Assembly: GCF_000242595.2 (NCBI RefSeq)
Contig: NC_017098.1
Coordinates: 2,561,501 to 2,625,500, forward strand
Direction: 5' to 3'
Length of the DNA stretch: 64,000 bases
DNA from: Spirochaeta africana DSM 8902
GTDB lineage: Bacteria > Spirochaetota > Spirochaetia > DSM-27196 > DSM-8902
The notes under the pieces were generated by a model. The model saw nothing but the letters and a program-made list of their open reading frames with translations, did no database searches and had not been told where the DNA came from. The stretch's first letter is position 1, and every line of letters begins with the position of its first letter. Shown here one piece after another: positions 1 to 64,000 of the stretch. A program made the position numbers and the translations under genes.

Positions 1-3
1 GGC

Positions 4-513
4 ATGGCACAGCAGATGGAAACCATGGCGGGTTTTCAGGATCCTGAGGATCTGCCGGAACTCACCGAGCAGAATGTTCGCAACTACTATACCCAGATCA
101 CCAAGCTGCAGGAGCTGCATCCCGATCTGGATTTCGAGAATCCGTCGGTTGCTGCCATGCAGGCCGGCATGAGCGGCCTCAATCTGCAGCAGATTGTCAC
201 CCGCAACAGCGACCTGAGCTTCGAGGACTACAGTGGCATCTCCACCAAGCTGATGATTCTGGTGGCGCAGTCCGCCGCATTCGGGATGTCGGATGAGCTT
301 ATTGGCATGATGGAACAGAGTGTCACCAGCCTGGAGGGGGTTGACGACAGCGATCTGTCACCCGAACAGCGCGAGGAACTGCAGCAGGAGTTGGACCAAC
401 AGCGACAGGCAGTCGCTCAGGCGCACACAGAAAGCTCTACACCCGACATGGATGCCGCCCGCAGGCAGATAGAGATGGTAATGCGGATTCGACAGGAACT
501 GGGGATACAGTAG
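4..513 (+). CDS. Hypothetical protein, possibly 5'-truncated by the window edge
   Basis: A 169-residue reading frame opens three bases into the window, so the true start may lie upstream. No family is recognised. The sequence is acidic and mostly helical in character, with a Glu/Gln-rich stretch around residues 115-145 (repeated EQREELQQELDQQRQ-type residues) that looks like a short coiled coil. There are no membrane segments. If the real start is upstream, the visible MAQQ segment could follow a signal peptide, as in secreted helical proteins, but this cannot be checked here. It is convergent with the MFS-HEAT gene. Confidence 0.6.
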   Translation: MAQQMETMAGFQDPEDLPELTEQNVRNYYTQITKLQELHPDLDFENPSVAAMQAGMSGLNLQQIVTRNSDLSFEDYSGISTKLMILVAQSAAFGMSDELIGMMEQSVTSLEGVDDSDLSPEQREELQQELDQQRQAVAQAHTESSTPDMDAARRQIEMVMRIRQELGIQ

Positions 514-528
514 CCGGCGAACCGGGCA

Positions 529-625
529 GCAGCCGTTCCCCGACGCCCGCAAGCGCCCACATAGTCTGTCCGGTATAGTCTGCCCGGTCGTGCCGGGTCG
601 CAGCGGGCCGGAGCGCCGTCTGCAC
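529..625 (-). pseudogene. Decayed duplicate of the 3' end of the MFS-HEAT gene
   Basis: Read on the minus strand, this stretch encodes MQTALRPAATRHDRADY followed by drifted sequence. It closely matches MQTAIRTAAARYDRADY inside the adjacent MFS-HEAT protein (about positions 773-868). The nucleotide match runs over roughly 60-95 bp, and within it a short unit (tagtctgYccggt) is repeated twice. The simplest reading is a partial tandem duplication of the gene's 3' region that has since drifted. Confidence 0.6.
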
Positions 626-630
626 TGCTG

Positions 631-3093
631 CTACCCGGCGCCCAGGCGGTACAGACTGTACATCTGCAGCACGATATCCTGGGCCGCGGGTTTCCCCGCC
701 GCCTGGCGCAGATCATCGAGTGCCTGCCAATAGACCTGGACAACCCGCGGTGATCCGCTGCGGATTCCCGGCGGCAGCTGCTCCCAGACCTGCAGCAGCT
801 GCCCGTGGGCACCCGCATAGTCTGCCCGGTCGTAGCGGGCGGCAGCAGTCCGGATCGCCGTCTGCATCGCGGCAACCGCCGCATCCGGCACCGCCGGGGA
901 AACCCGCTGGCTGCGCAGCAGCCGGGCCAGGCGGCGTTCGGCAAGCTCTGCCAGTCGATGTACCGCCTGGATATTGCGCGCAGACTCACCGGTCATGTAG
1001 TAGTAGATCTCGCCGGGATGCCCGAACAGATCGCCCAGGGCTATCGCCAGCTGACGGCGCAGCACCCAGTTGTCGGTCTGATGCATAAGCGCGAAGATCT
1101 CGAGCCCGGCCTCCTCGGCACCCAAACGGGCCGCCGCCTCGGCCGATGATATCCGCACCCGCAGCGACGATGAGTCGCGAAGGCTTTCCAGCAGCGGGCG
1201 GGCAGCACCCTGCCAGGCCAGTCGCCCCAGCGCCGAGGCAGCCTCTACCTGCACCTCCTCGCTGGGATCCGCCAGGACCTCGGCCAGCACCTGTACGACC
1301 CGCCCGAGCTGAGCCTCCGGTAGGCCGGCAAACTGCCCGAGGGCACGGGCCAGCATGGGACGGGACAGCGAATCCGGCTGCTGCAGACGCTGGATAATCT
1401 GCTCCAGCGCCTCGCTGCTGCCCAGACGGGCCAGGGCCCGGGCTGCTGCCTCGCGCACCTGAACATCCGGATCGTCCAGCCGGATACAGATCTCGGCAAA
1501 GCTCAGCCCCAGGGCACCCCCGCGGGTACTGTGGAGGGTACGCTCCACCACATCGGCCCGGGTCGGGCGGGACAGGATGGCGATGTTGGACACCGCCCGG
1601 AACACCCCGGGATTCAGAATGGTGCTGACTACCGCCCGCACACTCCGGTCGCGCGGGCTGGGAATCTGGCCCAGATGGGTCAGGCTGAACAGTACCAGGA
1701 CAACCGAGACCACCACCACCAGCTGGAATGGAGATGGCTGCAGTCCGGCGATATCCACCGGATGCTGCAGCAGAAAATCATAGAGCAGACCACCCAGCAG
1801 CGGGCTTACCGCCCCGCTCAGGCCAAAGGCCGTCCAGTACCAGGCCGAGTAGGCCGTCCGGTATCTGTCCGGCGAGAGATCCAGCATGAACTGGCTGATC
1901 CCCTCCCAGAAAGCCGGCGCCAGCAACCCGCCTGTCACCGCGATAGCCGGCAGGGCAACCATGTAGTTCTCCGGCGAAAGCACCAGATACCCCAGCCAGG
2001 ACAGCACGAACAGCCCGCCAATAACCACCACCGGCTTCTTGCCCATCCGGTCCATCAGCATTCCCCAGAACGGCGCCATAATCACCCACGCCGACTGGCT
2101 GATCACAAACGAGATACCCAGCCACACGTTGGGGGCACCGCCGCCAGCCGGATCGGTGGTAAAAGGCGCCAGAAAGGGCGCTGCCAGATTCAGGGAAAAC
2201 AGGTACAGCCCGAGAAGCAGACAGAATCTGCGGAAATGGGGGTCCCGCAGCGGGCGCAGAAACTCGCCGGGCTCCATCCGGTCCCGCCCCGGTTCTGCAG
2301 GTGGCATCGGCTCTGCCGGCACGCCCGCCTCTACTGGCCCACTCGACTCTACCGACCCACCTGGCTCTGCCGGCACATCCACCCCCACCGGCACGCCCGC
2401 CCCTCCAGGCACACTCGACTCTACCGGCCCACCCGCAGTCCGCTGCAGATCCGGCTCGGGAATCCAGCCATGCAGCAGGATATCCAGCACCCCGCCGATC
2501 CCGCCGATCAGAAACAGCACCCCGTATACCACAAACACCTGCTGGACATAGAGATCAAGCACCAGGGTGGCACAGAAAAAGAACGCAACATTCACCACCT
2601 GGCTGATTGCCGACCGGCGGCCAAAAAATGCCGCCCGCTTGTCTCCGGGCACCAGATCGGCGATCCAGGCCCACCAGCCGGATCCGCTGATGTTCCCGGC
2701 TACCGCACCCACAATCGCCGCCGCCAGCACCAGCAGCAGCCCTGTCTGTCGGCTCCCGCCGGCGGCCACCTGGAAGGCAGCCCAGGCCATTACAAAGGCC
2801 ATACAGCGCTGCAGGATGGTGGAGGCCATAAAAAACGGCTTCTTGCGCCCTCTCAGGCGCCGGTAGAACCAGATAGAGGCCAGATGCAGCACCGCCATCA
2901 GGTTGATCACCCCGACCAGCAGCCCCAGCTGTGTCGGACTGGCCCCCAGGGCATTGCGCACGAACACCGTAAGGATCTGCTGCGGGGTTGCGGTAACCAG
3001 CCAGAGAATCCCCAGCCCGCCGGTAACATAGCTCAGCCGCATTGACCGCTCTATCTGCCGATTGGATATCTCCTGCCCATGATGATCGTACAT
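631..3093 (-). CDS. MFS transporter fused to C-terminal HEAT repeats
   Basis: About 820 residues. Residues 1-500 form a major facilitator transporter with some 12 hydrophobic segments, including an MDRMGKKP loop typical of the family. Residues about 540-690 contain HEAT/PBS-lyase-like repeats (for example DPDVQVREAAARALARLGS and DPSEEVQVEAASALGRLA), a helical scaffold normally used for protein binding. MFS proteins are usually about 400-450 residues, so the cytoplasmic tail is an addition. A Pro/Gly/Val-rich degenerate repeat (about residues 215-270) expands the central loop. The substrate is unknown. An in-frame GTG lies at 3097-3099, but the ATG at 3091-3093 fits the promoter (TTGACA, 16 bp, AATAAT, 8 nt to ATG). 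Divergent from the CDP-alcohol transferase gene. Confidence 0.8.
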   Translation of the reverse strand: MYDHHGQEISNRQIERSMRLSYVTGGLGILWLVTATPQQILTVFVRNALGASPTQLGLLVGVINLMAVLHLASIWFYRRLRGRKKPFFMASTILQRCMAFVMAWAAFQVAAGGSRQTGLLLVLAAAIVGAVAGNISGSGWWAWIADLVPGDKRAAFFGRRSAISQVVNVAFFFCATLVLDLYVQQVFVVYGVLFLIGGIGGVLDILLHGWIPEPDLQRTAGGPVESSVPGGAGVPVGVDVPAEPGGSVESSGPVEAGVPAEPMPPAEPGRDRMEPGEFLRPLRDPHFRRFCLLLGLYLFSLNLAAPFLAPFTTDPAGGGAPNVWLGISFVISQSAWVIMAPFWGMLMDRMGKKPVVVIGGLFVLSWLGYLVLSPENYMVALPAIAVTGGLLAPAFWEGISQFMLDLSPDRYRTAYSAWYWTAFGLSGAVSPLLGGLLYDFLLQHPVDIAGLQPSPFQLVVVVSVVLVLFSLTHLGQIPSPRDRSVRAVVSTILNPGVFRAVSNIAILSRPTRADVVERTLHSTRGGALGLSFAEICIRLDDPDVQVREAAARALARLGSSEALEQIIQRLQQPDSLSRPMLARALGQFAGLPEAQLGRVVQVLAEVLADPSEEVQVEAASALGRLAWQGAARPLLESLRDSSSLRVRISSAEAAARLGAEEAGLEIFALMHQTDNWVLRRQLAIALGDLFGHPGEIYYYMTGESARNIQAVHRLAELAERRLARLLRSQRVSPAVPDAAVAAMQTAIRTAAARYDRADYAGAHGQLLQVWEQLPPGIRSGSPRVVQVYWQALDDLRQAAGKPAAQDIVLQMYSLYRLGAG

Positions 3094-3208
3094 GCCCACT
3101 GATTATTGCCGAATTACCGTGGCTGTCAATCAGCCCAGGGATTACGTGATCGGTCGGCGGCCCCGGGCGAATTGCAGCGCCCGTGGTATTCGCCTATGAT
3201 TACCTGAG
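3094..3208. promoter_or_regulatory. Divergent promoters of the MFS-HEAT and CDP-alcohol transferase genes
   Basis: Minus strand: TTGACA (3129-3124), 16-bp spacer, AATAAT (3107-3102), then 8 nt to the ATG at 3093. Plus strand: TTGCAG (3172-3177), 17-bp spacer, TATGAT (3195-3200), then 8 nt to the ATG at 3209. Both -10 boxes lie so close to the start codon that transcription should begin at or next to the ATG. No Shine-Dalgarno sequence is present for either gene. Leaderless initiation is inferred. Confidence 0.6.
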
Positions 3209-4441
3209 ATGCGTACCCGTGCCAGGCATGTGCCAAACCTGCTGACCATCCTCCGGTTTCCACTTGCAGGCATACTTCCGCTGCTGCCGCATGCCCCCAC
3301 CACCGCCGCCGCCGTCTTTCTGGCCGCAGGAATCACCGATATCCTGGACGGCTATCTGGCACGGAGATTCAAACTGCAGTCGGATCTCGGGTCACGCCTG
3401 GACTCCTGGGCAGACCTGCTACTGTCTGCCGGCATCGGGGTGTACCTGCTGCGGCACCACCAGGATCAGCTGCTGTCGCTGCTGCTCCTGGTACTGGCGA
3501 TCGGCAGTCTTCGCGTCGCCGCCATCACTATCGGGCTGATACGCTACCGGCGCATACTGATTCTGCACACCCTGAGCAGCAAGGCAACCGGCGCAGCCCT
3601 GCTGGCCGGGATCCCGCTGCTGATTCTGTACAACTCCCGCTGGCCGATTCTGCCGGCCCTGGCAATCGCCGCGATTGCGGCACTGGAAGAGCTGCTGCTG
3701 CTCCTTTCACCGCAGAAACCGGACCCCGACACCCCCGGGCTGCTTCCCCGTCTGGCAGCATCACGATATAGTCTCTCCATGAAACACACAACTCATCTGA
3801 TAATCAGTGGGCTGCTGTTTACCACGGTACTGCTGGTGTGGCCGATCCTTATGGGAATCAGTCAGCCAGTCGCCGGTACCCCGGAACAGCTGCAGTGGCT
3901 CTCGACCCACCTTGGCCTGTTCCGGATTCAGTTTCTGTTTGCCTTTCTGATCTGCCCCGCAATGCTGTATATGGTTGTGTCCCAGCTGGACAGCCTGGCC
4001 ACCCCCTCGCCGGTTGCCCGCCAGCTCGGCGGAATACTCCTTGCCGGGTATGCGGTCTTTAGCAGTATTGCCTACGGTTCGCAGATGATTCTTATCCCGC
4101 AGCTTGTGTCGGCCGGAATGGAACTGCAGGCAGAACTATGGTACCTCGAGGCGTCCCCCTCGATTGTATACTTCCTGAATCAGACCGGGTATCTCTTCTG
4201 GGCCGGTGCGATCCTCATCCTGTTTGTACCGCTGCTGAAATCATCGGGAATTCCCCGCGCCCTGGCTGCGATCTATTCGATATCCGCTGCTCTGTCAATC
4301 CTGGCCTATATCGGCCTGATACTCGACAACCAGCCCCTGAACAATCTTACCTTCGCCAGCGGTCTGATGCTGCTGCCGGTCGGAATTCTGGGAGTGATAT
4401 ACGGGATCCGCCGCAGCCGTACACTCCCGCAACCCGGGTAG
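3209..4441 (+). CDS. CDP-alcohol phosphatidyltransferase domain fused to a second membrane domain
   Basis: 410 residues. The N-terminal half (about 1-185) is a CDP-alcohol phosphatidyltransferase. The family signature D-x2-DG-x2-AR-x8-G-x3-D-x3-D is complete, starting at DILDGYLARR. This domain transfers a phosphatidyl group from CDP-diacylglycerol to an alcohol, as in PgsA or PssA; the acceptor cannot be told. The C-terminal half (about 191-410) is a separate block of six or so membrane segments that resembles small DUF4386-like membrane proteins. Its first residue, Met191 (position 3779), would make a plausible independent start, so a translational fusion or two overlapping products are both possible. 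Promoter-to-start distance suggests a leaderless transcript. Confidence 0.75.
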   Translation: MRTRARHVPNLLTILRFPLAGILPLLPHAPTTAAAVFLAAGITDILDGYLARRFKLQSDLGSRLDSWADLLLSAGIGVYLLRHHQDQLLSLLLLVLAIGSLRVAAITIGLIRYRRILILHTLSSKATGAALLAGIPLLILYNSRWPILPALAIAAIAALEELLLLLSPQKPDPDTPGLLPRLAASRYSLSMKHTTHLIISGLLFTTVLLVWPILMGISQPVAGTPEQLQWLSTHLGLFRIQFLFAFLICPAMLYMVVSQLDSLATPSPVARQLGGILLAGYAVFSSIAYGSQMILIPQLVSAGMELQAELWYLEASPSIVYFLNQTGYLFWAGAILILFVPLLKSSGIPRALAAIYSISAALSILAYIGLILDNQPLNNLTFASGLMLLPVGILGVIYGIRRSRTLPQPG

Positions 4442-4520
4442 CTGCAGCCCCGAGTGAAACCTGAGGGGCAGCAGGGGTACTCATACATCGCTATTCTACC
4501 CGATAGTGCCGGCTTCGTGC

Positions 4521-4531
4521 TACAATACCGG
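4521..4531 (+). promoter_or_regulatory. Extended -10 box directly before the acetyltransferase start
   Basis: TACAAT at 4521-4526, preceded by TG at -14/-15 (TGCTACAAT), ends 5 nt before the ATG at 4532. No convincing -35 box or Shine-Dalgarno is visible. This matches the leaderless arrangement seen at other genes here. Confidence 0.45.
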
Positions 4532-5140
4532 ATGAACCACAAAGAACGCATGCTGGCAGAACTGCCCTACAAGTCCTGGCTGGACGGACTGCTCGAAGAA
4601 CGGATCCAGGCGAAGTCGCTGATACATCGCTACAACACCTGTCGCCCCCCGCAAACCAGGAAAATGGAACGCATCCTGCGGCGGCTGCTGGGGACGGTCG
4701 GCAGACCGATCACAATTGAACCCCCGTTCCGCTGCGACTACGGGTATAACATCCATATCGGGGATAATTTTTTTGCCAACTATAACTGTATCATCCTGGA
4801 TGTAGCCGAGGTGCATATCGGCAACAACGTGCAGTTTGCCCCGAACGTCGCGCTATACACCGCCGGACACCCGGTACATGCCGAGTCGCGCAACAGCGGC
4901 TGGGAGTTCGGCATCGGGATCACCATCGGGGATGATGTCTGGCTTGGCGGCGGGGCAATCGTAAACCCCGGGGTTACCATCGGCAGCGGCAGCGTAATCG
5001 GCGCCGGGAGCGTCGTCACCAAAGACATCCCTCCCGGGGTAATCGCTGTTGGCAACCCCTGCCGGGTTGTCCGGGACATAACCGAAGCCGACCGGAATCG
5101 CTATTTCAAGGATCGCGAATTCTCCGACTGGGAGAGTTAA
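4532..5140 (+). CDS. Maltose/galactoside O-acetyltransferase family protein
   Basis: 202 residues from the ATG at 4532. An in-frame ATG 78 bp upstream is rejected because the family begins at this point (MNHKERMLAELPYKSW, like MTEKEKMLAGE). It belongs to the left-handed beta-helix acetyltransferases of the LacA/Maa group: the N-terminal Mac-type segment, then hexapeptide repeats (IGNNVQFAPNVALYTAGHPVHAE, IGDDVWLGGGAIVNPGVTIG, IGSGSVIGAGSVVTKDIPPG). The His in TAGHPV is the family's catalytic base. It should transfer acetyl from acetyl-CoA to a sugar hydroxyl in the cytoplasm; family length is about 185-205, so it is complete. Confidence 0.88.
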   Translation: MNHKERMLAELPYKSWLDGLLEERIQAKSLIHRYNTCRPPQTRKMERILRRLLGTVGRPITIEPPFRCDYGYNIHIGDNFFANYNCIILDVAEVHIGNNVQFAPNVALYTAGHPVHAESRNSGWEFGIGITIGDDVWLGGGAIVNPGVTIGSGSVIGAGSVVTKDIPPGVIAVGNPCRVVRDITEADRNRYFKDREFSDWES

Positions 5141-5174
5141 GTAGCAGCTGGCACCACTCAGCCACGCCTTTTGC

Positions 5175-5263
5175 GCTCTCAGCCAGCCGGCACAACATTG
5201 CAGCACAGCCCCGCTCAGCATGCCGGCCCCACTCAGTCGGCCGAGCTCTCAGCCAGCCGGCAC
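5175..5263. repeat. Pair of 19-bp direct repeats at the 3' end of the HAD gene
   Basis: The sequence gctctcagccagccggcac occurs at 5175-5193 and 5245-5263, 70 bp apart. The second copy covers the last codons and stop of the HAD gene. It looks like a small tandem duplication of a gene's 3' end, the same kind of event as at 529-625. No other feature is seen in 5141-5248. Confidence 0.6.
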
Positions 5264-5932
5264 CGCTTCACCAACCCCCAACACTGCCTGCAGCTGATCG
5301 ACGCTATCGACAACGCACGTCGGCGCCACCGCCTCCAGCTGCTCCCGGGTGTGATTCCCCCAGCTCACCGCAACCGTGCGGGCCCCGGCCGCACTGCCCA
5401 TTTCAATATCGAAGCTGGTATCGCCGATCATCAGCAGGCTGTCGGGTTCCACCCCGAGCCGCCCGGCAGCAAGCTGCAGCATCTCGGGGTGCGGCTTCTC
5501 GTGCGAAACATCATCACGCGATAAAATCAGCTCAAAGCACCCGGCAATCCCCAGATGATCCGCCATACCCCGCAGCGATTCACCGCTGCGGCTCGAGCCG
5601 ATCGCCATACGATAGCCGGCCGCCGCACAGCCGCGCACCAGCCCGATCATTCCCGGAAAGGCCTGCACCATACCGTAGCCATGCCGGCGGTAGATATCCT
5701 GATAGGCCCTCACCGCCCGGTCGATCAGCTCCCCGTCCTGTCCGGTCAGCACCCGGAAGGCCGAAGCCAGTGGGATCCCGATGGTTGCTCCGATCGTCTC
5801 GTCATCGGGACAGTCCAGCGCAACCTTTGCAAACGCCTCACGGTAGGAGGTAATTATCAGCTGCCGGGTATCGGCAATCGTTCCGTCAAAATCGAATACC
5901 AGCGCGTCCGGCCGGGGAGAAAAAATCTGCAT
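5249..5932 (-). CDS. HAD-superfamily phosphatase, phosphoglycolate phosphatase-like
   Basis: 227 residues from the ATG at 5932. Motif I DFDGTIADT provides the nucleophile and acid/base Asp pair, SSR is motif II, the Lys of KPHPEM is motif III, and GDTSFDIEMG is motif IV. The helical cap sits between motifs I and II (subfamily IA). It is similar to Gph/PpaX/beta-phosphoglucomutase-like enzymes, but substrate cannot be assigned. A start five codons upstream exists; the downstream ATG is preferred because TTGCTT, 17 bp, TAGCAT ends 5 nt before it, the leaderless pattern. Confidence 0.85.
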   Translation of the reverse strand: MQIFSPRPDALVFDFDGTIADTRQLIITSYREAFAKVALDCPDDETIGATIGIPLASAFRVLTGQDGELIDRAVRAYQDIYRRHGYGMVQAFPGMIGLVRGCAAAGYRMAIGSSRSGESLRGMADHLGIAGCFELILSRDDVSHEKPHPEMLQLAAGRLGVEPDSLLMIGDTSFDIEMGSAAGARTVAVSWGNHTREQLEAVAPTCVVDSVDQLQAVLGVGEAVPAG

Positions 5933-5966
5933 GCCGCATGCTACCACCTCGCCGCCGCGGAAGCAA
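5933..5966 (-). promoter_or_regulatory. Promoter of the HAD phosphatase gene (leaderless type)
   Basis: On the minus strand TTGCTT (5966-5961), a 17-bp spacer and TAGCAT (5943-5938) precede the ATG at 5932 by only 5 nt. Confidence 0.55.
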
Positions 5967-6054
5967 GCCGAAGCCGCCAGTCACACAGCCGGCCAAAGCC
6001 CGCCCATGCAGCCCGCGCCTGACCACCCGCCCAGCAACAGTGCACCCCCATCAA

Positions 6055-6160
6055 CGGGGGGAGAGCCCTCCCCCTCGCTGCAAACCCTCTCTCGGGGCTG
6101 CAGTCCCTGCTCCGTCCCCTCCGCAGGGCAGCCCCGCGGGTTTTCCGCTGCCCCCTCCGG
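6055..6160. repeat. Dispersed GC-rich repeat, family 1, copy A
   Basis: About 106 bp, nearly identical to copies at 33904-34011 and 39662-39769, with a truncated copy at 7588-7645. It contains complementary arms (GGGGGGAG with CCTCCCCC, and GGGGCTGC with GGCAGCCCC) and should fold strongly. All copies lie between genes. The remaining bases up to 6308 hold only a weak inverted repeat (TCAGGAG/CTCCTGA). Confidence 0.85.
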
Positions 6161-6308
6161 CTTAACAATCAGGAGCATGGAGGAACTGTTAACCCCTGAC
6201 TCCTGAATCGGATGTGATCCCATAGCGGCATTCATGCTCCATTCACGCGCCATCTCCGCGCCAGCCCGCCATCACCTTCCGCCAGCCAAACGCGAAGCCC
6301 GGCCGGTA

Positions 6309-7115
6309 TCACATTGCACCAGCCCCCACGTTGTAGCGAAGCTGCTCAACCAAAAAATCGACATAGGTATGCCGCCCCTCGGGCAGCAGCCAGGCTGCCT
6401 GGATCGAATGCGGCACCATCAGCCCGTCCACCTCGCGATAGTCGGCCACCCGGCCCTCCCAGGGCTCCATTCGATCCTCGCTCAGGTAGCGCTTGGTCTC
6501 CAACCGGGTAATCCGGCCGTCAGGGGCAAACTCCACCCGGTACCAGACCTCAATCCCGTTGTACCGCAGCTCCACCCGCGCAGCATCATCATCGATCGCG
6601 CGCCACCGCAGCCAGCCCGAATCATCCTCGTAGGGCAGCAGCGCCGTAGGAAACCACACCGCCTCGCCCAGCCAGCGCAGCAGCTCCCCCTGATCCATAT
6701 GCGGCCCCTGCTCGTTCACGATACGGATACGGCTGAACAGATAGACCTTCAGGCTGCCCGTCCCCCCGATATACGCATCATGCGCCTGGAACAGACGGGT
6801 CGTGCCAATCCACAGAAACTCCGGCCGGGTCGCATCGAAATACTGCCGTCCGCGAATCTCGTCCCAGTCGCTGTCCGCCGACCGCTTGAACCGCCCCCCA
6901 TGCTTCAGCTGCACATTCGTGACATACGGATACCCGTCAGGCACCGCAAAGCGAAAATAGCGCTGCACCGGTTCCGGCAGATCCGCCAGCCGCCCATAGT
7001 CCATCTGTTGTCCCGACCGCTCAGCGGTCAGCACCTGCTCGATCTGCTGCCGGGTACCGGCACAGGAGGCTGCCCCGAACGCCAGCAAAGGCAAAAAAAC
7101 CCATCGATATTTCAT
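6309..7115 (-). CDS. Lipoprotein of the DUF6544-like family
   Basis: 268 residues. The N-terminus is a lipoprotein signal peptide with lipobox-like LLAFGAASC (residues about 10-18), so it should be anchored in a membrane facing the periplasm. The body begins LADLPEPVQRYFRFAVPDG, typical of DUF6544/DUF6920-type proteins, whose function is unknown. The rest is beta-rich (repeated W, Y and R residues, for example GEAVWFPTALLPYEDDSGWLRW). It overlaps the upstream marR gene by ATGA (4 bp) and so forms a two-gene operon with it. This suggests its expression responds to whatever the MarR regulator senses. Confidence 0.75.
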   Translation of the reverse strand: MKYRWVFLPLLAFGAASCAGTRQQIEQVLTAERSGQQMDYGRLADLPEPVQRYFRFAVPDGYPYVTNVQLKHGGRFKRSADSDWDEIRGRQYFDATRPEFLWIGTTRLFQAHDAYIGGTGSLKVYLFSRIRIVNEQGPHMDQGELLRWLGEAVWFPTALLPYEDDSGWLRWRAIDDDAARVELRYNGIEVWYRVEFAPDGRITRLETKRYLSEDRMEPWEGRVADYREVDGLMVPHSIQAAWLLPEGRHTYVDFLVEQLRYNVGAGAM

Positions 7116-7543
7116 GTATCAACCCCTTCAAGATTCTGTTCGATCGCCCGCAACACCCGCAGCGCGGCCGCGATCTCCTGCGGATCTATCCCCGCAAACA
7201 GCTGCCGCAGGAAAGTCGCATCCCGCTCCCCCCGCTGCTCCCAGTAGCCGCGACACCGCTCGGTCAGCGCCAGCCGCAGCACCCGGCTGTCCCCGGTATC
7301 GCGAGAAATCCGCACGAACCCCATCCGCTCCAGCTTGAGCGCCAGCTGCTTGATATTCTGCCGCGAACTGCCCACCACCGGCACCAGCTCACTCAGGCTC
7401 GGCAAATCCGGCTCGAACCGCTGGATACACGCCAGCAGAAACCACTGCTTCGTACTCACCGGATGCAGGAACCGGTCCCCCACACTCTGCAGCCGATTCG
7501 ACAGCGAAAACAACCGCCCGAACACCTCATGCTCACTACGCAT
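7112..7543 (-). CDS. MarR-family transcriptional regulator
   Basis: 143 residues, the usual length for MarR dimers. The winged helix-turn-helix lies at residues about 47-100: LPSLSELVPVVGSSRQNIKQLALKLERMGFVRISRDTGDSRVLRLALTERCRGYW, including the wing (D-T-G-D-S-R). Flanking helices form the dimer interface. Co-transcribed with the DUF6544-like lipoprotein. A perfect 6-4-6 palindrome two bases upstream of its ATG overlaps the promoter and is the likely autoregulatory operator. The ligand is unknown. Confidence 0.9.
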   Translation of the reverse strand: MRSEHEVFGRLFSLSNRLQSVGDRFLHPVSTKQWFLLACIQRFEPDLPSLSELVPVVGSSRQNIKQLALKLERMGFVRISRDTGDSRVLRLALTERCRGYWEQRGERDATFLRQLFAGIDPQEIAAALRVLRAIEQNLEGVDT

Positions 7544-7545
7544 AT

Positions 7546-7561
7546 AGGTAACATATTACCT
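7546..7561. promoter_or_regulatory. Palindromic operator at the marR start
   Basis: AGGTAA-TATG-TTACCT (read toward marR) is a perfect 6-bp inverted repeat with a 4-bp centre, ending 2 bp before the ATG. It contains the TAATAT that could serve as -10. Binding here would block transcription of marR and its partner. Confidence 0.7.
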
Positions 7562-7587
7562 TTCCGACCAAACTGCAACCCCCTCCA

Positions 7588-7645
7588 TGGGTGGAGCGCC
7601 CTCCCCCTCGCTGCAAACCCTCTCCCGGGGCTGCTGCCCCTTACT
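7588..7645. repeat. Dispersed GC-rich repeat, family 1, truncated copy B
   Basis: Matches the first half of the family-1 repeat (ggagcgccctccccctcgctgc region through cggggctgctg), then diverges before the stop codon of the DUF1349 gene. It lies at one edge of the AT-richer accessory region, where the family sequence appears to be interrupted. Confidence 0.75.
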
Positions 7646-7649
7646 CGTG

Positions 7650-8231
7650 TTATCGCCAGTGACTGTCCTGCAGGGAGAAACTGTCGAATATTGCCTCGAA
7701 GCTGCTGTCCATAGGGCTGCAGGCATAGACCCCGACTTCCAATGCCTCACTGGTACCATGTAAGTGAGCTATGCGTAACTGCCGCCAGGTGCTGCCGTCT
7801 TCGGAATTCTCGATCAGCATATCATTGCCCTTGCTCTGAATTCGGTACCACATCACGGATATGCGTGAATCTATATCTATGGTGGCCCAGTCAGAATACC
7901 CCAGATTGGTAACCACTGAACCCAGCCGGGAATGTGCCGGTGTTTCATACTCGACAGATGCCTTGATCCAGTTCTGCGAATCGATGCGCACCATCAGGCC
8001 GCACTGATCGTATTGCTGCTGCGGCTGGAACTCCGTTCTGACGGTCACGGCAAAATCCGTTTCTGTTCTGGTGAATAAACAATGCCCATTGTCGCGCTGG
8101 AAATTATAGTGGGTGTTCTGCCAGAAGTCAGTGTCGGGCGAGGTAACCATATGCAGCCGGTTGTTCATAATTCTGAAGTCGGGTTTATTGAACCAGTAAA
8201 AATCCTGGTGTATTTCGTTCTTTTCCAGCAT
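7650..8231 (-). CDS. DUF1349 (concanavalin-like) domain protein
   Basis: 193 residues. The sequence FYWFNKPDFRIMNNRLHMVTSPDTDFWQNTHYNF is the characteristic start of DUF1349 proteins, which have a concanavalin-like beta-sandwich; DQCGLMVRIDSQNWIKASVEYE is the conserved centre. The yeast homologue is 'regulation of enolase 1', but bacterial functions are not established. The start at 8231 is chosen because AGGAG lies 7 nt upstream; a longer frame (to 8264) would overlap the preceding gene. It is the third gene of a tight minus-strand operon (HAD, hydrolase, DUF1349). Base composition is more AT-rich than the flanking core. Confidence 0.85.
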   Translation of the reverse strand: MLEKNEIHQDFYWFNKPDFRIMNNRLHMVTSPDTDFWQNTHYNFQRDNGHCLFTRTETDFAVTVRTEFQPQQQYDQCGLMVRIDSQNWIKASVEYETPAHSRLGSVVTNLGYSDWATIDIDSRISVMWYRIQSKGNDMLIENSEDGSTWRQLRIAHLHGTSEALEVGVYACSPMDSSFEAIFDSFSLQDSHWR

Positions 8232-8233
8232 CG

Positions 8234-9175
8234 CTATTCTCCTCGGGCATGAATCCACTGACATATATCATGTATGACTGTGGCTGACACTGTTTGCGGT
8301 ATCTTGTATTCCTTCAGAGCCTTTTTTATATCGCTATATATCGATTGCATAAACATATGGTTCAAATCGGGATACAGTTTGAACGTCGCGTTCCGGTGAT
8401 CGGCCAACAGTTTCCTGTACGCCTCAAAATCCTTTTCGGTTGAAACATGAACATCGGCGCCAGCATGCATCACCAGAATCGGCTTATCAAGATCCTGCAT
8501 GTACCGGGCTGCCGGTTTTTCACCCCATTCTTTCAGATAGTACATAGTGCTGTATTTGTTGAACAGGGGAGTCTTTTTCGCCTCCTCGTCCGACATGTTA
8601 TACAGTCTGTCGAATTTATCTCTCAGTGCCCCGATACGCCTCCTCATCACCCACTTCATAACCGGATGTGCAGTTTTCATAAACGCATCCTGCTGGTCGA
8701 TAATGATCTCTTCCAACCTGCGCGGCGAACCTGCCCAGATTATCAGACCGGCAAAGTCACCCCCGTCTGCATCAATCCGCGGCACAAGCATCCCCCCCAT
8801 ACTATGCCCCAGCAGGAATACCTTCTGGGAATCTATGCGCGGGTCATTCTTTGCAAGGTCAGCCGCATAGATCGCATCCTCGATCGTTTCTTCCTTTACC
8901 GTCAGATCGAGGCCGGAATCCTGAACCAGCTCTTTGCCATAGGTCAAGGTACGCTTATTGTAACGAATGGTAGCGATACCACACCTGGCCAATCCCTCTG
9001 CCAGATCCTTGAATGGCTGCACATTCCCGACCTTCTCGTTCATGTCATGAGCACCGGAGCCATGAACCAGCACCACAGCAGGACAGGGGGTATCTGCCGC
9101 CGGCACCGGAAGGGTTAATATACCCGCCAACTGATACTGCGTACCAATGGTTATGCTCTCTTCGACAATCCCCAT
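8234..9175 (-). CDS. Alpha/beta-hydrolase family protein
   Basis: 313 residues. The nucleophile elbow GHSMGG (in KVFLLGHSMGGMLVP) and the oxyanion-type VLVHGSGAHD are present, and DLNHMFMQ supplies the late catalytic His. A cap insertion with many charged residues (RRIGALRDKFDRLYNMSDEEAKK) lies between. The closest general match is to dienelactone-hydrolase/acyl-peptidase-like bacterial hydrolases that appear alone; substrate is unknown. No signal peptide, so cytoplasmic. Its ATG directly follows the TAA of the HAD gene, and its stop is 2 bp before DUF1349. Confidence 0.85.
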   Translation of the reverse strand: MGIVEESITIGTQYQLAGILTLPVPAADTPCPAVVLVHGSGAHDMNEKVGNVQPFKDLAEGLARCGIATIRYNKRTLTYGKELVQDSGLDLTVKEETIEDAIYAADLAKNDPRIDSQKVFLLGHSMGGMLVPRIDADGGDFAGLIIWAGSPRRLEEIIIDQQDAFMKTAHPVMKWVMRRRIGALRDKFDRLYNMSDEEAKKTPLFNKYSTMYYLKEWGEKPAARYMQDLDKPILVMHAGADVHVSTEKDFEAYRKLLADHRNATFKLYPDLNHMFMQSIYSDIKKALKEYKIPQTVSATVIHDICQWIHARGE

Positions 9176-9799
9176 TTAGCCCTCCAAATAATCCAGCAAA
9201 GCCGAAAAAGAATCTACGTGTTTTACGGCTGAGGCAGCAGAGCCGAAACCATAGGAAACATGGATAAAATCCATTCCAGCCACGCGTGCTGCGGATTCAT
9301 CGCCTTCAGTATCACCAACGTACACAGGAGTATGCAGGCAATACGTGCGCTGTATTCTTGAAAGCATCTGGTCCTTTGGCAGGCCAGACATACCATGACA
9401 GTCAAAGCTGGTGAGAAACGGCTCCAGGCCGGAAAATTCCAGGAAGATTTTCATGTACCAGTCCTGACAGTTGCTTACCAGGAAAACCTTATACGAGTTG
9501 GCGAGTATTTTTATTCCTTCAGTGACACCCTCATAGAGGGTTCCGCCATCGGTTTTCACTACTTCGATTTCACGATTGTTCAGCGTGTCCAGCAAATCCG
9601 GATATTGTTCCTGCAATCCGGGCAAAAGCATCTCGACGCATGTAGCGTACGGATGTCCGGCAACGCCTTCTATCTGTTGTGCCGTAACTCGTGCATCGAT
9701 ACCAAGGCTCGCCAGCCCAAGATTCCAGCCTTTCGCACTTGCCGGGCAGGCGTTCCAGAGTGTTCCGTCGATATCGAAAATTATGGTGTCATAGTTCAT
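9176..9799 (-). CDS. HAD-superfamily hydrolase (phosphatase-like)
   Basis: 207 residues from the ATG at 9799; in-frame starts at 9805 and 9931 also exist, but the family sequence begins at MNYDTIIFDIDGTLWN. Motif I DIDGTLW, motif II SNCQDWY, motif III region KDQM and motif IV GDTEGDESAAR are visible, so catalysis by Asp phosphorylation is expected. Substrate is unknown. It heads the operon with the alpha/beta hydrolase (the stop and start codons abut) and lies directly after the attC-like hairpin at 9891-9956, consistent with being the first gene of a cassette-like segment. Confidence 0.82.
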   Translation of the reverse strand: MNYDTIIFDIDGTLWNACPASAKGWNLGLASLGIDARVTAQQIEGVAGHPYATCVEMLLPGLQEQYPDLLDTLNNREIEVVKTDGGTLYEGVTEGIKILANSYKVFLVSNCQDWYMKIFLEFSGLEPFLTSFDCHGMSGLPKDQMLSRIQRTYCLHTPVYVGDTEGDESAARVAGMDFIHVSYGFGSAASAVKHVDSFSALLDYLEG

Positions 9800-9890
9800 A
9801 AGCATTGCCGATTGAGCATTCCCGTGTCGAAAACGGGATTCCCAAAAACCATTCCTTTCCTTTTCCGCATATTCTACACAGCGGTATGTT

Positions 9891-9956
9891 GTATAACGTT
9901 TTGCGAGTACCCGGCTACGGTGCGATAGCACCGTGGCCGGGTACTCGCTGTCAAGT
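9891..9956 (-). other. attC-like recombination-site hairpin, site A
   Basis: A 66-bp imperfect palindrome between the amylase and HAD genes. Arms GCGAGTACCCGGC and GCCGGGTACTCGC are perfectly complementary, with an inner stem ACGGTGC/GCACCGT. On the minus strand the ends are ACTTGAC and GTTATAC, each one base from integron core sites (RYYYAAC and GTTRRRY). It shares its outer arms and spacing with site B (12592-12731). There is no T-run, so it is not a typical terminator. A REP-like palindrome is the main alternative. Confidence 0.4.
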
Positions 9957-9973
9957 ATAGTCGCCGGTTTCTT

Positions 9974-11458
9974 TCATGCTTTAATACTTATCCACACAGA
10001 CAATGATCCAGCCGGGCAAACAAATTCACCCCAACCATTTTCATCTGTTTCAACTTTTTCTTTTATATGTTCTGTTATATCAATGAATGTCTCTCGTGCC
10101 TTTCCAGTATTCATTGCTTTCTTTCCCTCGGAACCATTAGACATTAGTACGGCCATGGCTCCTGGATGCTCATTATCACCTGAGAATGTCCAGCCTATGA
10201 CATTTGAATGGTCGAAATAATCAATCTGCTCGCCAAAAGTAAAATTTTTCCTGGCGTGAAGAAACTTGTCAATCAGCCATTTATGGGAAGGCATGCTTAT
10301 TTCGTGTGTGTCGCCATCATTTCCATGATCAGTATATTCAGCACCATAATAATCCGCATAGAAAACACAAGGATATCCCTCGCGTCGCAGTAATATCAGG
10401 GCATATGCCAAAGGTTTGAACCATGGTTCGACAACTGACTCTAATGCCTGCAATGCCTGAGAGTCATGGTTGGAAACAAAGGTGACCGCAGATGAAGGGC
10501 GCTCCTTCATTAGTGTATTTTTATATATATTTCTGAGATCATATCCATTTCCGCCTATACTTGCACTATGAAAATTATAGTGTAGCGGCACATCAAACAA
10601 CATAAGGCTACTTTCTGTTTGTTCGAGGTAGGTTATCAGATTTCCAATATCAGGATCCCAATACTCTCCAGCGACGGGTAATTCTTTTCCAGCGTGTTTT
10701 CTTATTTCATTGAGCCAGATAGGAAAAAACCAGGAGGGTATATGCTTTATTGCATCAAGCCTGAAACCATCAACCCCTGTAACATCTAAATACCATTTAC
10801 CCCATTTTATTAGCTCCTCGCGAACCTCATCATTCTGAAAATCAAGGTCACAGCCCATCAAGTAGTCATAATTCCCATATTCGCCGGAAACATAGTCATC
10901 GAATGTTTTTCCTTCAAATACATAGATAGTAGAAGAATCGTCTGGACTTCGTTGATTAAAGTCAACTGCATCAAAATGCCACCAATGCCATTCAAAATTT
11001 GAATACTTACCCTTTCGGGCAGGAAATGAGAAATGCGTGTGTGCTTCAATTTCATGTAAATCACCTTTTGGTTGTTGGCGATTTTCTTTGGAGTATGGTG
11101 TAGCATTGACAATCTCTGTAGCATCAGCGCCCATGCGATGATTAAGAACTATATCAGCATATGATTGCATACCAAACTTTTGCAACGTTTTGATTGCACG
11201 TAAATACTCATCTTTTGTACCGTATTTTGTTCTGACTGAACCTTTTTGATCAAATTCGCCAAGGTCATACAAATCGTATACACCGTACCCAGTATCGGAG
11301 GCCCCGACATGCCCCTTGTAAGCCGGGGGCAGCCATACGGATGAAAATCCGGCTTTGGATAGACTTTCTGCTTCATCGGAAAGTTTATTCCATAGCTTGC
11401 CGTCATCCTTATTGTACCAATGAAAAAACTGAAGAATTACTCCCCGTCTGTTTGACAT
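9974..11458 (-). CDS. Cytoplasmic liquefying-type alpha-amylase (GH13)
   Basis: 494 residues with no signal peptide, as in cytoplasmic AmyS/MalS-like enzymes. It should cleave alpha-1,4 bonds in starch, glycogen or maltodextrins inside the cell. All conserved regions are present: ADIVLNHRMGAD, GFRLDAIKH (nucleophile Asp235), VAGEYWD (acid Glu265) and FVSNHDSQ (Asp332). The spacing matches Bacillus liquefying amylases (GH13_5), where these are Asp231, Glu261 and Asp328. AGGAG lies 7 nt before the ATG. It is strikingly AT-rich compared with the core genes, follows the CNNM gene after 9 bp, and ends just before attC-like site A; transfer from another lineage is likely. Confidence 0.93.
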   Translation of the reverse strand: MSNRRGVILQFFHWYNKDDGKLWNKLSDEAESLSKAGFSSVWLPPAYKGHVGASDTGYGVYDLYDLGEFDQKGSVRTKYGTKDEYLRAIKTLQKFGMQSYADIVLNHRMGADATEIVNATPYSKENRQQPKGDLHEIEAHTHFSFPARKGKYSNFEWHWWHFDAVDFNQRSPDDSSTIYVFEGKTFDDYVSGEYGNYDYLMGCDLDFQNDEVREELIKWGKWYLDVTGVDGFRLDAIKHIPSWFFPIWLNEIRKHAGKELPVAGEYWDPDIGNLITYLEQTESSLMLFDVPLHYNFHSASIGGNGYDLRNIYKNTLMKERPSSAVTFVSNHDSQALQALESVVEPWFKPLAYALILLRREGYPCVFYADYYGAEYTDHGNDGDTHEISMPSHKWLIDKFLHARKNFTFGEQIDYFDHSNVIGWTFSGDNEHPGAMAVLMSNGSEGKKAMNTGKARETFIDITEHIKEKVETDENGWGEFVCPAGSLSVWISIKA

Positions 11459-11467
11459 AACAATCTC

Positions 11468-12526
11468 CTATAATGATTTTTGTACTGAATGCGGAACAGT
11501 CTCATCAGCCGAGCTTATCGAATTACCGATTCCACGGAATAATCGCCCCAAAATATCGCCCCCAGAAATAATTCTGGGATTTTCAGTCCAAAATAAAATA
11601 ACATCATTCTCTATGACTTCTTTTCCTGACTTACCAGAGCTGACTTTAAATTCAGGAAGATATTTCCCTAACCTTTGATTGGAATCCAATGCCACTATTG
11701 GTTTTTGACAGAAACGCAAAGGATCAACATTTTCACTTTCCTTAAATAATACGGCCGCGATATAATCTTTTGCCCTCAAGACCAGTTTTGGTACATCTTT
11801 TGAGTCAGTAATTATTATCCATTTTTTCCGAGGCTGATAGATTTGTTTTAGAAATGCATCATCAATAGAGCTTGATACCTGGGGAAAAACAGGGGAGTTC
11901 TCGACAAAGTCAAGTTTGATAATACTATCAGGTGCAACGGCTTCACCTTCGTCAGAGAGTAAAACATCGTCAATAGCGAGAAAGTTCAGAGCTCCCTTTC
12001 CCTCCATTTTTGCGATATCGGAATCGGCGGATTCAATGTGGAGCTTGATCAAATGATGCATATCTCGCTCTTTAAAAACACGAATTCCTTCACCTCCCAA
12101 CCATTTATCTAATACGAATGCAACAGGCCGGGCAATAGGGAAGAGTATAAACTGATAGAAACGCAATACCGGGGATAATATTGCTGCTACTTGTATAGCA
12201 TGCCGGGAAAAATATGCCTGTGGAATTATCTCAGCGAAAAAAGTAATGATTACGGTAGAAAAAATAAATGCGGAGATACCAGCAAGAACAGAATCTGCTA
12301 ATAAAGCCAATAAAACATTTACTGCGACATTCCCCCATAAAATCGTTACAAGTGTAAAGTTGGAATTGCTGCGATATTTCAGGACTTTCAGTGCTTTCAC
12401 ATTTTTCTTTTTCGCCTCGACTTCCAGTTCAAGCTTGCTTAGTGAGAATATGGCGAGATTAAGACCTGAGAACATGCCTGATTGTATGAGACACAGCACT
12501 ATGGCAATCCAGATTATTATCTCCAT
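11468..12526 (-). CDS. CNNM/DUF21 transmembrane protein (CorC/HlyC-like)
   Basis: 352 residues from the ATG at 12526, which has CAGGAG 7 nt upstream; the frame extends to 12565. The N-terminal DUF21/CNNM membrane domain (about 1-170) contains the family feature of small-residue motifs near SGLNLAIFSLSKLELE and FAEIIPQAYFSRHA. A CBS-pair-like cytoplasmic region follows (about 205-320). CNNM proteins are linked to magnesium or cobalt export. The CBS part looks less conserved than usual. AT-rich like the amylase with which it shares an operon. Confidence 0.85.
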   Translation of the reverse strand: MEIIIWIAIVLCLIQSGMFSGLNLAIFSLSKLELEVEAKKKNVKALKVLKYRSNSNFTLVTILWGNVAVNVLLALLADSVLAGISAFIFSTVIITFFAEIIPQAYFSRHAIQVAAILSPVLRFYQFILFPIARPVAFVLDKWLGGEGIRVFKERDMHHLIKLHIESADSDIAKMEGKGALNFLAIDDVLLSDEGEAVAPDSIIKLDFVENSPVFPQVSSSIDDAFLKQIYQPRKKWIIITDSKDVPKLVLRAKDYIAAVLFKESENVDPLRFCQKPIVALDSNQRLGKYLPEFKVSSGKSGKEVIENDVILFWTENPRIISGGDILGRLFRGIGNSISSADETVPHSVQKSL

Positions 12527-12591
12527 TGCATGCTCCTGAAAACCTATTTGGTATTTGTATAACAACTTAATTCAGTAACACCGGGTATTAC

Positions 12592-12731
12592 ACTTAACGT
12601 TCCGCGGGTACCCGAAGTCCCGCGAACTATCAGGTCTAAGAGTATCATTTTCAGGTAGAAATTCCCAATTTATTTTCTGCGCCAGCGGGATCTGGGCGAA
12701 GCGAAGCGAAGCCGGGTACCCGCTGTTGTGC
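12592..12731 (-). other. attC-like recombination-site hairpin, site B
   Basis: 140 bp between the CNNM gene and the IS element. Outer arms GCGGGTACCCG (12604-12614) and CGGGTACCCGC (12713-12723) are complementary. Read on the minus strand, the ends are GCACAAC (one mismatch to RYYYAAC) and GTTAAGT (exact GTTRRRY). Order and spacing equal those of site A: core site, 1 nt, stem, 5 nt, core site. A long central loop carries (GCGAA)n-like repeats. This occupies most of the gene-free stretch 12527-12792. Confidence 0.42.
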
Positions 12732-12792
12732 GAAGCTTGCCTGCCAACTTACCTGGTTTTCTCGTATTTATTTAAATATGTTTCTACTGAAA

Positions 12793-12879
12793 TCACAGTT
12801 TCCGTGCTATTACCCATAAAAATGGGATCTCTGAATCAAGCTCAATCGCTTTCTCTACAGATTCTTCTTCAATATGAAA
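12793..12879 (-). pseudogene. C-terminal remnant of a gene next to the IS256 element
   Basis: On the minus strand the last 28 residues of a reading frame (ending SEIPFLWVIARKL) run into the left end of the IS element. No start is available on this side. It may be the far half of the nuclease-like gene at 14239-14448, but the two halves cannot be joined by sequence alone. Confidence 0.45.
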
Positions 12880-14228
12880 GATAGTGTCCTGAAACGTTCG
12901 CAATTTGAAAAGTAAAAGGAGCCATTGGATCCTCCGAAAGGTGTAGTAGCCAAACCATACCAAAGGAGAACACACAATGGCCCCACTCAAAGCTACCGCA
13001 GATTTCGAGAAACTTCTATCCCGTTTCATAGGTGAACAGGATCCTCTGCTTGAAATGCTCAAATGGATGACCGAACAGCTCATGCGCATTGAAGCTGAAA
13101 ATAAAGCCGGTGCCGTGAAAGGCAAGCATGTCGCAAATCGGACGACTCATTTCAGCGGTTCTCGTGTCAGAAGATTCGATACCCGTCTGGGCACCATGTA
13201 CCTCGTCGTTCCAAAGCTGCGCAAGGGCGGGTACATTCCCTTCTTTGTAACCGAGAAGAAACGCTCGGAACAAGCACTCCTACAGGTAGTGCAGGAAGCA
13301 TTTATCAACGGTGTTTCTACCCGTAAGATCGATCGCCTCGCCAAGGAGCTGGGGATTGAATCCATATCAGCCAGCCAGGTCTCTGAAATTAATAAGGGGC
13401 TGGATGAACAGGTTCAGCAATTTCGCAACCGAGAGCTGGATTCAGAATATCCAGTTATCTGGATTGATGCACTGTATGAAAAGATACGCCATGGCCAGAG
13501 AGTGCAGAATGAAGCAGTGATGGTGGTTTGTGGCCTTAATTCTGCTGGAGAGCGCGAAATACTTGCTATAGAGCCCATGGAAACTGAATCAGAGGAAACA
13601 TACGCCGACCTGTTTCAGCGCTTAAAACAGCGCGGTCTCAAGCATGTATGGCTTGTGGTATCAGATGCACACCAGGGATTGAAAAATGCAATCCGATCAG
13701 AATTTGTCGGCGCATGTTGGCAACGGTGTAAAGTGCATTTCATGCGGAATGTCCTCGCCAAAGTACGCAGCAAACACAAGGAACAATTTGCAGAGCGATT
13801 AAAGCACATCTGGCTGCAGCCAGATCAAGCTACCGCGCGAAAATACGCCAAGCAGCTTATGGATGACTGGGAAGACTCTTGCTCTGATGCAGTCGAAATC
13901 CTGGATTCCGGACTTGATGACTCACTGCAGTTCTATGCCTTTGCAAAAATCGATGCACGGAAAATCTCCTCCACCAATATGCTGGAGCGATTGAACAAAG
14001 AAATCCGTCGACGATCAAAGGTGGTTGGCGTCTTTCCGTCCAGGGAGTCATACATCAGAATGGTCACCTGCTATCTGATAGAATACACCGAAGACTGGAC
14101 AACCGGCAGATCGTACATTAAAAAGGAATCACTGGATGAACAGAAAGAATTCATCCTGAGAACGGTTGCGTAACCAGCCGGAGGCTGATGGCTCCAGGGT
14201 GAAATTGCAAACACGTTTGGACACTATC
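12880..14228 (+). mobile_element. IS256-family insertion sequence, apparently complete
   Basis: About 1349 bp. Imperfect terminal inverted repeats share GATAGTGTCC at the tip and GCAATTT further in (left 12880-12907, right 14201-14228 inverted). A single transposase gene fills the element. No 8-9 bp target duplication is visible at the flanks (ATATGAAA against AGAATTAG), so the insertion may be old or followed by rearrangement. Confidence 0.85.
12977..14173 (+). CDS. IS256-family transposase
   Basis: 398 residues, full length for the family. It has the Mutator-type (MULE) catalytic core: first Asp in VIWIDALYEKIR, second Asp in WLVVSDAHQGLKNAI, and Glu in STNMLERLNKEIRRR, followed by the conserved SKVVGVFPSRESYIRM segment. 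The CxxH-like motif WQRCKVHFMRN is present. It cuts and joins DNA at the element's inverted repeats. AAGGAG lies 8 nt before the ATG. No frameshift is seen, so the element may still be active. Confidence 0.95.
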   Translation: MAPLKATADFEKLLSRFIGEQDPLLEMLKWMTEQLMRIEAENKAGAVKGKHVANRTTHFSGSRVRRFDTRLGTMYLVVPKLRKGGYIPFFVTEKKRSEQALLQVVQEAFINGVSTRKIDRLAKELGIESISASQVSEINKGLDEQVQQFRNRELDSEYPVIWIDALYEKIRHGQRVQNEAVMVVCGLNSAGEREILAIEPMETESEETYADLFQRLKQRGLKHVWLVVSDAHQGLKNAIRSEFVGACWQRCKVHFMRNVLAKVRSKHKEQFAERLKHIWLQPDQATARKYAKQLMDDWEDSCSDAVEILDSGLDDSLQFYAFAKIDARKISSTNMLERLNKEIRRRSKVVGVFPSRESYIRMVTCYLIEYTEDWTTGRSYIKKESLDEQKEFILRTVA

Positions 14229-14238
14229 AGAATTAGTT

Positions 14239-14448
14239 TCAATAGATACTTGATATATTTTTTTTATCAGTCACTCTGCCAATTATATGTTCTAAACCAT
14301 CGATTCCCCGGTCGTGCACATTGCCGACTGGTATGAATTTTTCTCCATAATAGGCTGACAGAAATGCTTTCGCAAATTCTTCAAAGATAAAACCATCTTT
14401 GAAAAGCTTTAAAGTTGCTTTTAAATCTTCTAGACTAATAGTCTTCAT
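14239..14448 (-). pseudogene. N-terminal part of a restriction-endonuclease-like gene truncated beside the IS
   Basis: 69 residues from the ATG at 14448 (GGAGGAAATAAAT upstream is a strong Shine-Dalgarno). The sequence FEEFAKAFLSAYYGEKFIPVGNVHDRGIDGLEH resembles the beginning of PD-(D/E)XK nuclease-fold domains (Mrr-like, with the G-x-D-x-G-I-D element). The frame stops 11 bp before the IS right end, so the catalytic core after this point is missing. Loss through the IS insertion is the likeliest cause. It sits directly beside attC-like site C. Confidence 0.55.
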
Positions 14449-14503
14449 ATTTATTTCCTCCGAGGCATGGATGTCGAGGTTTTCCAATAAAATTGGGTAT
14501 GTC

Positions 14504-14557
14504 GCCTAACTCGTCCGTACGCGCCGCATAGCGCGTATGGACACTCTGTCTTCATCC
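14504..14557 (-). other. attC/attI-like hairpin beside the recombinase gene, site C
   Basis: Arms GTCCGTACGCGC (14513-14524) and GCGCGTATGGAC (14531-14542) pair with one mismatch around a 6-nt loop. Read on the minus strand, the outer end is GTTAGGC, an exact GTTRRRY core site; the other end (TGAAGAC) fits poorly. It lies about 53 bp downstream of the recombinase stop codon. Weaker than sites A and B; it could also be a recombinase-gene terminator, though there is no T-run. Confidence 0.33.
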
Positions 14558-14609
14558 CAGTGTTGCGTATATGAGGTCAAAATGCAACGAAAATCTGCAG
14601 TTGTGCGGG

Positions 14610-15655
14610 TTACAGCTCCAGCTCGTCCAGGGGGCTGGTGACACGGGTGATGAGCGCGGTCGAGACGTGGGTGTAGATCTCGGTGGTTTTGGTGCTGGCG
14701 TGACCGAGCAGTTCCTGGATGATGCGCAGGTCGGTGCCGTTTTCCAGCAGATGGGTGGCAAAGCTGTGGCGCAGGGTATGGACGGTGGCCGGTTTGCGGA
14801 TGCCGGCGGTGTGGCAGGCGCGGTGAAAGATCTGCTGGATGCTGCGGATGCTGTAGCGCCCGCCCTTCTGTCCCTCGAACAGCCAGACCTTGGGGGTATA
14901 CTCGGCCAGATACTCCTCCAGGTAGGCGCACAGCCGCTCGGACAGGGCACGTGGCGGTCCTTTCTGCCTTTGGACTGGGCGATGCGGATCATGCCGCGGT
15001 CATAGTCGATGTCAGCCAAGCGCAGGTTAATGTCTTCGCTGACGCGCAGCCCGGCGGAGTATATCAGACAGATGGCGGTGCGGTGTTTGGTGTTCGAAAT
15101 GCTGCGGATAATTGCACTCACCTCCCCTTCCGAGAGCACCACCGGCAGGCGCTGCTCGTGGCGGGGCCGCAGCTTCTCGGTGGGCATACGACGCCCGAGC
15201 ACGGTTTCCAGATAGAACTTGATGGCATTTACCGCCAGGTGCTGGAAGCTTGCGCTGCAGTGGTGTTCGGTAATGTGGTTGATATAGCGCAGCACCTGGG
15301 TGCTGTCGGGATTGGCCTCCTGGCAGAACTCGAGAAACCGGCGGATATGCAGCAGATAGGTTTTGATCGTGTGGGGACTGTAGCGGCGGCGCTGCAGATG
15401 CCGCCGGCATTCTGCCAGGGGATCCTCGCCGGATGGTAGCGGCTCACTGAAGGTGACCGGGGCGACCGGGGCCAGGCGTTGGGTGAGCTGTTCGCGGGTT
15501 ATGCTCTGCTCGGGCACCAGCCAGACCCGCTGATCCGGCAGGTAACGGCGCCCGGGCAGCCGGCGTACCGCCGCGACCAGCGCCTCCTGGTAGGCAAAAC
15601 CGAGCCGGTAGTATCCGTCGGCAACCGTGATGGTTATCCCCGCCGTGGTGCGCAT
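14610..15655 (-). pseudogene. Tyrosine recombinase (XerC/D-like) with a single-base frameshift
   Basis: Residues 1-70 form an extra N-terminal domain (YYRLGFAYQEALVAAVRRLPGRRYL...) seen in some XerD-like recombinases; then a SAM-like core-binding domain and the catalytic domain. Arg I lies in SAGLRVSE. After GRKDRHVP (about position 14945, a CCC run) the frame shifts by one base. The other frame then supplies the rest: [12 protein letters not shown] (H-x-x-R), QELLGH and the nucleophile in TEIYTHVS, ending at 14610. Restoring one C would give 348 residues. The 20-residue insertion typical of integron IntI is not seen. The 3' end faces the attC-like segments. Confidence 0.8.
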
Positions 15656-15764
15656 CGGGATACCGCTTTACTGCTGCGGCCCCGGTGACCGCACTGGAAA
15701 GAGACGCATTCTTACACCTCCATCACCCCAGTATGAACTGTCCGGGAGCGCTGGTCAAATTTCT

Positions 15765-16943
15765 TCAGTCTGCAACTGGTATGAGTTTCTTCCAGCGAAA
15801 GGTGTCGCGAAACAGGTCGGTGGTGCGGTAGGAAACACCATCGGGGTCGGCATAGGTAATCAGGCCGAGGGTGTGGGCAAACGCGGTAAAAAACATGCCC
15901 TCCACCACGTCATCCAGCAGCTGCCGGGAGGCGGGATTCTGCTGCGCTGGCTGATAAAAGGCAGGAAAGGCGCGGCGGAAGCGGATCTGGTAATCGACAA
16001 TGGCATCCTCGGGGTAGCAGTGCAGCAGCCAGAGCCCGAACACAGCCGAGTCGGCAATATGCAGAAAGTGATCGGTCCGGTGGGATTCATCCAGGAAATT
16101 CAGCCAGTCGTATTCGTCGATCAGGTGCTCCAGGGCGTTGCGATACACCGTGGCCCAGGGCTGCTGCTGCCGGGTCTGGATGCCGTCGGGACTCAGCCAC
16201 ACCAGATCTCCTTGCATATCCAGCAGGTGCAGATCCAGGGCGATGTCCCGCACCAGCTGGATTTCGGTGGAGTTCCACTCCTGGGGTACCGGATCCCCCG
16301 GGCGCCACGAGGGATTGCAGTGCGGGATACAGGCGGCGACCGCCTTGCGGGGCAGCGATCCCGATCCGGTCAGCTTGATCTGCCCGCTGCAGGATGCGAT
16401 ATAATCCAGCAAAGCGCGAATCCCGGCGATCAGGGGCGAGGCCAGGGCCTGCTCATCGGTCAGCTGTTCATTCAGGGTTACAATGTCAGACATCTCCGTC
16501 AGGGGGGAATGCAGGATGGTGTGCATCTGTTCTGAACTGAGCCCGAGAAAATCGGCGATAGGAAGATCCTTCTGCTGCCCGGAGAACTCGCGGATAAAGG
16601 CTTCGGCTTCCTCGCTGCTGGCAAAGCTGCGCCCGCCAAGGGCCTGCCTCAGCTCTGCCTGTACCTCGGTGGCGGGGTTGGGCCGCCCCAGCCACTCCAT
16701 GAGGGAGGGGATATGGGCGTCGTCCGGCAGGGATTCGCAGTAGCGGCTGTAGTCCCCCAGGGCCTGATTGAGCTCAGCCTCCGAGCTGAAACCCGGCGGC
16801 AGCATCCCGGGAGGGAAACCAGGGATACCGCCTGCCCCGGAGAATGCACTGCCGGTTCGGGCTGCCTGGTCTTTTTTCAGACAACAGTGCTTGTATTTCT
16901 TTCCACTGCCGCACGGGCAGGGTTCGTTGCGTCCGGTTTTCAT
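15765..16943 (-). CDS. SEC-C motif protein
   Basis: 392 residues. The N-terminus carries a zinc-binding SEC-C motif, EPCPCGSGKKYKHCC (residues 7-21), the same module found at the end of SecA. The remainder has no recognised domain but is rich in Trp and aromatic residues and probably folds as a helical domain (for example DWLNFLDESHRTDHFLHIADSAVFGLW). SEC-C proteins of this build are widespread in accessory DNA; roles are mostly unknown. A truncated RHH antitoxin frame ends 3 bp upstream, so they may share a transcript. The gap 15656-15764 shows nothing. Confidence 0.8.
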   Translation of the reverse strand: MKTGRNEPCPCGSGKKYKHCCLKKDQAARTGSAFSGAGGIPGFPPGMLPPGFSSEAELNQALGDYSRYCESLPDDAHIPSLMEWLGRPNPATEVQAELRQALGGRSFASSEEAEAFIREFSGQQKDLPIADFLGLSSEQMHTILHSPLTEMSDIVTLNEQLTDEQALASPLIAGIRALLDYIASCSGQIKLTGSGSLPRKAVAACIPHCNPSWRPGDPVPQEWNSTEIQLVRDIALDLHLLDMQGDLVWLSPDGIQTRQQQPWATVYRNALEHLIDEYDWLNFLDESHRTDHFLHIADSAVFGLWLLHCYPEDAIVDYQIRFRRAFPAFYQPAQQNPASRQLLDDVVEGMFFTAFAHTLGLITYADPDGVSYRTTDLFRDTFRWKKLIPVAD

Positions 16944-16946
16944 GAT

Positions 16947-17021
16947 TTATTTCCCGTAGTACACACCTTCCAGTTCATCAAGGCGCTTTTCCAGATCTGC
17001 CGGCATCCGTACCGCTATCAT
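16947..17021 (-). pseudogene. Truncated ribbon-helix-helix antitoxin
   Basis: A 24-residue frame, MIAVRMPADLEKRLDELEG.., preceded by GGGGGGAAGA. It matches the first strand and helix of RelB/CopG-type antitoxins (MIAVRLPEDLEKRLDEL...), which normally continue for 50 or more residues. The second helix and toxin-binding tail are gone, and no toxin gene follows. Confidence 0.6.
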
Positions 17022-17094
17022 TCTTCCCCCCTTGTAATACAAGTATAGCAACACCCAGTACGGAGAACAACAACCAGGTGACCTGGTGTGGTCA

Positions 17095-17250
17095 AACAGA
17101 ATCGGCCTGAGACAGCAGATTCTCCAGGTCCAGGGGGGGGTGTTATGGCGAGTTCGCCTTCGCGGGTGAGGGGCCATTCGGCCGGGGGGCGGTCGCGGTA
17201 GAGTTCGAGGCCGTTGCCGGTGGGGGGGGGGCGACACGGCTTTTTCAGGT
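17095..17250 (-). pseudogene. Decayed C-terminal fragment of a VOC (glyoxalase-like) gene
   Basis: The minus strand encodes GNGLELYRDRPPAEWPLTREGELA, the signature end of catechol-dioxygenase-like VOC proteins (D-P-x-G-N-G-I-E-L-Y). No N-terminal half precedes it and the frame has G-run slippage (runs of seven or eight G). The same protein family is represented by a second remnant at 18290-18486. Confidence 0.6.
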
Positions 17251-17267
17251 GTTGAGTCCGAATTCTG

Positions 17268-17585
17268 TCAGGTGTGGAAAAGTACCATCTCTTCAGGAAC
17301 ATCCTTCCTGGGTGTGCGTGGATGAACTTTGATTTCCACATCGAGATCCAACTGTGCAAGGTATTTTATCAACGTGGACAGCTTGATATCACCGCGAGCT
17401 TCGATCCGCGAAATTGCCGGCTGAGAAAAACCTTTCATGTCTGTTTGTTTCACCTTGTATTGCTCGCGTAGTTCAGCAAGATTGAGTGCCAGCAATTCAC
17501 GCTCGTATATTTTATCCGAACGAGCAATAGACTCCTCGGTCATCCCTTCTTCCATTGCATGCATCGCATCATTGACTATCCCCAT
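17268..17585 (-). CDS. higA: HigA-like antitoxin (XRE helix-turn-helix)
   Basis: 105 residues. A helix-turn-helix spans residues about 50-80 (KVKQTDMKGFSQPAISRIEARGDIKLSTLIKYLAQL), as in XRE/HigA antitoxins, with an N-terminal helical extension that could bind the toxin. It lies 15 bp downstream of the toxin gene, the toxin-first order typical of higBA. Expected roles are neutralising HigB and repressing the operon through the palindrome at 17978-17993. Confidence 0.85.
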   Translation of the reverse strand: MGIVNDAMHAMEEGMTEESIARSDKIYERELLALNLAELREQYKVKQTDMKGFSQPAISRIEARGDIKLSTLIKYLAQLDLDVEIKVHPRTPRKDVPEEMVLFHT

Positions 17586-17600
17586 ATCGTATTCCCTCCG

Positions 17601-17960
17601 TCAGCGTGACTCCAGATATTTCTCATATAGATTTTCCGCTTGAGTAATCAGGTTCTGGTAGAATCGTTTGTTCTTCGATCCTCCTTTCACGGCTCCTGTT
17701 AGAAGTAAACAGACCCGATCGCCGGTGAATATAAACACAATCCGATATTTCCTTCCTTGTGCCTGTATCCGCAATTCCTTCAGATTCGCGTACTTGCTTC
17801 CTTTGAGAGTATCCACATACGGACGTCCCAATGCCGGGCCTTTTTCAAGGAGTAATTTGACGTAAGCACGAACAGCTTCCTGCACCGGTGCAGCTTGCAT
17901 CTTGAACCACTCAAGGTACTCGGTAGTACTCTGCAGCAGCCGTTCATCGCTTTTCCCCAT
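17601..17960 (-). CDS. higB: HigB-like toxin (RelE superfamily, DUF891)
   Basis: 119 residues, standard length. RelE-fold features are present: the LKGSKYANLKELRIQAQGRKYRIVFIFTGDRVCLLLTGAVKGGSKNK segment is diagnostic of the HigB/phage Gp49-like group, which cleave mRNA on the ribosome. The Lys/Arg-rich strand (ELRIQAQGRKYRI) and the GAVKGGSKN loop contain the usual catalytic basic residues. Followed by higA. TATTAT lies 4 nt before the ATG. Confidence 0.87.
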   Translation of the reverse strand: MGKSDERLLQSTTEYLEWFKMQAAPVQEAVRAYVKLLLEKGPALGRPYVDTLKGSKYANLKELRIQAQGRKYRIVFIFTGDRVCLLLTGAVKGGSKNKRFYQNLITQAENLYEKYLESR

Positions 17961-17977
17961 TCAGATAATATAACACA

Positions 17978-17993
17978 GAAGTAATATAACTTC
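17978..17993. promoter_or_regulatory. Palindromic operator upstream of higB
   Basis: GAAGT-N6-ACTTC is a perfect 5-bp inverted repeat 18 bp upstream of the higB ATG, in an AT-rich promoter region. TA pairs are usually autoregulated by the antitoxin, so this is the likely site. Confidence 0.5.
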
Positions 17994-18026
17994 AAAGTAA
18001 TACCTCGTGCTCGTGATTGAATTGCG

Positions 18027-18186
18027 GCAGGGAGCCCGCAGGGCTGACCCCGCAGCAGCCGCCAGGCTGCGAGGAGGCCGGAGCGCCCAACGGGCGTACG
18101 CAGTAGCTCGGCGGTTCAGGCGCGTAGCCCGGACCCAGCCCGACCAAGCGCGCCGGGGTCGCGGGCATGGGGGTTAGCAGGATGGA
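18027..18186. repeat. Dispersed GC-rich repeat, family 2, copy 1
   Basis: About 160 bp, highly similar to 20630-20800 (shared core: gcagggagcccgcagggct, cgcagcagccgccaggctgc, gaggaggccggagcgccc, gggcgtacgcagtag). Contains internal complementary arms such as GCCGCCAGGCTGC and a GGGCGCTCC/GGAGCGCCC-type palindrome. It fills most of the gene-free stretch 17994-18289. Confidence 0.85.
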
Positions 18187-18289
18187 TGCCACAGCCTCCC
18201 TGATGGAACACCCATCAGTGTTACCTTACTCTACCCAATTGGCAATGGATATCTGAGTGAGAAAATCCGCCCTCCCCTGACAAAACCGG

Positions 18290-18486
18290 TCAGTCCTGAT
18301 CGGCTGCGGCCAGCAAGCTTTCCAGGTCCAGGGGGCGGGTTGTCATGGCGAGTTCGCCTTCGCGGGTGCGGGGCCATTCGGCCTGGGTGCCGTAGCGCTG
18401 GGTCAGGGTAAAGCCGAGGATGCCGCACCAGAACTCGAGGGCCCGGTCCAGGTCAGCAACCTTGAGGTGCGCCCATACCGTACAGC
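18290..18486 (-). pseudogene. VOC-family gene with an internal deletion
   Basis: The minus strand encodes HLKVADLDRALEFWCGILGF, the first beta-alpha unit of a VOC/glyoxalase protein. This runs directly into EWPRTREGELAMTTRPLDLE, the protein's C-terminal end. The central 80 or so residues with most metal ligands are missing. There is no good start codon. The end segment matches the remnant at 17095-17250, so two relatives once lay on either side of higBA. Confidence 0.65.
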
Positions 18487-18498
18487 GTTGGCTCTCCG

Positions 18499-20538
18499 TC
18501 AGCGCTGTTCCAGCTGCTGCTTGAGCCAGGTTTCGGCTTCGGCGGGGGTGCTGAAGGCGGCGCAGATGTCCTGAACACCGGCGTCGGCAAATATACGCTG
18601 CAGCTGCAGGCGCTTGAGGCGGCTGCCGGCAACGTTGGCGTTGGCGACCATGCCGTGGCTGCGGTTCCAGGTGAACGAGTCGTGGACGATTTCTTCCACC
18701 TCTGCACTGGCGGTGTCCCATTCCTGCATGTCGGTCAGCAGTCCCCAGGGCGAGCCGAGCGCTGGCTGCACGGCGGTCTGGAAGTCGGCGATGTAGCTGC
18801 GGGCGTCCTCCGGTTTCCAGCTGCCGCGAATGATTTCGCGCATGATGCCGGCGGGCTGGTCCAGTTCAAAGATGTAGGGCTGAACTGCCTGGCTTACGGT
18901 TGATACCCCGCCGCGATACAGCACACGTGTCATCTCATCGGTAGCCTCGGCAACGGCGTCGACTGCATCGCGCAGGTCCTGTCCCTGTTCGCCAATCCCC
19001 TCTACCCGCTCCAGCAGTCCGGCGGCTTCGCTGGAGATTGTCTGTACCGATGCGACCATGCGCTCGCGGCCCTGATCCATCTCGGCCGAGGCACTGGCGA
19101 CCTCGCTGGTGAGTTCGACCATGCGGTGCAGGGCGGTGGTTACCTGTTCGCTGCCGTTGGCCTGCTCCTGCATTGCCAGGTTGATCTCGCGCTCGCGGTC
19201 GTTTACCTCGGCGATGATGCCGGTCAGGTTCTGCATGGCCTCGCGGGAGGCGGAGCTGGCCTGAACACAGGAGGTAATCCTGTCGGCCACGTCTTTCAGA
19301 TTTTTGGAGATGGTGGTGGATTGTCCGGCAGCGTTCTCGGCGAGTTTGCGGATTTCCTCGGCCACCACCGAGAATCCGCGGCCGGCAGATCCGGCATGGG
19401 CGGCCTCGATGGCAGCATTCATTGCCAGCAGGTTGGTCTGGGCCGCGATTCCCTGCAGTACGGTGTTGGCTTCGCCCAGGCCGACCGAGGCAGCGGCAAT
19501 CTGCTGCACCAGGGTGTCGACCTCGGCCATGCGTTCGCTGCCGGTACGGGAATGCTGGTCCAGCACCGAGAAGCGTTCCGCGTTGGCGTCCAGGGTGCTG
19601 CGCAGGGACTTGATGTTGGCCACCATCTGCTCGACCGCGGCGGAGGCTTCCTCCACCATGGCTGACTGATCCTGGATCAGGTTTCCCAGCGAGCCGATAG
19701 AGCGGCTGATCTGCTCGATGACGGCGCCGCTGTCCTCGGCTTCGCGCGACTGGGCAGCAACGGCGCGGCGCATGTCGGCTATAGCATCCTCGATATACCG
19801 GGTACCGGTACGCGTTACCGACATGCGGCTGAGGATTCGATCCTCGAGCCCGGCCAGTTCCTGCAGGATGTCACGCATGGTGCGGGCGTCCTCGCCGGCG
19901 GTGCGAACCGCTTGCTGCAGCAGCCGGTCGGCTGCCGTGTGATGCCCGGAGGGTTGATCAGCCGGCAATGCAAGGAGTTCACGATCAAGCTCGCGGCTGC
20001 GCCGCAGCCGTACATCCACGCCGCAGACCCCGACAGCGGCAGCACCATCGAATACCGGTACGGCGGCGGTGGTCATCAGCACCGGGGTACCGTCCAGCGA
20101 ATACTCGAACGGGTCCAGAAGGATCGCCTGTCGGGTTTCCAGGGGCTGCCGATAGAATTCCTCGCGTTCGACATCGGGAATGCTCATGACTGCCGCACCC
20201 TGGGCAGAACGGTAGACATACACTGATGTGTGGTCGGTCTGCCCGGCACCAGGTTCAAAGGCGGCCCAGACACCAAAAAAATCGGGGTTCTGTGCCAGCA
20301 GGACTTCCATCTGCTGCTGCAGTTCCCCCTGGCGTCGCCACGGCAGCACATGGGGCTGCATCTGTGCAGCAGCGGTTACCGCCTGCTGCACGGTACGGTA
20401 CTCGGACAGCACGGCATCGCGCAGCCCGGCGGTGTGCGCCCGCAGGCTACGGACGGTGCCGACACGCAGGCGCCACAGCAGGATTCCCAGGACCAGGGCT
20501 ACAGCCCATCCGAGAATTCCGGTAAGTACTATTATCAT
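18499..20538 (-). CDS. Methyl-accepting chemotaxis protein with Cache-like sensor and extra C-terminal domain
   Basis: 679 residues. One N-terminal membrane segment (about 3-24); a PDC/Cache-like sensor region (about 60-190, [25 protein letters not shown]); helical linker; MCP signalling domain (about 250-545) with the hairpin tip [15 protein letters not shown] that binds CheA/CheW. A C-terminal 120-residue domain follows (about 555-679, W- and D-rich) and resembles SpoIIAA/STAS-like folds; most MCPs lack it. Only one membrane span is seen, so the Cache region may be cytoplasmic, which is odd for that domain. Flanked by family-2 repeats. Confidence 0.88.
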
Positions 20539-20629
20539 CTACAGCCTCCCCTCTCGGGTTCATCATACTCAGTTGGCCGTCGCTCTGCAAGATTGGAAGT
20601 CTGGCTCCTCCGTTACGCGGCAGGGATGT

Positions 20630-20800
20630 GCAGGGAGCCCGCAGGGCTGCCACCGCAGCAGCCGCCAGGCTGCGAGGAGGCCGGAGCGCCCGTCGGGCGT
20701 ACGCAGTAGCCCGGCGGTTCAGGCGCGGAGCCCGGAGCCAGCCCGACCGCGCGCCCCGGGGTTGGGGCGGCGCGGGGGACATGGCGGTTGGCAGGATGGG
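20630..20800. repeat. Dispersed GC-rich repeat, family 2, copy 2
   Basis: Second copy of the element at 18027-18186, in the same orientation. It occupies most of the gene-free stretch 20539-20840 between the MCP and hcp genes. Copy 2 has GC-rich additions near its right end (ccccggggttggggcggcg). Confidence 0.85.
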
Positions 20801-20840
20801 GACGGCCCGCGCGGGGCCGCCCGGAATCCGCTGTCGGAAA

Positions 20841-22568
20841 TCAGGCGCCCTGCATCATGGCGGCAACGTCCTCGGCGACGTCGCCGACGGGTTTGATGTT
20901 GAAGTTTTCTACCAGGACCCTGGCGACGTTGGGGGAGAGGAAGGCCGGGAGGGTCGGGCCGAGGCGAATGCCTTTGACGCCGAGGCTGAGCAGGGCGAGC
21001 AGGACGGCGACGGCTTTCTGTTCGTACCAGGCGATGTCGAAGGAGATGGGCAGTTCGTTGATGTCGTCGAAGCCGAAGGCTTCCTTGAGCTTGAGGGCGA
21101 TGACGGCGAGGGAGTAGGAGTCGTTGCACTGCCCGGCGTCCAGGACGCGGGGGATGCCGTCGATGCTGCCGAGGTTGAGTTTGTTGTAGCGGTACTTGGC
21201 GCAGCCGGCGGTCAGGATAACAGCGTCCTGCGGGAGGGTTTCGGCGACCTGGGTGAAGTAGCTGCGGCCTTTCTGGCGGCCGTCGCAGCCGCCCATGACG
21301 ACAAAGCGCTTGATGGCGCCGCTCTTGATGGCGTCGACAATCTTGTCAGCCAGGGCGAGGACCTGGTCGTGGGCGAAGCCGCCGATGATGCTGCCGGTTT
21401 CGATCTGGGTGGGCGGGGGGCAGATTTTGGCTTGTTCAATGATGGCCGAGAAGTCCTTGCGGCCGTCTACTGCTTCGATGTGGGGGACGCCGGGGTAGCC
21501 GGCCATGCCGGTGGTGTAGATGCGCTCGGCATAGGAGGGGCGCACGGGAACGATGCAGTTGGTGGTCATAAGGATGGGGCCGTTGAACGAGGCGAATTCC
21601 TTGTCCTGCTGCCACCACGCTCCCCCGTAGTTGCCCACGAAGTGCTCGTACTGCTTGAATTTGGGGTAGTAGTTGGCCGGGAGCATCTCGGAGTGGGTAT
21701 AGACATCCACCCCGGTGCCTGTGGTCTGCTCGAGCAGCTGTTCCATGTCCTTGAGGTCGTGGCCGGAGATAAGGATGGCGGGGTTGTCGCGGGTGCCGAT
21801 GTTGACCTCGGTGATCTCGGGCTTGCCGTAGGCGCTGGTGTTGGCGGCATCCAGGGTGGCCATGGTGGTGACGGCGGTCTCGCCGGTTTTAAGGGCAAGG
21901 GCGACCAGCTCGTCGAGGGATTTGTCCTGCAGGGTGGCGGCCAGGGCTTCCAGGATAAACTCCCAGATGCGCTCGTCGCTGTGGCCAAGGACGGCGGCGT
22001 GGTCGGCGTAGGCGGCGATGCCCTTCAGGCCGTAGATGATCAGCTCCTTGAGTGAGCGCAGATCCTGGTCGGGTTCGGAGAGGACCCCGATGCTGCGGCT
22101 TTTGTTGAGCCAGTCGGCCGGGTCGGCGGCCCAGGTGACCGCGTCGTGCTGCAGCAGCCCGGCGGCCGGCAGCGGGGAGAAGGCGGTGGTGCCCGTGGTG
22201 TCCGTGACGTCTGGTGTTGCTGTGGCGGCGTCGCCGGGTGCGGCGCTTGTCGCGCTCGAGGAGCCGGTGGTGCGGGCCAGGGTGTCGGCCAGTCGGGTGC
22301 GGCGGTTCAGTGCCTCGCGGATCAGGGCGATGATCCGGTCGTCGTCGAAGTTGGCGTTGGTGATGGTGGCAAACAGCCCGCGGGCGGCGAAATAGCCGGT
22401 GTCGTTGATGGTGTTGCGCTGCCCGGTGGCCAGGGCCTGTGCGGCCAGGCCTTTCAGGGTGTAGATCAGCAGATCCTGATAGCCGGCGGTTTCGGGTTTC
22501 TTGCCGCAGACCCCTTTTACATCGCAGCCGGTGTTTTTGGCGGCTTCCTGACATTGAAAACAGAACAT
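20841..22568 (-). CDS. hcp: Hydroxylamine reductase / hybrid cluster protein
   Basis: 575 residues from the ATG at 22568, where the conserved N-terminus [15 protein letters not shown] begins. Cys3, Cys6, Cys15 and Cys21 (CX2C-X8-C-X5-C) bind the proximal iron-sulfur cluster, in the spacing of the class I (anaerobe) type. Cys ligands of the hybrid cluster occur in the C-terminal half (for example [12 protein letters not shown] and [10 protein letters not shown]). Hcp reduces hydroxylamine and NO and protects against nitrosative stress. An Ala/Thr/Ser-rich insertion (about residues 115-150) is not part of the usual fold. Divergent from the fatty-acid operon. An FNR-like palindrome sits at -41.5 of a likely promoter. 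Confidence 0.95.
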
Positions 22569-22603
22569 GTTCACAGCATTCCTCCACAGAATTTTGATGA
22601 TAC

Positions 22604-22651
22604 AGCTGCAGTATACGGGAGTGGTGCCGGGCGCGCCGTAACATGTGTTAC
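22604..22651 (-). promoter_or_regulatory. hcp promoter with a CRP/FNR-type operator at -41.5
   Basis: GTAAC-ATGT-GTTAC (22638-22651) is a perfect palindrome of the 5-N4-5 build used by CRP/FNR-family regulators. A -10 box TATACT occupies 22615-22610 on the minus strand, giving a predicted start near 22603. The palindrome centre is then 41.5 bp upstream, the classic class II activator position, and no good -35 box is present. HcpR or another NO/redox-sensing family member is the natural candidate. Confidence 0.65.
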
Positions 22652-22697
22652 ATGGGTAGCATTGGTGATATTCCGACGAATTTGGCAATCTGTCGAT

Positions 22698-22720
22698 TTA
22701 CTCGGCCAGTGACCGAGTAA
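22698..22720. promoter_or_regulatory. Palindromic operator 1 of the fatty-acid operon
   Basis: Perfect 8-bp arms TTACTCGG and CCGAGTAA separated by 7 bp, immediately upstream of the -35 box. Half-sites TCGG and CCGA are shared with operator 2. Confidence 0.7.
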
Positions 22721-22723
22721 AGG

Positions 22724-22759
22724 TTGACACGTCGGTCGATAACCGACTAAATAAAATCC
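22724..22759 (+). promoter_or_regulatory. Promoter and operator 2 of the fatty-acid operon
   Basis: TTGACA (22724-22729), 18-bp spacer, TAAATA (22748-22753), then 6 nt to the ATG at 22760. A second palindrome, GTCGGT-CGATA-ACCGAC (22731-22747), fills the spacer exactly, so a bound protein would exclude RNA polymerase. No Shine-Dalgarno precedes the ATG, which suggests a leaderless transcript. TetR-type lipid regulators use similar operators, but no regulator gene is nearby. Confidence 0.7.
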
Positions 22760-23719
22760 ATGGATATGGATATGGAAAAATTTGCACCGCAAGACTGGGC
22801 GCTGATCCTGGGGGGATCCAGCGGATTCGGGCTGGCAACAGCCAAAAAGCTGAGCGCTGCCGGTCTCTCGGTTTGTATAGTCCATCGCGACCGCAAGGGT
22901 GCGATGGCTCGCGTAGAGCAGGAGTTTCAGACGGTACAGGATGCCCTGCATCCCGGCGCGCAGTTTCTGGCGCTGAACCTGGATGCCCTGAGTCGTGAAG
23001 GTATAGCCACCACTCTGGCGGCGATGCAGGAAAAGTCTGACGGCAAGGTACGGGTGCTGCTGCACTCGATCGCGTTTGGCAACCTGAAGCCGATTGCGCC
23101 GGTGGCCGACACCGCGCAGCGCGAGAACGATGCCCTGCTTGAGCAGCTGGCCCGGAAGCTGGGCAGCTCGAAGGATACCCTGCAGAGCACCCTGAGCGAT
23201 CTGCTGGCCGAGGGTCATGATGCCCTGTCGGCACTGGTCCCGCCGGTGTACGGCGAGAACCTGATCGAGGACGAGGATATGGCACGCACCATCTACAGCA
23301 TGGGCACCAGCCTGCTGACCTGGGTACAGCAGGTCTTTGCCGCCGGGATGTTTGCCGACGATGCGCGGGTTTTCGGTCTGACCAGCGAGGGCAACGATAT
23401 CGCCTGGCGCGGCTATGCTGCCGTGTCGGCGGCCAAGACCGCCCTGGAGTCGGTGTCGCGCTCGATCGCGGTGGAGTTTGCCCCCTACGGGATCCGCTCC
23501 AACATCATCCAGGCCGGGGTTACCGACACCCCTGCCCTGCGGGCCATCCCGGGCAGTGGTGCCATGAAGGCCGCAGCCCGCATGCGCAACCCGTTCGGGC
23601 GCCTGACCACCCCGGAGGATGTTGCCAACGTAATAGCACTGCTGAGCCGACCCGAGGCTGGCTGGATCAACGGAAGCCTGATCCGCGCCGACGGAGGGGA
23701 ACATATTGCTTCAGCCTAA
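22760..23719 (+). CDS. Enoyl-ACP reductase-like short-chain dehydrogenase (FabI type)
   Basis: 319 residues, longer than FabI (about 260). The Rossmann start is LILGGSSGFGLATAKKL, similar to the variant glycine motif of enoyl reductases. The catalytic pair is Tyr-x6-Lys in GYAAVSAAKTALE, the FabI/FabL spacing (classical SDRs have Tyr-x3-Lys). The C-terminus GWINGSLIRADGGEH is typical. It would reduce trans-2-enoyl-ACP in each elongation round. A charged insertion (about 115-165) accounts for the extra length. First gene of the operon; in-frame ATGs also lie at 22766 and 22772. Confidence 0.8.
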   Translation: MDMDMEKFAPQDWALILGGSSGFGLATAKKLSAAGLSVCIVHRDRKGAMARVEQEFQTVQDALHPGAQFLALNLDALSREGIATTLAAMQEKSDGKVRVLLHSIAFGNLKPIAPVADTAQRENDALLEQLARKLGSSKDTLQSTLSDLLAEGHDALSALVPPVYGENLIEDEDMARTIYSMGTSLLTWVQQVFAAGMFADDARVFGLTSEGNDIAWRGYAAVSAAKTALESVSRSIAVEFAPYGIRSNIIQAGVTDTPALRAIPGSGAMKAAARMRNPFGRLTTPEDVANVIALLSRPEAGWINGSLIRADGGEHIASA

Positions 23720-24734
23720 TCTGTACCTGCATGGTGTCGGGCACTTTCATCCCGACACCGTACTGGACAACCGGTTTCTCGAGGAGCTGGACATTGGCAC
23801 CAGCGATGCCTGGATCATGGAGCGGGTCGGGATCCGCACCCGGCGCAGCGTACTGCCGCTGGATTACATCCGCCAGACCCGCAATGCCGATCCGCGTGCG
23901 GCACACGAAGCGGCTGACTACAGCAATGCCCAGTGCGGCGCTGCTGCCGCCCGCGTGGCGCTGCAGCGGGCCGGAATCGGCCCGGATCAGATCGGGATGG
24001 TGATTGCCGGGGGCTGCTCCCCGCAGTACAGCATCCCGGCCGAGGCCTGTACCATTGCCAATGAGCTGGGGGTTGCTGCCCCCTGTTTCGATCTGGGGTC
24101 GGCCTGCTCGAGCTTTGCTGCCCAGCTGGGGTTTTTGAGCAAGATGCAGCCCGATGCCCTCCCCGACTACATCCTGACGGTGAATGTGGAGAACACCACC
24201 AAAACCGTAGATTACACCGATCGCAACACGGCAGTGCTGTGGGGCGACGGGGCGGCGGCAGCGGTCGTATCGACCCGGCTGCCGGGGATCGCGGCTATAC
24301 GCCACAGCCTGCTGCATTCCGATCCGACTGGCTGGGACAAGGTTTATATTCCCAGCGGCGGGCATTTTGACCAGAACGGTTCAGCGGTTCAGGGGTTTGC
24401 AATCCGCAAGAGCGGTGAGTGCCTGAGCGAGCTGCGCCCCCATCTGGAGCGCCCGGATTTCTGGTTTATCGGGCATCAGGCCAATCTGCTGATGCTGCAG
24501 AAGGTGGTAGCACGGGCCGGCATCGATCCGGCGCGTCATTTATATAACGTCGATGCCTTCGGCAACTGCGGCGCCGCCGGAGCACCCGGGGTGCTGTCGC
24601 AGAACTGGGAGCGGCTGGCGGCCGGGGACGAGGTGGCCCTGGCGGTGGTCGGCTCGGGGTTGACCTGGGGGGCACTGGCCCTGCAGGTGCTGGCGGCACC
24701 TGGCGGAAATCGGGACAAAAAGGAAACACGATGA
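23706..24734 (+). CDS. 3-oxoacyl-ACP synthase III-like protein (FabH type)
   Basis: 342 residues from a TTG start (23706) with GGAGGGG 6 nt upstream; it overlaps the reductase gene by 14 bp. The catalytic triad of FabH enzymes is complete: Cys134 (GSACSSF), His257 (FIGHQAN) and Asn287 (GNCGAAGAP). It should condense an acyl-CoA with malonyl-ACP to start a fatty-acid chain. The opening YLHGVGHFHPDTVLDNRFLEELDIGT marks a FabH-like subgroup distinct from housekeeping FabH, so the primer may differ from acetyl-CoA. Confidence 0.88.
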   Translation: MLQPNLYLHGVGHFHPDTVLDNRFLEELDIGTSDAWIMERVGIRTRRSVLPLDYIRQTRNADPRAAHEAADYSNAQCGAAAARVALQRAGIGPDQIGMVIAGGCSPQYSIPAEACTIANELGVAAPCFDLGSACSSFAAQLGFLSKMQPDALPDYILTVNVENTTKTVDYTDRNTAVLWGDGAAAAVVSTRLPGIAAIRHSLLHSDPTGWDKVYIPSGGHFDQNGSAVQGFAIRKSGECLSELRPHLERPDFWFIGHQANLLMLQKVVARAGIDPARHLYNVDAFGNCGAAGAPGVLSQNWERLAAGDEVALAVVGSGLTWGALALQVLAAPGGNRDKKETR

Positions 24735-25315
24735 AATACGCAGATTACTTACAGAAGTCCTCACTGAACAAAGAGGAGATTATGGCCCTGGCCTGGGGCA
24801 GCCTGGTCGAGGATCCGCCCGAGGGCGGGCTTGCCTGCCTGCCGGCCCCGCCGATGCTGATGATCGACCGGATTCCGGTGATCGAGCATGACGGCAACCG
24901 CGGCCGCATTGTGGCCGAACAGGATGTACAGCTGGATGCCTGGTTCTTTCAGTGCCACTTCCGCAACGACCCGGTGCAGCCGGGCTGTCTGGGGGTCGAC
25001 GCGGTCTGGCAGCTGATCGGGCTGTATGCCGGGCTGCGCGGGGCGCAGGGCTACGGCCGCGCCCTGGGGATCAAGGAGATCGAGTTCCAGGGGCAGATCC
25101 GGCCCCATAACGAGGTGGTGCGCTACGAGGTAGCCATCCGGCGCTATGCCGATCTGCCGGCCTCCGGCAGTGCGGTGGCGATCGGCAATGCCGAGGTGTT
25201 TGTCGATGACGAGCTGATCTACACCATGAAAGATGCCAAGGTCGGTATCTTCAAGGGGATTCAGTACGCCGATTATCCGCACCACAGCCCGCAGTCGCGG
25301 GGAGGGAAGATGTAA
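24731..25315 (+). CDS. fabA: FabA-type 3-hydroxyacyl-ACP dehydratase/isomerase
   Basis: 194 residues, slightly longer than E. coli FabA (172). The active-site signature is clear: His76 in FQCHFRNDPVQPGCLG and Asp90 in GVDAVWQL, 14 residues apart as in E. coli (His70/Asp84). Asp rather than Glu, and the PVQPGCLGVDAVWQL stretch, mark FabA rather than FabZ. FabA dehydrates 3-hydroxyacyl-ACP and can isomerise trans-2 to cis-3, the entry to anaerobic unsaturated fatty acids. Start overlaps the FabH stop (ATGA). FabA is best known from proteobacteria, which makes it notable here. Confidence 0.88.
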   Translation: MKYADYLQKSSLNKEEIMALAWGSLVEDPPEGGLACLPAPPMLMIDRIPVIEHDGNRGRIVAEQDVQLDAWFFQCHFRNDPVQPGCLGVDAVWQLIGLYAGLRGAQGYGRALGIKEIEFQGQIRPHNEVVRYEVAIRRYADLPASGSAVAIGNAEVFVDDELIYTMKDAKVGIFKGIQYADYPHHSPQSRGGKM

Positions 25316-25316
25316 T

Positions 25317-25793
25317 ATGGCTGAGTATCAGGGAGAGAAACTGAGTCCGCAGCGTCTGCTGGAGCTGCTGCCGCAGCAGCGTCCGTTTCGCTTTGTAGAC
25401 GAGATCGTCGCCGTAGATGAAAAGAGCATCCACGGGCGCTACACCTTTCGCGAGGATGAGCATTTTTATCAGGGACATTTCCCCGGCAACCCGATTACCC
25501 CCGGGGTAATCCTGCTGGAGAGCATGTGCCAGGTCGGGGTTGTCTGCCTGGGGATCTATCTGGTCGGACTTGAGCTGCCGCCGGAGGAGCACAGCAACTG
25601 GCTGACCCTGTTCTCGGACGCCGAGGTTGAGTTCAGCCGCAGCGTGCTGCCCGGGGACACCGTGGACATCCGCGGCGAGCTGCTGTTCTGGCGCCGCCGC
25701 AAGCTCAAGGCCCGCGTTACCATGACCAATCAGCACGGCGAGGTTGTCGCCACCACGACAGCATCCGGAATAGGAGTGAAAAATGTCGAATAA
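25317..25793 (+). CDS. fabZ: FabZ-type 3-hydroxyacyl-ACP dehydratase
   Basis: 158 residues from the ATG at 25317, one base after the fabA stop; a longer frame starting inside fabA is rejected. The hot-dog fold signature YQGHFPGNPITPGVILLESMCQ holds catalytic His54 and Glu68, the same numbers as in E. coli FabZ. It dehydrates 3-hydroxyacyl-ACP to trans-2-enoyl-ACP. Having FabZ and FabA together suggests a split between saturated and unsaturated branches. Confidence 0.9.
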   Translation: MAEYQGEKLSPQRLLELLPQQRPFRFVDEIVAVDEKSIHGRYTFREDEHFYQGHFPGNPITPGVILLESMCQVGVVCLGIYLVGLELPPEEHSNWLTLFSDAEVEFSRSVLPGDTVDIRGELLFWRRRKLKARVTMTNQHGEVVATTTASGIGVKNVE

Positions 25794-27072
25794 ATCAGCA
25801 CGTGAACGCGTAGTAATCACCGGCATGGGCATCGTTGCTCCCAACGCCCATGGACTACCGGAATATGAGGATGCATTGCGCACCGGGCGCTCCGGCATCC
25901 GCTTTGTACCGAAGCTTGAGGAGCTGAAGTTCAGCTGCCAGGTGGGCGGGATTCCACAGGGCATGGACGAGAAGAAGCACGACTACTTCAGCGATGATCT
26001 GCTGCGCGCTATGAACAGCTCAATGATCTATGCCGGCATTGCGGCCATCGACTGCTGGCGGGATGCCGGTCTGCCGGAACATCCGGTAGAGGATGAGGTG
26101 GTCGACTGGGACACCGGGGCCATCGTCGGTACCGGGATCGGCGGGGCCGATACCCTGGGCGAAAAGGTGGTTCCCAAGGTTGATGCCGGCAGCACCCGGC
26201 GGCTGGGCAGCACCATGGTGGAACAGACCATGGCCAGCGCAGTCAGCGCCCGCATTGGCGGGCTGCTGGGGCTGGGCGGCCAGGTAACCACCAACTCCAG
26301 TGCCTGCTCTACCGGTACCGAGGCCATCATCATGGCGTATGAGAGGATTCGCAGCGGGCAGGCCAAGCGCATGCTGGCCGGCGGGGCCGAGGGCCACAGT
26401 CATTATATATGGGCCGGGTTTGATGCGATGCGGGTGCTGGGGCGCGGCTTCAACGACACCCCGGAAAAGGCATCGCGCCCGATGAGCGCCAGCACCGGCG
26501 GGTTTATCCCCGGATCCGGCGCCGGGATTCTGATGCTGGAAAGCCTGGAGAGTGCCCTGGAGCGTGGCGCGACCATCTACGCCGAGATACTGGGCGGGAG
26601 CATCAACAGCGGCGGACAGCGCGGCAAGGGCAGTATGACCGCCCCCAACCCTGAAGGGGTACGCCGCTGCATCCGCGCGGCAATCGATGCCGCCGGGATC
26701 AAGCCGCAGGATATCGACCTGGTGAACGGCCACCTGACCGGCACCATGGCCGACCCGCTGGAGGTAGAGAACTGGCGGGCAGCCTTGGATGTAGAGCCGG
26801 CACAGATCCCCTACATCAACGGCACCAAGTCCCTGATCGGGCACGGCCTGGGGGCCGCCGGCGGGATGGAGTGTGTTGCCGCGGTGCTGCAGCTGCACAA
26901 GGGGTTCATCCATGGTTCGGTAAACTGCGAGGATCTGCATCCGGATCTGGCGGCATTCGAGAGCCGGATCGTGCGCGAAACCCGCGACACCGACGCCCGC
27001 ATCCTGGCCAAGGCCAGCTTCGGGTTCGGGGATGTAAACGCCTGCACCATCTTTGCACGCTACACGGATTAA
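25783..27072 (+). CDS. 3-oxoacyl-ACP synthase II-like protein (FabF/FabB type)
   Basis: 429 residues, full length. The thiolase-fold active site is Cys175 (TNSSACSTGTEA), His317 (VNGHLTGTMADPLE) and His354 (TKSLIGHGLGAAG). In FabF the first His lies in N-A-H-G-T-S-T; here the motif reads N-G-H-L-T-G-T, an unusual variant that keeps the His. It elongates acyl-ACP with malonyl-ACP. Overlaps fabZ by 11 bp. Divergence near the active site suggests a specialised chain or substrate. Confidence 0.9.
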   Translation: MSNKSARERVVITGMGIVAPNAHGLPEYEDALRTGRSGIRFVPKLEELKFSCQVGGIPQGMDEKKHDYFSDDLLRAMNSSMIYAGIAAIDCWRDAGLPEHPVEDEVVDWDTGAIVGTGIGGADTLGEKVVPKVDAGSTRRLGSTMVEQTMASAVSARIGGLLGLGGQVTTNSSACSTGTEAIIMAYERIRSGQAKRMLAGGAEGHSHYIWAGFDAMRVLGRGFNDTPEKASRPMSASTGGFIPGSGAGILMLESLESALERGATIYAEILGGSINSGGQRGKGSMTAPNPEGVRRCIRAAIDAAGIKPQDIDLVNGHLTGTMADPLEVENWRAALDVEPAQIPYINGTKSLIGHGLGAAGGMECVAAVLQLHKGFIHGSVNCEDLHPDLAAFESRIVRETRDTDARILAKASFGFGDVNACTIFARYTD

Positions 27073-27138
27073 CAGAGGCATACAGAAGCAAAACACGGGC
27101 TCCAGCCCGAAAAACCAACTACCCTTAAGGAGGGAGAC

Positions 27139-27387
27139 ATGAGCAAGCAGGAAGTATTCGACAAGGTAGTGGCCATCATCGGTCCGTTTGCCAAGGATGA
27201 AGAGGCACTGAAGGGTGCCACCGAGGAGACCAACATCCTCACCGATCTGAAGGTAAACTCTGCCCGACTGGTGGACATCATCCTGGACTTCGAGGATCAG
27301 TTTGATATCGCTATCGACGATGATGCTGCCGACCAGATTCAGACCCTGGGCGACGCAGTGAACAAGATCCTGGAGATCAAGGGTTAA
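27139..27387 (+). CDS. Acyl carrier protein
   Basis: 82 residues, acidic, with the four-helix ACP pattern. The phosphopantetheine attachment site is Ser41 in LKVNSARLVDIILDFED. The usual D-S-L is replaced by N-S-A, so this is a dedicated rather than housekeeping carrier. AAGGAGGGAGAC before the ATG is a strong Shine-Dalgarno. It carries the growing chain for the adjacent enzymes and is probably charged by the phosphopantetheinyl transferase at 28206. Confidence 0.92.
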   Translation: MSKQEVFDKVVAIIGPFAKDEEALKGATEETNILTDLKVNSARLVDIILDFEDQFDIAIDDDAADQIQTLGDAVNKILEIKG

Positions 27388-27388
27388 T

Positions 27389-28234
27389 ATGCAGCACGCA
27401 GCACGGAAGGGGCAGTCGTCACACGACCAGGAGTCGCTGCGCGCGGCCCGGTCGGCCGCAAAGCGTTTGCTGAACCGGGCTGCCCGGTTCGGTCTACGCA
27501 TGCAGGCCCTGCTGGCGCGCCTCTTCCTGCCGCTGCTGTACCCTACCTATCATATTCTGTTGCGGTTTGTGCTGGGCTATTCCATGCCCGGCTACCGCAA
27601 GGTGCGGGCCGACATCCGCAAGGCTGTCGGCCGCAAGCGCCGCCCGCTGCTGATCTGCCCGAATCACCTTACCATGATCGACTCGATCATCCTGATGTGG
27701 GCATTGACCCCGTGGTGGCGCACCTTCTGGGATCTGCGGTTCTTCTCCTGGAACACCCCCGAAAAAACCAACTTCGCCCATATCCCGGTACTGCGATTCT
27801 TTACCTACATCGGCAAGTGCATCGAGGTCGTTCGGCGCGCCCCGCGCGAGGAAACCCAGAAACTGCTGGCCAAGCTCAAACTGCTGTTGGCCAGCGGACA
27901 GAGCCTGATGATCTTCCCCGAAGGCAAGCGCAGCCGTACCGGCCGGGTAGATACCGAGGATTATGCCTACGGGGTGGGCAAGCTGATCCAGGATCTGTAC
28001 CAGATGGGGGCCGAACCCGAAGTTCTGTGCCTCTACCTGCGCGGTGAGCACCAGGACAGCTACAGCACCATACCGGTCCGCGGCGAACGTTTTCATCTGA
28101 GCTTTCGCCTGATCCAGCCCCATTCGGAACAGGATGGGCTGCGCGCGCATCGTGACATCTCCCGGCAGATCATTACCCAGCTGACCGAGATGGAGGACGA
28201 GTACTTTGCTGCTGCCACTGAGACTGGGCAATGA
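27389..28234 (+). CDS. 1-acylglycerol-3-phosphate acyltransferase-like protein (PlsC family)
   Basis: 281 residues. Motif I is NHLTMID (NHxxxxD), with the FPEGKRSRTGR motif III further on (about residue 178), as in glycerolipid acyltransferases. Hydrophobic stretches near residues 35-60 should anchor it to the inner membrane. It likely moves the chain made on the neighbouring ACP onto a lysophospholipid or another acceptor. Starts 2 bp after the ACP stop. Confidence 0.85.
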   Translation: MQHAARKGQSSHDQESLRAARSAAKRLLNRAARFGLRMQALLARLFLPLLYPTYHILLRFVLGYSMPGYRKVRADIRKAVGRKRRPLLICPNHLTMIDSIILMWALTPWWRTFWDLRFFSWNTPEKTNFAHIPVLRFFTYIGKCIEVVRRAPREETQKLLAKLKLLLASGQSLMIFPEGKRSRTGRVDTEDYAYGVGKLIQDLYQMGAEPEVLCLYLRGEHQDSYSTIPVRGERFHLSFRLIQPHSEQDGLRAHRDISRQIITQLTEMEDEYFAAATETGQ

Positions 28235-29309
28235 TGTAGTCGCCTGGAACAGCCGCGAGGCGCAGGAACACCAGCCCGGCAGCCGCCGCGCCCAGCGATT
28301 CCTGCAGCGGATTCTGCACCCGGCCGAGTTGCCGCTTTTTCACCAGCTCTCTGCCGATTGGCAGGATGAGAACCGGCAGGCTGATGGTCGGTGGGGCGAG
28401 CGTGCGCAGGCGCGGCTGGTTGATAGTCTGCCTGGCGAGCGTGCGCAGGCCGAGTTCGAGCAGGCGCAGGCGCGGCTGGCCGAGCGCCGGTGCACCCCCC
28501 TTCCCCAATCAGAACCCGATCCCTGCCTGCCGAGCCTGTCCTGGCATCAGGCCCTGTGGTGTATCTGGGCCGCCAAGGAGGCTGCATTCAAGGCTGCCGC
28601 CAAGATTATTCCCGACCTGCCCTTTTCCCCCTCCGCTATCCTGGTTCAGATGCTGCCGACAGGTGCCGCTGCTGCCAGGACGTGGTACGAACAGCCCGGT
28701 GGCGATAGTATCCCGGTAAAGGATTCCGCCTGCCGGCAGCTGCGGCCACTGGCATCGGGATGGGCTATGGTGCGCGGTCAATGGTTTGCGATCCAGTGGG
28801 AGGCCGATGCGGAAGCGGTGCATGCGGTAGCGGTCGGGCCGTATCTGCGTCCGGACGCATCGGCAGAAGCGGGCGTGCAGGGAGCGGCGACAGAAGCGGG
28901 GCTGCCGGGAGCAGGGGCGGCCCCGGCGGCGACGACACCAGCGGCGGCCACACCAGCGGTGGTTGCTGCCGATTGGGCGCCGACCGCACTGCCCGGATCG
29001 GCCCCGGCGGGGCCGATCCGGGTGCTGCATGCGGTTGCCGGACACGACGAGGTGCTGCTGCCGGATCATGAGGGGGCGACGGCCGCGCGGGCCTCGGCTG
29101 CGGTGCGTCGCCTGGCTGGCCAGCTGTTACAACACGTACCGGGTCTGCAGCAGCTGCAGCTGGAGATTCGCCGGCATCCTCTGCCTTCGGGGATTCTGAG
29201 CGCTCCACGGGTGTACCCACAGCACAATGCAGAAAACCAACCCTTGCAATCGGTCGATATCAGCCTGAGCCACGACGGCCCGTGGGCGGCTGCCGCGGTG
29301 CTGTACTGA
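28206..29309 (+). CDS. 4'-phosphopantetheinyl transferase with low-complexity insertion
   Basis: 367 residues from a TTG at 28206, overlapping plsC by 29 bp. The magnesium-binding motif GNDVVAW (residues 8-14) and WAAKEAAFKAAAK (about 120-132) are those of AcpS/Sfp-type enzymes, which attach phosphopantetheine from CoA to the ACP serine. DISLSHDGPWAAAAV at the C-terminus is also typical. The protein is much longer than usual because of an Ala/Gly/Pro-rich insertion (about 220-275) and a short repeated segment near residues 65-98 (ERAQA units). Last gene of the operon; natural partner is the ACP at 27139. Confidence 0.82.
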   Translation: MLLPLRLGNDVVAWNSREAQEHQPGSRRAQRFLQRILHPAELPLFHQLSADWQDENRQADGRWGERAQARLVDSLPGERAQAEFEQAQARLAERRCTPLPQSEPDPCLPSLSWHQALWCIWAAKEAAFKAAAKIIPDLPFSPSAILVQMLPTGAAAARTWYEQPGGDSIPVKDSACRQLRPLASGWAMVRGQWFAIQWEADAEAVHAVAVGPYLRPDASAEAGVQGAATEAGLPGAGAAPAATTPAAATPAVVAADWAPTALPGSAPAGPIRVLHAVAGHDEVLLPDHEGATAARASAAVRRLAGQLLQHVPGLQQLQLEIRRHPLPSGILSAPRVYPQHNAENQPLQSVDISLSHDGPWAAAAVLY

Positions 29310-29329
29310 AGCCAGGCACATTCCCATCC

Positions 29330-31756
29330 CTATGCCGTACGTTCTCCGGACTGCAGCTCTGCTCGTACCAGCTCTGCTGCCTGCTGCATATTCCGCAGCG
29401 CCGCCCGCACCTCGTCCCAGCGGCGGGTTTTCAGCCCGCAGTCGGGATTGATCCACAACCGCTCGGGCGGCAGATGCCCCAGGGCGATGCGGATCCGCCG
29501 CGCCAACTGCTCGGTCGAGGGGATCAACGGGCTGTGAATGTCGTATACCCCGGGTCCCAACTCATGCAGCCCGGCCTCCTGGTGCAGACTTTCCAGCAAC
29601 GCCATCTCGGAGCGGCTGGTTTCAATAGTCAGGACATCCGCATCCATTGCGGCAACGGCATCCAGCAGGGTGGAGAAATCCGAGTAGCACATATGGGTAT
29701 GTATCTGGGTGGAATCCTGCACCCCGGCTGAGCAGCGGCGAAATGCGGCACTGGCCCACTCGGCATACCCGGGCCAATCCAGCCGCTTGAGCGGCTGCGC
29801 CTCCTTGAAGGCGGCCTCATCAATCTGGATGATCGAGGTTCCCTGTGCCTCGAGGTCCCGCACCTCCTGTGCCAGGGCTGCCGCTGTCTGGAAGACCTGG
29901 TCTCTCACCGGGATATCCACGCGAGGAAAAGACCATTTCACCATGGTGACCGGCCCGGTAAGCATTCCCTTGACCGGGCGATCCGTACAGGACTGGGCAT
30001 AGCCGATCCATTCAAGGGTGATCGGTTCGGGGCGGGTAATATCGCACCAGATAATGGCCGGCTTTACACAGCGACTGCCGTAGGACTGTACCCAGCCAAA
30101 CCCGGTTTCGGCAAATCCGTCCAGATGCCCGGCAAAATACTCCACCATGTCGTTGCGCTCCGGTTCACCATGCACCAGCACATCCAGACCAATCTCCTCC
30201 TGTTCCTTGATGGTACGGGCAATCTCTTCCCGTATCGTCGCGGTGTAGGCAGTCCCGGTAATCTCACCACGGCGAAATGCCCGTCGCACACGACGCAACT
30301 CCGGGGTTTGGGGAAAGGAGCCGATAGTGGTTGACGGCAGCAGCGGTAGCTGCAGTTTTTCATGCTGCAGCTTGGCGCGCCGTGCATAGGGCGACCTGGC
30401 GGGGGCTGTCTGTGCCGGTGCAGCGTTGCAGCCCTGCTGTTCCTGATACTCCCGGCAGCGCGCCCGGCAGGCACGATGCTCGGCCAGGGCCTGCTGTGTC
30501 TCCCCGGTCGGGGTAAAACCCGCGTCATCTCCGGCACAAAGTGCCTGTCGCAGCAGAACCAGTTCAGCCAGCTTTTCCCGGGCAAAGGCCAGCCCTGCCA
30601 GCAGCGGCTCGGGCACCAGGCCGTGTTCGGATTCCAGGCTGTACGGCAGATGCAGCAGCGAGCAGGAGGGTGCTAGCAACAACTCCCTCCGGTGGGCGAA
30701 AAGTCGCAATTGCTCCAGCAGGGCATCAAGGTCCGCTTTCCAGACCCCCCTCCCATCGAGCACCCCCAGCGACAACTGCTGCGGCAGCCCGTTCAGCCGG
30801 GACAGATCCAGGTTGATCGCCGAACCCTGCGTGGTCTGCGGTTTTGCTCCCGCTGTGACCTGCTGACCCCAGCCGCTGCCAACCAGATCCAGATGCACGG
30901 CATCGACCGGCAGGCGCGCAATCAGCTCGAGATTCTCGTTGGCAAACTCGAAATAGGTGGCCAGCAGGGTTTTTGGGGCCTGCGGGATCTCCTGCAGCTC
31001 ACGGTAGGAAACCTCAATCCCCTGCAACCACTCAGGGCTCAGGCTGTCCAGCACCAGTATCGGCTCCTCCAGCTGCACCCAGGCAACCCCCTCCTGAGCC
31101 AGCAGCCCAAGCAGCTCGGCATACACCGTTGTCAGCCGGGGCAGCAGTTCAAGAGCCCCTGCCTGCCCGGCTGCCCCGCAGGCATCCCCCGCGCAGCAGG
31201 CTGCACCCGCGGCACTGCCTGTTCCGCCGGTCTCTCGCAGTGAACTCAGATACAGAAAGGTAGCCGGTCCGATCAGGGCATACTTCAGCGGGGTATCCGG
31301 CCCCAGCTCGCGGCGCGCGGTTCGTATCTGCCCGCGAACATCCTCCGGGAACAGACGAAAGCTGCAGCGACTGTCCAGCTCGGGCACAATGTAGTGGTAG
31401 TTGGTATTGAACCACTTGCGCATGGCCAGCGGCTCGACATCTCCATCGCTGTGGGTCGCCCCGCGCGCCAGTGCGAACCCCAGGTTCAGGCGATCGTACA
31501 GACCCAGGCCGCGAAATCGCTGCGGCACAGCATCGAACAGCAGGGCAGTATCCAGCATCCGGTCGTAGTACGAGAAATCCCCGACCGTGACGATATCCAG
31601 CTCGCGCTGATAGCGCAAACTCAGCCGCTGCATCTCCAGGCCGACCTCGCGCAGCTGATTGCGGTTTATCATTCCGTTCCAGTAGGACTCCAGGGCCTTC
31701 TTGAGTTCACGCCGCTCTCCGATCCGCGGCAGCCCTAATGTATGTGTCTTCGGCAT
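29330..31756 (-). CDS. metE: Cobalamin-independent methionine synthase
   Basis: 808 residues (E. coli MetE is 753). It methylates homocysteine from 5-methyltetrahydropteroyl-triglutamate. The N-terminus begins as in the family (LGLPRIGERRELKKALESYW). The zinc site is present in the C-terminal barrel: IHTHMCYSDF (His, Cys), the Glu in TIETSRSEM and the Cys in NPDCGLKTR. An Ala/Gly/Cys-rich insertion (about residues 180-210) explains much of the extra length. AGGAGGAATCACT precedes the ATG. Divergent from metR, the usual pairing, so homocysteine-responsive activation is expected. Confidence 0.95.
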   Translation of the reverse strand: MPKTHTLGLPRIGERRELKKALESYWNGMINRNQLREVGLEMQRLSLRYQRELDIVTVGDFSYYDRMLDTALLFDAVPQRFRGLGLYDRLNLGFALARGATHSDGDVEPLAMRKWFNTNYHYIVPELDSRCSFRLFPEDVRGQIRTARRELGPDTPLKYALIGPATFLYLSSLRETGGTGSAAGAACCAGDACGAAGQAGALELLPRLTTVYAELLGLLAQEGVAWVQLEEPILVLDSLSPEWLQGIEVSYRELQEIPQAPKTLLATYFEFANENLELIARLPVDAVHLDLVGSGWGQQVTAGAKPQTTQGSAINLDLSRLNGLPQQLSLGVLDGRGVWKADLDALLEQLRLFAHRRELLLAPSCSLLHLPYSLESEHGLVPEPLLAGLAFAREKLAELVLLRQALCAGDDAGFTPTGETQQALAEHRACRARCREYQEQQGCNAAPAQTAPARSPYARRAKLQHEKLQLPLLPSTTIGSFPQTPELRRVRRAFRRGEITGTAYTATIREEIARTIKEQEEIGLDVLVHGEPERNDMVEYFAGHLDGFAETGFGWVQSYGSRCVKPAIIWCDITRPEPITLEWIGYAQSCTDRPVKGMLTGPVTMVKWSFPRVDIPVRDQVFQTAAALAQEVRDLEAQGTSIIQIDEAAFKEAQPLKRLDWPGYAEWASAAFRRCSAGVQDSTQIHTHMCYSDFSTLLDAVAAMDADVLTIETSRSEMALLESLHQEAGLHELGPGVYDIHSPLIPSTEQLARRIRIALGHLPPERLWINPDCGLKTRRWDEVRAALRNMQQAAELVRAELQSGERTA

Positions 31757-31815
31757 AGTGATTCCTCCTGTGCCGCATACTACCGAGGTTGAACAATAAA
31801 TAAAAATGATAAATA

Positions 31816-31831
31816 CTCATAATTGAATGAG
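31816..31831. promoter_or_regulatory. Putative MetR site in the metE-metR intergenic region
   Basis: CTCAT-AATTGA-ATGAG is a perfect 5-bp inverted repeat in the 110-bp divergent region; TGAA and TTCA half-sites also occur nearby (31824-31840). LysR-type regulators bind such interrupted palindromes. Confidence 0.4.
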
Positions 31832-31866
31832 CAGAATTCATGCCAAACCCATCTGGAGGAGCCTTT

Positions 31867-32745
31867 ATGCTGGAACGCGTGCACCTTGAGATTATCGATG
31901 CCCTGGATCGGACCGGCTCACTCACCCGGGCTGCCGATCAGCTCAACCTGACCCAGCCGGCCCTGACCCACAGTATCCGCAAGCTCGAAGGCCTGACCGG
32001 GGCAACCCTCTGGCAGCGCGAAGGCCGCACACTGCGCCTGACCCAGGCCGGGCAGCACCTGCTGCGCTCTGCCCGGCAACTCCTGCCCGGGCTGCAGGAA
32101 ACCGAGGCCACCCTGCAGGCCTACGGCACCGGCAAGCGCGGCCGCCTGCGACTGGGGGTTGAGTGTCATCCCTGCTTTGAGTGGCTGGTCGGCATTATCA
32201 ACGGATTTCTGCAGGCCTGGGAGGATGTCGAGCTGGATGTTACCCGGCAGTTCCAGTTCGACGGGCTGCAGGCCCTGCAGGAACGGGCTATCGACCTGCT
32301 GGTGACCCCGGATCATATTCCGCGGGATGGTCTCCGCTACCAGTCAATACACCGCTACGAGCTGCAGCTGCTGACTGCCGCCGACCATCCCCTGGCCGGG
32401 CGCCCCCACATCCAGCCGCAGGACCTCGCCGCCGAAACCCTGCTGACCTACCCCATCGCCGCCGAACGTCTGGATGTGTATACGCGCTTTCTGAATCCGG
32501 CCGGTATCCAGCCCCGTGAGCGCAAGATCGTGGAAACCATCGAGATCATGGTGCAGCTTGCCGCCGCCGGCCGCGGGGTCAGCACCTTCCCGGACTGGCT
32601 CATCCAGCGGCATGCCCGAACCAGCCCGGTCACCGGCATCCGACTGGGATCATCGGGAATTCAGAAAGAGCTGTATCTGGTGTGCCGCGAGGAAGATCGC
32701 GAGATCCCGTATATCCAGGACTTTCTCGAACGCTCACGTGCGTAA
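31867..32745 (+). CDS. metR: LysR-family regulator, MetR-like
   Basis: 292 residues from the ATG at 31867 (GGAGGAG 5 nt upstream); a start 27 bp earlier lacks this. N-terminal helix-turn-helix (SLTRAADQLNLTQPALTHSIRKLE), then a LysR substrate domain. HPCFEWL near residue 96-102 matches the C-F-x-W-L element of MetR, and the gene is divergent from metE. MetR uses homocysteine as co-activator for methionine biosynthesis genes. Confidence 0.9.
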   Translation: MLERVHLEIIDALDRTGSLTRAADQLNLTQPALTHSIRKLEGLTGATLWQREGRTLRLTQAGQHLLRSARQLLPGLQETEATLQAYGTGKRGRLRLGVECHPCFEWLVGIINGFLQAWEDVELDVTRQFQFDGLQALQERAIDLLVTPDHIPRDGLRYQSIHRYELQLLTAADHPLAGRPHIQPQDLAAETLLTYPIAAERLDVYTRFLNPAGIQPRERKIVETIEIMVQLAAAGRGVSTFPDWLIQRHARTSPVTGIRLGSSGIQKELYLVCREEDREIPYIQDFLERSRA

Positions 32746-32780
32746 CCTGCGCACCAGTATGTCTGGCGACAACTGCCGGC

Positions 32781-33743
32781 TCAGTATCCCGCCTGTTCGG
32801 TATTCCCGATGATGTAGCGAATCGAGGTTCGCAGCTGCTCCTGCTCCTCTGCCGTAAGCTCGTACCGCAGGCGTCCGTTGATCCCGGCATCGGTTGCAAT
32901 CCCGTTCTTGCCAACGAAATGGGGATAGCTGAATGCAACCTCCCGAAAATCCTCGAAACCTGACATTACCGCGGTTATCGGCAGGATCCGCCGTTCATCC
33001 CGCAGCACCGCCTGGGTGATAATCGCGACCGCCTGGGCCACTGCGTAGTAGGTCGACCCCTTGGCCTTGATGATGGTCTGGGCCGCCTGTCGTACATACT
33101 CGGTCGCCTGCCGCCGCAGCTCATCGTCCCCGCAGCCTGCATCACAATCCTGGCAGAACTCCTGTACCCCGACCCCGCCAAAGGTCACATTCGACCAGGC
33201 CGGAAAGGAGGTGTCTCCATGCTCCCCGATAACATAGCCATGTACATTCTGGGGATTTATACTGCAGCTGCGGCTCAGAAAGGTGCGCAGCCGCGCCGAA
33301 TCGATCACCGTCCCGGAGCCGATCACCTGATGCGCCGGCAGCCCGCTTTCGCGATATGCCACAAAGGTCAGTACGTCCACGGGATTGGTGACTACCAGGA
33401 TTACCCCGCCAAAGCCGGAGGCCATCAGATCCCCCACCATTGAGCGCATAATCCCGACATTGCGGTCCATCAGCTGCACCCGCGACTCATCCGGGCGCTG
33501 TTTCGCTCCCGCCGTAATGATCGCAATCTCGGCATCGCCGCAGGCCTCGTATCCCGCCGCATAGATGTTCGCCGTACTGCCCAGGGGCATCCCGTGGGTA
33601 ATATCCAGCACCTCGGCCTCTGCCTTTTCCCTGTTCACATCTACCAGTACCATCTCATTGGCCAGACCGCGATTCGAAAGATTATATGCAATCGTGGCCC
33701 CGACCGATCCGGCCCCGATAATAGCAATCTTGTTCTTGATCAT
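32781..33743 (-). CDS. ldh: L-lactate dehydrogenase
   Basis: 320 residues from the ATG at 33743, with GGGAGG upstream; a start 54 bp earlier is rejected. NAD-binding motif GAGSVGATIAYNL; catalytic His in GEHGDTSF; substrate Arg in the loop KQRPDESR, where Gln precedes Arg as in true LDH rather than malate dehydrogenase. It reduces pyruvate to L-lactate in fermentation, regenerating NAD. A Cys-rich surface loop (CQDCDAGCGDD) is unusual. Confidence 0.95.
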   Translation of the reverse strand: MIKNKIAIIGAGSVGATIAYNLSNRGLANEMVLVDVNREKAEAEVLDITHGMPLGSTANIYAAGYEACGDAEIAIITAGAKQRPDESRVQLMDRNVGIMRSMVGDLMASGFGGVILVVTNPVDVLTFVAYRESGLPAHQVIGSGTVIDSARLRTFLSRSCSINPQNVHGYVIGEHGDTSFPAWSNVTFGGVGVQEFCQDCDAGCGDDELRRQATEYVRQAAQTIIKAKGSTYYAVAQAVAIITQAVLRDERRILPITAVMSGFEDFREVAFSYPHFVGKNGIATDAGINGRLRYELTAEEQEQLRTSIRYIIGNTEQAGY

Positions 33744-33903
33744 GTCACACCTCCCGGTTGCTCTGCATAAACTACTACTGCCGGGGGCAATCGTCACTAT
33801 CCTGCCGGACGATCGTCGGAGCAGCGCGACTCAGGGTGGGTACAACACCAGAAACTGTCAAGGAAGCTCGAACTTGGCCGGCTCACTCGCCGTCCGCACA
33901 CCA

Positions 33904-34011
33904 CACGGGGGGAGCGCCCTCCCCCTCGCTGCAAACCCTGTTTCGGGGCTGCTGATCCTGCTCCGTCCCCTCCGCAGGGCAGCCCCGCGGGTTTTCCGCT
34001 GCCCCCTCCGT
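33904..34011. repeat. Dispersed GC-rich repeat, family 1, copy C
   Basis: Full-length copy, almost identical to copy D at 39662-39769 and close to copy A. It fills much of the stretch 33798-34026 between ldh and the thiamine importer; no other feature is seen there. Confidence 0.88.
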
Positions 34012-34026
34012 CAGGATAGGTACCTG

Positions 34027-34809
34027 CTACCAGTCGGCTCCCCAGAAGCGCAGGATCCCCAGGCGGTACGACACCGTCATAGCCACAGCCCAGACAGCAG
34101 TAACCAGCAGACACAGTAGCAGATCCCGTCTGCCGGGTCTGCCGGCGCTGCGACCGCCTTCCGGCCGGATCCCGGCTGTTTTCCAGCGCTCCAGCGAGAA
34201 CCCGCGCACCTCCATCGCCGCGGCCCCCCGCTCGGCCCGCCGCAGCGCGCCGAACAGCACACCCCTGGCCAGCGCCGGCCAGTGCCGCAACCGGCGACCT
34301 CCAGCCCGCAGTCGCAGCGACCGCTGCATCCAGCGCAGATCGTTCCCGACCAGCGGCAGAATCCGGTGGGCCGTCATCAAACCGTACCCTGCCGCCGGCG
34401 ACAAACCGGCGTTACGCATCAGGCTGTGCGCCAGGTCCTGCGGATGGGTGGTATAGCCAAAGAACACCCCCCACAATGCAAAGTTGGCGATCCGCAGCCC
34501 CAGAATAAGCCCCGGATTCCAGCGGGCATCGGCCTGGGCCGCCGACGACCCGAATACGTTATTGGCCAGAATCAGACTCCAGGCCGTTATGGCAAACACA
34601 AGCAGCACCGGCAGCAGCTGGTACGGCGCGATTCTGCCGCCGATCCAGATCAGCAGCAGTGCCGCCGCCGCGCCACTGCCCAGTACCAACGGATCCCACA
34701 GCACGGTTGCCAGCAGCACCGACACCAGCCCGCACCCCAGCTTTGCCACCGGGCTGCAGCCCTGCAGCCAGCCGGGTTTGGCTATGTGATCAAGCATGTT
34801 CAGCTGCAT
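34027..34809 (-). CDS. ykoC: ECF transporter transmembrane component (EcfT/YkoC)
   Basis: 260 residues with about five membrane segments and a cytoplasmic region containing the EcfT coupling motifs (for example SLRLRAGGRR and AMEVRGFSLERW, variants of the Ala-Arg-Gly motifs). It links the S component to the ATPase. Last gene of the ykoFEDC operon, overlapping the ATPase gene by 10 bp. Confidence 0.88.
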   Translation of the reverse strand: MQLNMLDHIAKPGWLQGCSPVAKLGCGLVSVLLATVLWDPLVLGSGAAAALLLIWIGGRIAPYQLLPVLLVFAITAWSLILANNVFGSSAAQADARWNPGLILGLRIANFALWGVFFGYTTHPQDLAHSLMRNAGLSPAAGYGLMTAHRILPLVGNDLRWMQRSLRLRAGGRRLRHWPALARGVLFGALRRAERGAAAMEVRGFSLERWKTAGIRPEGGRSAGRPGRRDLLLCLLVTAVWAVAMTVSYRLGILRFWGADW

Positions 34810-36179
34810 ACCAGCACCTCATCCGCCAGCCTGCCGGCCAGCTCCCAGTCGTGGGTGGCTATCACCACCGCTGCACCGCGGTCGGCATGACGCCGGATGT
34901 CGGTGATAATCCTGTCGCGATACACCGGATCCTGCCCCTGGCTCGGCTCATCCAGCAGCAGCAGCTCCGGCTGCAGCCGCTCCGCCACCACCAGATTCAA
35001 CCGGCGCTTCTGCCCGTGACTCAGCTGAAACGGGGAATGCTGTGCATGACCGGCCAGACCTGCCCGCTGCAGCAAGGCCTGCGGTTCGGGCCCGCTGCGC
35101 CTCGAGGTTCTCAATCGACCGGAGCATGCCGCTGCCTCGGCAGCCACCCGGCCATGCACAAACAGATGTTCGGGGTTTTGCGGCACCAGCAGTCGGTGTC
35201 GCGGTCGATGCACCCGTCCGGCGACAGGCTTCAGCACCCCCGCCAGCACCAGCAGCAGGCTGGATTTACCGCTGCCGTTGCCGCCAAGTACCGCCAACAC
35301 CTGGCCCGCCGCCACCTGCAGGTGTACATCGCTCCACAACAGCGGGCCGCCCCGGTACCCGAAACTGATCCCCTCGGCCGCCAGCACAGCCGACCGGTCT
35401 GTACCGCCCCCCGACAATTCCCGCGCGGCCTCTGCAACCTGCTGTCGCAGCCCTGCCAGCCGGGTATCCGGGCATCCATCTCCAGCACTCGCAGCTGCCA
35501 GACCCGGCACCTCGTGCAAGGCCCCGTCCTGCAGGCGCAACCTGCAGGTTGCGCTGCAGACCGGCCCGTTCCAGCTATGATCCACACACAGCATGGCGGT
35601 ATCCGGCTGATCCTGCAGCATGCGTTCTACCCCGGCCCACACCATGCGTGCCTGCCATGGATCGAGCTGACTGGCGATCTCATCCAGCAGCAGTATCTTC
35701 GGCTGCTGAATCATGACGGCAGCCAGCGCCAGCAGCTGCTTCTGCCCGCCGGACAGCTGATCGATCCGCCTGTCGATCAGGCTCTGCAGTCCCCACGCCT
35801 CTGCACAGCGCTCCAGGCGCTGCTGCACCTCCTGCGGCGGCAGTGCCAGGTTGTCCAGACTGAACTGCAGCTCATCACGGGCGGTGAGGGTGCAGAACTG
35901 GCTGTCCGGATCCTGAAACACCATCCCGATGTCCAGACGGTTGGAAGCCGGCAGGTCAGTCACATCCTGGCCGCAGTACAACAGCCGCCCCTCCAGGCGG
36001 CAGCCGTCCTCACCGGACTGCAGCAGCCCGGCAATGTACAACAGCAGGCTGCTCTTGCCGCTGCCGTTGTCCCCGGAGAGAATAATCCGGTCCCCCGGCT
36101 GTAGCTTCAGCTGCAGTCCGCGGAACTGCCAGCTGCGGCTGCTGTTCCAGCGCAGCCCGGCATGCTGCAGTTCAAGCAT
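34800..36179 (-). CDS. ykoD: ECF transporter ATPase with two fused ABC domains (YkoD)
   Basis: 459 residues from the ATG at 36179, overlapping ykoE by 8 bp. Two ABC domains in tandem. First: Walker A GDNGSGKSSLL, signature LSGGQKQLL, Walker B KILLLDEIAS. Second: Walker A GGNGSGKSSLL, signature-position LSHGQKRRL and Walker B LLLLDEPSQG. Fusion of EcfA1 and EcfA2 is known for YkoD. It powers uptake of thiamine or its pyrimidine precursor. Confidence 0.92.
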   Translation of the reverse strand: MLELQHAGLRWNSSRSWQFRGLQLKLQPGDRIILSGDNGSGKSSLLLYIAGLLQSGEDGCRLEGRLLYCGQDVTDLPASNRLDIGMVFQDPDSQFCTLTARDELQFSLDNLALPPQEVQQRLERCAEAWGLQSLIDRRIDQLSGGQKQLLALAAVMIQQPKILLLDEIASQLDPWQARMVWAGVERMLQDQPDTAMLCVDHSWNGPVCSATCRLRLQDGALHEVPGLAAASAGDGCPDTRLAGLRQQVAEAARELSGGGTDRSAVLAAEGISFGYRGGPLLWSDVHLQVAAGQVLAVLGGNGSGKSSLLLVLAGVLKPVAGRVHRPRHRLLVPQNPEHLFVHGRVAAEAAACSGRLRTSRRSGPEPQALLQRAGLAGHAQHSPFQLSHGQKRRLNLVVAERLQPELLLLDEPSQGQDPVYRDRIITDIRRHADRGAAVVIATHDWELAGRLADEVLVCS

Positions 36180-36741
36180 CCTGTTCTGACTCTGCCGGCG
36201 ACTGCTGCCGGGCTGCCTGTACCATGCGGAACAGCCCATACGCAAGCCCGCCGCCAAGCACTGTTCCGCTCAGGCTGCGAATACCCCACATGGCTGCAAC
36301 ATAGCCGGGCTCAAGCGTCCAGTAGGAAAAGCGGAACCAGGTGTACACAAAGCTGAACTGGGCGGTTACCAGCCCGGCCAGCAGACTCATCACCAGCGAG
36401 CGGGAGCGATAGCGTGCAGCCAGAAACGGCACCTCGGATCCGCTGCCCTGCACCAGTCCCGTCAGCAGCATCACCAGTCCGCTGGGATTCCCGGCAAACA
36501 CCTGGGTAATAACGCTCACCATGGCGGAATAAAACGCAGCACCGGGATGGGGAAACATCAGCGCACAGAAGATCGCCCCGGAGAACCAGACCCCGAACAC
36601 AATATCCATCGCCAGCGGGCCGATGATCCCCTGCAGCAGCATCCAGACCTGCACCCAGCCCAGGTACAGCAGCCCGAACACGGCAGAGATCACGATCAGA
36701 CTCAGAATTTCACGCAGACCCCAGGTTTTTCTGGTATTCAT
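36172..36741 (-). CDS. ykoE: Thiamine-type ECF substrate-binding membrane protein (YkoE)
   Basis: 189 residues with five to six membrane segments. The motif GIIGPLAMDIVFGVWFSGAI and the GSGSEVPF element match YkoE S components for thiamine/hydroxymethylpyrimidine. Context (TPP riboswitch, YkoF, YkoD, YkoC) supports the assignment strongly. Confidence 0.9.
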   Translation of the reverse strand: MNTRKTWGLREILSLIVISAVFGLLYLGWVQVWMLLQGIIGPLAMDIVFGVWFSGAIFCALMFPHPGAAFYSAMVSVITQVFAGNPSGLVMLLTGLVQGSGSEVPFLAARYRSRSLVMSLLAGLVTAQFSFVYTWFRFSYWTLEPGYVAAMWGIRSLSGTVLGGGLAYGLFRMVQAARQQSPAESEQDA

Positions 36742-36743
36742 AC

Positions 36744-37373
36744 TTATTTCTCCTTTGATTTTCTTCGATTATGCGGTGCAGAAGCACTGGGGCTTCCCTT
36801 GGATACGGTAGCAGTCAGTACTACGTGGCGGGTGGTGTGACCGCTGCGGATAAAGGCCATGGCCAGCTGGTGGAAGACCTCGCTCAGCTCCCCGTCCAGC
36901 CGGGTGCAGAAATGCTTCGCCTGCACCTCCAGATCCGCCGCCGGATTGTCTGCCGCTTGCCGGAACAACTCGACCTCGCGCATGATCTCCTGCATATATC
37001 CGGTGTTTCCCAGCGGATACAGTGCGCACTGCGATGCCACGATGTGCCCGGTCGACTGACCCGGCAGGGTTGGCAATGCCTCGTGCTGAATATCCACCCC
37101 GTCGGGAGTACAGATCGGGTCCCCTGGCTCCCCGGGGCAGCCCCGCGACCAGGTTGCCGACAGCACCACATGCCCGCCGGCATCACAGGCAGCCGCATAG
37201 ACCTCCTGCACCGCCTGGAAGACCTTTAGACTGGGACCGGCGACATAGGTGCTCAGATCGTCGCTCTCCACTCGCAGATCATCCCGCTCCCGGAGCGGGG
37301 CAACGGCATCGAGTATTATCGGAATGAAATCACTCTCCATGGGATAGAGAGCGAACTGACAGCCTACAAGCAT
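36744..37373 (-). CDS. ykoF: Thiamine-binding protein YkoF
   Basis: 209 residues with two tandem ferredoxin-like repeats: the first starts CQFALYPMESDFIPIILDAV, the second SQCALYPLGNTGYMQEIMREV. YkoF binds thiamine and its pyrimidine part. AAGGAGG lies 5 nt before the ATG. First gene of the operon, directly behind the riboswitch terminator. Confidence 0.92.
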   Translation of the reverse strand: MLVGCQFALYPMESDFIPIILDAVAPLRERDDLRVESDDLSTYVAGPSLKVFQAVQEVYAAACDAGGHVVLSATWSRGCPGEPGDPICTPDGVDIQHEALPTLPGQSTGHIVASQCALYPLGNTGYMQEIMREVELFRQAADNPAADLEVQAKHFCTRLDGELSEVFHQLAMAFIRSGHTTRHVVLTATVSKGSPSASAPHNRRKSKEK

Positions 37374-37388
37374 ACAGCCTCCTTGCGC

Positions 37389-37418
37389 AAAAAAAGCCGC
37401 CCGGTGAGAGGCGGCTTC
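37389..37418 (-). terminator. Intrinsic terminator between the TPP aptamer and ykoF
   Basis: Stem GCCGCC/GGCGGC (extended by flanking AA/TT pairs) followed by seven U on the minus strand. Its place between aptamer and first gene indicates TPP-dependent premature termination. Confidence 0.85.
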
Positions 37419-37477
37419 CGGCAGAGATTACGGTGAGTCAGGCATTTGCCCGTTCCCCGCTGCACTGCTGCGCGCTC

Positions 37478-37566
37478 TCCCTACGCCGGTACTAACCGGA
37501 TCAGGTTCAACGGGTCAGGGGCTCGTGTGCTCCCCCCTCTCAGTCCTGCATGATAGGACTCCCCGG
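37478..37566 (-). promoter_or_regulatory. TPP riboswitch (THI element)
   Basis: All conserved parts are readable on the minus strand: GGGGAGTCC, ACTGAGAGG, GACCCGTTGAACCTGATC and GTTAGTACCGGCGTAGGGA. It binds thiamine pyrophosphate and controls ykoFEDC. Confidence 0.95.
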
Positions 37567-37618
37567 CGGCTTGATTGCTTTGTGTTGCGTGCAATCCTAA
37601 AAAAGATGAGCAAAGCTG

Positions 37619-38032
37619 TCAAGTGCGATTTGTCGTTGGCAGCACCACACCCACCAGCAGCGTCTTGAGAATTGCCAGGCTGATCAGCAGAATACGCAGC
37701 CACAGAACATCGGTTCCCCACAGGGCCGCGCTTCCCAGCATCACCCAGGCCGCCGCCAGCGCCCACAGCTTCAGCCGCAGCGAGATTCCCCTTCCCTCCC
37801 GGATATCCCGCAGCAACGGCCCCAGGCGCGGGTGCCGCTGCATCCAGGCATGCAGCCGCGGACTGCTGCGCGACAGCGCCCAGGCCGCCAGCAGCAGAAA
37901 CGGGGTTGTCGGAATCCCGCGCACCGCCACGGCAGCCAGCGCCACCATCAGACTGAGCCCGCCCAGACAGAATAAGACTGCCCGCGCTGCCGGATTCACG
38001 GGCTCCGTATCCTGTGTATCTTGATCCTGCAT
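37619..38032 (-). CDS. DUF454 small membrane protein (YbaN-like)
   Basis: 137 residues. FCLGGLSLMVALAAVAVRGIPTTPFLLLAAWALSRSSPRLHAWMQRHPRLGPLLRD is the DUF454 signature (G-x-P-T-T-P-F-x-L-L and the H-P-x-x-G element). Three or four membrane segments; function unknown. The start at 38032 is chosen because TATACT ends 6 nt before it. The ATG lies in a 14-bp inverted repeat shared with the divergent APC gene. Confidence 0.85.
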   Translation of the reverse strand: MQDQDTQDTEPVNPAARAVLFCLGGLSLMVALAAVAVRGIPTTPFLLLAAWALSRSSPRLHAWMQRHPRLGPLLRDIREGRGISLRLKLWALAAAWVMLGSAALWGTDVLWLRILLISLAILKTLLVGVVLPTTNRT

Positions 38033-38122
38033 GCACCCAGTATACTGCATCAAACAGAAAGGGGGAGCGCCCTGCCTTGCCTGGACGCTCACCCGCGCGG
38101 CAGCTACACTGGGTGCATGCAG
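38028..38122. promoter_or_regulatory. Inverted repeat carrying both divergent start codons and -10 boxes
   Basis: TGCATGCACCCAGT (from 38029) and ACTGGGTGCATGCA (from 38107) are exact reverse complements flanking an 80-bp gap. Each arm includes an ATG. Read toward each gene: TATACT (38044-38039) and TACACT (38105-38110), each 6 nt before its ATG, and no Shine-Dalgarno. Confidence 0.6.
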
Positions 38123-39601
38123 CACCAGAAACTCTCCCGCGAGCTGGGACTCGGCGGATCTATCATAATCGGACTCGGCTCGGTACTGGGTACCGGGGTA
38201 TTTGTAAGTATCGCCATCGCCGCCGGGGTTGCCGGCAGCGCTCTGTTGACCGCTGTGGTTGCCGCCGGACTGATTGCAGTCTGCAACGGCTTTTCCAGCG
38301 CCGGGCTTGCGGCGGTACACCCGGTGAGCGGCGGCAGCTATGAATACGGCCACCGCTTTCTGCTGCCGGCCGCCGGCTTTACCGCCGGCTGGATGTTCCT
38401 GCTGGCAAAGAGCGCCTCGGCAGCCACCGCCGCCCTTGGCTTTGCCGGCTACGCCTGGAGCGCGCTCACCGGATCTCCTCCTGTTCAATCCGTTGCTGTC
38501 GCCCTCGGGATCATGATTGTGCTGCTGTTTACCGGGATTGTAGCCGCCGGAGTACGTCGCACCAACCGACTCAATGCGGTGATTGTCACCATTACCGTGG
38601 GCACCCTGCTGTTCTTTATTGCGGTTGGTGTGGCGACCTGGCTGCAGGCAGAAACTGCTGTGATCGGGACCGCCGAGGCCACCGGTTCAGTTGCCGGGGC
38701 CGCCGAAGCAGCGGGCCGCGACGCCAGCCTCTCCGCTGCGCCAGCCAGCCTCTCTGCCGCGCCAGCCAACCAGAACGCGGCGCCCGCCAGCTATGCCGCC
38801 CGGCCAGCACTCCTCTCGCTGTTGCCCGCCGGCGGCATTCCGGCACTGCTGCACGCCATTGCCCTGATGTTTGTGGCCTTTACCGGCTACGGCAGGATCG
38901 CTACCCTGGGCGAAGAGGTCCGTAATCCCCGCCGCACCATCCCGCGCGCAGTACTCGCTACGCTGCTGTTGACCATGCTGCTGTATACCGGGGTGGCGCT
39001 TGCCGGCTTTGTACTGCCCGGAGCCGCTGGCACCACGGCGGCAGGTGTAGCGGCCGGGCCGGCGGAGGCACCAGTAGCAGCCGAGGCGGCAGCCGCTGCC
39101 GCTCTCACCGCACCATTAGCCCTGCGCGCCGGCGCCCTTGCCGGCAGCCCCGGGCGCATCATCCTGTCCGTCGGGGCCATAACCGCCATGGCCGGGGTAC
39201 TGCTGAATCTGATCCTGGGGCTGTCCCGTGTCGTGCTGGCCATGGGGCGCCGCGGTGACCTCCCCGCCCCCCTCGCAATCCTGGACCCCAGCGGCCGTAC
39301 CCCGGTTCGAGCCGTCTGGGCCACCGGTATTCTGATCCTGCTGCTGACCCTGGCTGGCGATGTCCGCACCACCTGGTCCTTCAGCGCCTTCAGCGTCCTG
39401 GTCTACTACGCCATCACCAACGCCGCCGCCCTGCGGATTCCCCGCGACACCGCCCTGTACCCCCGCTGGATATCCTGGTGCGGCCTGATCGGCTGCCTGC
39501 TTCCCGCCTTCTTTGTCGAACCCGCCGTCTGGCTGACCGGCCTGGCCCTGCTCTTGCTCGGCCTCGGCTGGTTCGCCGTACGCCGCCGCTCACAAGTCTG
39601 A
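38117..39601 (+). CDS. APC-family amino acid permease
   Basis: 494 residues from the ATG at 38117. LGLGGSIIIGLGSVLGTGVFV is the first-helix motif of amino acid-polyamine-organocation transporters, followed by about 12 hydrophobic segments. Two Ala/Ser/Pro-rich insertions lie in loops: about residues 195-230 (repeated SLSAAPA) and 310-330. Substrate unknown. Likely leaderless. Confidence 0.85.
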   Translation: MQHQKLSRELGLGGSIIIGLGSVLGTGVFVSIAIAAGVAGSALLTAVVAAGLIAVCNGFSSAGLAAVHPVSGGSYEYGHRFLLPAAGFTAGWMFLLAKSASAATAALGFAGYAWSALTGSPPVQSVAVALGIMIVLLFTGIVAAGVRRTNRLNAVIVTITVGTLLFFIAVGVATWLQAETAVIGTAEATGSVAGAAEAAGRDASLSAAPASLSAAPANQNAAPASYAARPALLSLLPAGGIPALLHAIALMFVAFTGYGRIATLGEEVRNPRRTIPRAVLATLLLTMLLYTGVALAGFVLPGAAGTTAAGVAAGPAEAPVAAEAAAAAALTAPLALRAGALAGSPGRIILSVGAITAMAGVLLNLILGLSRVVLAMGRRGDLPAPLAILDPSGRTPVRAVWATGILILLLTLAGDVRTTWSFSAFSVLVYYAITNAAALRIPRDTALYPRWISWCGLIGCLLPAFFVEPAVWLTGLALLLLGLGWFAVRRRSQV

Positions 39602-39661
39602 CCGCTGCGTCTACATCCCATCGCCACTCCTTCAGCCAGCTTGCCCACAATCCAATCTCCT

Positions 39662-39769
39662 CATGGGGGAGCGCCCTCCCCCTCGCTGCAAACCCGTTCC
39701 TCGGGGCTGCTGATCCTGCTCCGTCCCCTCCGCAGGGCAGCCCCGCGGGTTTTCCGCTGCCCCCTCCGA
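39662..39769. repeat. Dispersed GC-rich repeat, family 1, copy D
   Basis: Full-length copy, nearly identical to copy C. It lies in the 270-bp gap between the APC and amidotransferase genes; no gene is seen in the rest of the gap. Confidence 0.88.
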
Positions 39770-39871
39770 TTGGCCGGCACAAGAGTGCCGCACAGCCGAC
39801 ATCCCGGTAGCATACCCCGCCCGGCGCAGCGCATCCTGTACCTTTGCCCGCAAACGCTCTACTGTTGCCGT

Positions 39872-40579
39872 ATGCGTATTCACTGTCTCCAGCATGTCCC
39901 CTATGAATCCCCCGGCGCGATCCGGGACTGGGCCGCCGCGCGCGGCCACTCCCTTGGCAACAGTCTGCTGTTCCAGCCCGACTGGAACCCGCACAGCCTC
40001 CCGAGTCCCGGCGAAACAGATCTGCTGGTCATTATGGGCGGCCCCATGAGCGTACACGACCAGGCCGATTATCCCTGGCTCACAGCCGAAAAGCGATATA
40101 TCCTTGCCAGCCTGGACGCCGGTATACCGATGCTCGGGATCTGCCTGGGGGCGCAGCTGATCGCCGAGGCGCTCGGCGCCCGGGTATATCCGGCACCGGA
40201 GAAGGAGATCGGCTGGTTTCCGGTACAGGGGCTCCCGGCCGACCAGCCCGGACAAATTGCGCTGCCGCAGCACTTCGTACCGCTGCACTGGCATGGTGAA
40301 ACCTTCGATCTGCCGCCCGGCACCCGCCGGCTGGCATCATCACCGGTATGCGCGAATCAGGGCTTCAGTCTGGACGACCGGGTTATCGGGCTGCAGTTTC
40401 ACCTGGAGATGCAGCCGCAGCTGCTGGCCGGGCTTATTGAGCACAGTCAGGGCGAGCTTGTGACCGGGCCCTGGATACAGTCAGCCGAGGAGATGCGTAC
40501 CGCTGCCCCCGCCGCCTGCCAGGCGACACAGCCGGTGCTGGAGCAGGTCCTCGATCGCTTACATAGATCGGCGCAATAG
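39872..40579 (+). CDS. Class I glutamine amidotransferase domain protein
   Basis: 235 residues from the ATG at 39872; TACTGT ends 6 nt before it. GATase1 fold with nucleophile Cys in LGICLGAQ and the His-x-Glu pair in LQFHLEMQ, so the triad is complete. MGGPMSVHDQADYPWL is typical of the stand-alone GuaA-like (YfeJ-type) group, which may hydrolyse glutamine or gamma-glutamyl compounds. Partner unknown. Confidence 0.88.
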   Translation: MRIHCLQHVPYESPGAIRDWAAARGHSLGNSLLFQPDWNPHSLPSPGETDLLVIMGGPMSVHDQADYPWLTAEKRYILASLDAGIPMLGICLGAQLIAEALGARVYPAPEKEIGWFPVQGLPADQPGQIALPQHFVPLHWHGETFDLPPGTRRLASSPVCANQGFSLDDRVIGLQFHLEMQPQLLAGLIEHSQGELVTGPWIQSAEEMRTAAPAACQATQPVLEQVLDRLHRSAQ

Positions 40580-40614
40580 CTTCCCCTCAGCTGCAGCCCT
40601 GAGGATTTCCGTTT

Positions 40615-40962
40615 TCAGGACCAGAACTCCAGGCGGTTCCCCTCAGGATCGCAGATAAAGAAGGCATCGCGCCCCCAGCTCTGGCGCATCGGCCCCGGCT
40701 GCAGCCCGGTCTGCAGCAGCTGTTCGTGCAGCACGGCTGTATCCGCGACCGCCAGGCTGATAGTGATCCCCTGCCCGCCTGCCGAATTGATACTGGCCCG
40801 GCTTTGATCGGCCACGCTGAGCGCTGCCCCATCGGCCAGTCGAAACTCGACAAACCAGTCCTTGCGCATCAGCACCGGCAGCTGCAGTCCTGCCTCATAA
40901 AACGCCACCGTTTCCTGCCAGCGGCTGCAATAGAGAATGGTATTGGCTCGTCGGATCTGCAT
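40615..40962 (-). CDS. VOC-family (glyoxalase/dioxygenase-like) protein
   Basis: 115 residues from the ATG at 40962 with GGGAGG 5 nt upstream. One paired beta-alpha-beta-beta-beta module: NTILYCSRWQETVAFYEAGLQL and FFICDPEGNRLEFWS. Metal-ligand positions: Glu in LEFW is present; the N-terminal ligand is not obvious. Could be a resistance protein or isomerase; role unknown. Follows the methyltransferase gene by 17 bp. Confidence 0.82.
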   Translation of the reverse strand: MQIRRANTILYCSRWQETVAFYEAGLQLPVLMRKDWFVEFRLADGAALSVADQSRASINSAGGQGITISLAVADTAVLHEQLLQTGLQPGPMRQSWGRDAFFICDPEGNRLEFWS

Positions 40963-40979
40963 TGCACCTCCCGCTGTTT

Positions 40980-41720
40980 TCACGCGTACTTCCAGACATG
41001 CAGCATCACAAAAAAACTCTCGCGGTGTACCGGACCGTTCCGGTAATCCCCATACACCTCGACACGGGCAAACCCCGCCGAGCGGGCAGCAGCCGCGATC
41101 TCCTCTCGGCGAAAGGGATAATGGGTATGCAGATCGCGGCTGGTGATGCCGGTTTCCGTGTCGGTTACCGCGGTTGCAAAGCCGTACCCGGCCTGTCCAT
41201 CCAGAGACTGATACCGGCGGCTCATCCGCAGTCGCGGGCCTTCCAGCACCGGGAAGTGGAACCCCGGTCCGATAACGGGATTGTCGTAGTTCAAGAGCTG
41301 GATCCCCAGATAGCCCCCGGGACGCAGTACCCGGGCCGCACTTTCCATAAAATCCCGCAAGCCGGCTGCACCAGGCAGGTACGCCAGGGTATTCCCCAGG
41401 CACAGCAGGGCGTCATAGTGGCCAGATTCTTCCTGCCCAAGAAATGCCAGCATATCGACTGCCTGGTACTGCAGCGCACCGGCCCTAGTTTGGGCAGCCT
41501 GTCGGCGGGCCTCGTCGATCATGGCTTCGTTCGGGTCGATTCCGGTAACGTGGCGTCCGGAAACTGCTAACTGCCGGGTCAGTTCCCCACTGGCACAGCC
41601 TATATCCAGGATGTCGCGTGCCGCATTCTGTGCAAGACGCCTCTCTATGCAGTGCAGGCGTTCGGTGGATGATGGAAACAGGATGGCGTACTCGGCAGCG
41701 ATCTTCTGATACAGGTCCAT
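40980..41720 (-). CDS. Class I SAM-dependent methyltransferase
   Basis: 246 residues. SAM-binding motif I LDIGCASGELT, acidic strand 2 GIDPNEAMID and motif with DALLCLGNTLAYL are those of small-molecule methyltransferases. RVLRPGGYLGIQLLNYD is the usual post-motif. Substrate unknown; co-directional with the VOC gene downstream. Upstream, CATATC lies 6 nt before the ATG. Confidence 0.85.
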   Translation of the reverse strand: MDLYQKIAAEYAILFPSSTERLHCIERRLAQNAARDILDIGCASGELTRQLAVSGRHVTGIDPNEAMIDEARRQAAQTRAGALQYQAVDMLAFLGQEESGHYDALLCLGNTLAYLPGAAGLRDFMESAARVLRPGGYLGIQLLNYDNPVIGPGFHFPVLEGPRLRMSRRYQSLDGQAGYGFATAVTDTETGITSRDLHTHYPFRREEIAAAARSAGFARVEVYGDYRNGPVHRESFFVMLHVWKYA

Positions 41721-41745
41721 AGCGCAGATATGGTAACAGGTATTT

Positions 41746-41775
41746 GCCCGGTGTCATAGCACAACGACACCCGGC
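41746..41775. other. Hairpin between nrdG and the methyltransferase gene
   Basis: GCCCGGTGTC-N10-GACACCCGGC, 10-bp arms with one mismatch, no T-run. Could help end or protect a transcript; otherwise unassigned. Confidence 0.4.
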
Positions 41776-41864
41776 AGAACCGGCGCGGCTACAGCCCACC
41801 CTCCGGCTGCAACCCCGCACCAGCAGGCACCCTGCGTATCCTCCCATGTAGCGGCGACCGGCGC

Positions 41865-42602
41865 CTACACCCCGACCGTCCAGGCATCTACCCCGCGGCG
41901 GCAGGCCGCCGCGGCTGCCTGCTCCAGCACCGCAGTATCAAACGGTGTACGTGCATTCCAGGTAGGATCCAGACAGCTGCCGGGCTGGAACTGGCTGAGT
42001 CGCCAGCGATCGCCCGGCTGCAGCATGCGGGCAATCCCGGCCAGATCGCCGGGATCAACAACCCCCGGGGCACACACGGTCCGGTATTCGAGACCTCGCT
42101 CCGGCTGTGCATCGCGCCAGTTGCGCAGCACGGCAACTGATTCCCGTATGGCGGGACTCCGGCTCAGGACCGTCCCGCCGAGGCCGCGACCGGCAGCGAC
42201 CCTGCCGTAGTGCTCCGGCAGGGTTTTTATATCCATAGCAACATACTGCAGCCCCGGATGCTCTAGCACCCCTGCCAGGGCAGCCGGATACCACCCACAG
42301 GTATCCAGCTTTACCGGCAGCCCCAGGGCATGCACATCATCCAGCAATCCGCCAATGTCATGGTGCCGCAGCGGCTCGCCGCCGGTGATAACTACCCCCT
42401 GTAGCAGATGCCGACGGCGAGCCAGTCGCCGCAGCACCTCCTCACGAGCCAGAAATCCGGCCGGGGGCGAACCATGCACCAGCTGCGGGTTGTGGCAGTA
42501 GGGGCAGCGCAGCGGACAGCCCATGGTAAACACCATGGCGGCTACCTTGCCGGGGTAATCCAGCAAGGTAGTTGCCTGCAGCCCGAGCCGTTTCAGGCTC
42601 AC
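41865..42602 (-). CDS. nrdG: Anaerobic ribonucleotide reductase activating protein
   Basis: 245 residues from a GTG at 42602, overlapping the nrdD stop (GTGA). Radical SAM motif CPLRCPYC binds the 4Fe-4S cluster, and TGGEPL is the SAM-binding element. It generates the glycyl radical on NrdD. Length and features are closest to the NrdG2-type activases. Confidence 0.93.
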   Translation of the reverse strand: MSLKRLGLQATTLLDYPGKVAAMVFTMGCPLRCPYCHNPQLVHGSPPAGFLAREEVLRRLARRRHLLQGVVITGGEPLRHHDIGGLLDDVHALGLPVKLDTCGWYPAALAGVLEHPGLQYVAMDIKTLPEHYGRVAAGRGLGGTVLSRSPAIRESVAVLRNWRDAQPERGLEYRTVCAPGVVDPGDLAGIARMLQPGDRWRLSQFQPGSCLDPTWNARTPFDTAVLEQAAAAACRRGVDAWTVGV

Positions 42603-45052
42603 CTCAGGGCCGCGGCGCCCCACTGCCGCACCTCGCGGGGATCGGAGCTGCGCAGTCGTTCACACCCGGCTGCATCCAGCAGCTGCACCGTCGGCAGCTG
42701 CAGCACACGGTGCTGCAGCGCCAGCTCCTGTCCGGCAGGCGAGTCGACATCCACACTCTCCAGCGAAATATCCCCGGATGCAGCCAGCCCATCCAGCTCC
42801 GTACGCATCGCGGGGCAGTTGGGACAGCCGTCACGATAGAAATACCGCGCATAGGCCCCGCTGGCTGTGCCACCGGCTATGCCGGCGGGCGTCCCGATGT
42901 CCGCATCTCCTGCACCCTCACTGCCAGCCTTCCCAGTACCAGCCCCGGGGAGGGGCAGGCGCCCCTGCCCCTCGGTCAGATAGGTCCGGCGATCGCCGAA
43001 CTCTTCGCGCTTGCCCCGGTTCCAGTTGCGCAGCGACCGGTAGTAGCCGACAATGCGGGTGTAGATCTCGGTAGGGCCGCCGCAGTGCGGACATTCATGA
43101 TGCTCGCCGCTCAGATAGCCGTGCTCGGCGCAGATGGAGAAGGTCGGGGTAATCGTAAAGTACGGCAGGTGATAATTCTCGGCTATGATCCTCACCAGCG
43201 CGGCACAGGCACGCCAGTCCTCGATCGCCTCGCCGATAAATCCATGAAACACGGTGCCGCCGGTGTACCTAGTCTGCAGCGCATCCTGCAGATCCAGAGC
43301 ATCGAAGATGTCCTCGGTGCTGCCGACAGGCAGGTGGGTCGAGTTGGTGTAGTAGGGTTCGTCCTGCCCGCTGGTGATGATCTCGGGATAATGAATGCGG
43401 TCATGCCGCGCCAGACGATAGCTGGTGCTTTCGGCCGGGGTCGCCTCCAGGTTGAACAGCTCGCCGGTTTCCTCCTGATAGTCTGCCAGGCGTTCCCGCA
43501 TATGATCCAGGACGCGGGCGGCGAAATCCTGCGCCTGTGGATCCCTCATGTCACAACCCATGAAATTCAGCATGGCCTCGTTCATCCCCACCAGGCCAAT
43601 CGTATTGAAGTGATTGTTCAGGTGCTGCAGATAGCGCCGGGTATACGGGAACAGCCCCTCGTCCATCAGCCGATTGACCACCCGTCGCTTGATCACCAGA
43701 CTCTCGGCAGCAAGATCCATCAGCCGGTTCAGCCGGGTAAAAAATTCCTGCTCATCCCGGGAAAGATACCCGATTCGCGGCAGATTGATAGTCACTACCC
43801 CCAGCGAGCCGGTCAGCTCGTCCGAGCCGAACAACCCGCCGCCGCGCTTGCGCAGCTCCCGCTTGTCCAGCTGCAGCCGGCAGCACATGGAGCGGACATC
43901 GCCGGGATCCAGATCCGAGTTCACAAAGTTCTGAAAGTACGGGGTACCGTAGCGGGCGGTCATGGCAAACAGCAGCTCGGCATTCTCGTGCTCCCAGTTA
44001 AAATCCCGGGTGATGTTGTAGGTCGGAATGGGATACTGGAACCCGCGCCCATCGGCATCCCCTTCCAGCATCAGCTCGATAAAGGCCCGATTCAGCATAT
44101 CCATCTCGGCCTGACAGTCACCGTAGGTAAAGCCCTGCTCACGGCCGCCAACGACCGCCGGCCTGTCGCGCAGGTCACCCGGCACCACCCAATCCAGGGT
44201 GATGTTGGTAAAGGGCGCCTGACTGCCCCAGCGGCTGGGGGTGTTCACCCCGAAGATAAAGCTCTGCAAGGCCTGCCGGACCTGATCCAGCCCCAGGCTG
44301 TCAATCTTTACGAACGGTGCCAGATAGGTATCGAAACTCGAGAATGCCTGGGCCCCGGCCCATTCATTCTGCATGATGCCAAGAAAGTTCACCATCTGCT
44401 GCACCAGGGTGTTCAGGTGGCGTGCCGGTGCCGATGAAATCTTCTCCGGCACCCCGCCCAGACCCTCGGCAATCAGCTGACGCAGCGACCACCCGGCACA
44501 GTAGCCGGAGAACATCGACAGGTCATGGATATGCAGGTCGGCCTGCTCGTGTGCCGTGGCGATTGCCGGTGAGTATATATGCTTCAGCCAGTAGTTTGCG
44601 GTCAGGGCGCCGGAGTTATGCAGGATCAGCCCGCCCAGGCTGTAGTTTACATTGGCATTCTCGTTAACCCGCCAGTCGGACTGCCCCAGATAGCCATCCA
44701 TGGTGCTGCGGATATCCAGCATCGTCGGCTGCAGATTGCGGATCTGCTCATGCCGGGCACGGTACAGCATGTAGGCCTTGGCGACCTCGTACAAGCGGTG
44801 CTCCACCAGCTGGGCCTCTACCAGATCCTGAATCTCCTCGACACCCACAACCTGGCGCCCCGAGCTGAACAGCTTGCCGGTAACCTCGCGTGCGATCTGC
44901 TGCGGCAGGCTGCTGTCGGTCGTTGTCTCCGAACCGGCCGCAGTACAGGCCTTGGCGACCGCTGCAGCGATTCTGGTATAATCAAAATGATGTTGCTCCC
45001 CGTTGCGAGCTGCAACCTGCAGCTGCGGAAGCGTGGTATTCTTGGTATGCAT
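42599..45052 (-). CDS. nrdD: Anaerobic ribonucleoside-triphosphate reductase with fused thioredoxin-fold domain
   Basis: 817 residues. ATP-cone at about 5-95, catalytic barrel, zinc site (CAEHGYL..CPHCGG), and glycyl radical Gly669 in RIVGYYRS. It converts NTPs to dNTPs without oxygen. After a Gly/Ala-rich linker (about 695-730) comes an 80-residue glutaredoxin/NrdH-like domain with CPNC (Cys743, Cys746) and the cis-Pro segment LQLPTVQLL. Such a fused reductant is uncommon in NrdD. GGGGGAGG precedes the ATG. Controlled by a cobalamin riboswitch. Confidence 0.94.
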   Translation of the reverse strand: MHTKNTTLPQLQVAARNGEQHHFDYTRIAAAVAKACTAAGSETTTDSSLPQQIAREVTGKLFSSGRQVVGVEEIQDLVEAQLVEHRLYEVAKAYMLYRARHEQIRNLQPTMLDIRSTMDGYLGQSDWRVNENANVNYSLGGLILHNSGALTANYWLKHIYSPAIATAHEQADLHIHDLSMFSGYCAGWSLRQLIAEGLGGVPEKISSAPARHLNTLVQQMVNFLGIMQNEWAGAQAFSSFDTYLAPFVKIDSLGLDQVRQALQSFIFGVNTPSRWGSQAPFTNITLDWVVPGDLRDRPAVVGGREQGFTYGDCQAEMDMLNRAFIELMLEGDADGRGFQYPIPTYNITRDFNWEHENAELLFAMTARYGTPYFQNFVNSDLDPGDVRSMCCRLQLDKRELRKRGGGLFGSDELTGSLGVVTINLPRIGYLSRDEQEFFTRLNRLMDLAAESLVIKRRVVNRLMDEGLFPYTRRYLQHLNNHFNTIGLVGMNEAMLNFMGCDMRDPQAQDFAARVLDHMRERLADYQEETGELFNLEATPAESTSYRLARHDRIHYPEIITSGQDEPYYTNSTHLPVGSTEDIFDALDLQDALQTRYTGGTVFHGFIGEAIEDWRACAALVRIIAENYHLPYFTITPTFSICAEHGYLSGEHHECPHCGGPTEIYTRIVGYYRSLRNWNRGKREEFGDRRTYLTEGQGRLPLPGAGTGKAGSEGAGDADIGTPAGIAGGTASGAYARYFYRDGCPNCPAMRTELDGLAASGDISLESVDVDSPAGQELALQHRVLQLPTVQLLDAAGCERLRSSDPREVRQWGAAALR

Positions 45053-45116
45053 GGCATCCTCCCCCGGAATTTGTAGCGATAAATCAACATAAAAATGACG
45101 ACTGGGCGCCGCGGGG

Positions 45117-45143
45117 TTAAGGATTAAACAGATATGCGGTCAT
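45117..45143 (-). CDS. Possible 8-codon leader peptide between riboswitch and nrdD
   Basis: ATG at 45143 with GGGAGG 6 nt upstream, reading MTAYLFNP and stop. The Shine-Dalgarno lies beside a CTGAAC/GTTCAG hairpin formed with the end of the cobalamin aptamer. Chance occurrence cannot be excluded. Confidence 0.3.
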   Translation of the reverse strand: MTAYLFNP

Positions 45144-45162
45144 ACTGAACCTCCCGTTCGTG

Positions 45163-45322
45163 ATGTTCAGGCGGGTCTCCTGGCTCGGCATCGTCCTACT
45201 CCCCGGCCTTCCCGGTTTCCCAGTGGCTCGTTCGGGTTTCGTCCGCCTTACAGTAGCGGGGGCTGCGCCGGATTTTCACCGGACTTCCGTGCTCACCGCG
45301 GGGCAAGCACTCACCTGACGGG
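45163..45322 (-). promoter_or_regulatory. Cobalamin riboswitch upstream of nrdDG
   Basis: The conserved core is readable on the minus strand: GGTGAAAATCC, GCAGCCCCCGCTACTGTAA, GAGCCACTG, GGGAAGGC and the B12 box AGCCAGGAGACCCGCCTG (45185-45168). It senses adenosylcobalamin. No T-run terminator follows, so control of translation or RNA stability is likely. Confidence 0.95.
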
Positions 45323-45325
45323 GTC

Positions 45326-45354
45326 AGTATAGAGCAGACAATCCGGGAGTGCAA
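45326..45354 (-). promoter_or_regulatory. nrdDG promoter
   Basis: TTGCAC (45354-45349), 17-bp spacer, TATACT (45331-45326) on the minus strand. Transcription would start near 45319, at the 5' end of the riboswitch. The rest of 45355-45478 holds nothing recognised. Confidence 0.75.
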
Positions 45355-45478
45355 CACATATAGCGCACATTTCCCGAAAAACACTCACTGAAACCCTATA
45401 TAAAGGGCCCCGCAGCAGTTCAGCAAAAAATCCCGAAACCCACCCGGTGAACCTAATATTTTGGTAATTCTGTACCAT

Positions 45479-45512
45479 TTGAACTACGCTGGTATCAGGT
45501 TATTTAATGCTG
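45479..45512 (+). promoter_or_regulatory. Promoter of the hybrid kinase gene (leaderless type)
   Basis: TTGAAC (45479-45484), 16-bp spacer, TATTTA (45501-45506), then 6 nt to the ATG at 45513. The alternative ATG at 45507 would directly touch the -10 box. Confidence 0.55.
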
Positions 45513-48398
45513 ATGTATGTCTTTAATGCGAATTTCAGTCAGATAGACTCCCTTTGCAGCATGCTGCAGCATTTTTCCCAGTCAACCTGTCCTGAGGTGT
45601 ACGATGCCCTCGATGATTTTCACCAGGCACTGGCCGCGACTCCTGCTGAGCTGATTGTTATCGCCATTGGCAGCGAACAGCACCACAATCAGGGGATACA
45701 TGCGATTCACACTGCACAGAAACTGCAGCAAGCCCCGATACTCTGTGTTGGCGGGGCCACCTCCAGCGCGGTCGCTCTGCAGTACATCCGGGCCGGGGCC
45801 GATGACTACGTGGAGTCTGGCGATTTCTCGCTGCTGGCACATTCAACCCTGCACCTGCTTGAACAATCCCGGGAAAGCCGCACACAGTCATCAATTGCCA
45901 TCGCATTGGCCAATGCCGGGCGTCAATGGCGAGCCACCTTCGATGCCATGCAGGATGCCATCTGCATCACCGATGAGAAGGGGATTATCCTGCGGGCCAA
46001 CAAGGCCTTTCAGCTGTTTATCGATATGCCATGGACAGATTTTATCGATCGGACCTTTGCCGGGGTCACCCACGGTAAAATCCCCCCGACCGATACCGAA
46101 ACCCCACCAGACACCGGGCGAAACGAGCAGTATTTTCGATACCACGGCCTGTGGTACCGTATGACCATCGCCGCAACCCCTAATCCGGAAAACCAGCAGC
46201 CGGAATACATACGCATCCTGTCCGATATTACCTACTCCCGCCTGCTGGAGGATGCCCTGCAGACAGCCGAGGACCGCAACACCAGATTTTTCGATCAGCT
46301 TCCGCTCGGGGCTCTGTACCTGGATACCGCCGGTCAGGTAACTGCCTGCAACCCGGCTGCCGAGCGGATTATCGGTGTCGAGCATCACGACATAATCGGC
46401 AGTAAAATCGATGACCTGCCATGCACCGCCTGCGATGCCACCATGCAGCCATACCGCTTCGATACCCCGGAGTACCGCCAGCTCTTTGAGCAGGGCATCG
46501 GAGTACCCGACACCACCATCGGATTTTCCAATCTCCGCAGCGACCGCTTTACCTGGATCAAACTGACTGGCTTCCCGCTGCAGCAAGCGCGATCCCACAG
46601 TAATCCGGTGACCGTAATTATATTTGAGGATGTGACCGCCGAATTCAGTGCCCGCGGCGAACTGGAGTCGGCCATAACCCGGCTGCAGCAGACGCAGCAA
46701 CAGCTGCAGCGGCACAGCGACTGGATCCGGGTTATGAATCGCTTCACCAGAGAGGCCGCCGAGCAGCACAGCCTGGACGCGCTCCTGCAGCTGGCCTGTG
46801 CATATATCGACCGCCAGTTTCAGCACTGTTGCTCCAGCATGGTATTTCAGGAACCTGATGGAGACCGTTTCACCGTACAGGCCGCGGGCCACCGGGGACA
46901 GGAGATTGCTGCCAGGGCCGGGTTCTATCCCCGCAACAGCTTTTCTGCAGATTCCATGCCGCAGCTGCTGAAAGGTGACAGAACACCCGGCATACTGCAG
47001 ACATCAGCTATCGATGAAGCGGCAACCCCGGAGATGCATCAGGTAATGGCGCAGATCCGCGAATCCGGTATCGTCCAGATTGTACGTATTCCGTTCCAGC
47101 TCACCAATGAGCGGATGGGGCTGCTCTTGCTGGGCTATGCCCATAACAGCGAGCTGAGTCATGATGCCTGGCACTTCCTGTACAACCTGACCGAGTATCT
47201 GGCGGTCCTCCTGCGCAACTGGAGCCTGTATACCGAACTGGAACAGGCCTATACCCGCATGTCCCGGACCCTTGAGCATCTTGACCAGCAGCGGCGTATG
47301 GAAGCACTTGGTCAGTTGGCCAGCGGGATCGCCCATGACATAAACAATGCCCTGGTACCAATCAGCCTGTACAGCAACGCCCTGCTGGAAGAAAACCCCG
47401 ATCCGGACAGTAAAATGCACCGCTACCTCGGGGCGATCCGCAACGCCGCCAGTGACATCGAGCATGTTACCGCGCGGATGCGCAGTTTTTATCAGCATGA
47501 ATCCGAAGGCGAAACCAGTGATATCGGCATCGACGACCTGTTTGCCGAGGTAATCGATCTGACCCGCCCACTCTGGCGCAGCACTGCCCGGCGTCAGCAC
47601 ATCCAGGTCGACATAACCACCGAGATCGCCGACGATCTTCCACCGCTGAAAATAAACCGGAGCGATCTGCGCGAATCCCTGACCAACCTCATCATCAACT
47701 CTATGGATGCCATGCCCACAGGCGGTTCCATTCTCTTGCGCGCCCGGACAACACGTGACAGGGTAGCTGTTGAGGTTCAGGACACCGGCATCGGCATGGA
47801 TGAGGCTACGCGCCAACGATGTCTGGAGCCGTTTTTTACCACCAAGGGGGTTGAGGGATCCGGGCTCGGACTGCCGGGGGTATTTGGCATGGTACAGCGA
47901 TATGGCGGAACGGTGTCGATCGAATCCAGCCCCGGCCGCGGCACCACCATCTCGCTGCTGTTTCCCAGTACGCTCACCCCGGACACCCCGCCGGTCACTG
48001 CCGAGGCACCGCCCCTGGATCACCCCCTGCAGATACTGCTGGTAGATGACGACGACCGGGTTTTGCCAGTTATCCGGGAGATGCTGCAGCTGGATGGTCA
48101 CACCGTCGACAGCTGCCGGACCGTGGAACAGGCATACAAGCTGTTTCGCCAGAGACAGAAAAACCGTACCCCCTACGATGTGGTGTGCACCGATTACGCC
48201 ATGGGCGATGCCAGCGGCCCCGGGTTTGCTGCCGGGATAAAAAAGCTGGCACCCGATACACCGGTAATCCTGCTCACCGGGTGGGGGGTACTGATGAGCG
48301 CTGCCGATATACCGGCAGATGTCGACCAGCTGCTGAACAAGCCCCCATCGATCGGTGACCTGCGTTTTGCGCTCGCCAAATCAGTGCAGAGGGGATAA
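45513..48398 (+). CDS. Hybrid sensor histidine kinase (pseudo-receiver, PAS, PAS, GAF, kinase, receiver)
   Basis: 961 residues, no membrane segment, so a soluble sensor. N-terminal receiver-like domain (1-120) ends in ADDYVESGDF, but the phospho-acceptor strand reads ELIVIAIGS with no Asp. Two PAS domains follow (about 140-255 and 260-385), then a GAF-like region (about 410-575), the phospho-acceptor His608 in GIAHDINNALVP, an HATPase domain (GTGIGMDEATRQRCLEPFFTTK, GSGLGLPGVFGMV) and a C-terminal receiver with Asp894 (VCTDYAM). The His-D-I-N-N box is typical of NtrB-like/hybrid kinases. Followed by a stand-alone receiver. Confidence 0.88.
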   Translation: MYVFNANFSQIDSLCSMLQHFSQSTCPEVYDALDDFHQALAATPAELIVIAIGSEQHHNQGIHAIHTAQKLQQAPILCVGGATSSAVALQYIRAGADDYVESGDFSLLAHSTLHLLEQSRESRTQSSIAIALANAGRQWRATFDAMQDAICITDEKGIILRANKAFQLFIDMPWTDFIDRTFAGVTHGKIPPTDTETPPDTGRNEQYFRYHGLWYRMTIAATPNPENQQPEYIRILSDITYSRLLEDALQTAEDRNTRFFDQLPLGALYLDTAGQVTACNPAAERIIGVEHHDIIGSKIDDLPCTACDATMQPYRFDTPEYRQLFEQGIGVPDTTIGFSNLRSDRFTWIKLTGFPLQQARSHSNPVTVIIFEDVTAEFSARGELESAITRLQQTQQQLQRHSDWIRVMNRFTREAAEQHSLDALLQLACAYIDRQFQHCCSSMVFQEPDGDRFTVQAAGHRGQEIAARAGFYPRNSFSADSMPQLLKGDRTPGILQTSAIDEAATPEMHQVMAQIRESGIVQIVRIPFQLTNERMGLLLLGYAHNSELSHDAWHFLYNLTEYLAVLLRNWSLYTELEQAYTRMSRTLEHLDQQRRMEALGQLASGIAHDINNALVPISLYSNALLEENPDPDSKMHRYLGAIRNAASDIEHVTARMRSFYQHESEGETSDIGIDDLFAEVIDLTRPLWRSTARRQHIQVDITTEIADDLPPLKINRSDLRESLTNLIINSMDAMPTGGSILLRARTTRDRVAVEVQDTGIGMDEATRQRCLEPFFTTKGVEGSGLGLPGVFGMVQRYGGTVSIESSPGRGTTISLLFPSTLTPDTPPVTAEAPPLDHPLQILLVDDDDRVLPVIREMLQLDGHTVDSCRTVEQAYKLFRQRQKNRTPYDVVCTDYAMGDASGPGFAAGIKKLAPDTPVILLTGWGVLMSAADIPADVDQLLNKPPSIGDLRFALAKSVQRG

Positions 48399-48422
48399 AC
48401 TGAAACCGGAGGTAACCACACT

Positions 48423-48773
48423 ATGGCAAAGCGTATCCTGATCATCGACGACGAAGCACCGATTCTCGAGGCAGTACAGATGATCCTGAGCGATATGGGG
48501 TATGAAGTAGTTGCACATGCCGATGCCGATGAGGGTATCCAGGCAGCCCGGCAGCAGCGGTTTGACCTGATGCTGGTCGATGTCCGGATGCCGCACAAGA
48601 ACGGGGCGGCCGTTACCAGAGCCCTGCTGCAGGATACCCCGGAGGCCTATATCCTGATCATCACTGCCTTTCCAGGCGATCCGGTCGCCGCCGAAGCGAT
48701 GCAGGCCGGGGCTCGGGGCATCATTAAAAAACCGTTCGAGATAGCCAAAATACTTGATGCACTCAGAGAGTAA
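48423..48773 (+). CDS. Stand-alone response-regulator receiver protein
   Basis: 116 residues, a single CheY-like domain: acidic pair Asp9/Asp10, phospho-acceptor Asp53 (LMLVDVRMP), Thr in IITAF and Lys in IKKPF. AGGTAAC upstream. It probably receives phosphoryl groups from the kinase 25 bp upstream and acts by protein contact. FapA follows after 25 bp. Confidence 0.92.
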   Translation: MAKRILIIDDEAPILEAVQMILSDMGYEVVAHADADEGIQAARQQRFDLMLVDVRMPHKNGAAVTRALLQDTPEAYILIITAFPGDPVAAEAMQAGARGIIKKPFEIAKILDALRE

Positions 48774-48798
48774 CGCAGAGATCGCGAGGGGATCGCCC

Positions 48799-50340
48799 AT
48801 GAAAGACCTGAAAGATTACAACCTTGAGTCCTTTTCCGAGTCCTCCGAGGAGTTGCTCAAAGAGATCGCCGCCCTTGAGACTTCCATAGAACACCAGCAG
48901 CAGTTCAATCAGTATGCCAGTCAGGAAGCCTACAGCCGGTTCCAGCAGCTGGAGGAGCTGGGTATACATGTTCCCACCAATGGCTATGTAAGCCTGCATG
49001 TAGCTGACGACTTAATGACCGCTCATGCCGATTTTCATCCTGGCAGTGAGGGGATGCAGCCGGTCTCCCTGGACCAGGTTACCGCCGACTTGAATCATCA
49101 CCAGATTTCCCATGGCATCCTCTGGGATGCCATCCACGAAGCAATCCAGAGCTGCAACCTTGAACAGACCGATCTGCAGCAGGTCCTGATTGCCGAAGGC
49201 CAGGCCCCGGTGATGGCGGTGAGCGAGCACATTGTGGTGGATGCCCCGATCCCTGATGCCCCGAAAGTGGCAAAGGCCGGCACAGCCACCGATGAACGTA
49301 TCGATTACCACAAGGTACATGCATTTGTACTGGTAGAACCAGGCCAACAGCTGGCCCGCCGGATCCCTGCGGTGCCCGGTGCTCCGGGTATCAACCTGCG
49401 AGGCGAGGAGGTCCCGTTTCGCAGCCGGAAGGAACCAAGCCTGCGGATTGGCAGCAACATTACCGAACTGGACGGGGTATTTTCTGCAGCCTGTCAGGGT
49501 CGTCTCGAGATAGCTGATGGAGAAATTCGGGTCAACGAGGTACTGGTACTGCACACCGATGTCGATTACCACACCGGCCATATCGATTACCCGAAGGACG
49601 TCATGATCAAGGGGCTCGTCCGAGACAGCTTTCACATCAAGGCCGGGGGATCGGTATTCTGCAGCAAAACCCTGGATGCAACCGAGGTTACCTGCGGCGG
49701 GGATCTGTTTGTGCAGCTGGGCATAATCGGGCGCAAGCAGGCCCGTATCTGCGCCGGCGGCGCGATACGATCCAAATTCATCGAGAACTGCTACATCGAG
49801 GCCACCGGCGACGTACAGGTTGCCAGCGGCATCCTGCACTCCTCGATCAACACCACCGGTGCGGTACTGTGCGGCAAACGCGGTATCGTGGTAGGCGGCA
49901 GCATCCAGGCGCAGAACGGGGTACAGGTATATCAGCTGGGCAGCCAGATGGCACCCAAGACCGAGGTCTACTGCGGAACCGATTTTAATGCAGCCCACAA
50001 ACTCGAGCTGGTCAAGGACAAAACCATGCAGCTGGCCCTCAACCTCCAGAAGGTAAACCAGCAGCTGAAGCAGGCAACCCCGCAGCAGCAGCTGCTGCTG
50101 CAGCAGCTGCGCGACAAGCTGATGAAAGCCCTTACCCAGATGAATGATCAGGCCAGCAGCCTGGTATTCAATCTGGATCGCAACGAAAACTCGGTTATCG
50201 ATGTGCTCGGTACGGTCTACCCCGGGGTGTATATCGAGATTTGCCATGTCTCGTACATTGTGCAGCGCCCATTGAACCGGGTACGTTTCTCGCTGAACAA
50301 GGCTGAGGGGCGTATCCAGATCGACCCCCTGCGCCGCTGA
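48799..50340 (+). CDS. FapA-family (DUF342) protein
   Basis: 513 residues from the ATG at 48799, with GAGGGG upstream; a longer frame overlaps the receiver gene. The central region is a beta-helix of repeated short strands (DVMIKGLVRDSFHIKAGGSVFC, ARICAGGAIRSKFIENCYIEATGDVQVASG) typical of FapA/DUF342, followed by a coiled coil rich in Gln/Leu (about 415-470). FapA proteins are linked to cell surface and chemotaxis/polar functions in spirochaetes and others, with no firm mechanism. Confidence 0.85.
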   Translation: MKDLKDYNLESFSESSEELLKEIAALETSIEHQQQFNQYASQEAYSRFQQLEELGIHVPTNGYVSLHVADDLMTAHADFHPGSEGMQPVSLDQVTADLNHHQISHGILWDAIHEAIQSCNLEQTDLQQVLIAEGQAPVMAVSEHIVVDAPIPDAPKVAKAGTATDERIDYHKVHAFVLVEPGQQLARRIPAVPGAPGINLRGEEVPFRSRKEPSLRIGSNITELDGVFSAACQGRLEIADGEIRVNEVLVLHTDVDYHTGHIDYPKDVMIKGLVRDSFHIKAGGSVFCSKTLDATEVTCGGDLFVQLGIIGRKQARICAGGAIRSKFIENCYIEATGDVQVASGILHSSINTTGAVLCGKRGIVVGGSIQAQNGVQVYQLGSQMAPKTEVYCGTDFNAAHKLELVKDKTMQLALNLQKVNQQLKQATPQQQLLLQQLRDKLMKALTQMNDQASSLVFNLDRNENSVIDVLGTVYPGVYIEICHVSYIVQRPLNRVRFSLNKAEGRIQIDPLRR

Positions 50341-50367
50341 CATTTTATCGGTCAACAACCGAGACAC

Positions 50368-50403
50368 TTGCCACACCAGCGGTTCACGTGCTTGAATCAG
50401 CTC
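50368..50403 (+). promoter_or_regulatory. Promoter of the SulP fusion gene (leaderless type)
   Basis: TTGCCA (50368-50373), 18-bp spacer, TTGAAT (50392-50397) with an extended TG (TGCTTGAAT), then 6 nt to the ATG at 50404. No Shine-Dalgarno. Confidence 0.45.
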
Positions 50404-52716
50404 ATGAATTTACCGAGCATTCCGGTCAGCTATAACCTTGCCGGTGCTGGCTCACGCTGGGCAGCCGAGATCACTGCCGGGATTACCGTGGCCTGCATTG
50501 CCCTGCCGCTGGCGCTGGCCTTCGGGGTTACCGCCTACGGACCGTTGGGATCGGGCTACGGGGCATTGGGGGCCGCCGCCGGACTGACCGGAGCTGCACT
50601 TACCGGGCTGCTGGCCTCGCTGTTTGGCGGCTGCCGGCCACAGGTAACCGGCCCGACCGGACCGATGTCGATGGCGGCTCGCGGGGCTATTGCCTCGCTT
50701 ATCGGGGTCCCGGCAATCGCGGCCCTGCCTGCCGCCGAGCAGGCCCCGGCAGTTATCCTGCTGTTCTCGGTCAGCGTGGTACTTGGCGGCGGGGTGCAGT
50801 GGCTGATGGCCTGGAGCCGACTGGGCAATCTGGTGCGCGGGATTCCCTACCCGGTCGTGGCGGGATTCATGAACGGGGTCTCGGTACTGATCATCCTGGA
50901 CCAGCTGCCGCCGGCACTGGGGATTGATGCCTGGCGGCTGTCGGCGACCGGACTGTTGCCAGCGGCCTCCCCGGAGGCCGTGCCCGCCATGCTGTCGGCT
51001 GCCGCAGCCGCGCTTACAGCAGTGCTGCTGCCGCGAGCCGCTGCCGGTGCGCGCCGCGGGCGTACCCGGATAATAGCCTCCCGGCTTCCGGCCCCGCTGC
51101 TGGCACTCATCCTGGGCAGCGGGGTGTACTTCCTGACCGCCGCGCTGCTGCAGCCGCAGCTGCTGACGGTCGCCAACCCGCAGCTGGTTGGCCCGATCCC
51201 TGCCGGGGTACCGCTGCCCCGGCTGCTGCTGGATATCGGCAGCTGGCTGCCGCTGCTGGGCCGCGCCGGGATTCCTGGCATCATCCTGCAGCAAGCCCTG
51301 GTGCTGGGGCTGCTGGGTATCATCGACACCCTGCTGACCTCGGTTATTGCCGACCTGAAGACCGGCGAGCGGCATAACAGCGACCGTGAACTGTACGGAC
51401 AGGGGCTGGGTAACATCGCCGCCGGGCTGTTCGGTGCACTGCCCGGAGCCGGGGCGACGGTGCGTACCCTGGCCAATATCGAGGCCGGCGGCCGTACCGG
51501 GCTGTCAGGGATGACCCATGCGGCCATCCTGCTGGGCAGCCTGCTGCTGTTCGGCCCGCTGGTGCAATGGATTCCCCTGCCGGTACTGGCGGCCCTGATG
51601 GTGGTGCTGGCGGTACGGATGGTGGATTACTGGAGCATCGAGCTGCTGCGCAAGCGCTCGGCCCGCAGCGACTCCCTGGTACTGTGGCTGGTTACCGCCG
51701 TAACCGTTGCCGCCGACCTTATTATCGCTCTCTCGGCCGGCATGGTTCTGGCCGCCCTGCTGTTCGTCCGCCGCCAGACCGCTCTGGGGATCGATCTGCA
51801 CAGCAGCGATCGCCGCTACCTCAAGTCACGGGTTATCCACAGCGAAACCGATGAACAGGCGCTGGCCGAGAACGGTCGCGACATTCGCATCCTGCAGGTT
51901 GCCGGCAGCCTGTTCTTTGGCAGTGCCGATGACATTATCGGCCGTATGGAGCAGCAGCTGTCCGGTGCCCGGATTGCAGTTCTGGACCTGCACCGGCTGC
52001 GAAATCTGGATCTGACCGGCGGCAAGATGCTGCTGGACCTGCTGGACCGACTGCAGCACACCGGCAGCTCCCTGTACCTGGGCGGATTGAGCACCGCCAG
52101 TCAGGCGGGGCGTTTTCTGCAGGAATTGGGACTGGGCCTGATTATCTCCGCCGATCGCCTGCTGCCGGATGGAGACCTCGCCCTGCAGCAGGCCGAGGCA
52201 GAACGTCTGGCTGACTGCGGGTTCTGCAGCGAGCGCATCCAGCCAGCCGAACTGGACTTTCTCGCTGCCCTGCAGCCGCCGGAACAGCAGCTGCTGCTGC
52301 CGCTGCTGCAGCAGCGCAGCCTGTCGCCCGGTCAGATCCTGTACCATGCCGGGGATCCCGGGCACGAGATCTCGTTTATTCTGAACGGGCTGATGGAGAT
52401 CCGCGGCAGTCTGTACGGTGACACCGGGCTCGCGTCGCCTGATCGGGCAGCTGCCGGGCATCGTGTTGCCGCATACGGTACCGGGCAGCACCTTGGCCTG
52501 ACCGCCTGGCTTGAACGCCGGCCGCATGCCTACACCGCCCGGGCAATCGGCAAGGTTGAGCTGGCCTGCATCGACGGGGAGCAGCTGCATCGCCTGCTGG
52601 AGCTGCACCCCTCGCTGGGACTGCACCTGCTGGAGTTCTGGAGCCGTCAGCTTGCCGGGCGGGTACGACGCTCCTGGGAGCGGGAAATCCACAGCACCGC
52701 TATGGCCGATGTGTAG
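50404..52716 (+). CDS. SulP-family anion transporter fused to STAS and cyclic-nucleotide-binding-like domains
   Basis: 770 residues. SulP transporter (about 1-460, motif GGCRPQVTGPTGPMS in the substrate region and GLLGIIDTLLTSVIADLKTG); STAS domain (about 485-600, IAVLDLHRLRNLDLTGGKMLLDLL); C-terminal Crp-like nucleotide-binding domain (about 625-760, SPGQILYHAGDPGHEISFILNGLMEIR and QHLGLTAWLERRPHAYTARA). It should move sulfate, bicarbonate or carboxylates. The cNMP pocket Arg-Ser pair is not clear, so the ligand is uncertain. The STAS-cNMP tail is found in some bacterial SulP proteins. Confidence 0.85.
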   Translation: MNLPSIPVSYNLAGAGSRWAAEITAGITVACIALPLALAFGVTAYGPLGSGYGALGAAAGLTGAALTGLLASLFGGCRPQVTGPTGPMSMAARGAIASLIGVPAIAALPAAEQAPAVILLFSVSVVLGGGVQWLMAWSRLGNLVRGIPYPVVAGFMNGVSVLIILDQLPPALGIDAWRLSATGLLPAASPEAVPAMLSAAAAALTAVLLPRAAAGARRGRTRIIASRLPAPLLALILGSGVYFLTAALLQPQLLTVANPQLVGPIPAGVPLPRLLLDIGSWLPLLGRAGIPGIILQQALVLGLLGIIDTLLTSVIADLKTGERHNSDRELYGQGLGNIAAGLFGALPGAGATVRTLANIEAGGRTGLSGMTHAAILLGSLLLFGPLVQWIPLPVLAALMVVLAVRMVDYWSIELLRKRSARSDSLVLWLVTAVTVAADLIIALSAGMVLAALLFVRRQTALGIDLHSSDRRYLKSRVIHSETDEQALAENGRDIRILQVAGSLFFGSADDIIGRMEQQLSGARIAVLDLHRLRNLDLTGGKMLLDLLDRLQHTGSSLYLGGLSTASQAGRFLQELGLGLIISADRLLPDGDLALQQAEAERLADCGFCSERIQPAELDFLAALQPPEQQLLLPLLQQRSLSPGQILYHAGDPGHEISFILNGLMEIRGSLYGDTGLASPDRAAAGHRVAAYGTGQHLGLTAWLERRPHAYTARAIGKVELACIDGEQLHRLLELHPSLGLHLLEFWSRQLAGRVRRSWEREIHSTAMADV

Positions 52717-52896
52717 CCCTGCAAGAACGGCAGTGAGCGGATATTCTCCCGCTTTACCTCACAGCCACAGTCGGCAGCGGTTATGGTAATCGGCACCAGC
52801 GGGGTGTGTCGGCGACGGACTCGCTGTATGCAGGCATTTTTCCCGTGATCATATCTTGCTTGACCAAAACCTCGCAAGCTGTAATCCTTACACAAT

Positions 52897-53775
52897 ATGT
52901 CAGCTTACCACATCGCCGCAACCTACTCCTTCTTTCCGATTGATGACCCCGCGCTCCACCAGGAAGCAATCCGCTCAGAGGCTGCCCGTCTGGATATCCG
53001 CGGGATCTTTGTGCTGGCACCGGAAGGCCTGAACACCACCTGTGCCGCCCCCAGTCGCCCCGCGCTGGATGCCTGGATCGGGTTTTTACAGCAGCACTTT
53101 CAGATCCGGCTGGACTGCAAGTACTCGCAGTCGGCACGTCGCCCCTTCAAGCGCCTGGCCTTCAAACTGCGGCCCGAGATCTGCACCACCGGCAACACCC
53201 GGCTGGAGGTCGACAACAGCCAGAACCATCACCTTGATCCGGCACAGTGGGACACCATGCTCGATGACCCGGACAGCGTCGTCATCGATACCCGCAACCA
53301 CTACGAGTACGAGCTGGGCAGCTTCCGGGGCGCGATCAACCCCCGGACAGACAGCTTCCGCGAGTTCTTCGACAAGGTCGAGGAGATGGACATCCCCCGT
53401 GACAGGAACATCATGATCTTCTGCACCGGGGGCATTCGCTGCCACAAAGGGATCGTCGAGCTGCAGCGGCGCGGCTACCATAACGTCTGGCAGCTGCAGG
53501 GGGGCATCCTGCGCTATCTGGAGGAACGCCCGGCCGGCAGCTTCCAGGGTGACTGCTTCGTATTCGATCATCGCGTGGCAGTGGGACCGGATCTGCTGCC
53601 TGTTCCCGGTCTGGGCCTCTGCGTTCACTGCGGCAACCCCGCCCGCGAGCAGGTACCCTGCGTGCGCGGCGACGGCAGCGGCTACGTCTGCACCGACTGT
53701 CAACGGGATCCGGTTCGCGGCAGCACCTGCTCCAAGGACTGCGCGAATAAACACGCTGCCTCCCTGCCGGCATGA
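52897..53775 (+). CDS. trhO: tRNA uridine(34) hydroxylase (rhodanese-like)
   Basis: 292 residues, complete. N-terminal acylphosphatase-like domain (MSAYHIAATYSFFPIDD) and rhodanese domain with the active loop CTGGIRC (Cys176 to Cys182). C-terminal Cys-rich segment (CVHCGNPA..CVRGDG..CTDC..CSKDC) probably binds zinc. TrhO makes 5-hydroxyuridine at tRNA position 34 without oxygen-dependent monooxygenase chemistry. The 180-bp gap upstream shows nothing else. Confidence 0.93.
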   Translation: MSAYHIAATYSFFPIDDPALHQEAIRSEAARLDIRGIFVLAPEGLNTTCAAPSRPALDAWIGFLQQHFQIRLDCKYSQSARRPFKRLAFKLRPEICTTGNTRLEVDNSQNHHLDPAQWDTMLDDPDSVVIDTRNHYEYELGSFRGAINPRTDSFREFFDKVEEMDIPRDRNIMIFCTGGIRCHKGIVELQRRGYHNVWQLQGGILRYLEERPAGSFQGDCFVFDHRVAVGPDLLPVPGLGLCVHCGNPAREQVPCVRGDGSGYVCTDCQRDPVRGSTCSKDCANKHAASLPA

Positions 53776-53873
53776 GAACAGGTACTCCGGCAAGAAACTC
53801 GGCGTGCGGGTTTGCTTTTTCCTTTTCAGTACATGAAACTCCATGTCATACGGTGATAAAGGAGAAAAACAGG

Positions 53874-54554
53874 ATGACCAATCGGATTTGCATACCAACT
53901 ATGCTGTTACTGGCAATGGTTATGGTAAATGGCTTAACTGGCTGTGATGTAGCGAATGGAAATACCTCCACCAGTTCAGGTGACCAGTTTACCCTGCCTG
54001 GAGGTGTCATTGAGAATTGGGACAAGCTCGATAATACTACCGAGGTAATTGCAATTTTGAGAATTGACCAGGACACCCATGCGGAACTCGGGCGGGTAAG
54101 CATTGACGCCAGCGGCACTTTTGCAGGAATGCACATCCCCGTAGCGCCCGAGGAAGCCCGCTTGCCCAACGTATTCCACCCTGAGCTTGAGGTCAGCTCT
54201 CCCGATGTCGGGATTGCACAGCTATCCGGGCTGCATTCATGCGAATCGGTACTACATGAAGCCAGCGATATAAACCTTGAAGGATTTCAGGGGGGTGCTC
54301 AGCTGGGTGTTTCCTGGTATTTTGCCGATTCCCAGACTGTAGTAACGGGGGAATACACCACTGAGTACGAGTCAGATGGTTACCGAGAAACCAGTAAGTA
54401 TTGCTACGACCTGCAGCTGGAACACGGATGGAATGTCGTACTGTGGTCCAGCACAAGTGAAACCAGTGAAAACCATACCCGCTTCACCATCAGTGTCACG
54501 ACAGCACCTATTCCGAACGGGATGTCATGGCATTATCGGTGGATAGAGAATTAG
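53874..54554 (+). CDS. Lipoprotein of unknown function
   Basis: 226 residues from the ATG at 53874 (GGAG upstream). Signal peptide with lipobox-like LTGC (about residue 24). The body is beta-rich and acidic with no recognised family; it has a Thr/Ser/Gly linker after the Cys. AT-richer than its neighbours, which hints at acquisition. Confidence 0.65.
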   Translation: MTNRICIPTMLLLAMVMVNGLTGCDVANGNTSTSSGDQFTLPGGVIENWDKLDNTTEVIAILRIDQDTHAELGRVSIDASGTFAGMHIPVAPEEARLPNVFHPELEVSSPDVGIAQLSGLHSCESVLHEASDINLEGFQGGAQLGVSWYFADSQTVVTGEYTTEYESDGYRETSKYCYDLQLEHGWNVVLWSSTSETSENHTRFTISVTTAPIPNGMSWHYRWIEN

Positions 54555-54652
54555 CAGGAAAATCCCACCATCCAGGAACCCCGTGCACAACCGCCCGGGA
54601 GCATGTATACTTGTATTCCGGGAACAACACCCGTACCTGAAGGAGGATTGAT

Positions 54653-55069
54653 ATGCGAAGAACCGGAAGCAGCATCTTTCTGCTGCAGCTCAGCCTCGGG
54701 ATCATGTTTGTCATGATCGGGATTGCCGGAATATCCGGTGCGACCAGCGGGATTGGCCGGGTAATGAATGACATGAACAACCTGTTCGGGGGCAACCAGG
54801 GCACCGTGCAGATTATTGTAGCGATTATTCAGCTGGTAGCCGGCACCCTGCTGCTGCTCAGTCTGTTTGGCATGATCAAGGAAAACATCATGCAGATTCT
54901 GCTGCTGGTAATCCTGGTACTCTGGGCACTTGAGCTTGCCCTGCAGTTCGTGCTCGGCGGCAACCTGCTGCAGCCGGACATCCTGGCCTGGCTCAGCAAC
55001 CTCGCCCCGAACCTGGTGATATTTGCCGGGCTGTGGGTGGTGTTCGAGCAGCGGGCGCGGGTGTCATAG
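54653..55069 (+). CDS. Small four-helix membrane protein
   Basis: 138 residues with four hydrophobic segments (about 8-30, 50-72, 78-98, 110-132). GAAGGAGG 8 nt before the ATG. No family recognised. Convergent with the following gene, 7 bp apart. Confidence 0.75.
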   Translation: MRRTGSSIFLLQLSLGIMFVMIGIAGISGATSGIGRVMNDMNNLFGGNQGTVQIIVAIIQLVAGTLLLLSLFGMIKENIMQILLLVILVLWALELALQFVLGGNLLQPDILAWLSNLAPNLVIFAGLWVVFEQRARVS

Positions 55070-55076
55070 GCTGCCA

Positions 55077-55676
55077 TTATGGGGCCTGGGCAAGATCCTG
55101 CAGCAGAGCACGCAGGCGGAGAATGTCTTGCCCGGCCTGCCGGTCGCTGTCTCGCAGCGGATTGAATGCCCCCCCGGCAACAAACGCCGCCAGACTGTCT
55201 GGCGGCGATCCAGCCTGTTCTTCTGTCCCTGTTCCGTCACCTGCGGTGCTCGAACGCCCGGCACTACGTTGATCGTTCTGCTGTCTGCTGCCAGTTGTAG
55301 CCGTACGCTGTGTCTGCTGGCGACTGAGGAACAATCGATCGGTATACCGTAATTGTTCCGGAGTAAGAATCTCTGCCTCTATCTCTTGCAGCACCTGCTG
55401 AGCCCGCGCAGGCACCAGCCGCTCGACTGCGTAGATCTCTTCTACAATCAGCTCAAGCAGGCCAGCCTGCTGCGTGGTGAGTTTCAGCTCGCTTTCTTCC
55501 TCGTGCATCCTGACAATAAATCCGAACAGTCTGCCCAGCTCATTGATCACTTCAATTTCCTGCCGCAGCTCCTCGAATTCACTGCTGCTTCCACGCGGTG
55601 ATTGGCCAAATGCCAGCGGCATCGAGGCAACACATAATCCTGCAACCAGCACCCATAACAACCCGGTTCTGTTCAT
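55077..55676 (-). CDS. Secreted helical protein at the end of the efflux operon
   Basis: 199 residues from the ATG at 55676 (AGGAGG upstream). Signal peptide ending AFGQS, then Glu-rich helices (FEELRQEIEVINELGRLFGFI, LLELIVEEIYAVERLV) and a Gln/Thr-rich disordered part. Possible periplasmic accessory to the efflux pump; no family recognised. Follows the permease gene (10 bp after its stop). Confidence 0.65.
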   Translation of the reverse strand: MNRTGLLWVLVAGLCVASMPLAFGQSPRGSSSEFEELRQEIEVINELGRLFGFIVRMHEEESELKLTTQQAGLLELIVEEIYAVERLVPARAQQVLQEIEAEILTPEQLRYTDRLFLSRQQTQRTATTGSRQQNDQRSAGRSSTAGDGTGTEEQAGSPPDSLAAFVAGGAFNPLRDSDRQAGQDILRLRALLQDLAQAP

Positions 55677-55686
55677 CCTCAACCTC

Positions 55687-56925
55687 CTACTCATATCTCA
55701 GTGCCTCGATGGGGTCCAGACGCGAAGCCCGCCAGGCTGGGTACCCGCCAAAAAACAGCCCGGTCAGTACCGCAAATCCGAAGGCCAGCAGTACCGAGTC
55801 GGGGGAAACCACCGATACCAGCCCGCCGAACCGTTGTGCCCCCCAGGAGATCCCGTATCCCGATGCTATCCCTGCCAGACCACCCCCGGCACCAAGCAGT
55901 ACTGCCTCAGTCAGAAATTGGGTCAGTATATGCTGCGGTGTTGCTCCCAGAGCCATGCGGACACCGATTTCACGGGTACGTTCGGTAACCGAAACCAGCA
56001 TAATGTTCATTATCCCGATACCGCCCACCAGAAGGCTGATTGCGGCAATCCCCCCCAGCAGGAGCGTGAAGGTATCCGTCACCGCTGTCATGGTGCCAAT
56101 CACATCCTGCTGGTTGGCAATATAAAAATCTGCCAGGTCCATGCCGGGAAGCCGGCGCAGACGCAGCATGTTCTGCTCGATAACCTCCTGCAGCTCGTAC
56201 ATAATCTCCGGTGATGCTGCCTGGATGTTGAACATGGCATAGTTTTCCTGCCCGGAATGGCTGCGCTGAAAGGTAGAGAACGGGATGAAAACCGCTGCAT
56301 CCTGCGCCGGAGACCCTTTTTCTTCCATGATCCCGGTTATGCGGTACGGGAGATTGTTCACCCGTATGGTCTGCCCCACCGGATCCGCCCCATCGGGAAA
56401 CAATTCACGATAGATCTGTACACCGATAACAGCTACCCGGGCACGATTGGCCATGTCTGCATCGGTGAAAAAGCTGCCATAGACCGGCCGGAAATTCCGT
56501 ACCGCAGGATAGCTGGTATCTGTCCCGATTACTGCAGCGGCAGTATTTAATCGTTCAAACTTGATCTGGCCGTTCATCGATGACTCGACCGCGATTCGCG
56601 AGACCAGCTCCGGCGGCAGATCCCGAATCATCTGCAGATCAGCCGGGGTAAGCCGCGGGGCAATGTTTGTGGTACGGGTACGCACCAGGGAGGTCCCGCG
56701 AGGCTCCCCTGAATAGACTATCAGCAGGTTTGCCCCGAGCTGTCCCAGGCGTTCCTCAACCGATACCCGTGTCCCCTGCCCGAGTGCGGTCAAGCCGATA
56801 ACCGACGCGACCCCGATCAGAACCCCCAAGGCGGTTAGCAGGCTGCGGATCTTGTTGGCCTTGATGCTGCGAAACGACATCGCGATGTTTTCGTACAGCA
56901 TAACCAGTTTGGCAACAGTGCTCAT
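55687..56925 (-). CDS. MacB-type ABC transporter permease
   Basis: 412 residues with the FtsX/MacB layout: membrane helix 1 ([16 protein letters not shown]), a periplasmic MacB_PCD domain (about 55-260), and three C-terminal helices with the [25 protein letters not shown] signature. Works by transmitting ATPase motion to the periplasm. Overlaps the ATPase gene by 4 bp. The ATPase is a separate gene, unlike E. coli MacB. Confidence 0.92.
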
Positions 56926-57602
56926 TCCGCCCTCCGTGAATCCGATACGATCCTTCCATCCAGCAATCGTATCACCCGTTCGGCCCGATTCGCGAGATCC
57001 TGGTCATGGGTAACCATTATCAGCGTGACCCCGCGCTGCTGCAGCGAGGTAAACAATCGCATAATCTCCTCACCGGTGTGGGTGTCCAGCGCCCCTGTCG
57101 GCTCATCTGCAAGCACAACCGCAGGATTACCAACCAGTGCCCGGGCAATGGCCACTCGCTGCCGTTGCCCTCCGGACAATTCGCTTGGCAGATGCTGCAG
57201 ACGATCCGAGAGCCCGACCAGATCCAGCACTGCACCGGCAGCCTCCCGCCGTTGTCTGGCCGGCATCCCCCGATACACCAGCGGGAGCTCCACATTTTCC
57301 AGGGCATTCGCCCGCGGGAGAAGATTAAAGCTTTGGAACACGAACCCGATATGCCGATTGCGGGTTGCCGCCAGCTGTTCGGTACTCAGTCCCGATGCCT
57401 CATCACCAGCGAGAAAGTAGCTGCCGGCACTCGGGGTATCAAGGCAGCCAAGGATGTTCATCAGGGTTGATTTACCTGATCCGCTGGGACCCGCAATGGC
57501 GACAAACTCTCCACGATCGATTCGAAAGGTCACCCCGTTCAGGGCCTTGATACGACTGGGGCCCATCCAGTACTCCTTGTGCAGGCTGCGTACATCCATC
57601 AT
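56922..57602 (-). CDS. MacB/LolD-type ABC transporter ATPase
   Basis: 226 residues. Walker [13 protein letters not shown]-loop [11 protein letters not shown], signature LSGGQRQRV, Walker [13 protein letters not shown] and the switch His in VTHD. Pairs with the permease that overlaps it; the adaptor gene overlaps on the other side. Confidence 0.95.
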
Positions 57603-58870
57603 CGTCCACCCCCACCGCCGCCACTCCCGCCGCCGGGACTGCCAGGGCTCCCGGCGCTGCCGGATGTCCCGGCGGATCCCGGTACCGGAATAATCGAGGT
57701 AGAACCGGTCTGATCGGCCGCTGCCGGGATCAGGGAGGGCAACTCTGCAGAGGCTTCGGGAACGATCACTCGCTCGCCGGCAGAAAGCCCCTCCAGTACG
57801 GCTACCCGGTTGCCGTCATCCGCGCCAGGTTCGACCCGGCGGGACTCAACCGTTCCGTCGTCGGCCTGAACCTCTACATAGCTGCGGCCCCGTACGGTAC
57901 TCACTGCCGTCGAGGGGATAACCACCCCGGTGTCACGTGCCAGCACAATCGCCATGTCCGCAGTCATGCCGGGCTTTAAGCGGTTGTCCGGATTTTCGGC
58001 CACCGCTGACACCCTGAACAGGGCTATGTTGTTTACGATCTCGGCCTCGGGACTGATCTCCACCACCTCTGCTCGCAGCGGATTGCCATCCATCACCACA
58101 CTGCGAATATTCACCGGCATACCAGGAACAATCCGGGATATATCGTATTCATCTACCTCGGCAGTGAATCGCAGGCGGCTTACATCACCGAAACTGAGGA
58201 GCGAGCTGTTCTGCCCAACCCAGTCACCCTCTGCAGCTGATACCGATAGAACCGTTCCATCGAATGGCGCCTTCACCGTGACTGATGCATACTCCTGCTG
58301 CGCCTCGACCAGAGACAATCGCGCCCTCTCCAGCGACAGCTCGGCCGACTGCACCCGATAGCCGACATCACGCAGCTGATCCCGTGCTGACTGAACCTGT
58401 TCACTGGAAACCGCGCCCGCTGCAGCCAGGGACTCCCGTTCCTGTAACAGCCGCGCCGCCTGTTCCCGGGTAGCCTGATGCTGCGCCAGCTGTATGCGAG
58501 CCTCCTGTACCGCAATTCGGGCCAGCTCCAGGCGTCGTTCTGCCTGCTCCGGGGCGAACTCCACCAATGGATCACCGGCAGATACCGTATACCCGGGGGC
58601 GGCAATCCAGGCTACCTCGCCCCCTGCCCCTGCCCGTAGCACCCGAATGCGATGGGCCACACTCTGTGCAGGATTCTCGATACTCACCCCGACGGTACCC
58701 TCAACGGCCTCCTCCGTCCGGAGAGCAAGGTCCGGTGCAGTCTCACCCTGCTGGAATCTCCGGCCAGCATACAGTGCCGCCACCACTGCCAGCCCGATGA
58801 CTACTACACTGAACCCGACTGTCTGTTTACGCCGCAGCCTGCCGTGCTGGCGATGTTTCTTCCTGTTCAT
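57599..58870 (-). CDS. MacA-type periplasmic adaptor (membrane fusion protein)
   Basis: 423 residues. One N-terminal membrane anchor ([19 protein letters not shown]); lipoyl/barrel-sandwich halves around a coiled coil (about 110-200, Glu/Ala/Arg-rich); beta-barrel and membrane-proximal regions. A Gly/Ser-rich C-terminus is unusual. It links the MacB-type pump to the outer-membrane duct. 4-bp overlaps with both neighbours. Confidence 0.92.
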
Positions 58871-60252
58871 TCAATCCCCCCCTGTATAAATTGGCGCATT
58901 GCATACGGCAGCAGCGAGAGATCGCCGCCATACTGAACCAGGCGCCATTCTGCCTGGCGCAATTCCATCTCGCTGCGTTCAAGCCGCAGCACGGCTCGCT
59001 CATGCGCAAGCTCGGCCGCAGATTCCTCACCTGGCAGCAGCTGCCCGGCAGCAGCACGGGTTCCAGCAATATCCCGGTATATCGTGGCCCGCTCCACACC
59101 CCGTGCGGCAGCATCCCGCCGCCCTTCCGCAACCTGGAGATCCCGCTGCAAGGCAGCCAACTCAGCCTCAGCCTCCTGCACAACCCGATCCAGTCGGTCA
59201 TGTGCATACTCCTCAGCCGCACGGGCGGCCTCCAATGCCTGCGAGCGCCCGGAACCAAGCGCCCAGCTTATCCCGGCCGACCAGCTCAGGATCGCTGAAC
59301 TGTCGCGCGAGCCATCCCCCGGTTGCAGACTGTAGCCAAGCCCCAGCACAGGGCGCGCGGTTCCCCAGGAAGCAGAAAAGGAATGCTCATCCGCTGTCCA
59401 GGAAACCCGTAGACTTACCGCCACATCAGAGGGGACAGCTTGTGTGTGGATACCCGCAATGGTGGTCGCGGCTGTTTTCTGGACTACCTCCGGGTGATTC
59501 TGCAGCAGGATCGATCGCTGATCTGCCGGATCAGCAGGCAGCTGGCCAGGCTCCCACTCTGCCGTGTGGGTGCGCGGAGAAACCGTCCTGTCCGGTTCTA
59601 TCCCGGTCAGCAGCTGTAAACGGGCCGCCGCGTCCTGGATAGCAAACACCCCGGCGTCCAGGGCCAGTGCGGCTGCATGCCGGTCTTCGTCACGCTCAAG
59701 GAGATCGGTAAGCGGGATATCACCAGCAGCAAACAGATCCCGGGATCGCTGCCAGGACTGGTCTGCCGCATGCAGTTCCCCCTCCAGCAAAGAAAGTTCA
59801 GCCTGAGCCAGATACAGATCTGTGTAGGCTGCGAATATCTGGAGGAACGCCTCCATCCGGGCATTTAGCAGATGCTGCTCGGCGACCGCAAGCTCGATCC
59901 GGCGCTGCTCCAGCCGGGCCTGTTCACTGTCGGAGAGCATCACCGGAATATCCAGTGATACGCCATACGACGGATCAACCCGATCCTGCGTCTCTTCGTC
60001 CTCCAACAACCGGTGTCTGGCACCGCTATCCAGACCAAGCAGAAGATCCCCGCGATACTCCGCAGCACGCAAGGAACGCACGGCATCCTCATAGCTGTGC
60101 CGTGCCTCAACCACCACGGGTACTGCCGCAATCCTGTCCAGAAACACCCCGATCTCCTGTGGGATGACCACCCCCGCTACAAGGATCAGAAGCGCTGTGG
60201 CCAGCAGATTCCGTTGCAGATGACACCCGGTTTTATTTCGCTTTACCCTCAT
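58867..60252 (-). CDS. TolC-like outer-membrane efflux protein
   Basis: 461 residues from the ATG at 60252. Signal-type N-terminus (LLATALLILVAGVVIP), then two outer-membrane-efflux repeats with long helices rich in Ala, Glu, Leu and Arg (ARLEQRRIELAVAEQHLLNARMEAFLQIF and a similar set near the C-terminus). Forms the exit duct. An earlier GTG start would overlap the operator at 60287-60314 and is less likely. First gene of the operon. Confidence 0.88.
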   Translation of the reverse strand: MRVKRNKTGCHLQRNLLATALLILVAGVVIPQEIGVFLDRIAAVPVVVEARHSYEDAVRSLRAAEYRGDLLLGLDSGARHRLLEDEETQDRVDPSYGVSLDIPVMLSDSEQARLEQRRIELAVAEQHLLNARMEAFLQIFAAYTDLYLAQAELSLLEGELHAADQSWQRSRDLFAAGDIPLTDLLERDEDRHAAALALDAGVFAIQDAAARLQLLTGIEPDRTVSPRTHTAEWEPGQLPADPADQRSILLQNHPEVVQKTAATTIAGIHTQAVPSDVAVSLRVSWTADEHSFSASWGTARPVLGLGYSLQPGDGSRDSSAILSWSAGISWALGSGRSQALEAARAAEEYAHDRLDRVVQEAEAELAALQRDLQVAEGRRDAAARGVERATIYRDIAGTRAAAGQLLPGEESAAELAHERAVLRLERSEMELRQAEWRLVQYGGDLSLLPYAMRQFIQGGIE

Positions 60253-60259
60253 GAAAAGA

Positions 60260-60314
60260 AGATTGACGCGCTGCCAAGGAGGAACCACGAAGACCGTATG
60301 AAGATCAGGTGAAG
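60260..60314 (-). promoter_or_regulatory. Efflux-operon promoter with triple 11-bp-spaced response-regulator boxes
   Basis: On the minus strand, CTTCAC-N5-CTTCAT-N5-CTTCGT (60314 to 60287), then 21 bp, then -10 CAATCT (60265-60260), and 7 nt to the ATG. The 11-bp period is the hallmark of OmpR/PhoB-type binding. Same order and distance as at 62431-62485. Confidence 0.7.
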
Positions 60315-60363
60315 AAATCCTGTCGGCCGACCGGATCTGTGGCCGTCAGCACCGCCATCGGGC

Positions 60364-60375
60364 TATACTGCTGGT
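60364..60375 (+). promoter_or_regulatory. -10 box directly before the response regulator
   Basis: TATACT (60364-60369) ends 6 nt before the ATG at 60376; no Shine-Dalgarno. Confidence 0.45.
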
Positions 60376-61107
60376 ATGGCCCGGATATTTGTGATCGAAG
60401 ACAACGAAGGACTGCGCAGCACCATCTGCTCCTATCTGGAGCTTGAGGATCACATCGCTGTTCCCTTCTCCCGCCTGCGCGGACTGGAGGATGCCGTGCG
60501 TATGCAGCAGCCGGCCCTGCTGATCCTGGATGTGATGCTGCCGGACGGCGACGGCTTTATTGCTGCGCGGCAGCTGCGTCGCTTCTCCGAGGTGCCAATC
60601 ATATTTCTGACTGCGCGTACCGCAGAGTCCGACCGGATCACCGGGTTCGAGGTCGGGGGCGACGACTACCTGGTCAAGCCCTTCTCCAACAAGGAGCTGA
60701 TGCTGCGGGTACGGGCTCTGCTCAAACGTACCGCCCCGCTGCCGATCGACGCTCCCGGCAGCAGGCTGCTGCACCTGCGGCTCCAGCACAACCCCGGTGA
60801 GTCCCGGCTGCAGCTGGACCCGGCCGGCCACCGCTGCCGCCATAACGGTACCGATGTAACACTTACCGCAGCCGAGTGGAAGATACTGAACCACCTTGCG
60901 GGCAATCCCGGGGTGGTGGTGTCGCGTGATCGACTGTTGGGGGTCTGCCTGGATTATCTGGCCGAGGGATCCGAACGCACCATCGATACCCATATCAAGA
61001 ATATCCGCACCAAGCTGGGCAAGCAGCCATGGATCGAGACTGTTCGCGGCTTCGGGTACCGGTTCTCCGGAGAACCGGTAGATACATCGGGGGATGAGCA
61101 TGTATAG
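60376..61107 (+). CDS. OmpR-family response regulator
   Basis: 243 residues. Receiver with phospho-acceptor Asp52 (LLILDVMLPDGDG), Thr in FLTARTA and Lys in LVKPF; C-terminal winged helix ending ERTIDTHIKNIRTKLGKQPWIETVRGFGYRF. Divergent from the efflux operon. Its likely binding boxes lie 60287-60314 and 62431-62458. Overlaps the kinase gene by 14 bp. Confidence 0.93.
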   Translation: MARIFVIEDNEGLRSTICSYLELEDHIAVPFSRLRGLEDAVRMQQPALLILDVMLPDGDGFIAARQLRRFSEVPIIFLTARTAESDRITGFEVGGDDYLVKPFSNKELMLRVRALLKRTAPLPIDAPGSRLLHLRLQHNPGESRLQLDPAGHRCRHNGTDVTLTAAEWKILNHLAGNPGVVVSRDRLLGVCLDYLAEGSERTIDTHIKNIRTKLGKQPWIETVRGFGYRFSGEPVDTSGDEHV

Positions 61108-62449
61108 CCTGTTTCAGCGCAGCTTTCTGGCCTTTCTTGCCGGCTATACCGTTCTGCTGGTGATCCTTGGCGGGTCGATTGCGATCGGGTATCGCCAATC
61201 GATGCAGGCCTGGAGCGCCCAGCGCAGCGGGATGATCGAGCAGTCAGCCCGTGAGCTTTTACGGGAACACGCCGGAGAGCGGCGCGGCATGGGGCCACAG
61301 TCACAAGCACATCCCCGGAGCCCGGGGCATGCCGGCATGCCGGGCGACACCCCGTTCTTCGTCTACGATACCGACGGGAACGTCATTGCTTCCAGCCTGC
61401 CCGAGGGGCGTCGGCGCGAGCTCTCGGTGCCTGACGAGCGCCGGCCAATCCGCAGCGAGGACCGCATCCTCGGGTATTACGCCGCTGCCCCGGCGGCCTT
61501 CCGCAACGATGCGGCCAACCGGGCCCTTACCGAGGCGCTGCTGCGGGCGGCGGCGGCCGGGATAGCCCTGGGGATTGCGGCAGCGCTGGCTGCTGCCTGG
61601 GGGTTCTCGCGTTCGCTGGCCGCCCCGGCGGCCCGTGTTGCCAGTGGCATCGACCTGATCGCGCACGGCAGCCTGGCAGCACCAATCCCCGGCGGGCGCA
61701 CCCGCGAGATAGCCCGCATCGCCCAGGCCGCCAACCTGCTGGCGCAGCGCCTGCGCAGCGAACAGCAGCTGCGCAGCCAGTGGGCGCAGGATGTAACCCA
61801 TGATCTGCGCACCCCGGTGGCCTCGATCCGTACCCAGCTCGAGGCGATTGTTGACGGGGTATATCCGCTCGAGCCGGCCAGGATCAGCGGCACCCTGCAG
61901 GAGCTGGCCCGGGTTGAACACCTGATCGCGGATCTGGATGAGCTGATGCGGCTGGAAGAACCCGGGCGGCCACTGCAGACCGACCGGATACCAGCCGCCG
62001 GGTTCACCGACGCCCTGCGGCAGCGATTCGAACTGGAACTGCAGCAGCGCTCCCTCGAGTGGCGCACAAGCCCTGGAATCAGCGAGTTTATCGGCGACCA
62101 CGATCTGCTGCTGCGGGCTGTATCCAATCTGATTGCCAACGCGATACGCCATGCAGCCCCAGCCAGCACCATCGACCTGGAGATCACCGGCTCCCGGGAA
62201 AGCGTCCGACTGCTGGTACGCAACCAGGGCGAGGTAGTGCCGGACGAAGAGATTCCGCACCTGTTCGAGCGGCTGTATCGCGGGGAATACGCCAGAGGCA
62301 CAGCAGGATCCGGGCTTGGGCTGACGATTGCCCGCCGCATCGCCGAGCTGCACCACGGGAGCATCTCTATGCACAGCAGCCGCGCTTCCGGCACCGTGGT
62401 AACCATCGAGATCCCGCAGCACCCGGCGAGCTTCACTGAATCTTCATAA
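61094..62449 (+). CDS. Sensor histidine kinase, partner of the OmpR-type regulator
   Basis: 451 residues. Two membrane segments (about 11-34 and 150-175) flank a short periplasmic sensor; HAMP; His236 in QDVTHDLRTPVAS; HATPase with N-box NLIANAIRHA and GSGLGLTIARRIAELHHG. The sensor is rich in Gly, His and Arg. The signal may be an efflux substrate or envelope stress, by position. Confidence 0.92.
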   Translation: MSMYSLFQRSFLAFLAGYTVLLVILGGSIAIGYRQSMQAWSAQRSGMIEQSARELLREHAGERRGMGPQSQAHPRSPGHAGMPGDTPFFVYDTDGNVIASSLPEGRRRELSVPDERRPIRSEDRILGYYAAAPAAFRNDAANRALTEALLRAAAAGIALGIAAALAAAWGFSRSLAAPAARVASGIDLIAHGSLAAPIPGGRTREIARIAQAANLLAQRLRSEQQLRSQWAQDVTHDLRTPVASIRTQLEAIVDGVYPLEPARISGTLQELARVEHLIADLDELMRLEEPGRPLQTDRIPAAGFTDALRQRFELELQQRSLEWRTSPGISEFIGDHDLLLRAVSNLIANAIRHAAPASTIDLEITGSRESVRLLVRNQGEVVPDEEIPHLFERLYRGEYARGTAGSGLGLTIARRIAELHHGSISMHSSRASGTVVTIEIPQHPASFTESS

Positions 62450-62485
62450 CAGCTTCATGCTCCCCCCACGGCCGGCTGTCATATT
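62431..62485 (+). promoter_or_regulatory. Second set of triple response-regulator boxes and promoter
   Basis: CTTCAC-N5-CTTCAT-N5-CTTCAT (62431-62458), 21 bp, then -10 CATATT (62480-62485). Boxes, order, period and distance match the efflux promoter. The first two boxes overlap the end of the kinase gene. Confidence 0.7.
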
Positions 62486-62515
62486 TGTCTCAGAAACCAT
62501 GCAAGGAGGTACGTT

Positions 62516-63043
62516 ATGCACACACGTACATTGATTATCGCCCTGGCAATCGGGCTGATTGCCGTCAGTGGCAGCTGGGCCCGCAGCCCGGGAACCGGCT
62601 CCCCGGAAACCGTCGGCAGCGAGGCTGCCGCCGCAGGCTCGACGGTTACCCTGGCAGGAACCCTGGAACTGAGTGAATGCGCCTGGGAACTGCACACCAC
62701 CGACGCGGTGTATCGCATTATGCTGGGCCGCTTTGGCAGAAACAGCGAGCTGCCGTTGGCAGAGGGCGAAGAGGCCCGAATCCACGGCTTTGTACAGGCT
62801 GCAGCCATCGCCCCGATCACCCTTACCATAGCCGATCAGGAGTATCAGCTGTGGAACGAGGATGGCCGGCCAGGCTGGGCCCGCAGCAGCCAGGCTCATC
62901 GCGCGCTGCAGCAGGACAGAGCCGGTCATCCCCGGATGCAGCCCGAACGGGGCGTGTCACGCCGGGATGCAGATAGCCGGCAGCCGCGCGACCGTCGCCA
63001 GCCTGCCCCAGAGGTGCAGGAACGCGGACCGCGCGGCCGCTGA
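62516..63043 (+). CDS. Secreted protein in the two-component regulon
   Basis: 175 residues with a signal peptide ending about SGSWARS. The middle (about 40-115) is beta-rich (TVTLAGTLELSECAWELHTTDAVYRIMLG); the last 60 residues are Arg/Gln/Pro-rich and probably unstructured. No family recognised. AAGGAGG precedes the ATG. Transcription from its own regulated promoter suggests a periplasmic sensor or stress role, as CpxP or Spy have in Cpx systems; that comparison is by position only. Confidence 0.7.
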   Translation: MHTRTLIIALAIGLIAVSGSWARSPGTGSPETVGSEAAAAGSTVTLAGTLELSECAWELHTTDAVYRIMLGRFGRNSELPLAEGEEARIHGFVQAAAIAPITLTIADQEYQLWNEDGRPGWARSSQAHRALQQDRAGHPRMQPERGVSRRDADSRQPRDRRQPAPEVQERGPRGR

Positions 63044-63055
63044 GCGTTCCTGCAC

Positions 63056-63086
63056 AAAAAAAGCTGCCCGGAGGGGCAGCTTTTTT
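63056..63086. terminator. Bidirectional intrinsic terminator
   Basis: GCTGCCC-GGAG-GGGCAGC stem with seven A on the left and six T on the right, so it can end both convergent genes. Confidence 0.92.
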
Positions 63087-63100
63087 AATGGCCGGTCGGA

Positions 63101-63550
63101 TCAGCTGTCGCCGGGCAGATCTTCCTCGGTCATGCTCAATGACTGGATGTAGCCCCAGGCAGCTTCCTGCACCGACTCATCGTCACCAAAGCGCTGTTCC
63201 AGCCCTACAATCGTCTGGATAACCCGCATGTTCGCGTTCTCGAGCTCGCTGATGGCGTTCACAAAGGATTCGCTCTCCTGGAATGCCTCCAGATCGGTGT
63301 CCGGGTATTTTTCCTGCAGACCAACGAAACGGCTGTTGATAGCGGGAACCTCGGTAGCATAGCTGTTCAGAACGCCGGCAACTGCATCTGCAGACTCGGC
63401 AGCATCAATCTCGTCCGAGAGTGCGGTAAAGCTCTCGGTCATAGCCTCGATTACCGACTGGTACTCGGCCTCGGCAGAGGCCTCACCGGCACATCCGACA
63501 AGCGCCAGCACCAGCATCATTGCAATAGACAGAATAAGTAGATTTTTCAT
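63101..63550 (-). CDS. Small acidic lipoprotein
   Basis: 149 residues. Lipobox LALVGC (Cys20); mature part is helical and acidic (EAEYQSVIEAMTESFTALSDEIDAAESADAVAGVLNSY). Ends in the bidirectional terminator region. No family recognised. Confidence 0.8.
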   Translation of the reverse strand: MKNLLILSIAMMLVLALVGCAGEASAEAEYQSVIEAMTESFTALSDEIDAAESADAVAGVLNSYATEVPAINSRFVGLQEKYPDTDLEAFQESESFVNAISELENANMRVIQTIVGLEQRFGDDESVQEAAWGYIQSLSMTEEDLPGDS

Positions 63551-63654
63551 AGCGGTATCCTACGGCGGAACCGGGTGCCTGTCAACGACTGCTCGGCGCA
63601 CGCGGCTTGTCTTCCGGATAAATTGGTAGTAGAGTAAAAGCGGGTTGGTACCTG

Positions 63655-64000
63655 ATGACATATATAGACGATTGCCGTGAACATGCACTGGAGCTGGTGC
63701 GCGGCTTCCTGTCGAATATCGATGACTCTTCGGGCCTGGTGATTATCCAGAACACCGACGGCGCTCTGCCAAAGGAAGTCCTGACGGAGCCGGCGTACGC
63801 CGACAGCCTCCGCCTGTTTACCTGCGCCCCGGTTTTTCTGGGGAACTATTTTCCTTTCCTGCAGATTATTCAGGAGGCCTGGGAGTCATCTGCCGGACAG
63901 CTTAGTCTGCGGGAGTTCCTGCCGCGCCATCAGGGCCTTATCCGCCGACAGCTGGAGAAGCTGCCTGGCGACAGCCCCGAGGAGGTGCTGCTGGATGAGT
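63655..64000 (+). CDS. Hypothetical protein, cut by the window end
   Basis: At least 115 codons from the ATG at 63655 with no stop before the window edge. MTYIDDCREHALELV.. has no recognised motif. Candidate promoter TTGTCT, 17 bp, TAGAGT lies about 20 nt upstream; the Shine-Dalgarno is weak. Confidence 0.6.
   Translation, partial: MTYIDDCREHALELVRGFLSNIDDSSGLVIIQNTDGALPKEVLTEPAYADSLRLFTCAPVFLGNYFPFLQIIQEAWESSAGQLSLREFLPRHQGLIRRQLEKLPGDSPEEVLLDE

Follow-up and report, generated by a model that had tools for sequence, protein, structure and literature searches.

A FabA-type fatty-acid synthesis operon with a private acyl carrier protein in Spirochaeta africana, and its candidate TetR regulon

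Eight close-packed genes on one strand of the Spirochaeta africana DSM 8902 genome (22760-29309 (+) of the 64,000-nucleotide stretch analysed here, referred to as the window and lying at 2561501-2625500 of a single 3,285,855-bp contig) probably encode a type II, FabA-type module for unsaturated-fatty-acid synthesis that has crossed between phyla and stands under a TetR-family fatty-acid regulator. The proposed chemistry is ordinary and the packaging unusual; the regulon is a new candidate. Neither the existence of the operon nor its link to unsaturated fatty acids is new, since a 2017 paper reads Coxiella burnetii CBU_0034-CBU_0038 (ACP-FabB-FabZ-FabA-FabH) as an operon for unsaturated fatty acids gained by horizontal transfer and, in its text, names S. 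africana DSM 8902 as the best BLAST match of CBU_0034-0038, with a similar arrangement (PMC5423948). The S. africana operon has the ACP-KAS-FabZ-FabA-FabH order of the Coxiella operon as described there; relative to that description the reductase, acyltransferase, phosphopantetheinyl transferase (PPTase), full form with FabD and a ketoreductase (KR), signatures and regulator are additions of the present account. New in the literature searched are the complete cassette with FabD, KR, enoyl reductase (ENR), PlsC and PPTase, the paired ACP and KAS signatures, the Bacteroidota branch, the contrast with the cassette-free Salinispira pacifica and an operator motif common to core fatty-acid genes.

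Operon layout and enzyme identities

The original prediction of an eight-gene cassette holds: each gene is found in place, all frames are open with their catalytic motifs kept, and profile scores assign the products, in order, to the families adh_short_C2 / enoyl reductase, ACP_syn_III, FabA, FabZ-like, ketoacyl-synt, PP-binding, Acyltransferase and ACPS. Successive intergenic distances are -14, -4, +1, -11, +66, +1 and -29 nt, and the operon is flanked by a divergent hybrid-cluster-protein gene (hcp) on one side and a convergent metE on the other. The genes and the elements preceding them are as follows.

22697..22721, no strand: operator 1, inverted repeat TTTACTCGGCCAGTGACCGAGTAAA, 0 in shuffles; fits the regulon motif
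22724..22729, +: TTGACA, possible -35 hexamer directly 5' of operator 2; same arrangement upstream of the G282 (L193) cassette
22731..22751, no strand: operator 2, inverted repeat GTCGGTCGATAACCGACTAAA; fits the regulon motif
22760..23719, +: SDR-type enoyl-ACP reductase, 319 aa, Y-x6-K site, helical insertion of ~75 residues
23706..24734, +: beta-ketoacyl-ACP synthase III (KASIII, FabH-like), chain initiation
24731..25315, +: FabA, 3-hydroxydecanoyl-ACP dehydratase/isomerase; CHF His and GVDAVWQ Asp kept
25317..25793, +: FabZ-like dehydratase, pattern GHFPGNPITPGVILLES; start inferred
25783..27072, +: KAS I/II-type beta-ketoacyl-ACP synthase, clade signature NGHLTGT
27139..27387, +: private acyl carrier protein (ACP), phosphopantetheine site LKVNSARL
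27389..28234, +: PlsC-type acyltransferase, NHLTMID
28206..29309, +: PPTase, WAAKEA, long Ala/Pro-rich stretch

For the FabZ-like gene the start at 25317 (MAEYQGEK...) is more likely than the upstream ATG at 25233. Neither a malonyltransferase (FabD) nor a KR lies within the operon, as had been predicted, so the steps of the pathway are not all encoded together. Recent transfer was considered on composition and set aside, as the cassette (63% G+C) gives no signal against the window (60%).

The FabA gene product scores 201.8 bits against NF003509 (cut-off 124) and 156 bits against the older TIGR01749, under its cut-off of 238, and is 46% identical to E. coli FabA over 160 aligned residues. Aligned to solved FabA structures, it carries the catalytic His/Asp of FabA (CHF...PGCLGVDAVWQ) and not the His/Glu of FabZ, and the active-site His and Asp are present in all full-length cassette copies aligned. 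By family score and catalytic residues it is a genuine FabA, with a predicted isomerase activity. The condensing enzyme (KAS), at 266.5 bits against a FabB-family cut-off of 630, falls outside FabB and forms its own tree clade, neither FabB nor FabF. The reductase has a YAAVSAAK site (Y-x6-K, as in FabI and FabL) in which Y219 and K226 are invariant in 21 sequences; it does not reach the curated FabI or FabL scores (FabL: 107 bits, cut-off 328). Its AlphaFold model, with a mean pLDDT of 90.7, resembles many SDRs, including B. subtilis FabL (TM 0.88-0.89 by target), which has the highest target-normalised score among the matches listed, identifying the protein as an SDR. The motif and operon context suggest that it acts on enoyl-ACP. 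The KASIII, ENR and FabZ are not plain housekeeping duplicates (identity ~26-36%). An aryl-polyene or PUFA-synthase cluster was also rejected, the operon having an enoyl reductase and no ligase/lyase or multidomain PfaA-type gene. A ladderane cluster was considered as well; the operon contains neither a desaturase nor a radical-SAM gene.

In the pathway we propose, the PPTase would load the private ACP, KASIII would start the chain and the KAS II-type enzyme would elongate it with malonyl units, with FabZ dehydrating and the SDR reducing the trans-2-enoyl intermediates. At about C10, FabA would isomerise the intermediate to the cis-3 enoyl form; extended by the cassette KAS, this would give n-7 unsaturated C16 and C18 chains, which the PlsC-type enzyme would insert into phospholipid. 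For malonyl transfer and ketoreduction S. africana would rely on its housekeeping FabD and FabG. The private ACP, PPTase and PlsC exceed the needs of such a role, as FabA with a single KAS would be enough for a branch from the housekeeping pathway, and the need for a private ACP is the least certain point of the proposal.

The housekeeping set and the distribution of the cassette

A complete second fab set is present in the same genome, so the cassette is not its only one. FabH, FabD, FabG and FabF lie together at 304-308 kb. The DSL-type ACP is encoded behind rpmF at 1.920 Mb, and the FabZ gene, at 2.503 Mb, diverges from accB-accC-accD-accA; acc and rpmF names were assigned by eye from the sequence. 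FabV, which scores 544 bits against a cut-off of 400, is found at 1.624 Mb and AcpS at 1.240 Mb. FabK was considered as the housekeeping reductase and gave sub-cut-off matches only; FabV was found instead. With this set in place the cassette is a parallel one that can borrow the missing malonyl-CoA:ACP transacylase (MAT) and KR. The two sets differ in their signatures, the housekeeping ACP and KAS carrying DSL and NAHGTST against NS[AS][RN]L and NGHLT[AG]T in the cassettes. The altered ACP (N-S-A) and KAS (NGHLTGT) motifs singled out in the original prediction are thus conserved clade-wide, and both signatures are kept in nearly every cassette copy.

Among 198 genomes sampled across the phylum, 13 carry a cassette-type FabA; for the class the figure is 6 of 248, and S. 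africana is included in both counts. Together with a 2009 paper that reported FabA/FabB from alpha- and gamma-proteobacteria alone (PMC2700279), the latter count makes it fair to call a true FabA unusual outside proteobacteria. A survey of synteny in relatives recovers the cassette in a fuller form with its own FabD and KR, full copies running FabD, ENR, (KASIII), FabA, KR, FabZ, KAS, ACP, PlsC, PPTase; the two functions missing here are therefore cassette members elsewhere. Three close relatives (L036, L037 and L038) have a cassette that likewise lacks both, and in three thermodesulfobacterial or myxococcal copies an acyl-CoA-dehydrogenase-like gene replaces the ENR. When 22 carrier genomes were searched again, the cassette FabA was the sole strong FabA in them, three assemblies of the gammaproteobacterium Marinicella included; the other matches (E 1e-14 or weaker) belonged either to giant multidomain frames or to proteins of FabZ size.

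In the KAS tree the cassette and Bacteroidota copies form one clade (SH-aLRT 100) separate from the housekeeping KAS, and nested among the spirochaete lineages are copies from Marinicella and from two MAGs, one of Armatimonadota and one of Polyangiaceae. This nesting, in a quick tree with many open forks, implies exchange between phyla. The Bacteroidota copies share their operons with genes for a methyltransferase, a geranylgeranyl-reductase-type flavoprotein (FAD oxidoreductase) and a type III PKS-like enzyme whose best NCBIfam match, DpgA, falls below cut-off. These operons share the KAS (NGHLTAT), ACP (NSANL), ENR (Y-x6-K) and PPTase lineage of the cassette and differ from it in that those examined have no FabA, KASIII or PlsC; their product is probably a phenolic or quinone-type lipid. 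Literature searches on Marinicella fatty acids, Coxiella fatty acids and the Bacteroidota type III PKS operon gave nothing usable.

These relationships lead us to a broader and more tentative proposal, that the ACP NS[AS][RN]L and KAS NGHLT[AG]T signatures may form a private recognition code of an orthogonal, horizontally exchanged FAS-II, which would serve membrane lipids with FabA and PlsC in several phyla, feed a type III PKS in Bacteroidota and stand under a new TetR fatty-acid regulon in free-living spirochaetes. Independently of that proposal, the cassette indicates that FabA-type unsaturated-fatty-acid synthesis, once thought to be confined to alpha- and gamma-proteobacteria, exists in other phyla, in a portable form that brings along a carrier and the enzyme to load it. 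The cassette offers a natural system in which to test ACP orthogonality and could be a source of a whole unsaturated-fatty-acid module.

Operators and the candidate TetR regulon

The two inverted repeats between the divergent hcp and the operon both fit the motif TCGGYN4RACCGANWAA. The exact motif has 11 matches in the S. africana genome against 0 for a reversed control and 0.15 expected by chance, an expectation that is somewhat too low because the motif was refined after the first sites were seen; across 18 genomes it has 34 matches against 1 for the control. A first operator pattern searched with two mismatches (13 matches, 8 for the control) was not taken as evidence. Two of the 11 matches are both strands of a single palindrome at a 190-aa TetR gene, located at about 2.3265 Mb of the genome. 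Other sites lie at fabV, in the accB/fabZ divergence, at rpmF-acpP, at a gene for an AMP-dependent acyl ligase, at a 1209-aa E1alpha-E1beta-lipoyl-KASIII fusion gene and, twice, before the cassette, with a near match at a sodium:solute symporter gene. Sites also occur at a secreted protein gene and a SulP transporter gene (window 50344-50362), neither of which is obviously a lipid gene.

In relatives within the order, motif sites adjoin orthologs of the TetR gene (49-50% identity, three genomes) and of acpP (84%, two genomes), and also occur at orthologs of fabH, fabD, fabF, the E1 fusion and the symporter. The other cassette carrier tested in the order (G282) has a site at its cassette; the exact motif is absent from two of the three carriers tested in another family (G258 and G244). 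In both S. africana and G282 TTGACA directly precedes the operator before the cassette, an arrangement that would fit repression by occlusion; an automatic sigma-70 scan upstream of the S. africana cassette called no promoter by its criteria.

Together these sites are good evidence for shared regulation of the cassette and the core fatty-acid genes. An operator that the regulator gene itself has in common with core fatty-acid genes gives the set the form of a TetR-type regulon, with binding predicted from sequence, and from the palindrome at its own gene and the co-occurrence of gene and sites we infer that this TetR protein binds them. The repressor, which apparently also controls the core genes, would probably repress the operon through the two operators. 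FadR of Bacillus, FasR and PsrA are TetR-family fatty-acid regulators of other phyla, a likeness of regulator type, and the TetR gene scores far below every NCBIfam cut-off of these families. A literature search for a spirochaete fatty-acid regulator of the TetR family yielded nothing usable. The TetR protein and the motif are candidates for a fatty-acid regulator and its operator in free-living spirochaetes.

Expected products and alternative explanations

Double bonds at c9 in C16 and c11 in C18 (n-7) are expected from FabA chemistry. The cassette shares with the anaerobic FabA/FabB pathway of E. coli a FabA-family enzyme with its active-site residues and the expected n-7 products; the E. 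coli pathway differs in having no private ACP, PPTase, ENR or acyltransferase, and the cassette KAS, far below the FabB cut-off, belongs to its own clade. As the text of one paper has it, S. pacifica is without C18:1c11, unlike relatives including S. africana, which are implied to have it, and S. africana has a C16:1c9 dimethylacetal and also makes a C14:0 dimethylacetal (PMC4511686). A search of the S. pacifica genome (G218) for FabA returned a FabZ-level match only. This contrast, taken from the paper's text rather than a table, supports the FabA-type reading without proving it, since it covers two species only and clostridia (Clostridium) make unsaturated fatty acids without FabA (PMC2700279).

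The original prediction had proposed a special unsaturated or long-chain acyl group for a membrane or outer-membrane lipid. Its unsaturated chain stands, as n-7 chains fit FabA, and its special or outer-membrane lipid is weakened by an operator apparently common to core fatty-acid genes. This apparent sharing and the fit of n-7 chains to ordinary FabA products make bulk membrane unsaturated fatty acid the more likely product and an outer-membrane-specific role less favoured. A synthase dedicated to one special lipid has a precedent in the rhizobial AcpXL/FabZXL/FabF1XL/FabF2XL cluster, which like the cassette is a second FAS-II operon built around a dedicated ACP and including an acyltransferase, and unlike it makes very-long-chain lipid A fatty acids and is not known to have a FabA. 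Here the private ACP and PlsC would deliver an unusual chain (very long, polyunsaturated, hydroxylated or a plasmalogen vinyl-ether). The altered-site ACP, PPTase and acyltransferase stay together in most complete cassettes, the nearest outside relatives of the KAS, ACP, FabZ and ENR lie in Bacteroidota operons of secondary-lipid context, and the two S. africana dimethylacetals would suit such a role (PMC4511686, text). We nevertheless consider it rather unlikely, since the apparent regulon shared with accB/fabZ, fabV and acpP favours bulk fatty-acid control, no conserved glycosyltransferase, lipid A gene or desaturase is seen beside the cassette, and the Bacteroidota operons lack FabA and PlsC.

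The FabA-type module also accounts better for the evidence than two further readings. Nearly every housekeeping step is paralleled by the cassette, as would be expected of a redundant backup FAS-II making the same chains under cold, alkalinity or salt, but FabA is an added function rather than a duplicate, the loss of MAT and KR means that the cassette cannot replace the housekeeping set, and it is missing from most of the class (6/248 genomes), making a backup very improbable. Still harder to credit is a decaying remnant of a once-complete imported synthase on its way out: FabD and KR, present in many other lineages, are indeed missing here, but none of the eight frames is interrupted and their catalytic motifs are intact, composition fits the window, and a sister genome whose cassette is also without FabD and KR has retained the operator.

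Ketoacyl synthases and the carrier-activating enzyme

Elsewhere in the genome, a ketoacyl-ACP synthase III (KASIII) forms part of a larger polypeptide, in which 2-oxoacid dehydrogenase E1 alpha and E1 beta domains are followed by a lipoyl domain and KASIII.

L133:5045-8671 (an own-genome stretch, about 2843.0-2846.7 kb), fusion protein, 1209 aa

Such a fusion could deliver starter acyl groups directly into fatty-acid synthesis, and in another genome (locus L174) the fatty-acid operator motif occurs at a gene whose product is orthologous to the fusion in its E1 portion at least. A third ketoacyl-synthase match in the genome is weak (31 bits, in a 404-aa frame, G000:C1:2949321-2949491). The cassette phosphopantetheinyl transferase (PPTase; 28206-29309) carries a long Ala/Pro-rich low-complexity stretch in mid-protein and, with its start codon uncertain, measures 367 aa versus about 190-250 in most relatives.

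A type III PKS-like operon in Bacteroidota

In L050, a Bacteroidota locus with cassette-like genes (2975-10210), and in similar Bacteroidota loci, genes for an FAD oxidoreductase, a methyltransferase and a type III PKS-like enzyme accompany those for enoyl reductase (ENR), FabZ, ketoacyl synthase (KAS), ACP and PPTase. This operon is conserved across Flavobacteriaceae, Chitinophagaceae and Sphingobacteriaceae; no description of it was found in the literature searched.

Candidate regulatory sites, repeats and possible mobile-element traces

Two further candidate regulatory sites lie immediately upstream of a SulP transporter gene and upstream of the divergent hybrid-cluster-protein gene.

50344-50362, fatty-acid operator motif copy
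50368-52716, gene for the SulP transporter, whose product also has STAS and cyclic-nucleotide domains
22638-22651, perfect inverted repeat GTAACATGTGTTAC

The inverted repeat, for which 0.01 occurrences are expected by chance in the window, resembles the HcpR-type motif, GTAAC-N4-GTTAC. The window also holds two repeat families.

6054-6159, 7587-7692, 33905-34010 and 39663-39768, dispersed 106-nt repeat, four copies
18027-18164 and 20630-20767, 138-nt direct repeat, 91% identity

Copies of the dispersed repeat are 62-94% identical to the first. The direct repeats flank a gene read by eye as a methyl-accepting chemotaxis protein (18499-20538, minus strand). By-eye reading also places a transposase-like gene beside a tyrosine recombinase-like gene whose frame appears disrupted (12977-14173 and 14552-15655), and a toxin-antitoxin-like pair at 17268-17960.
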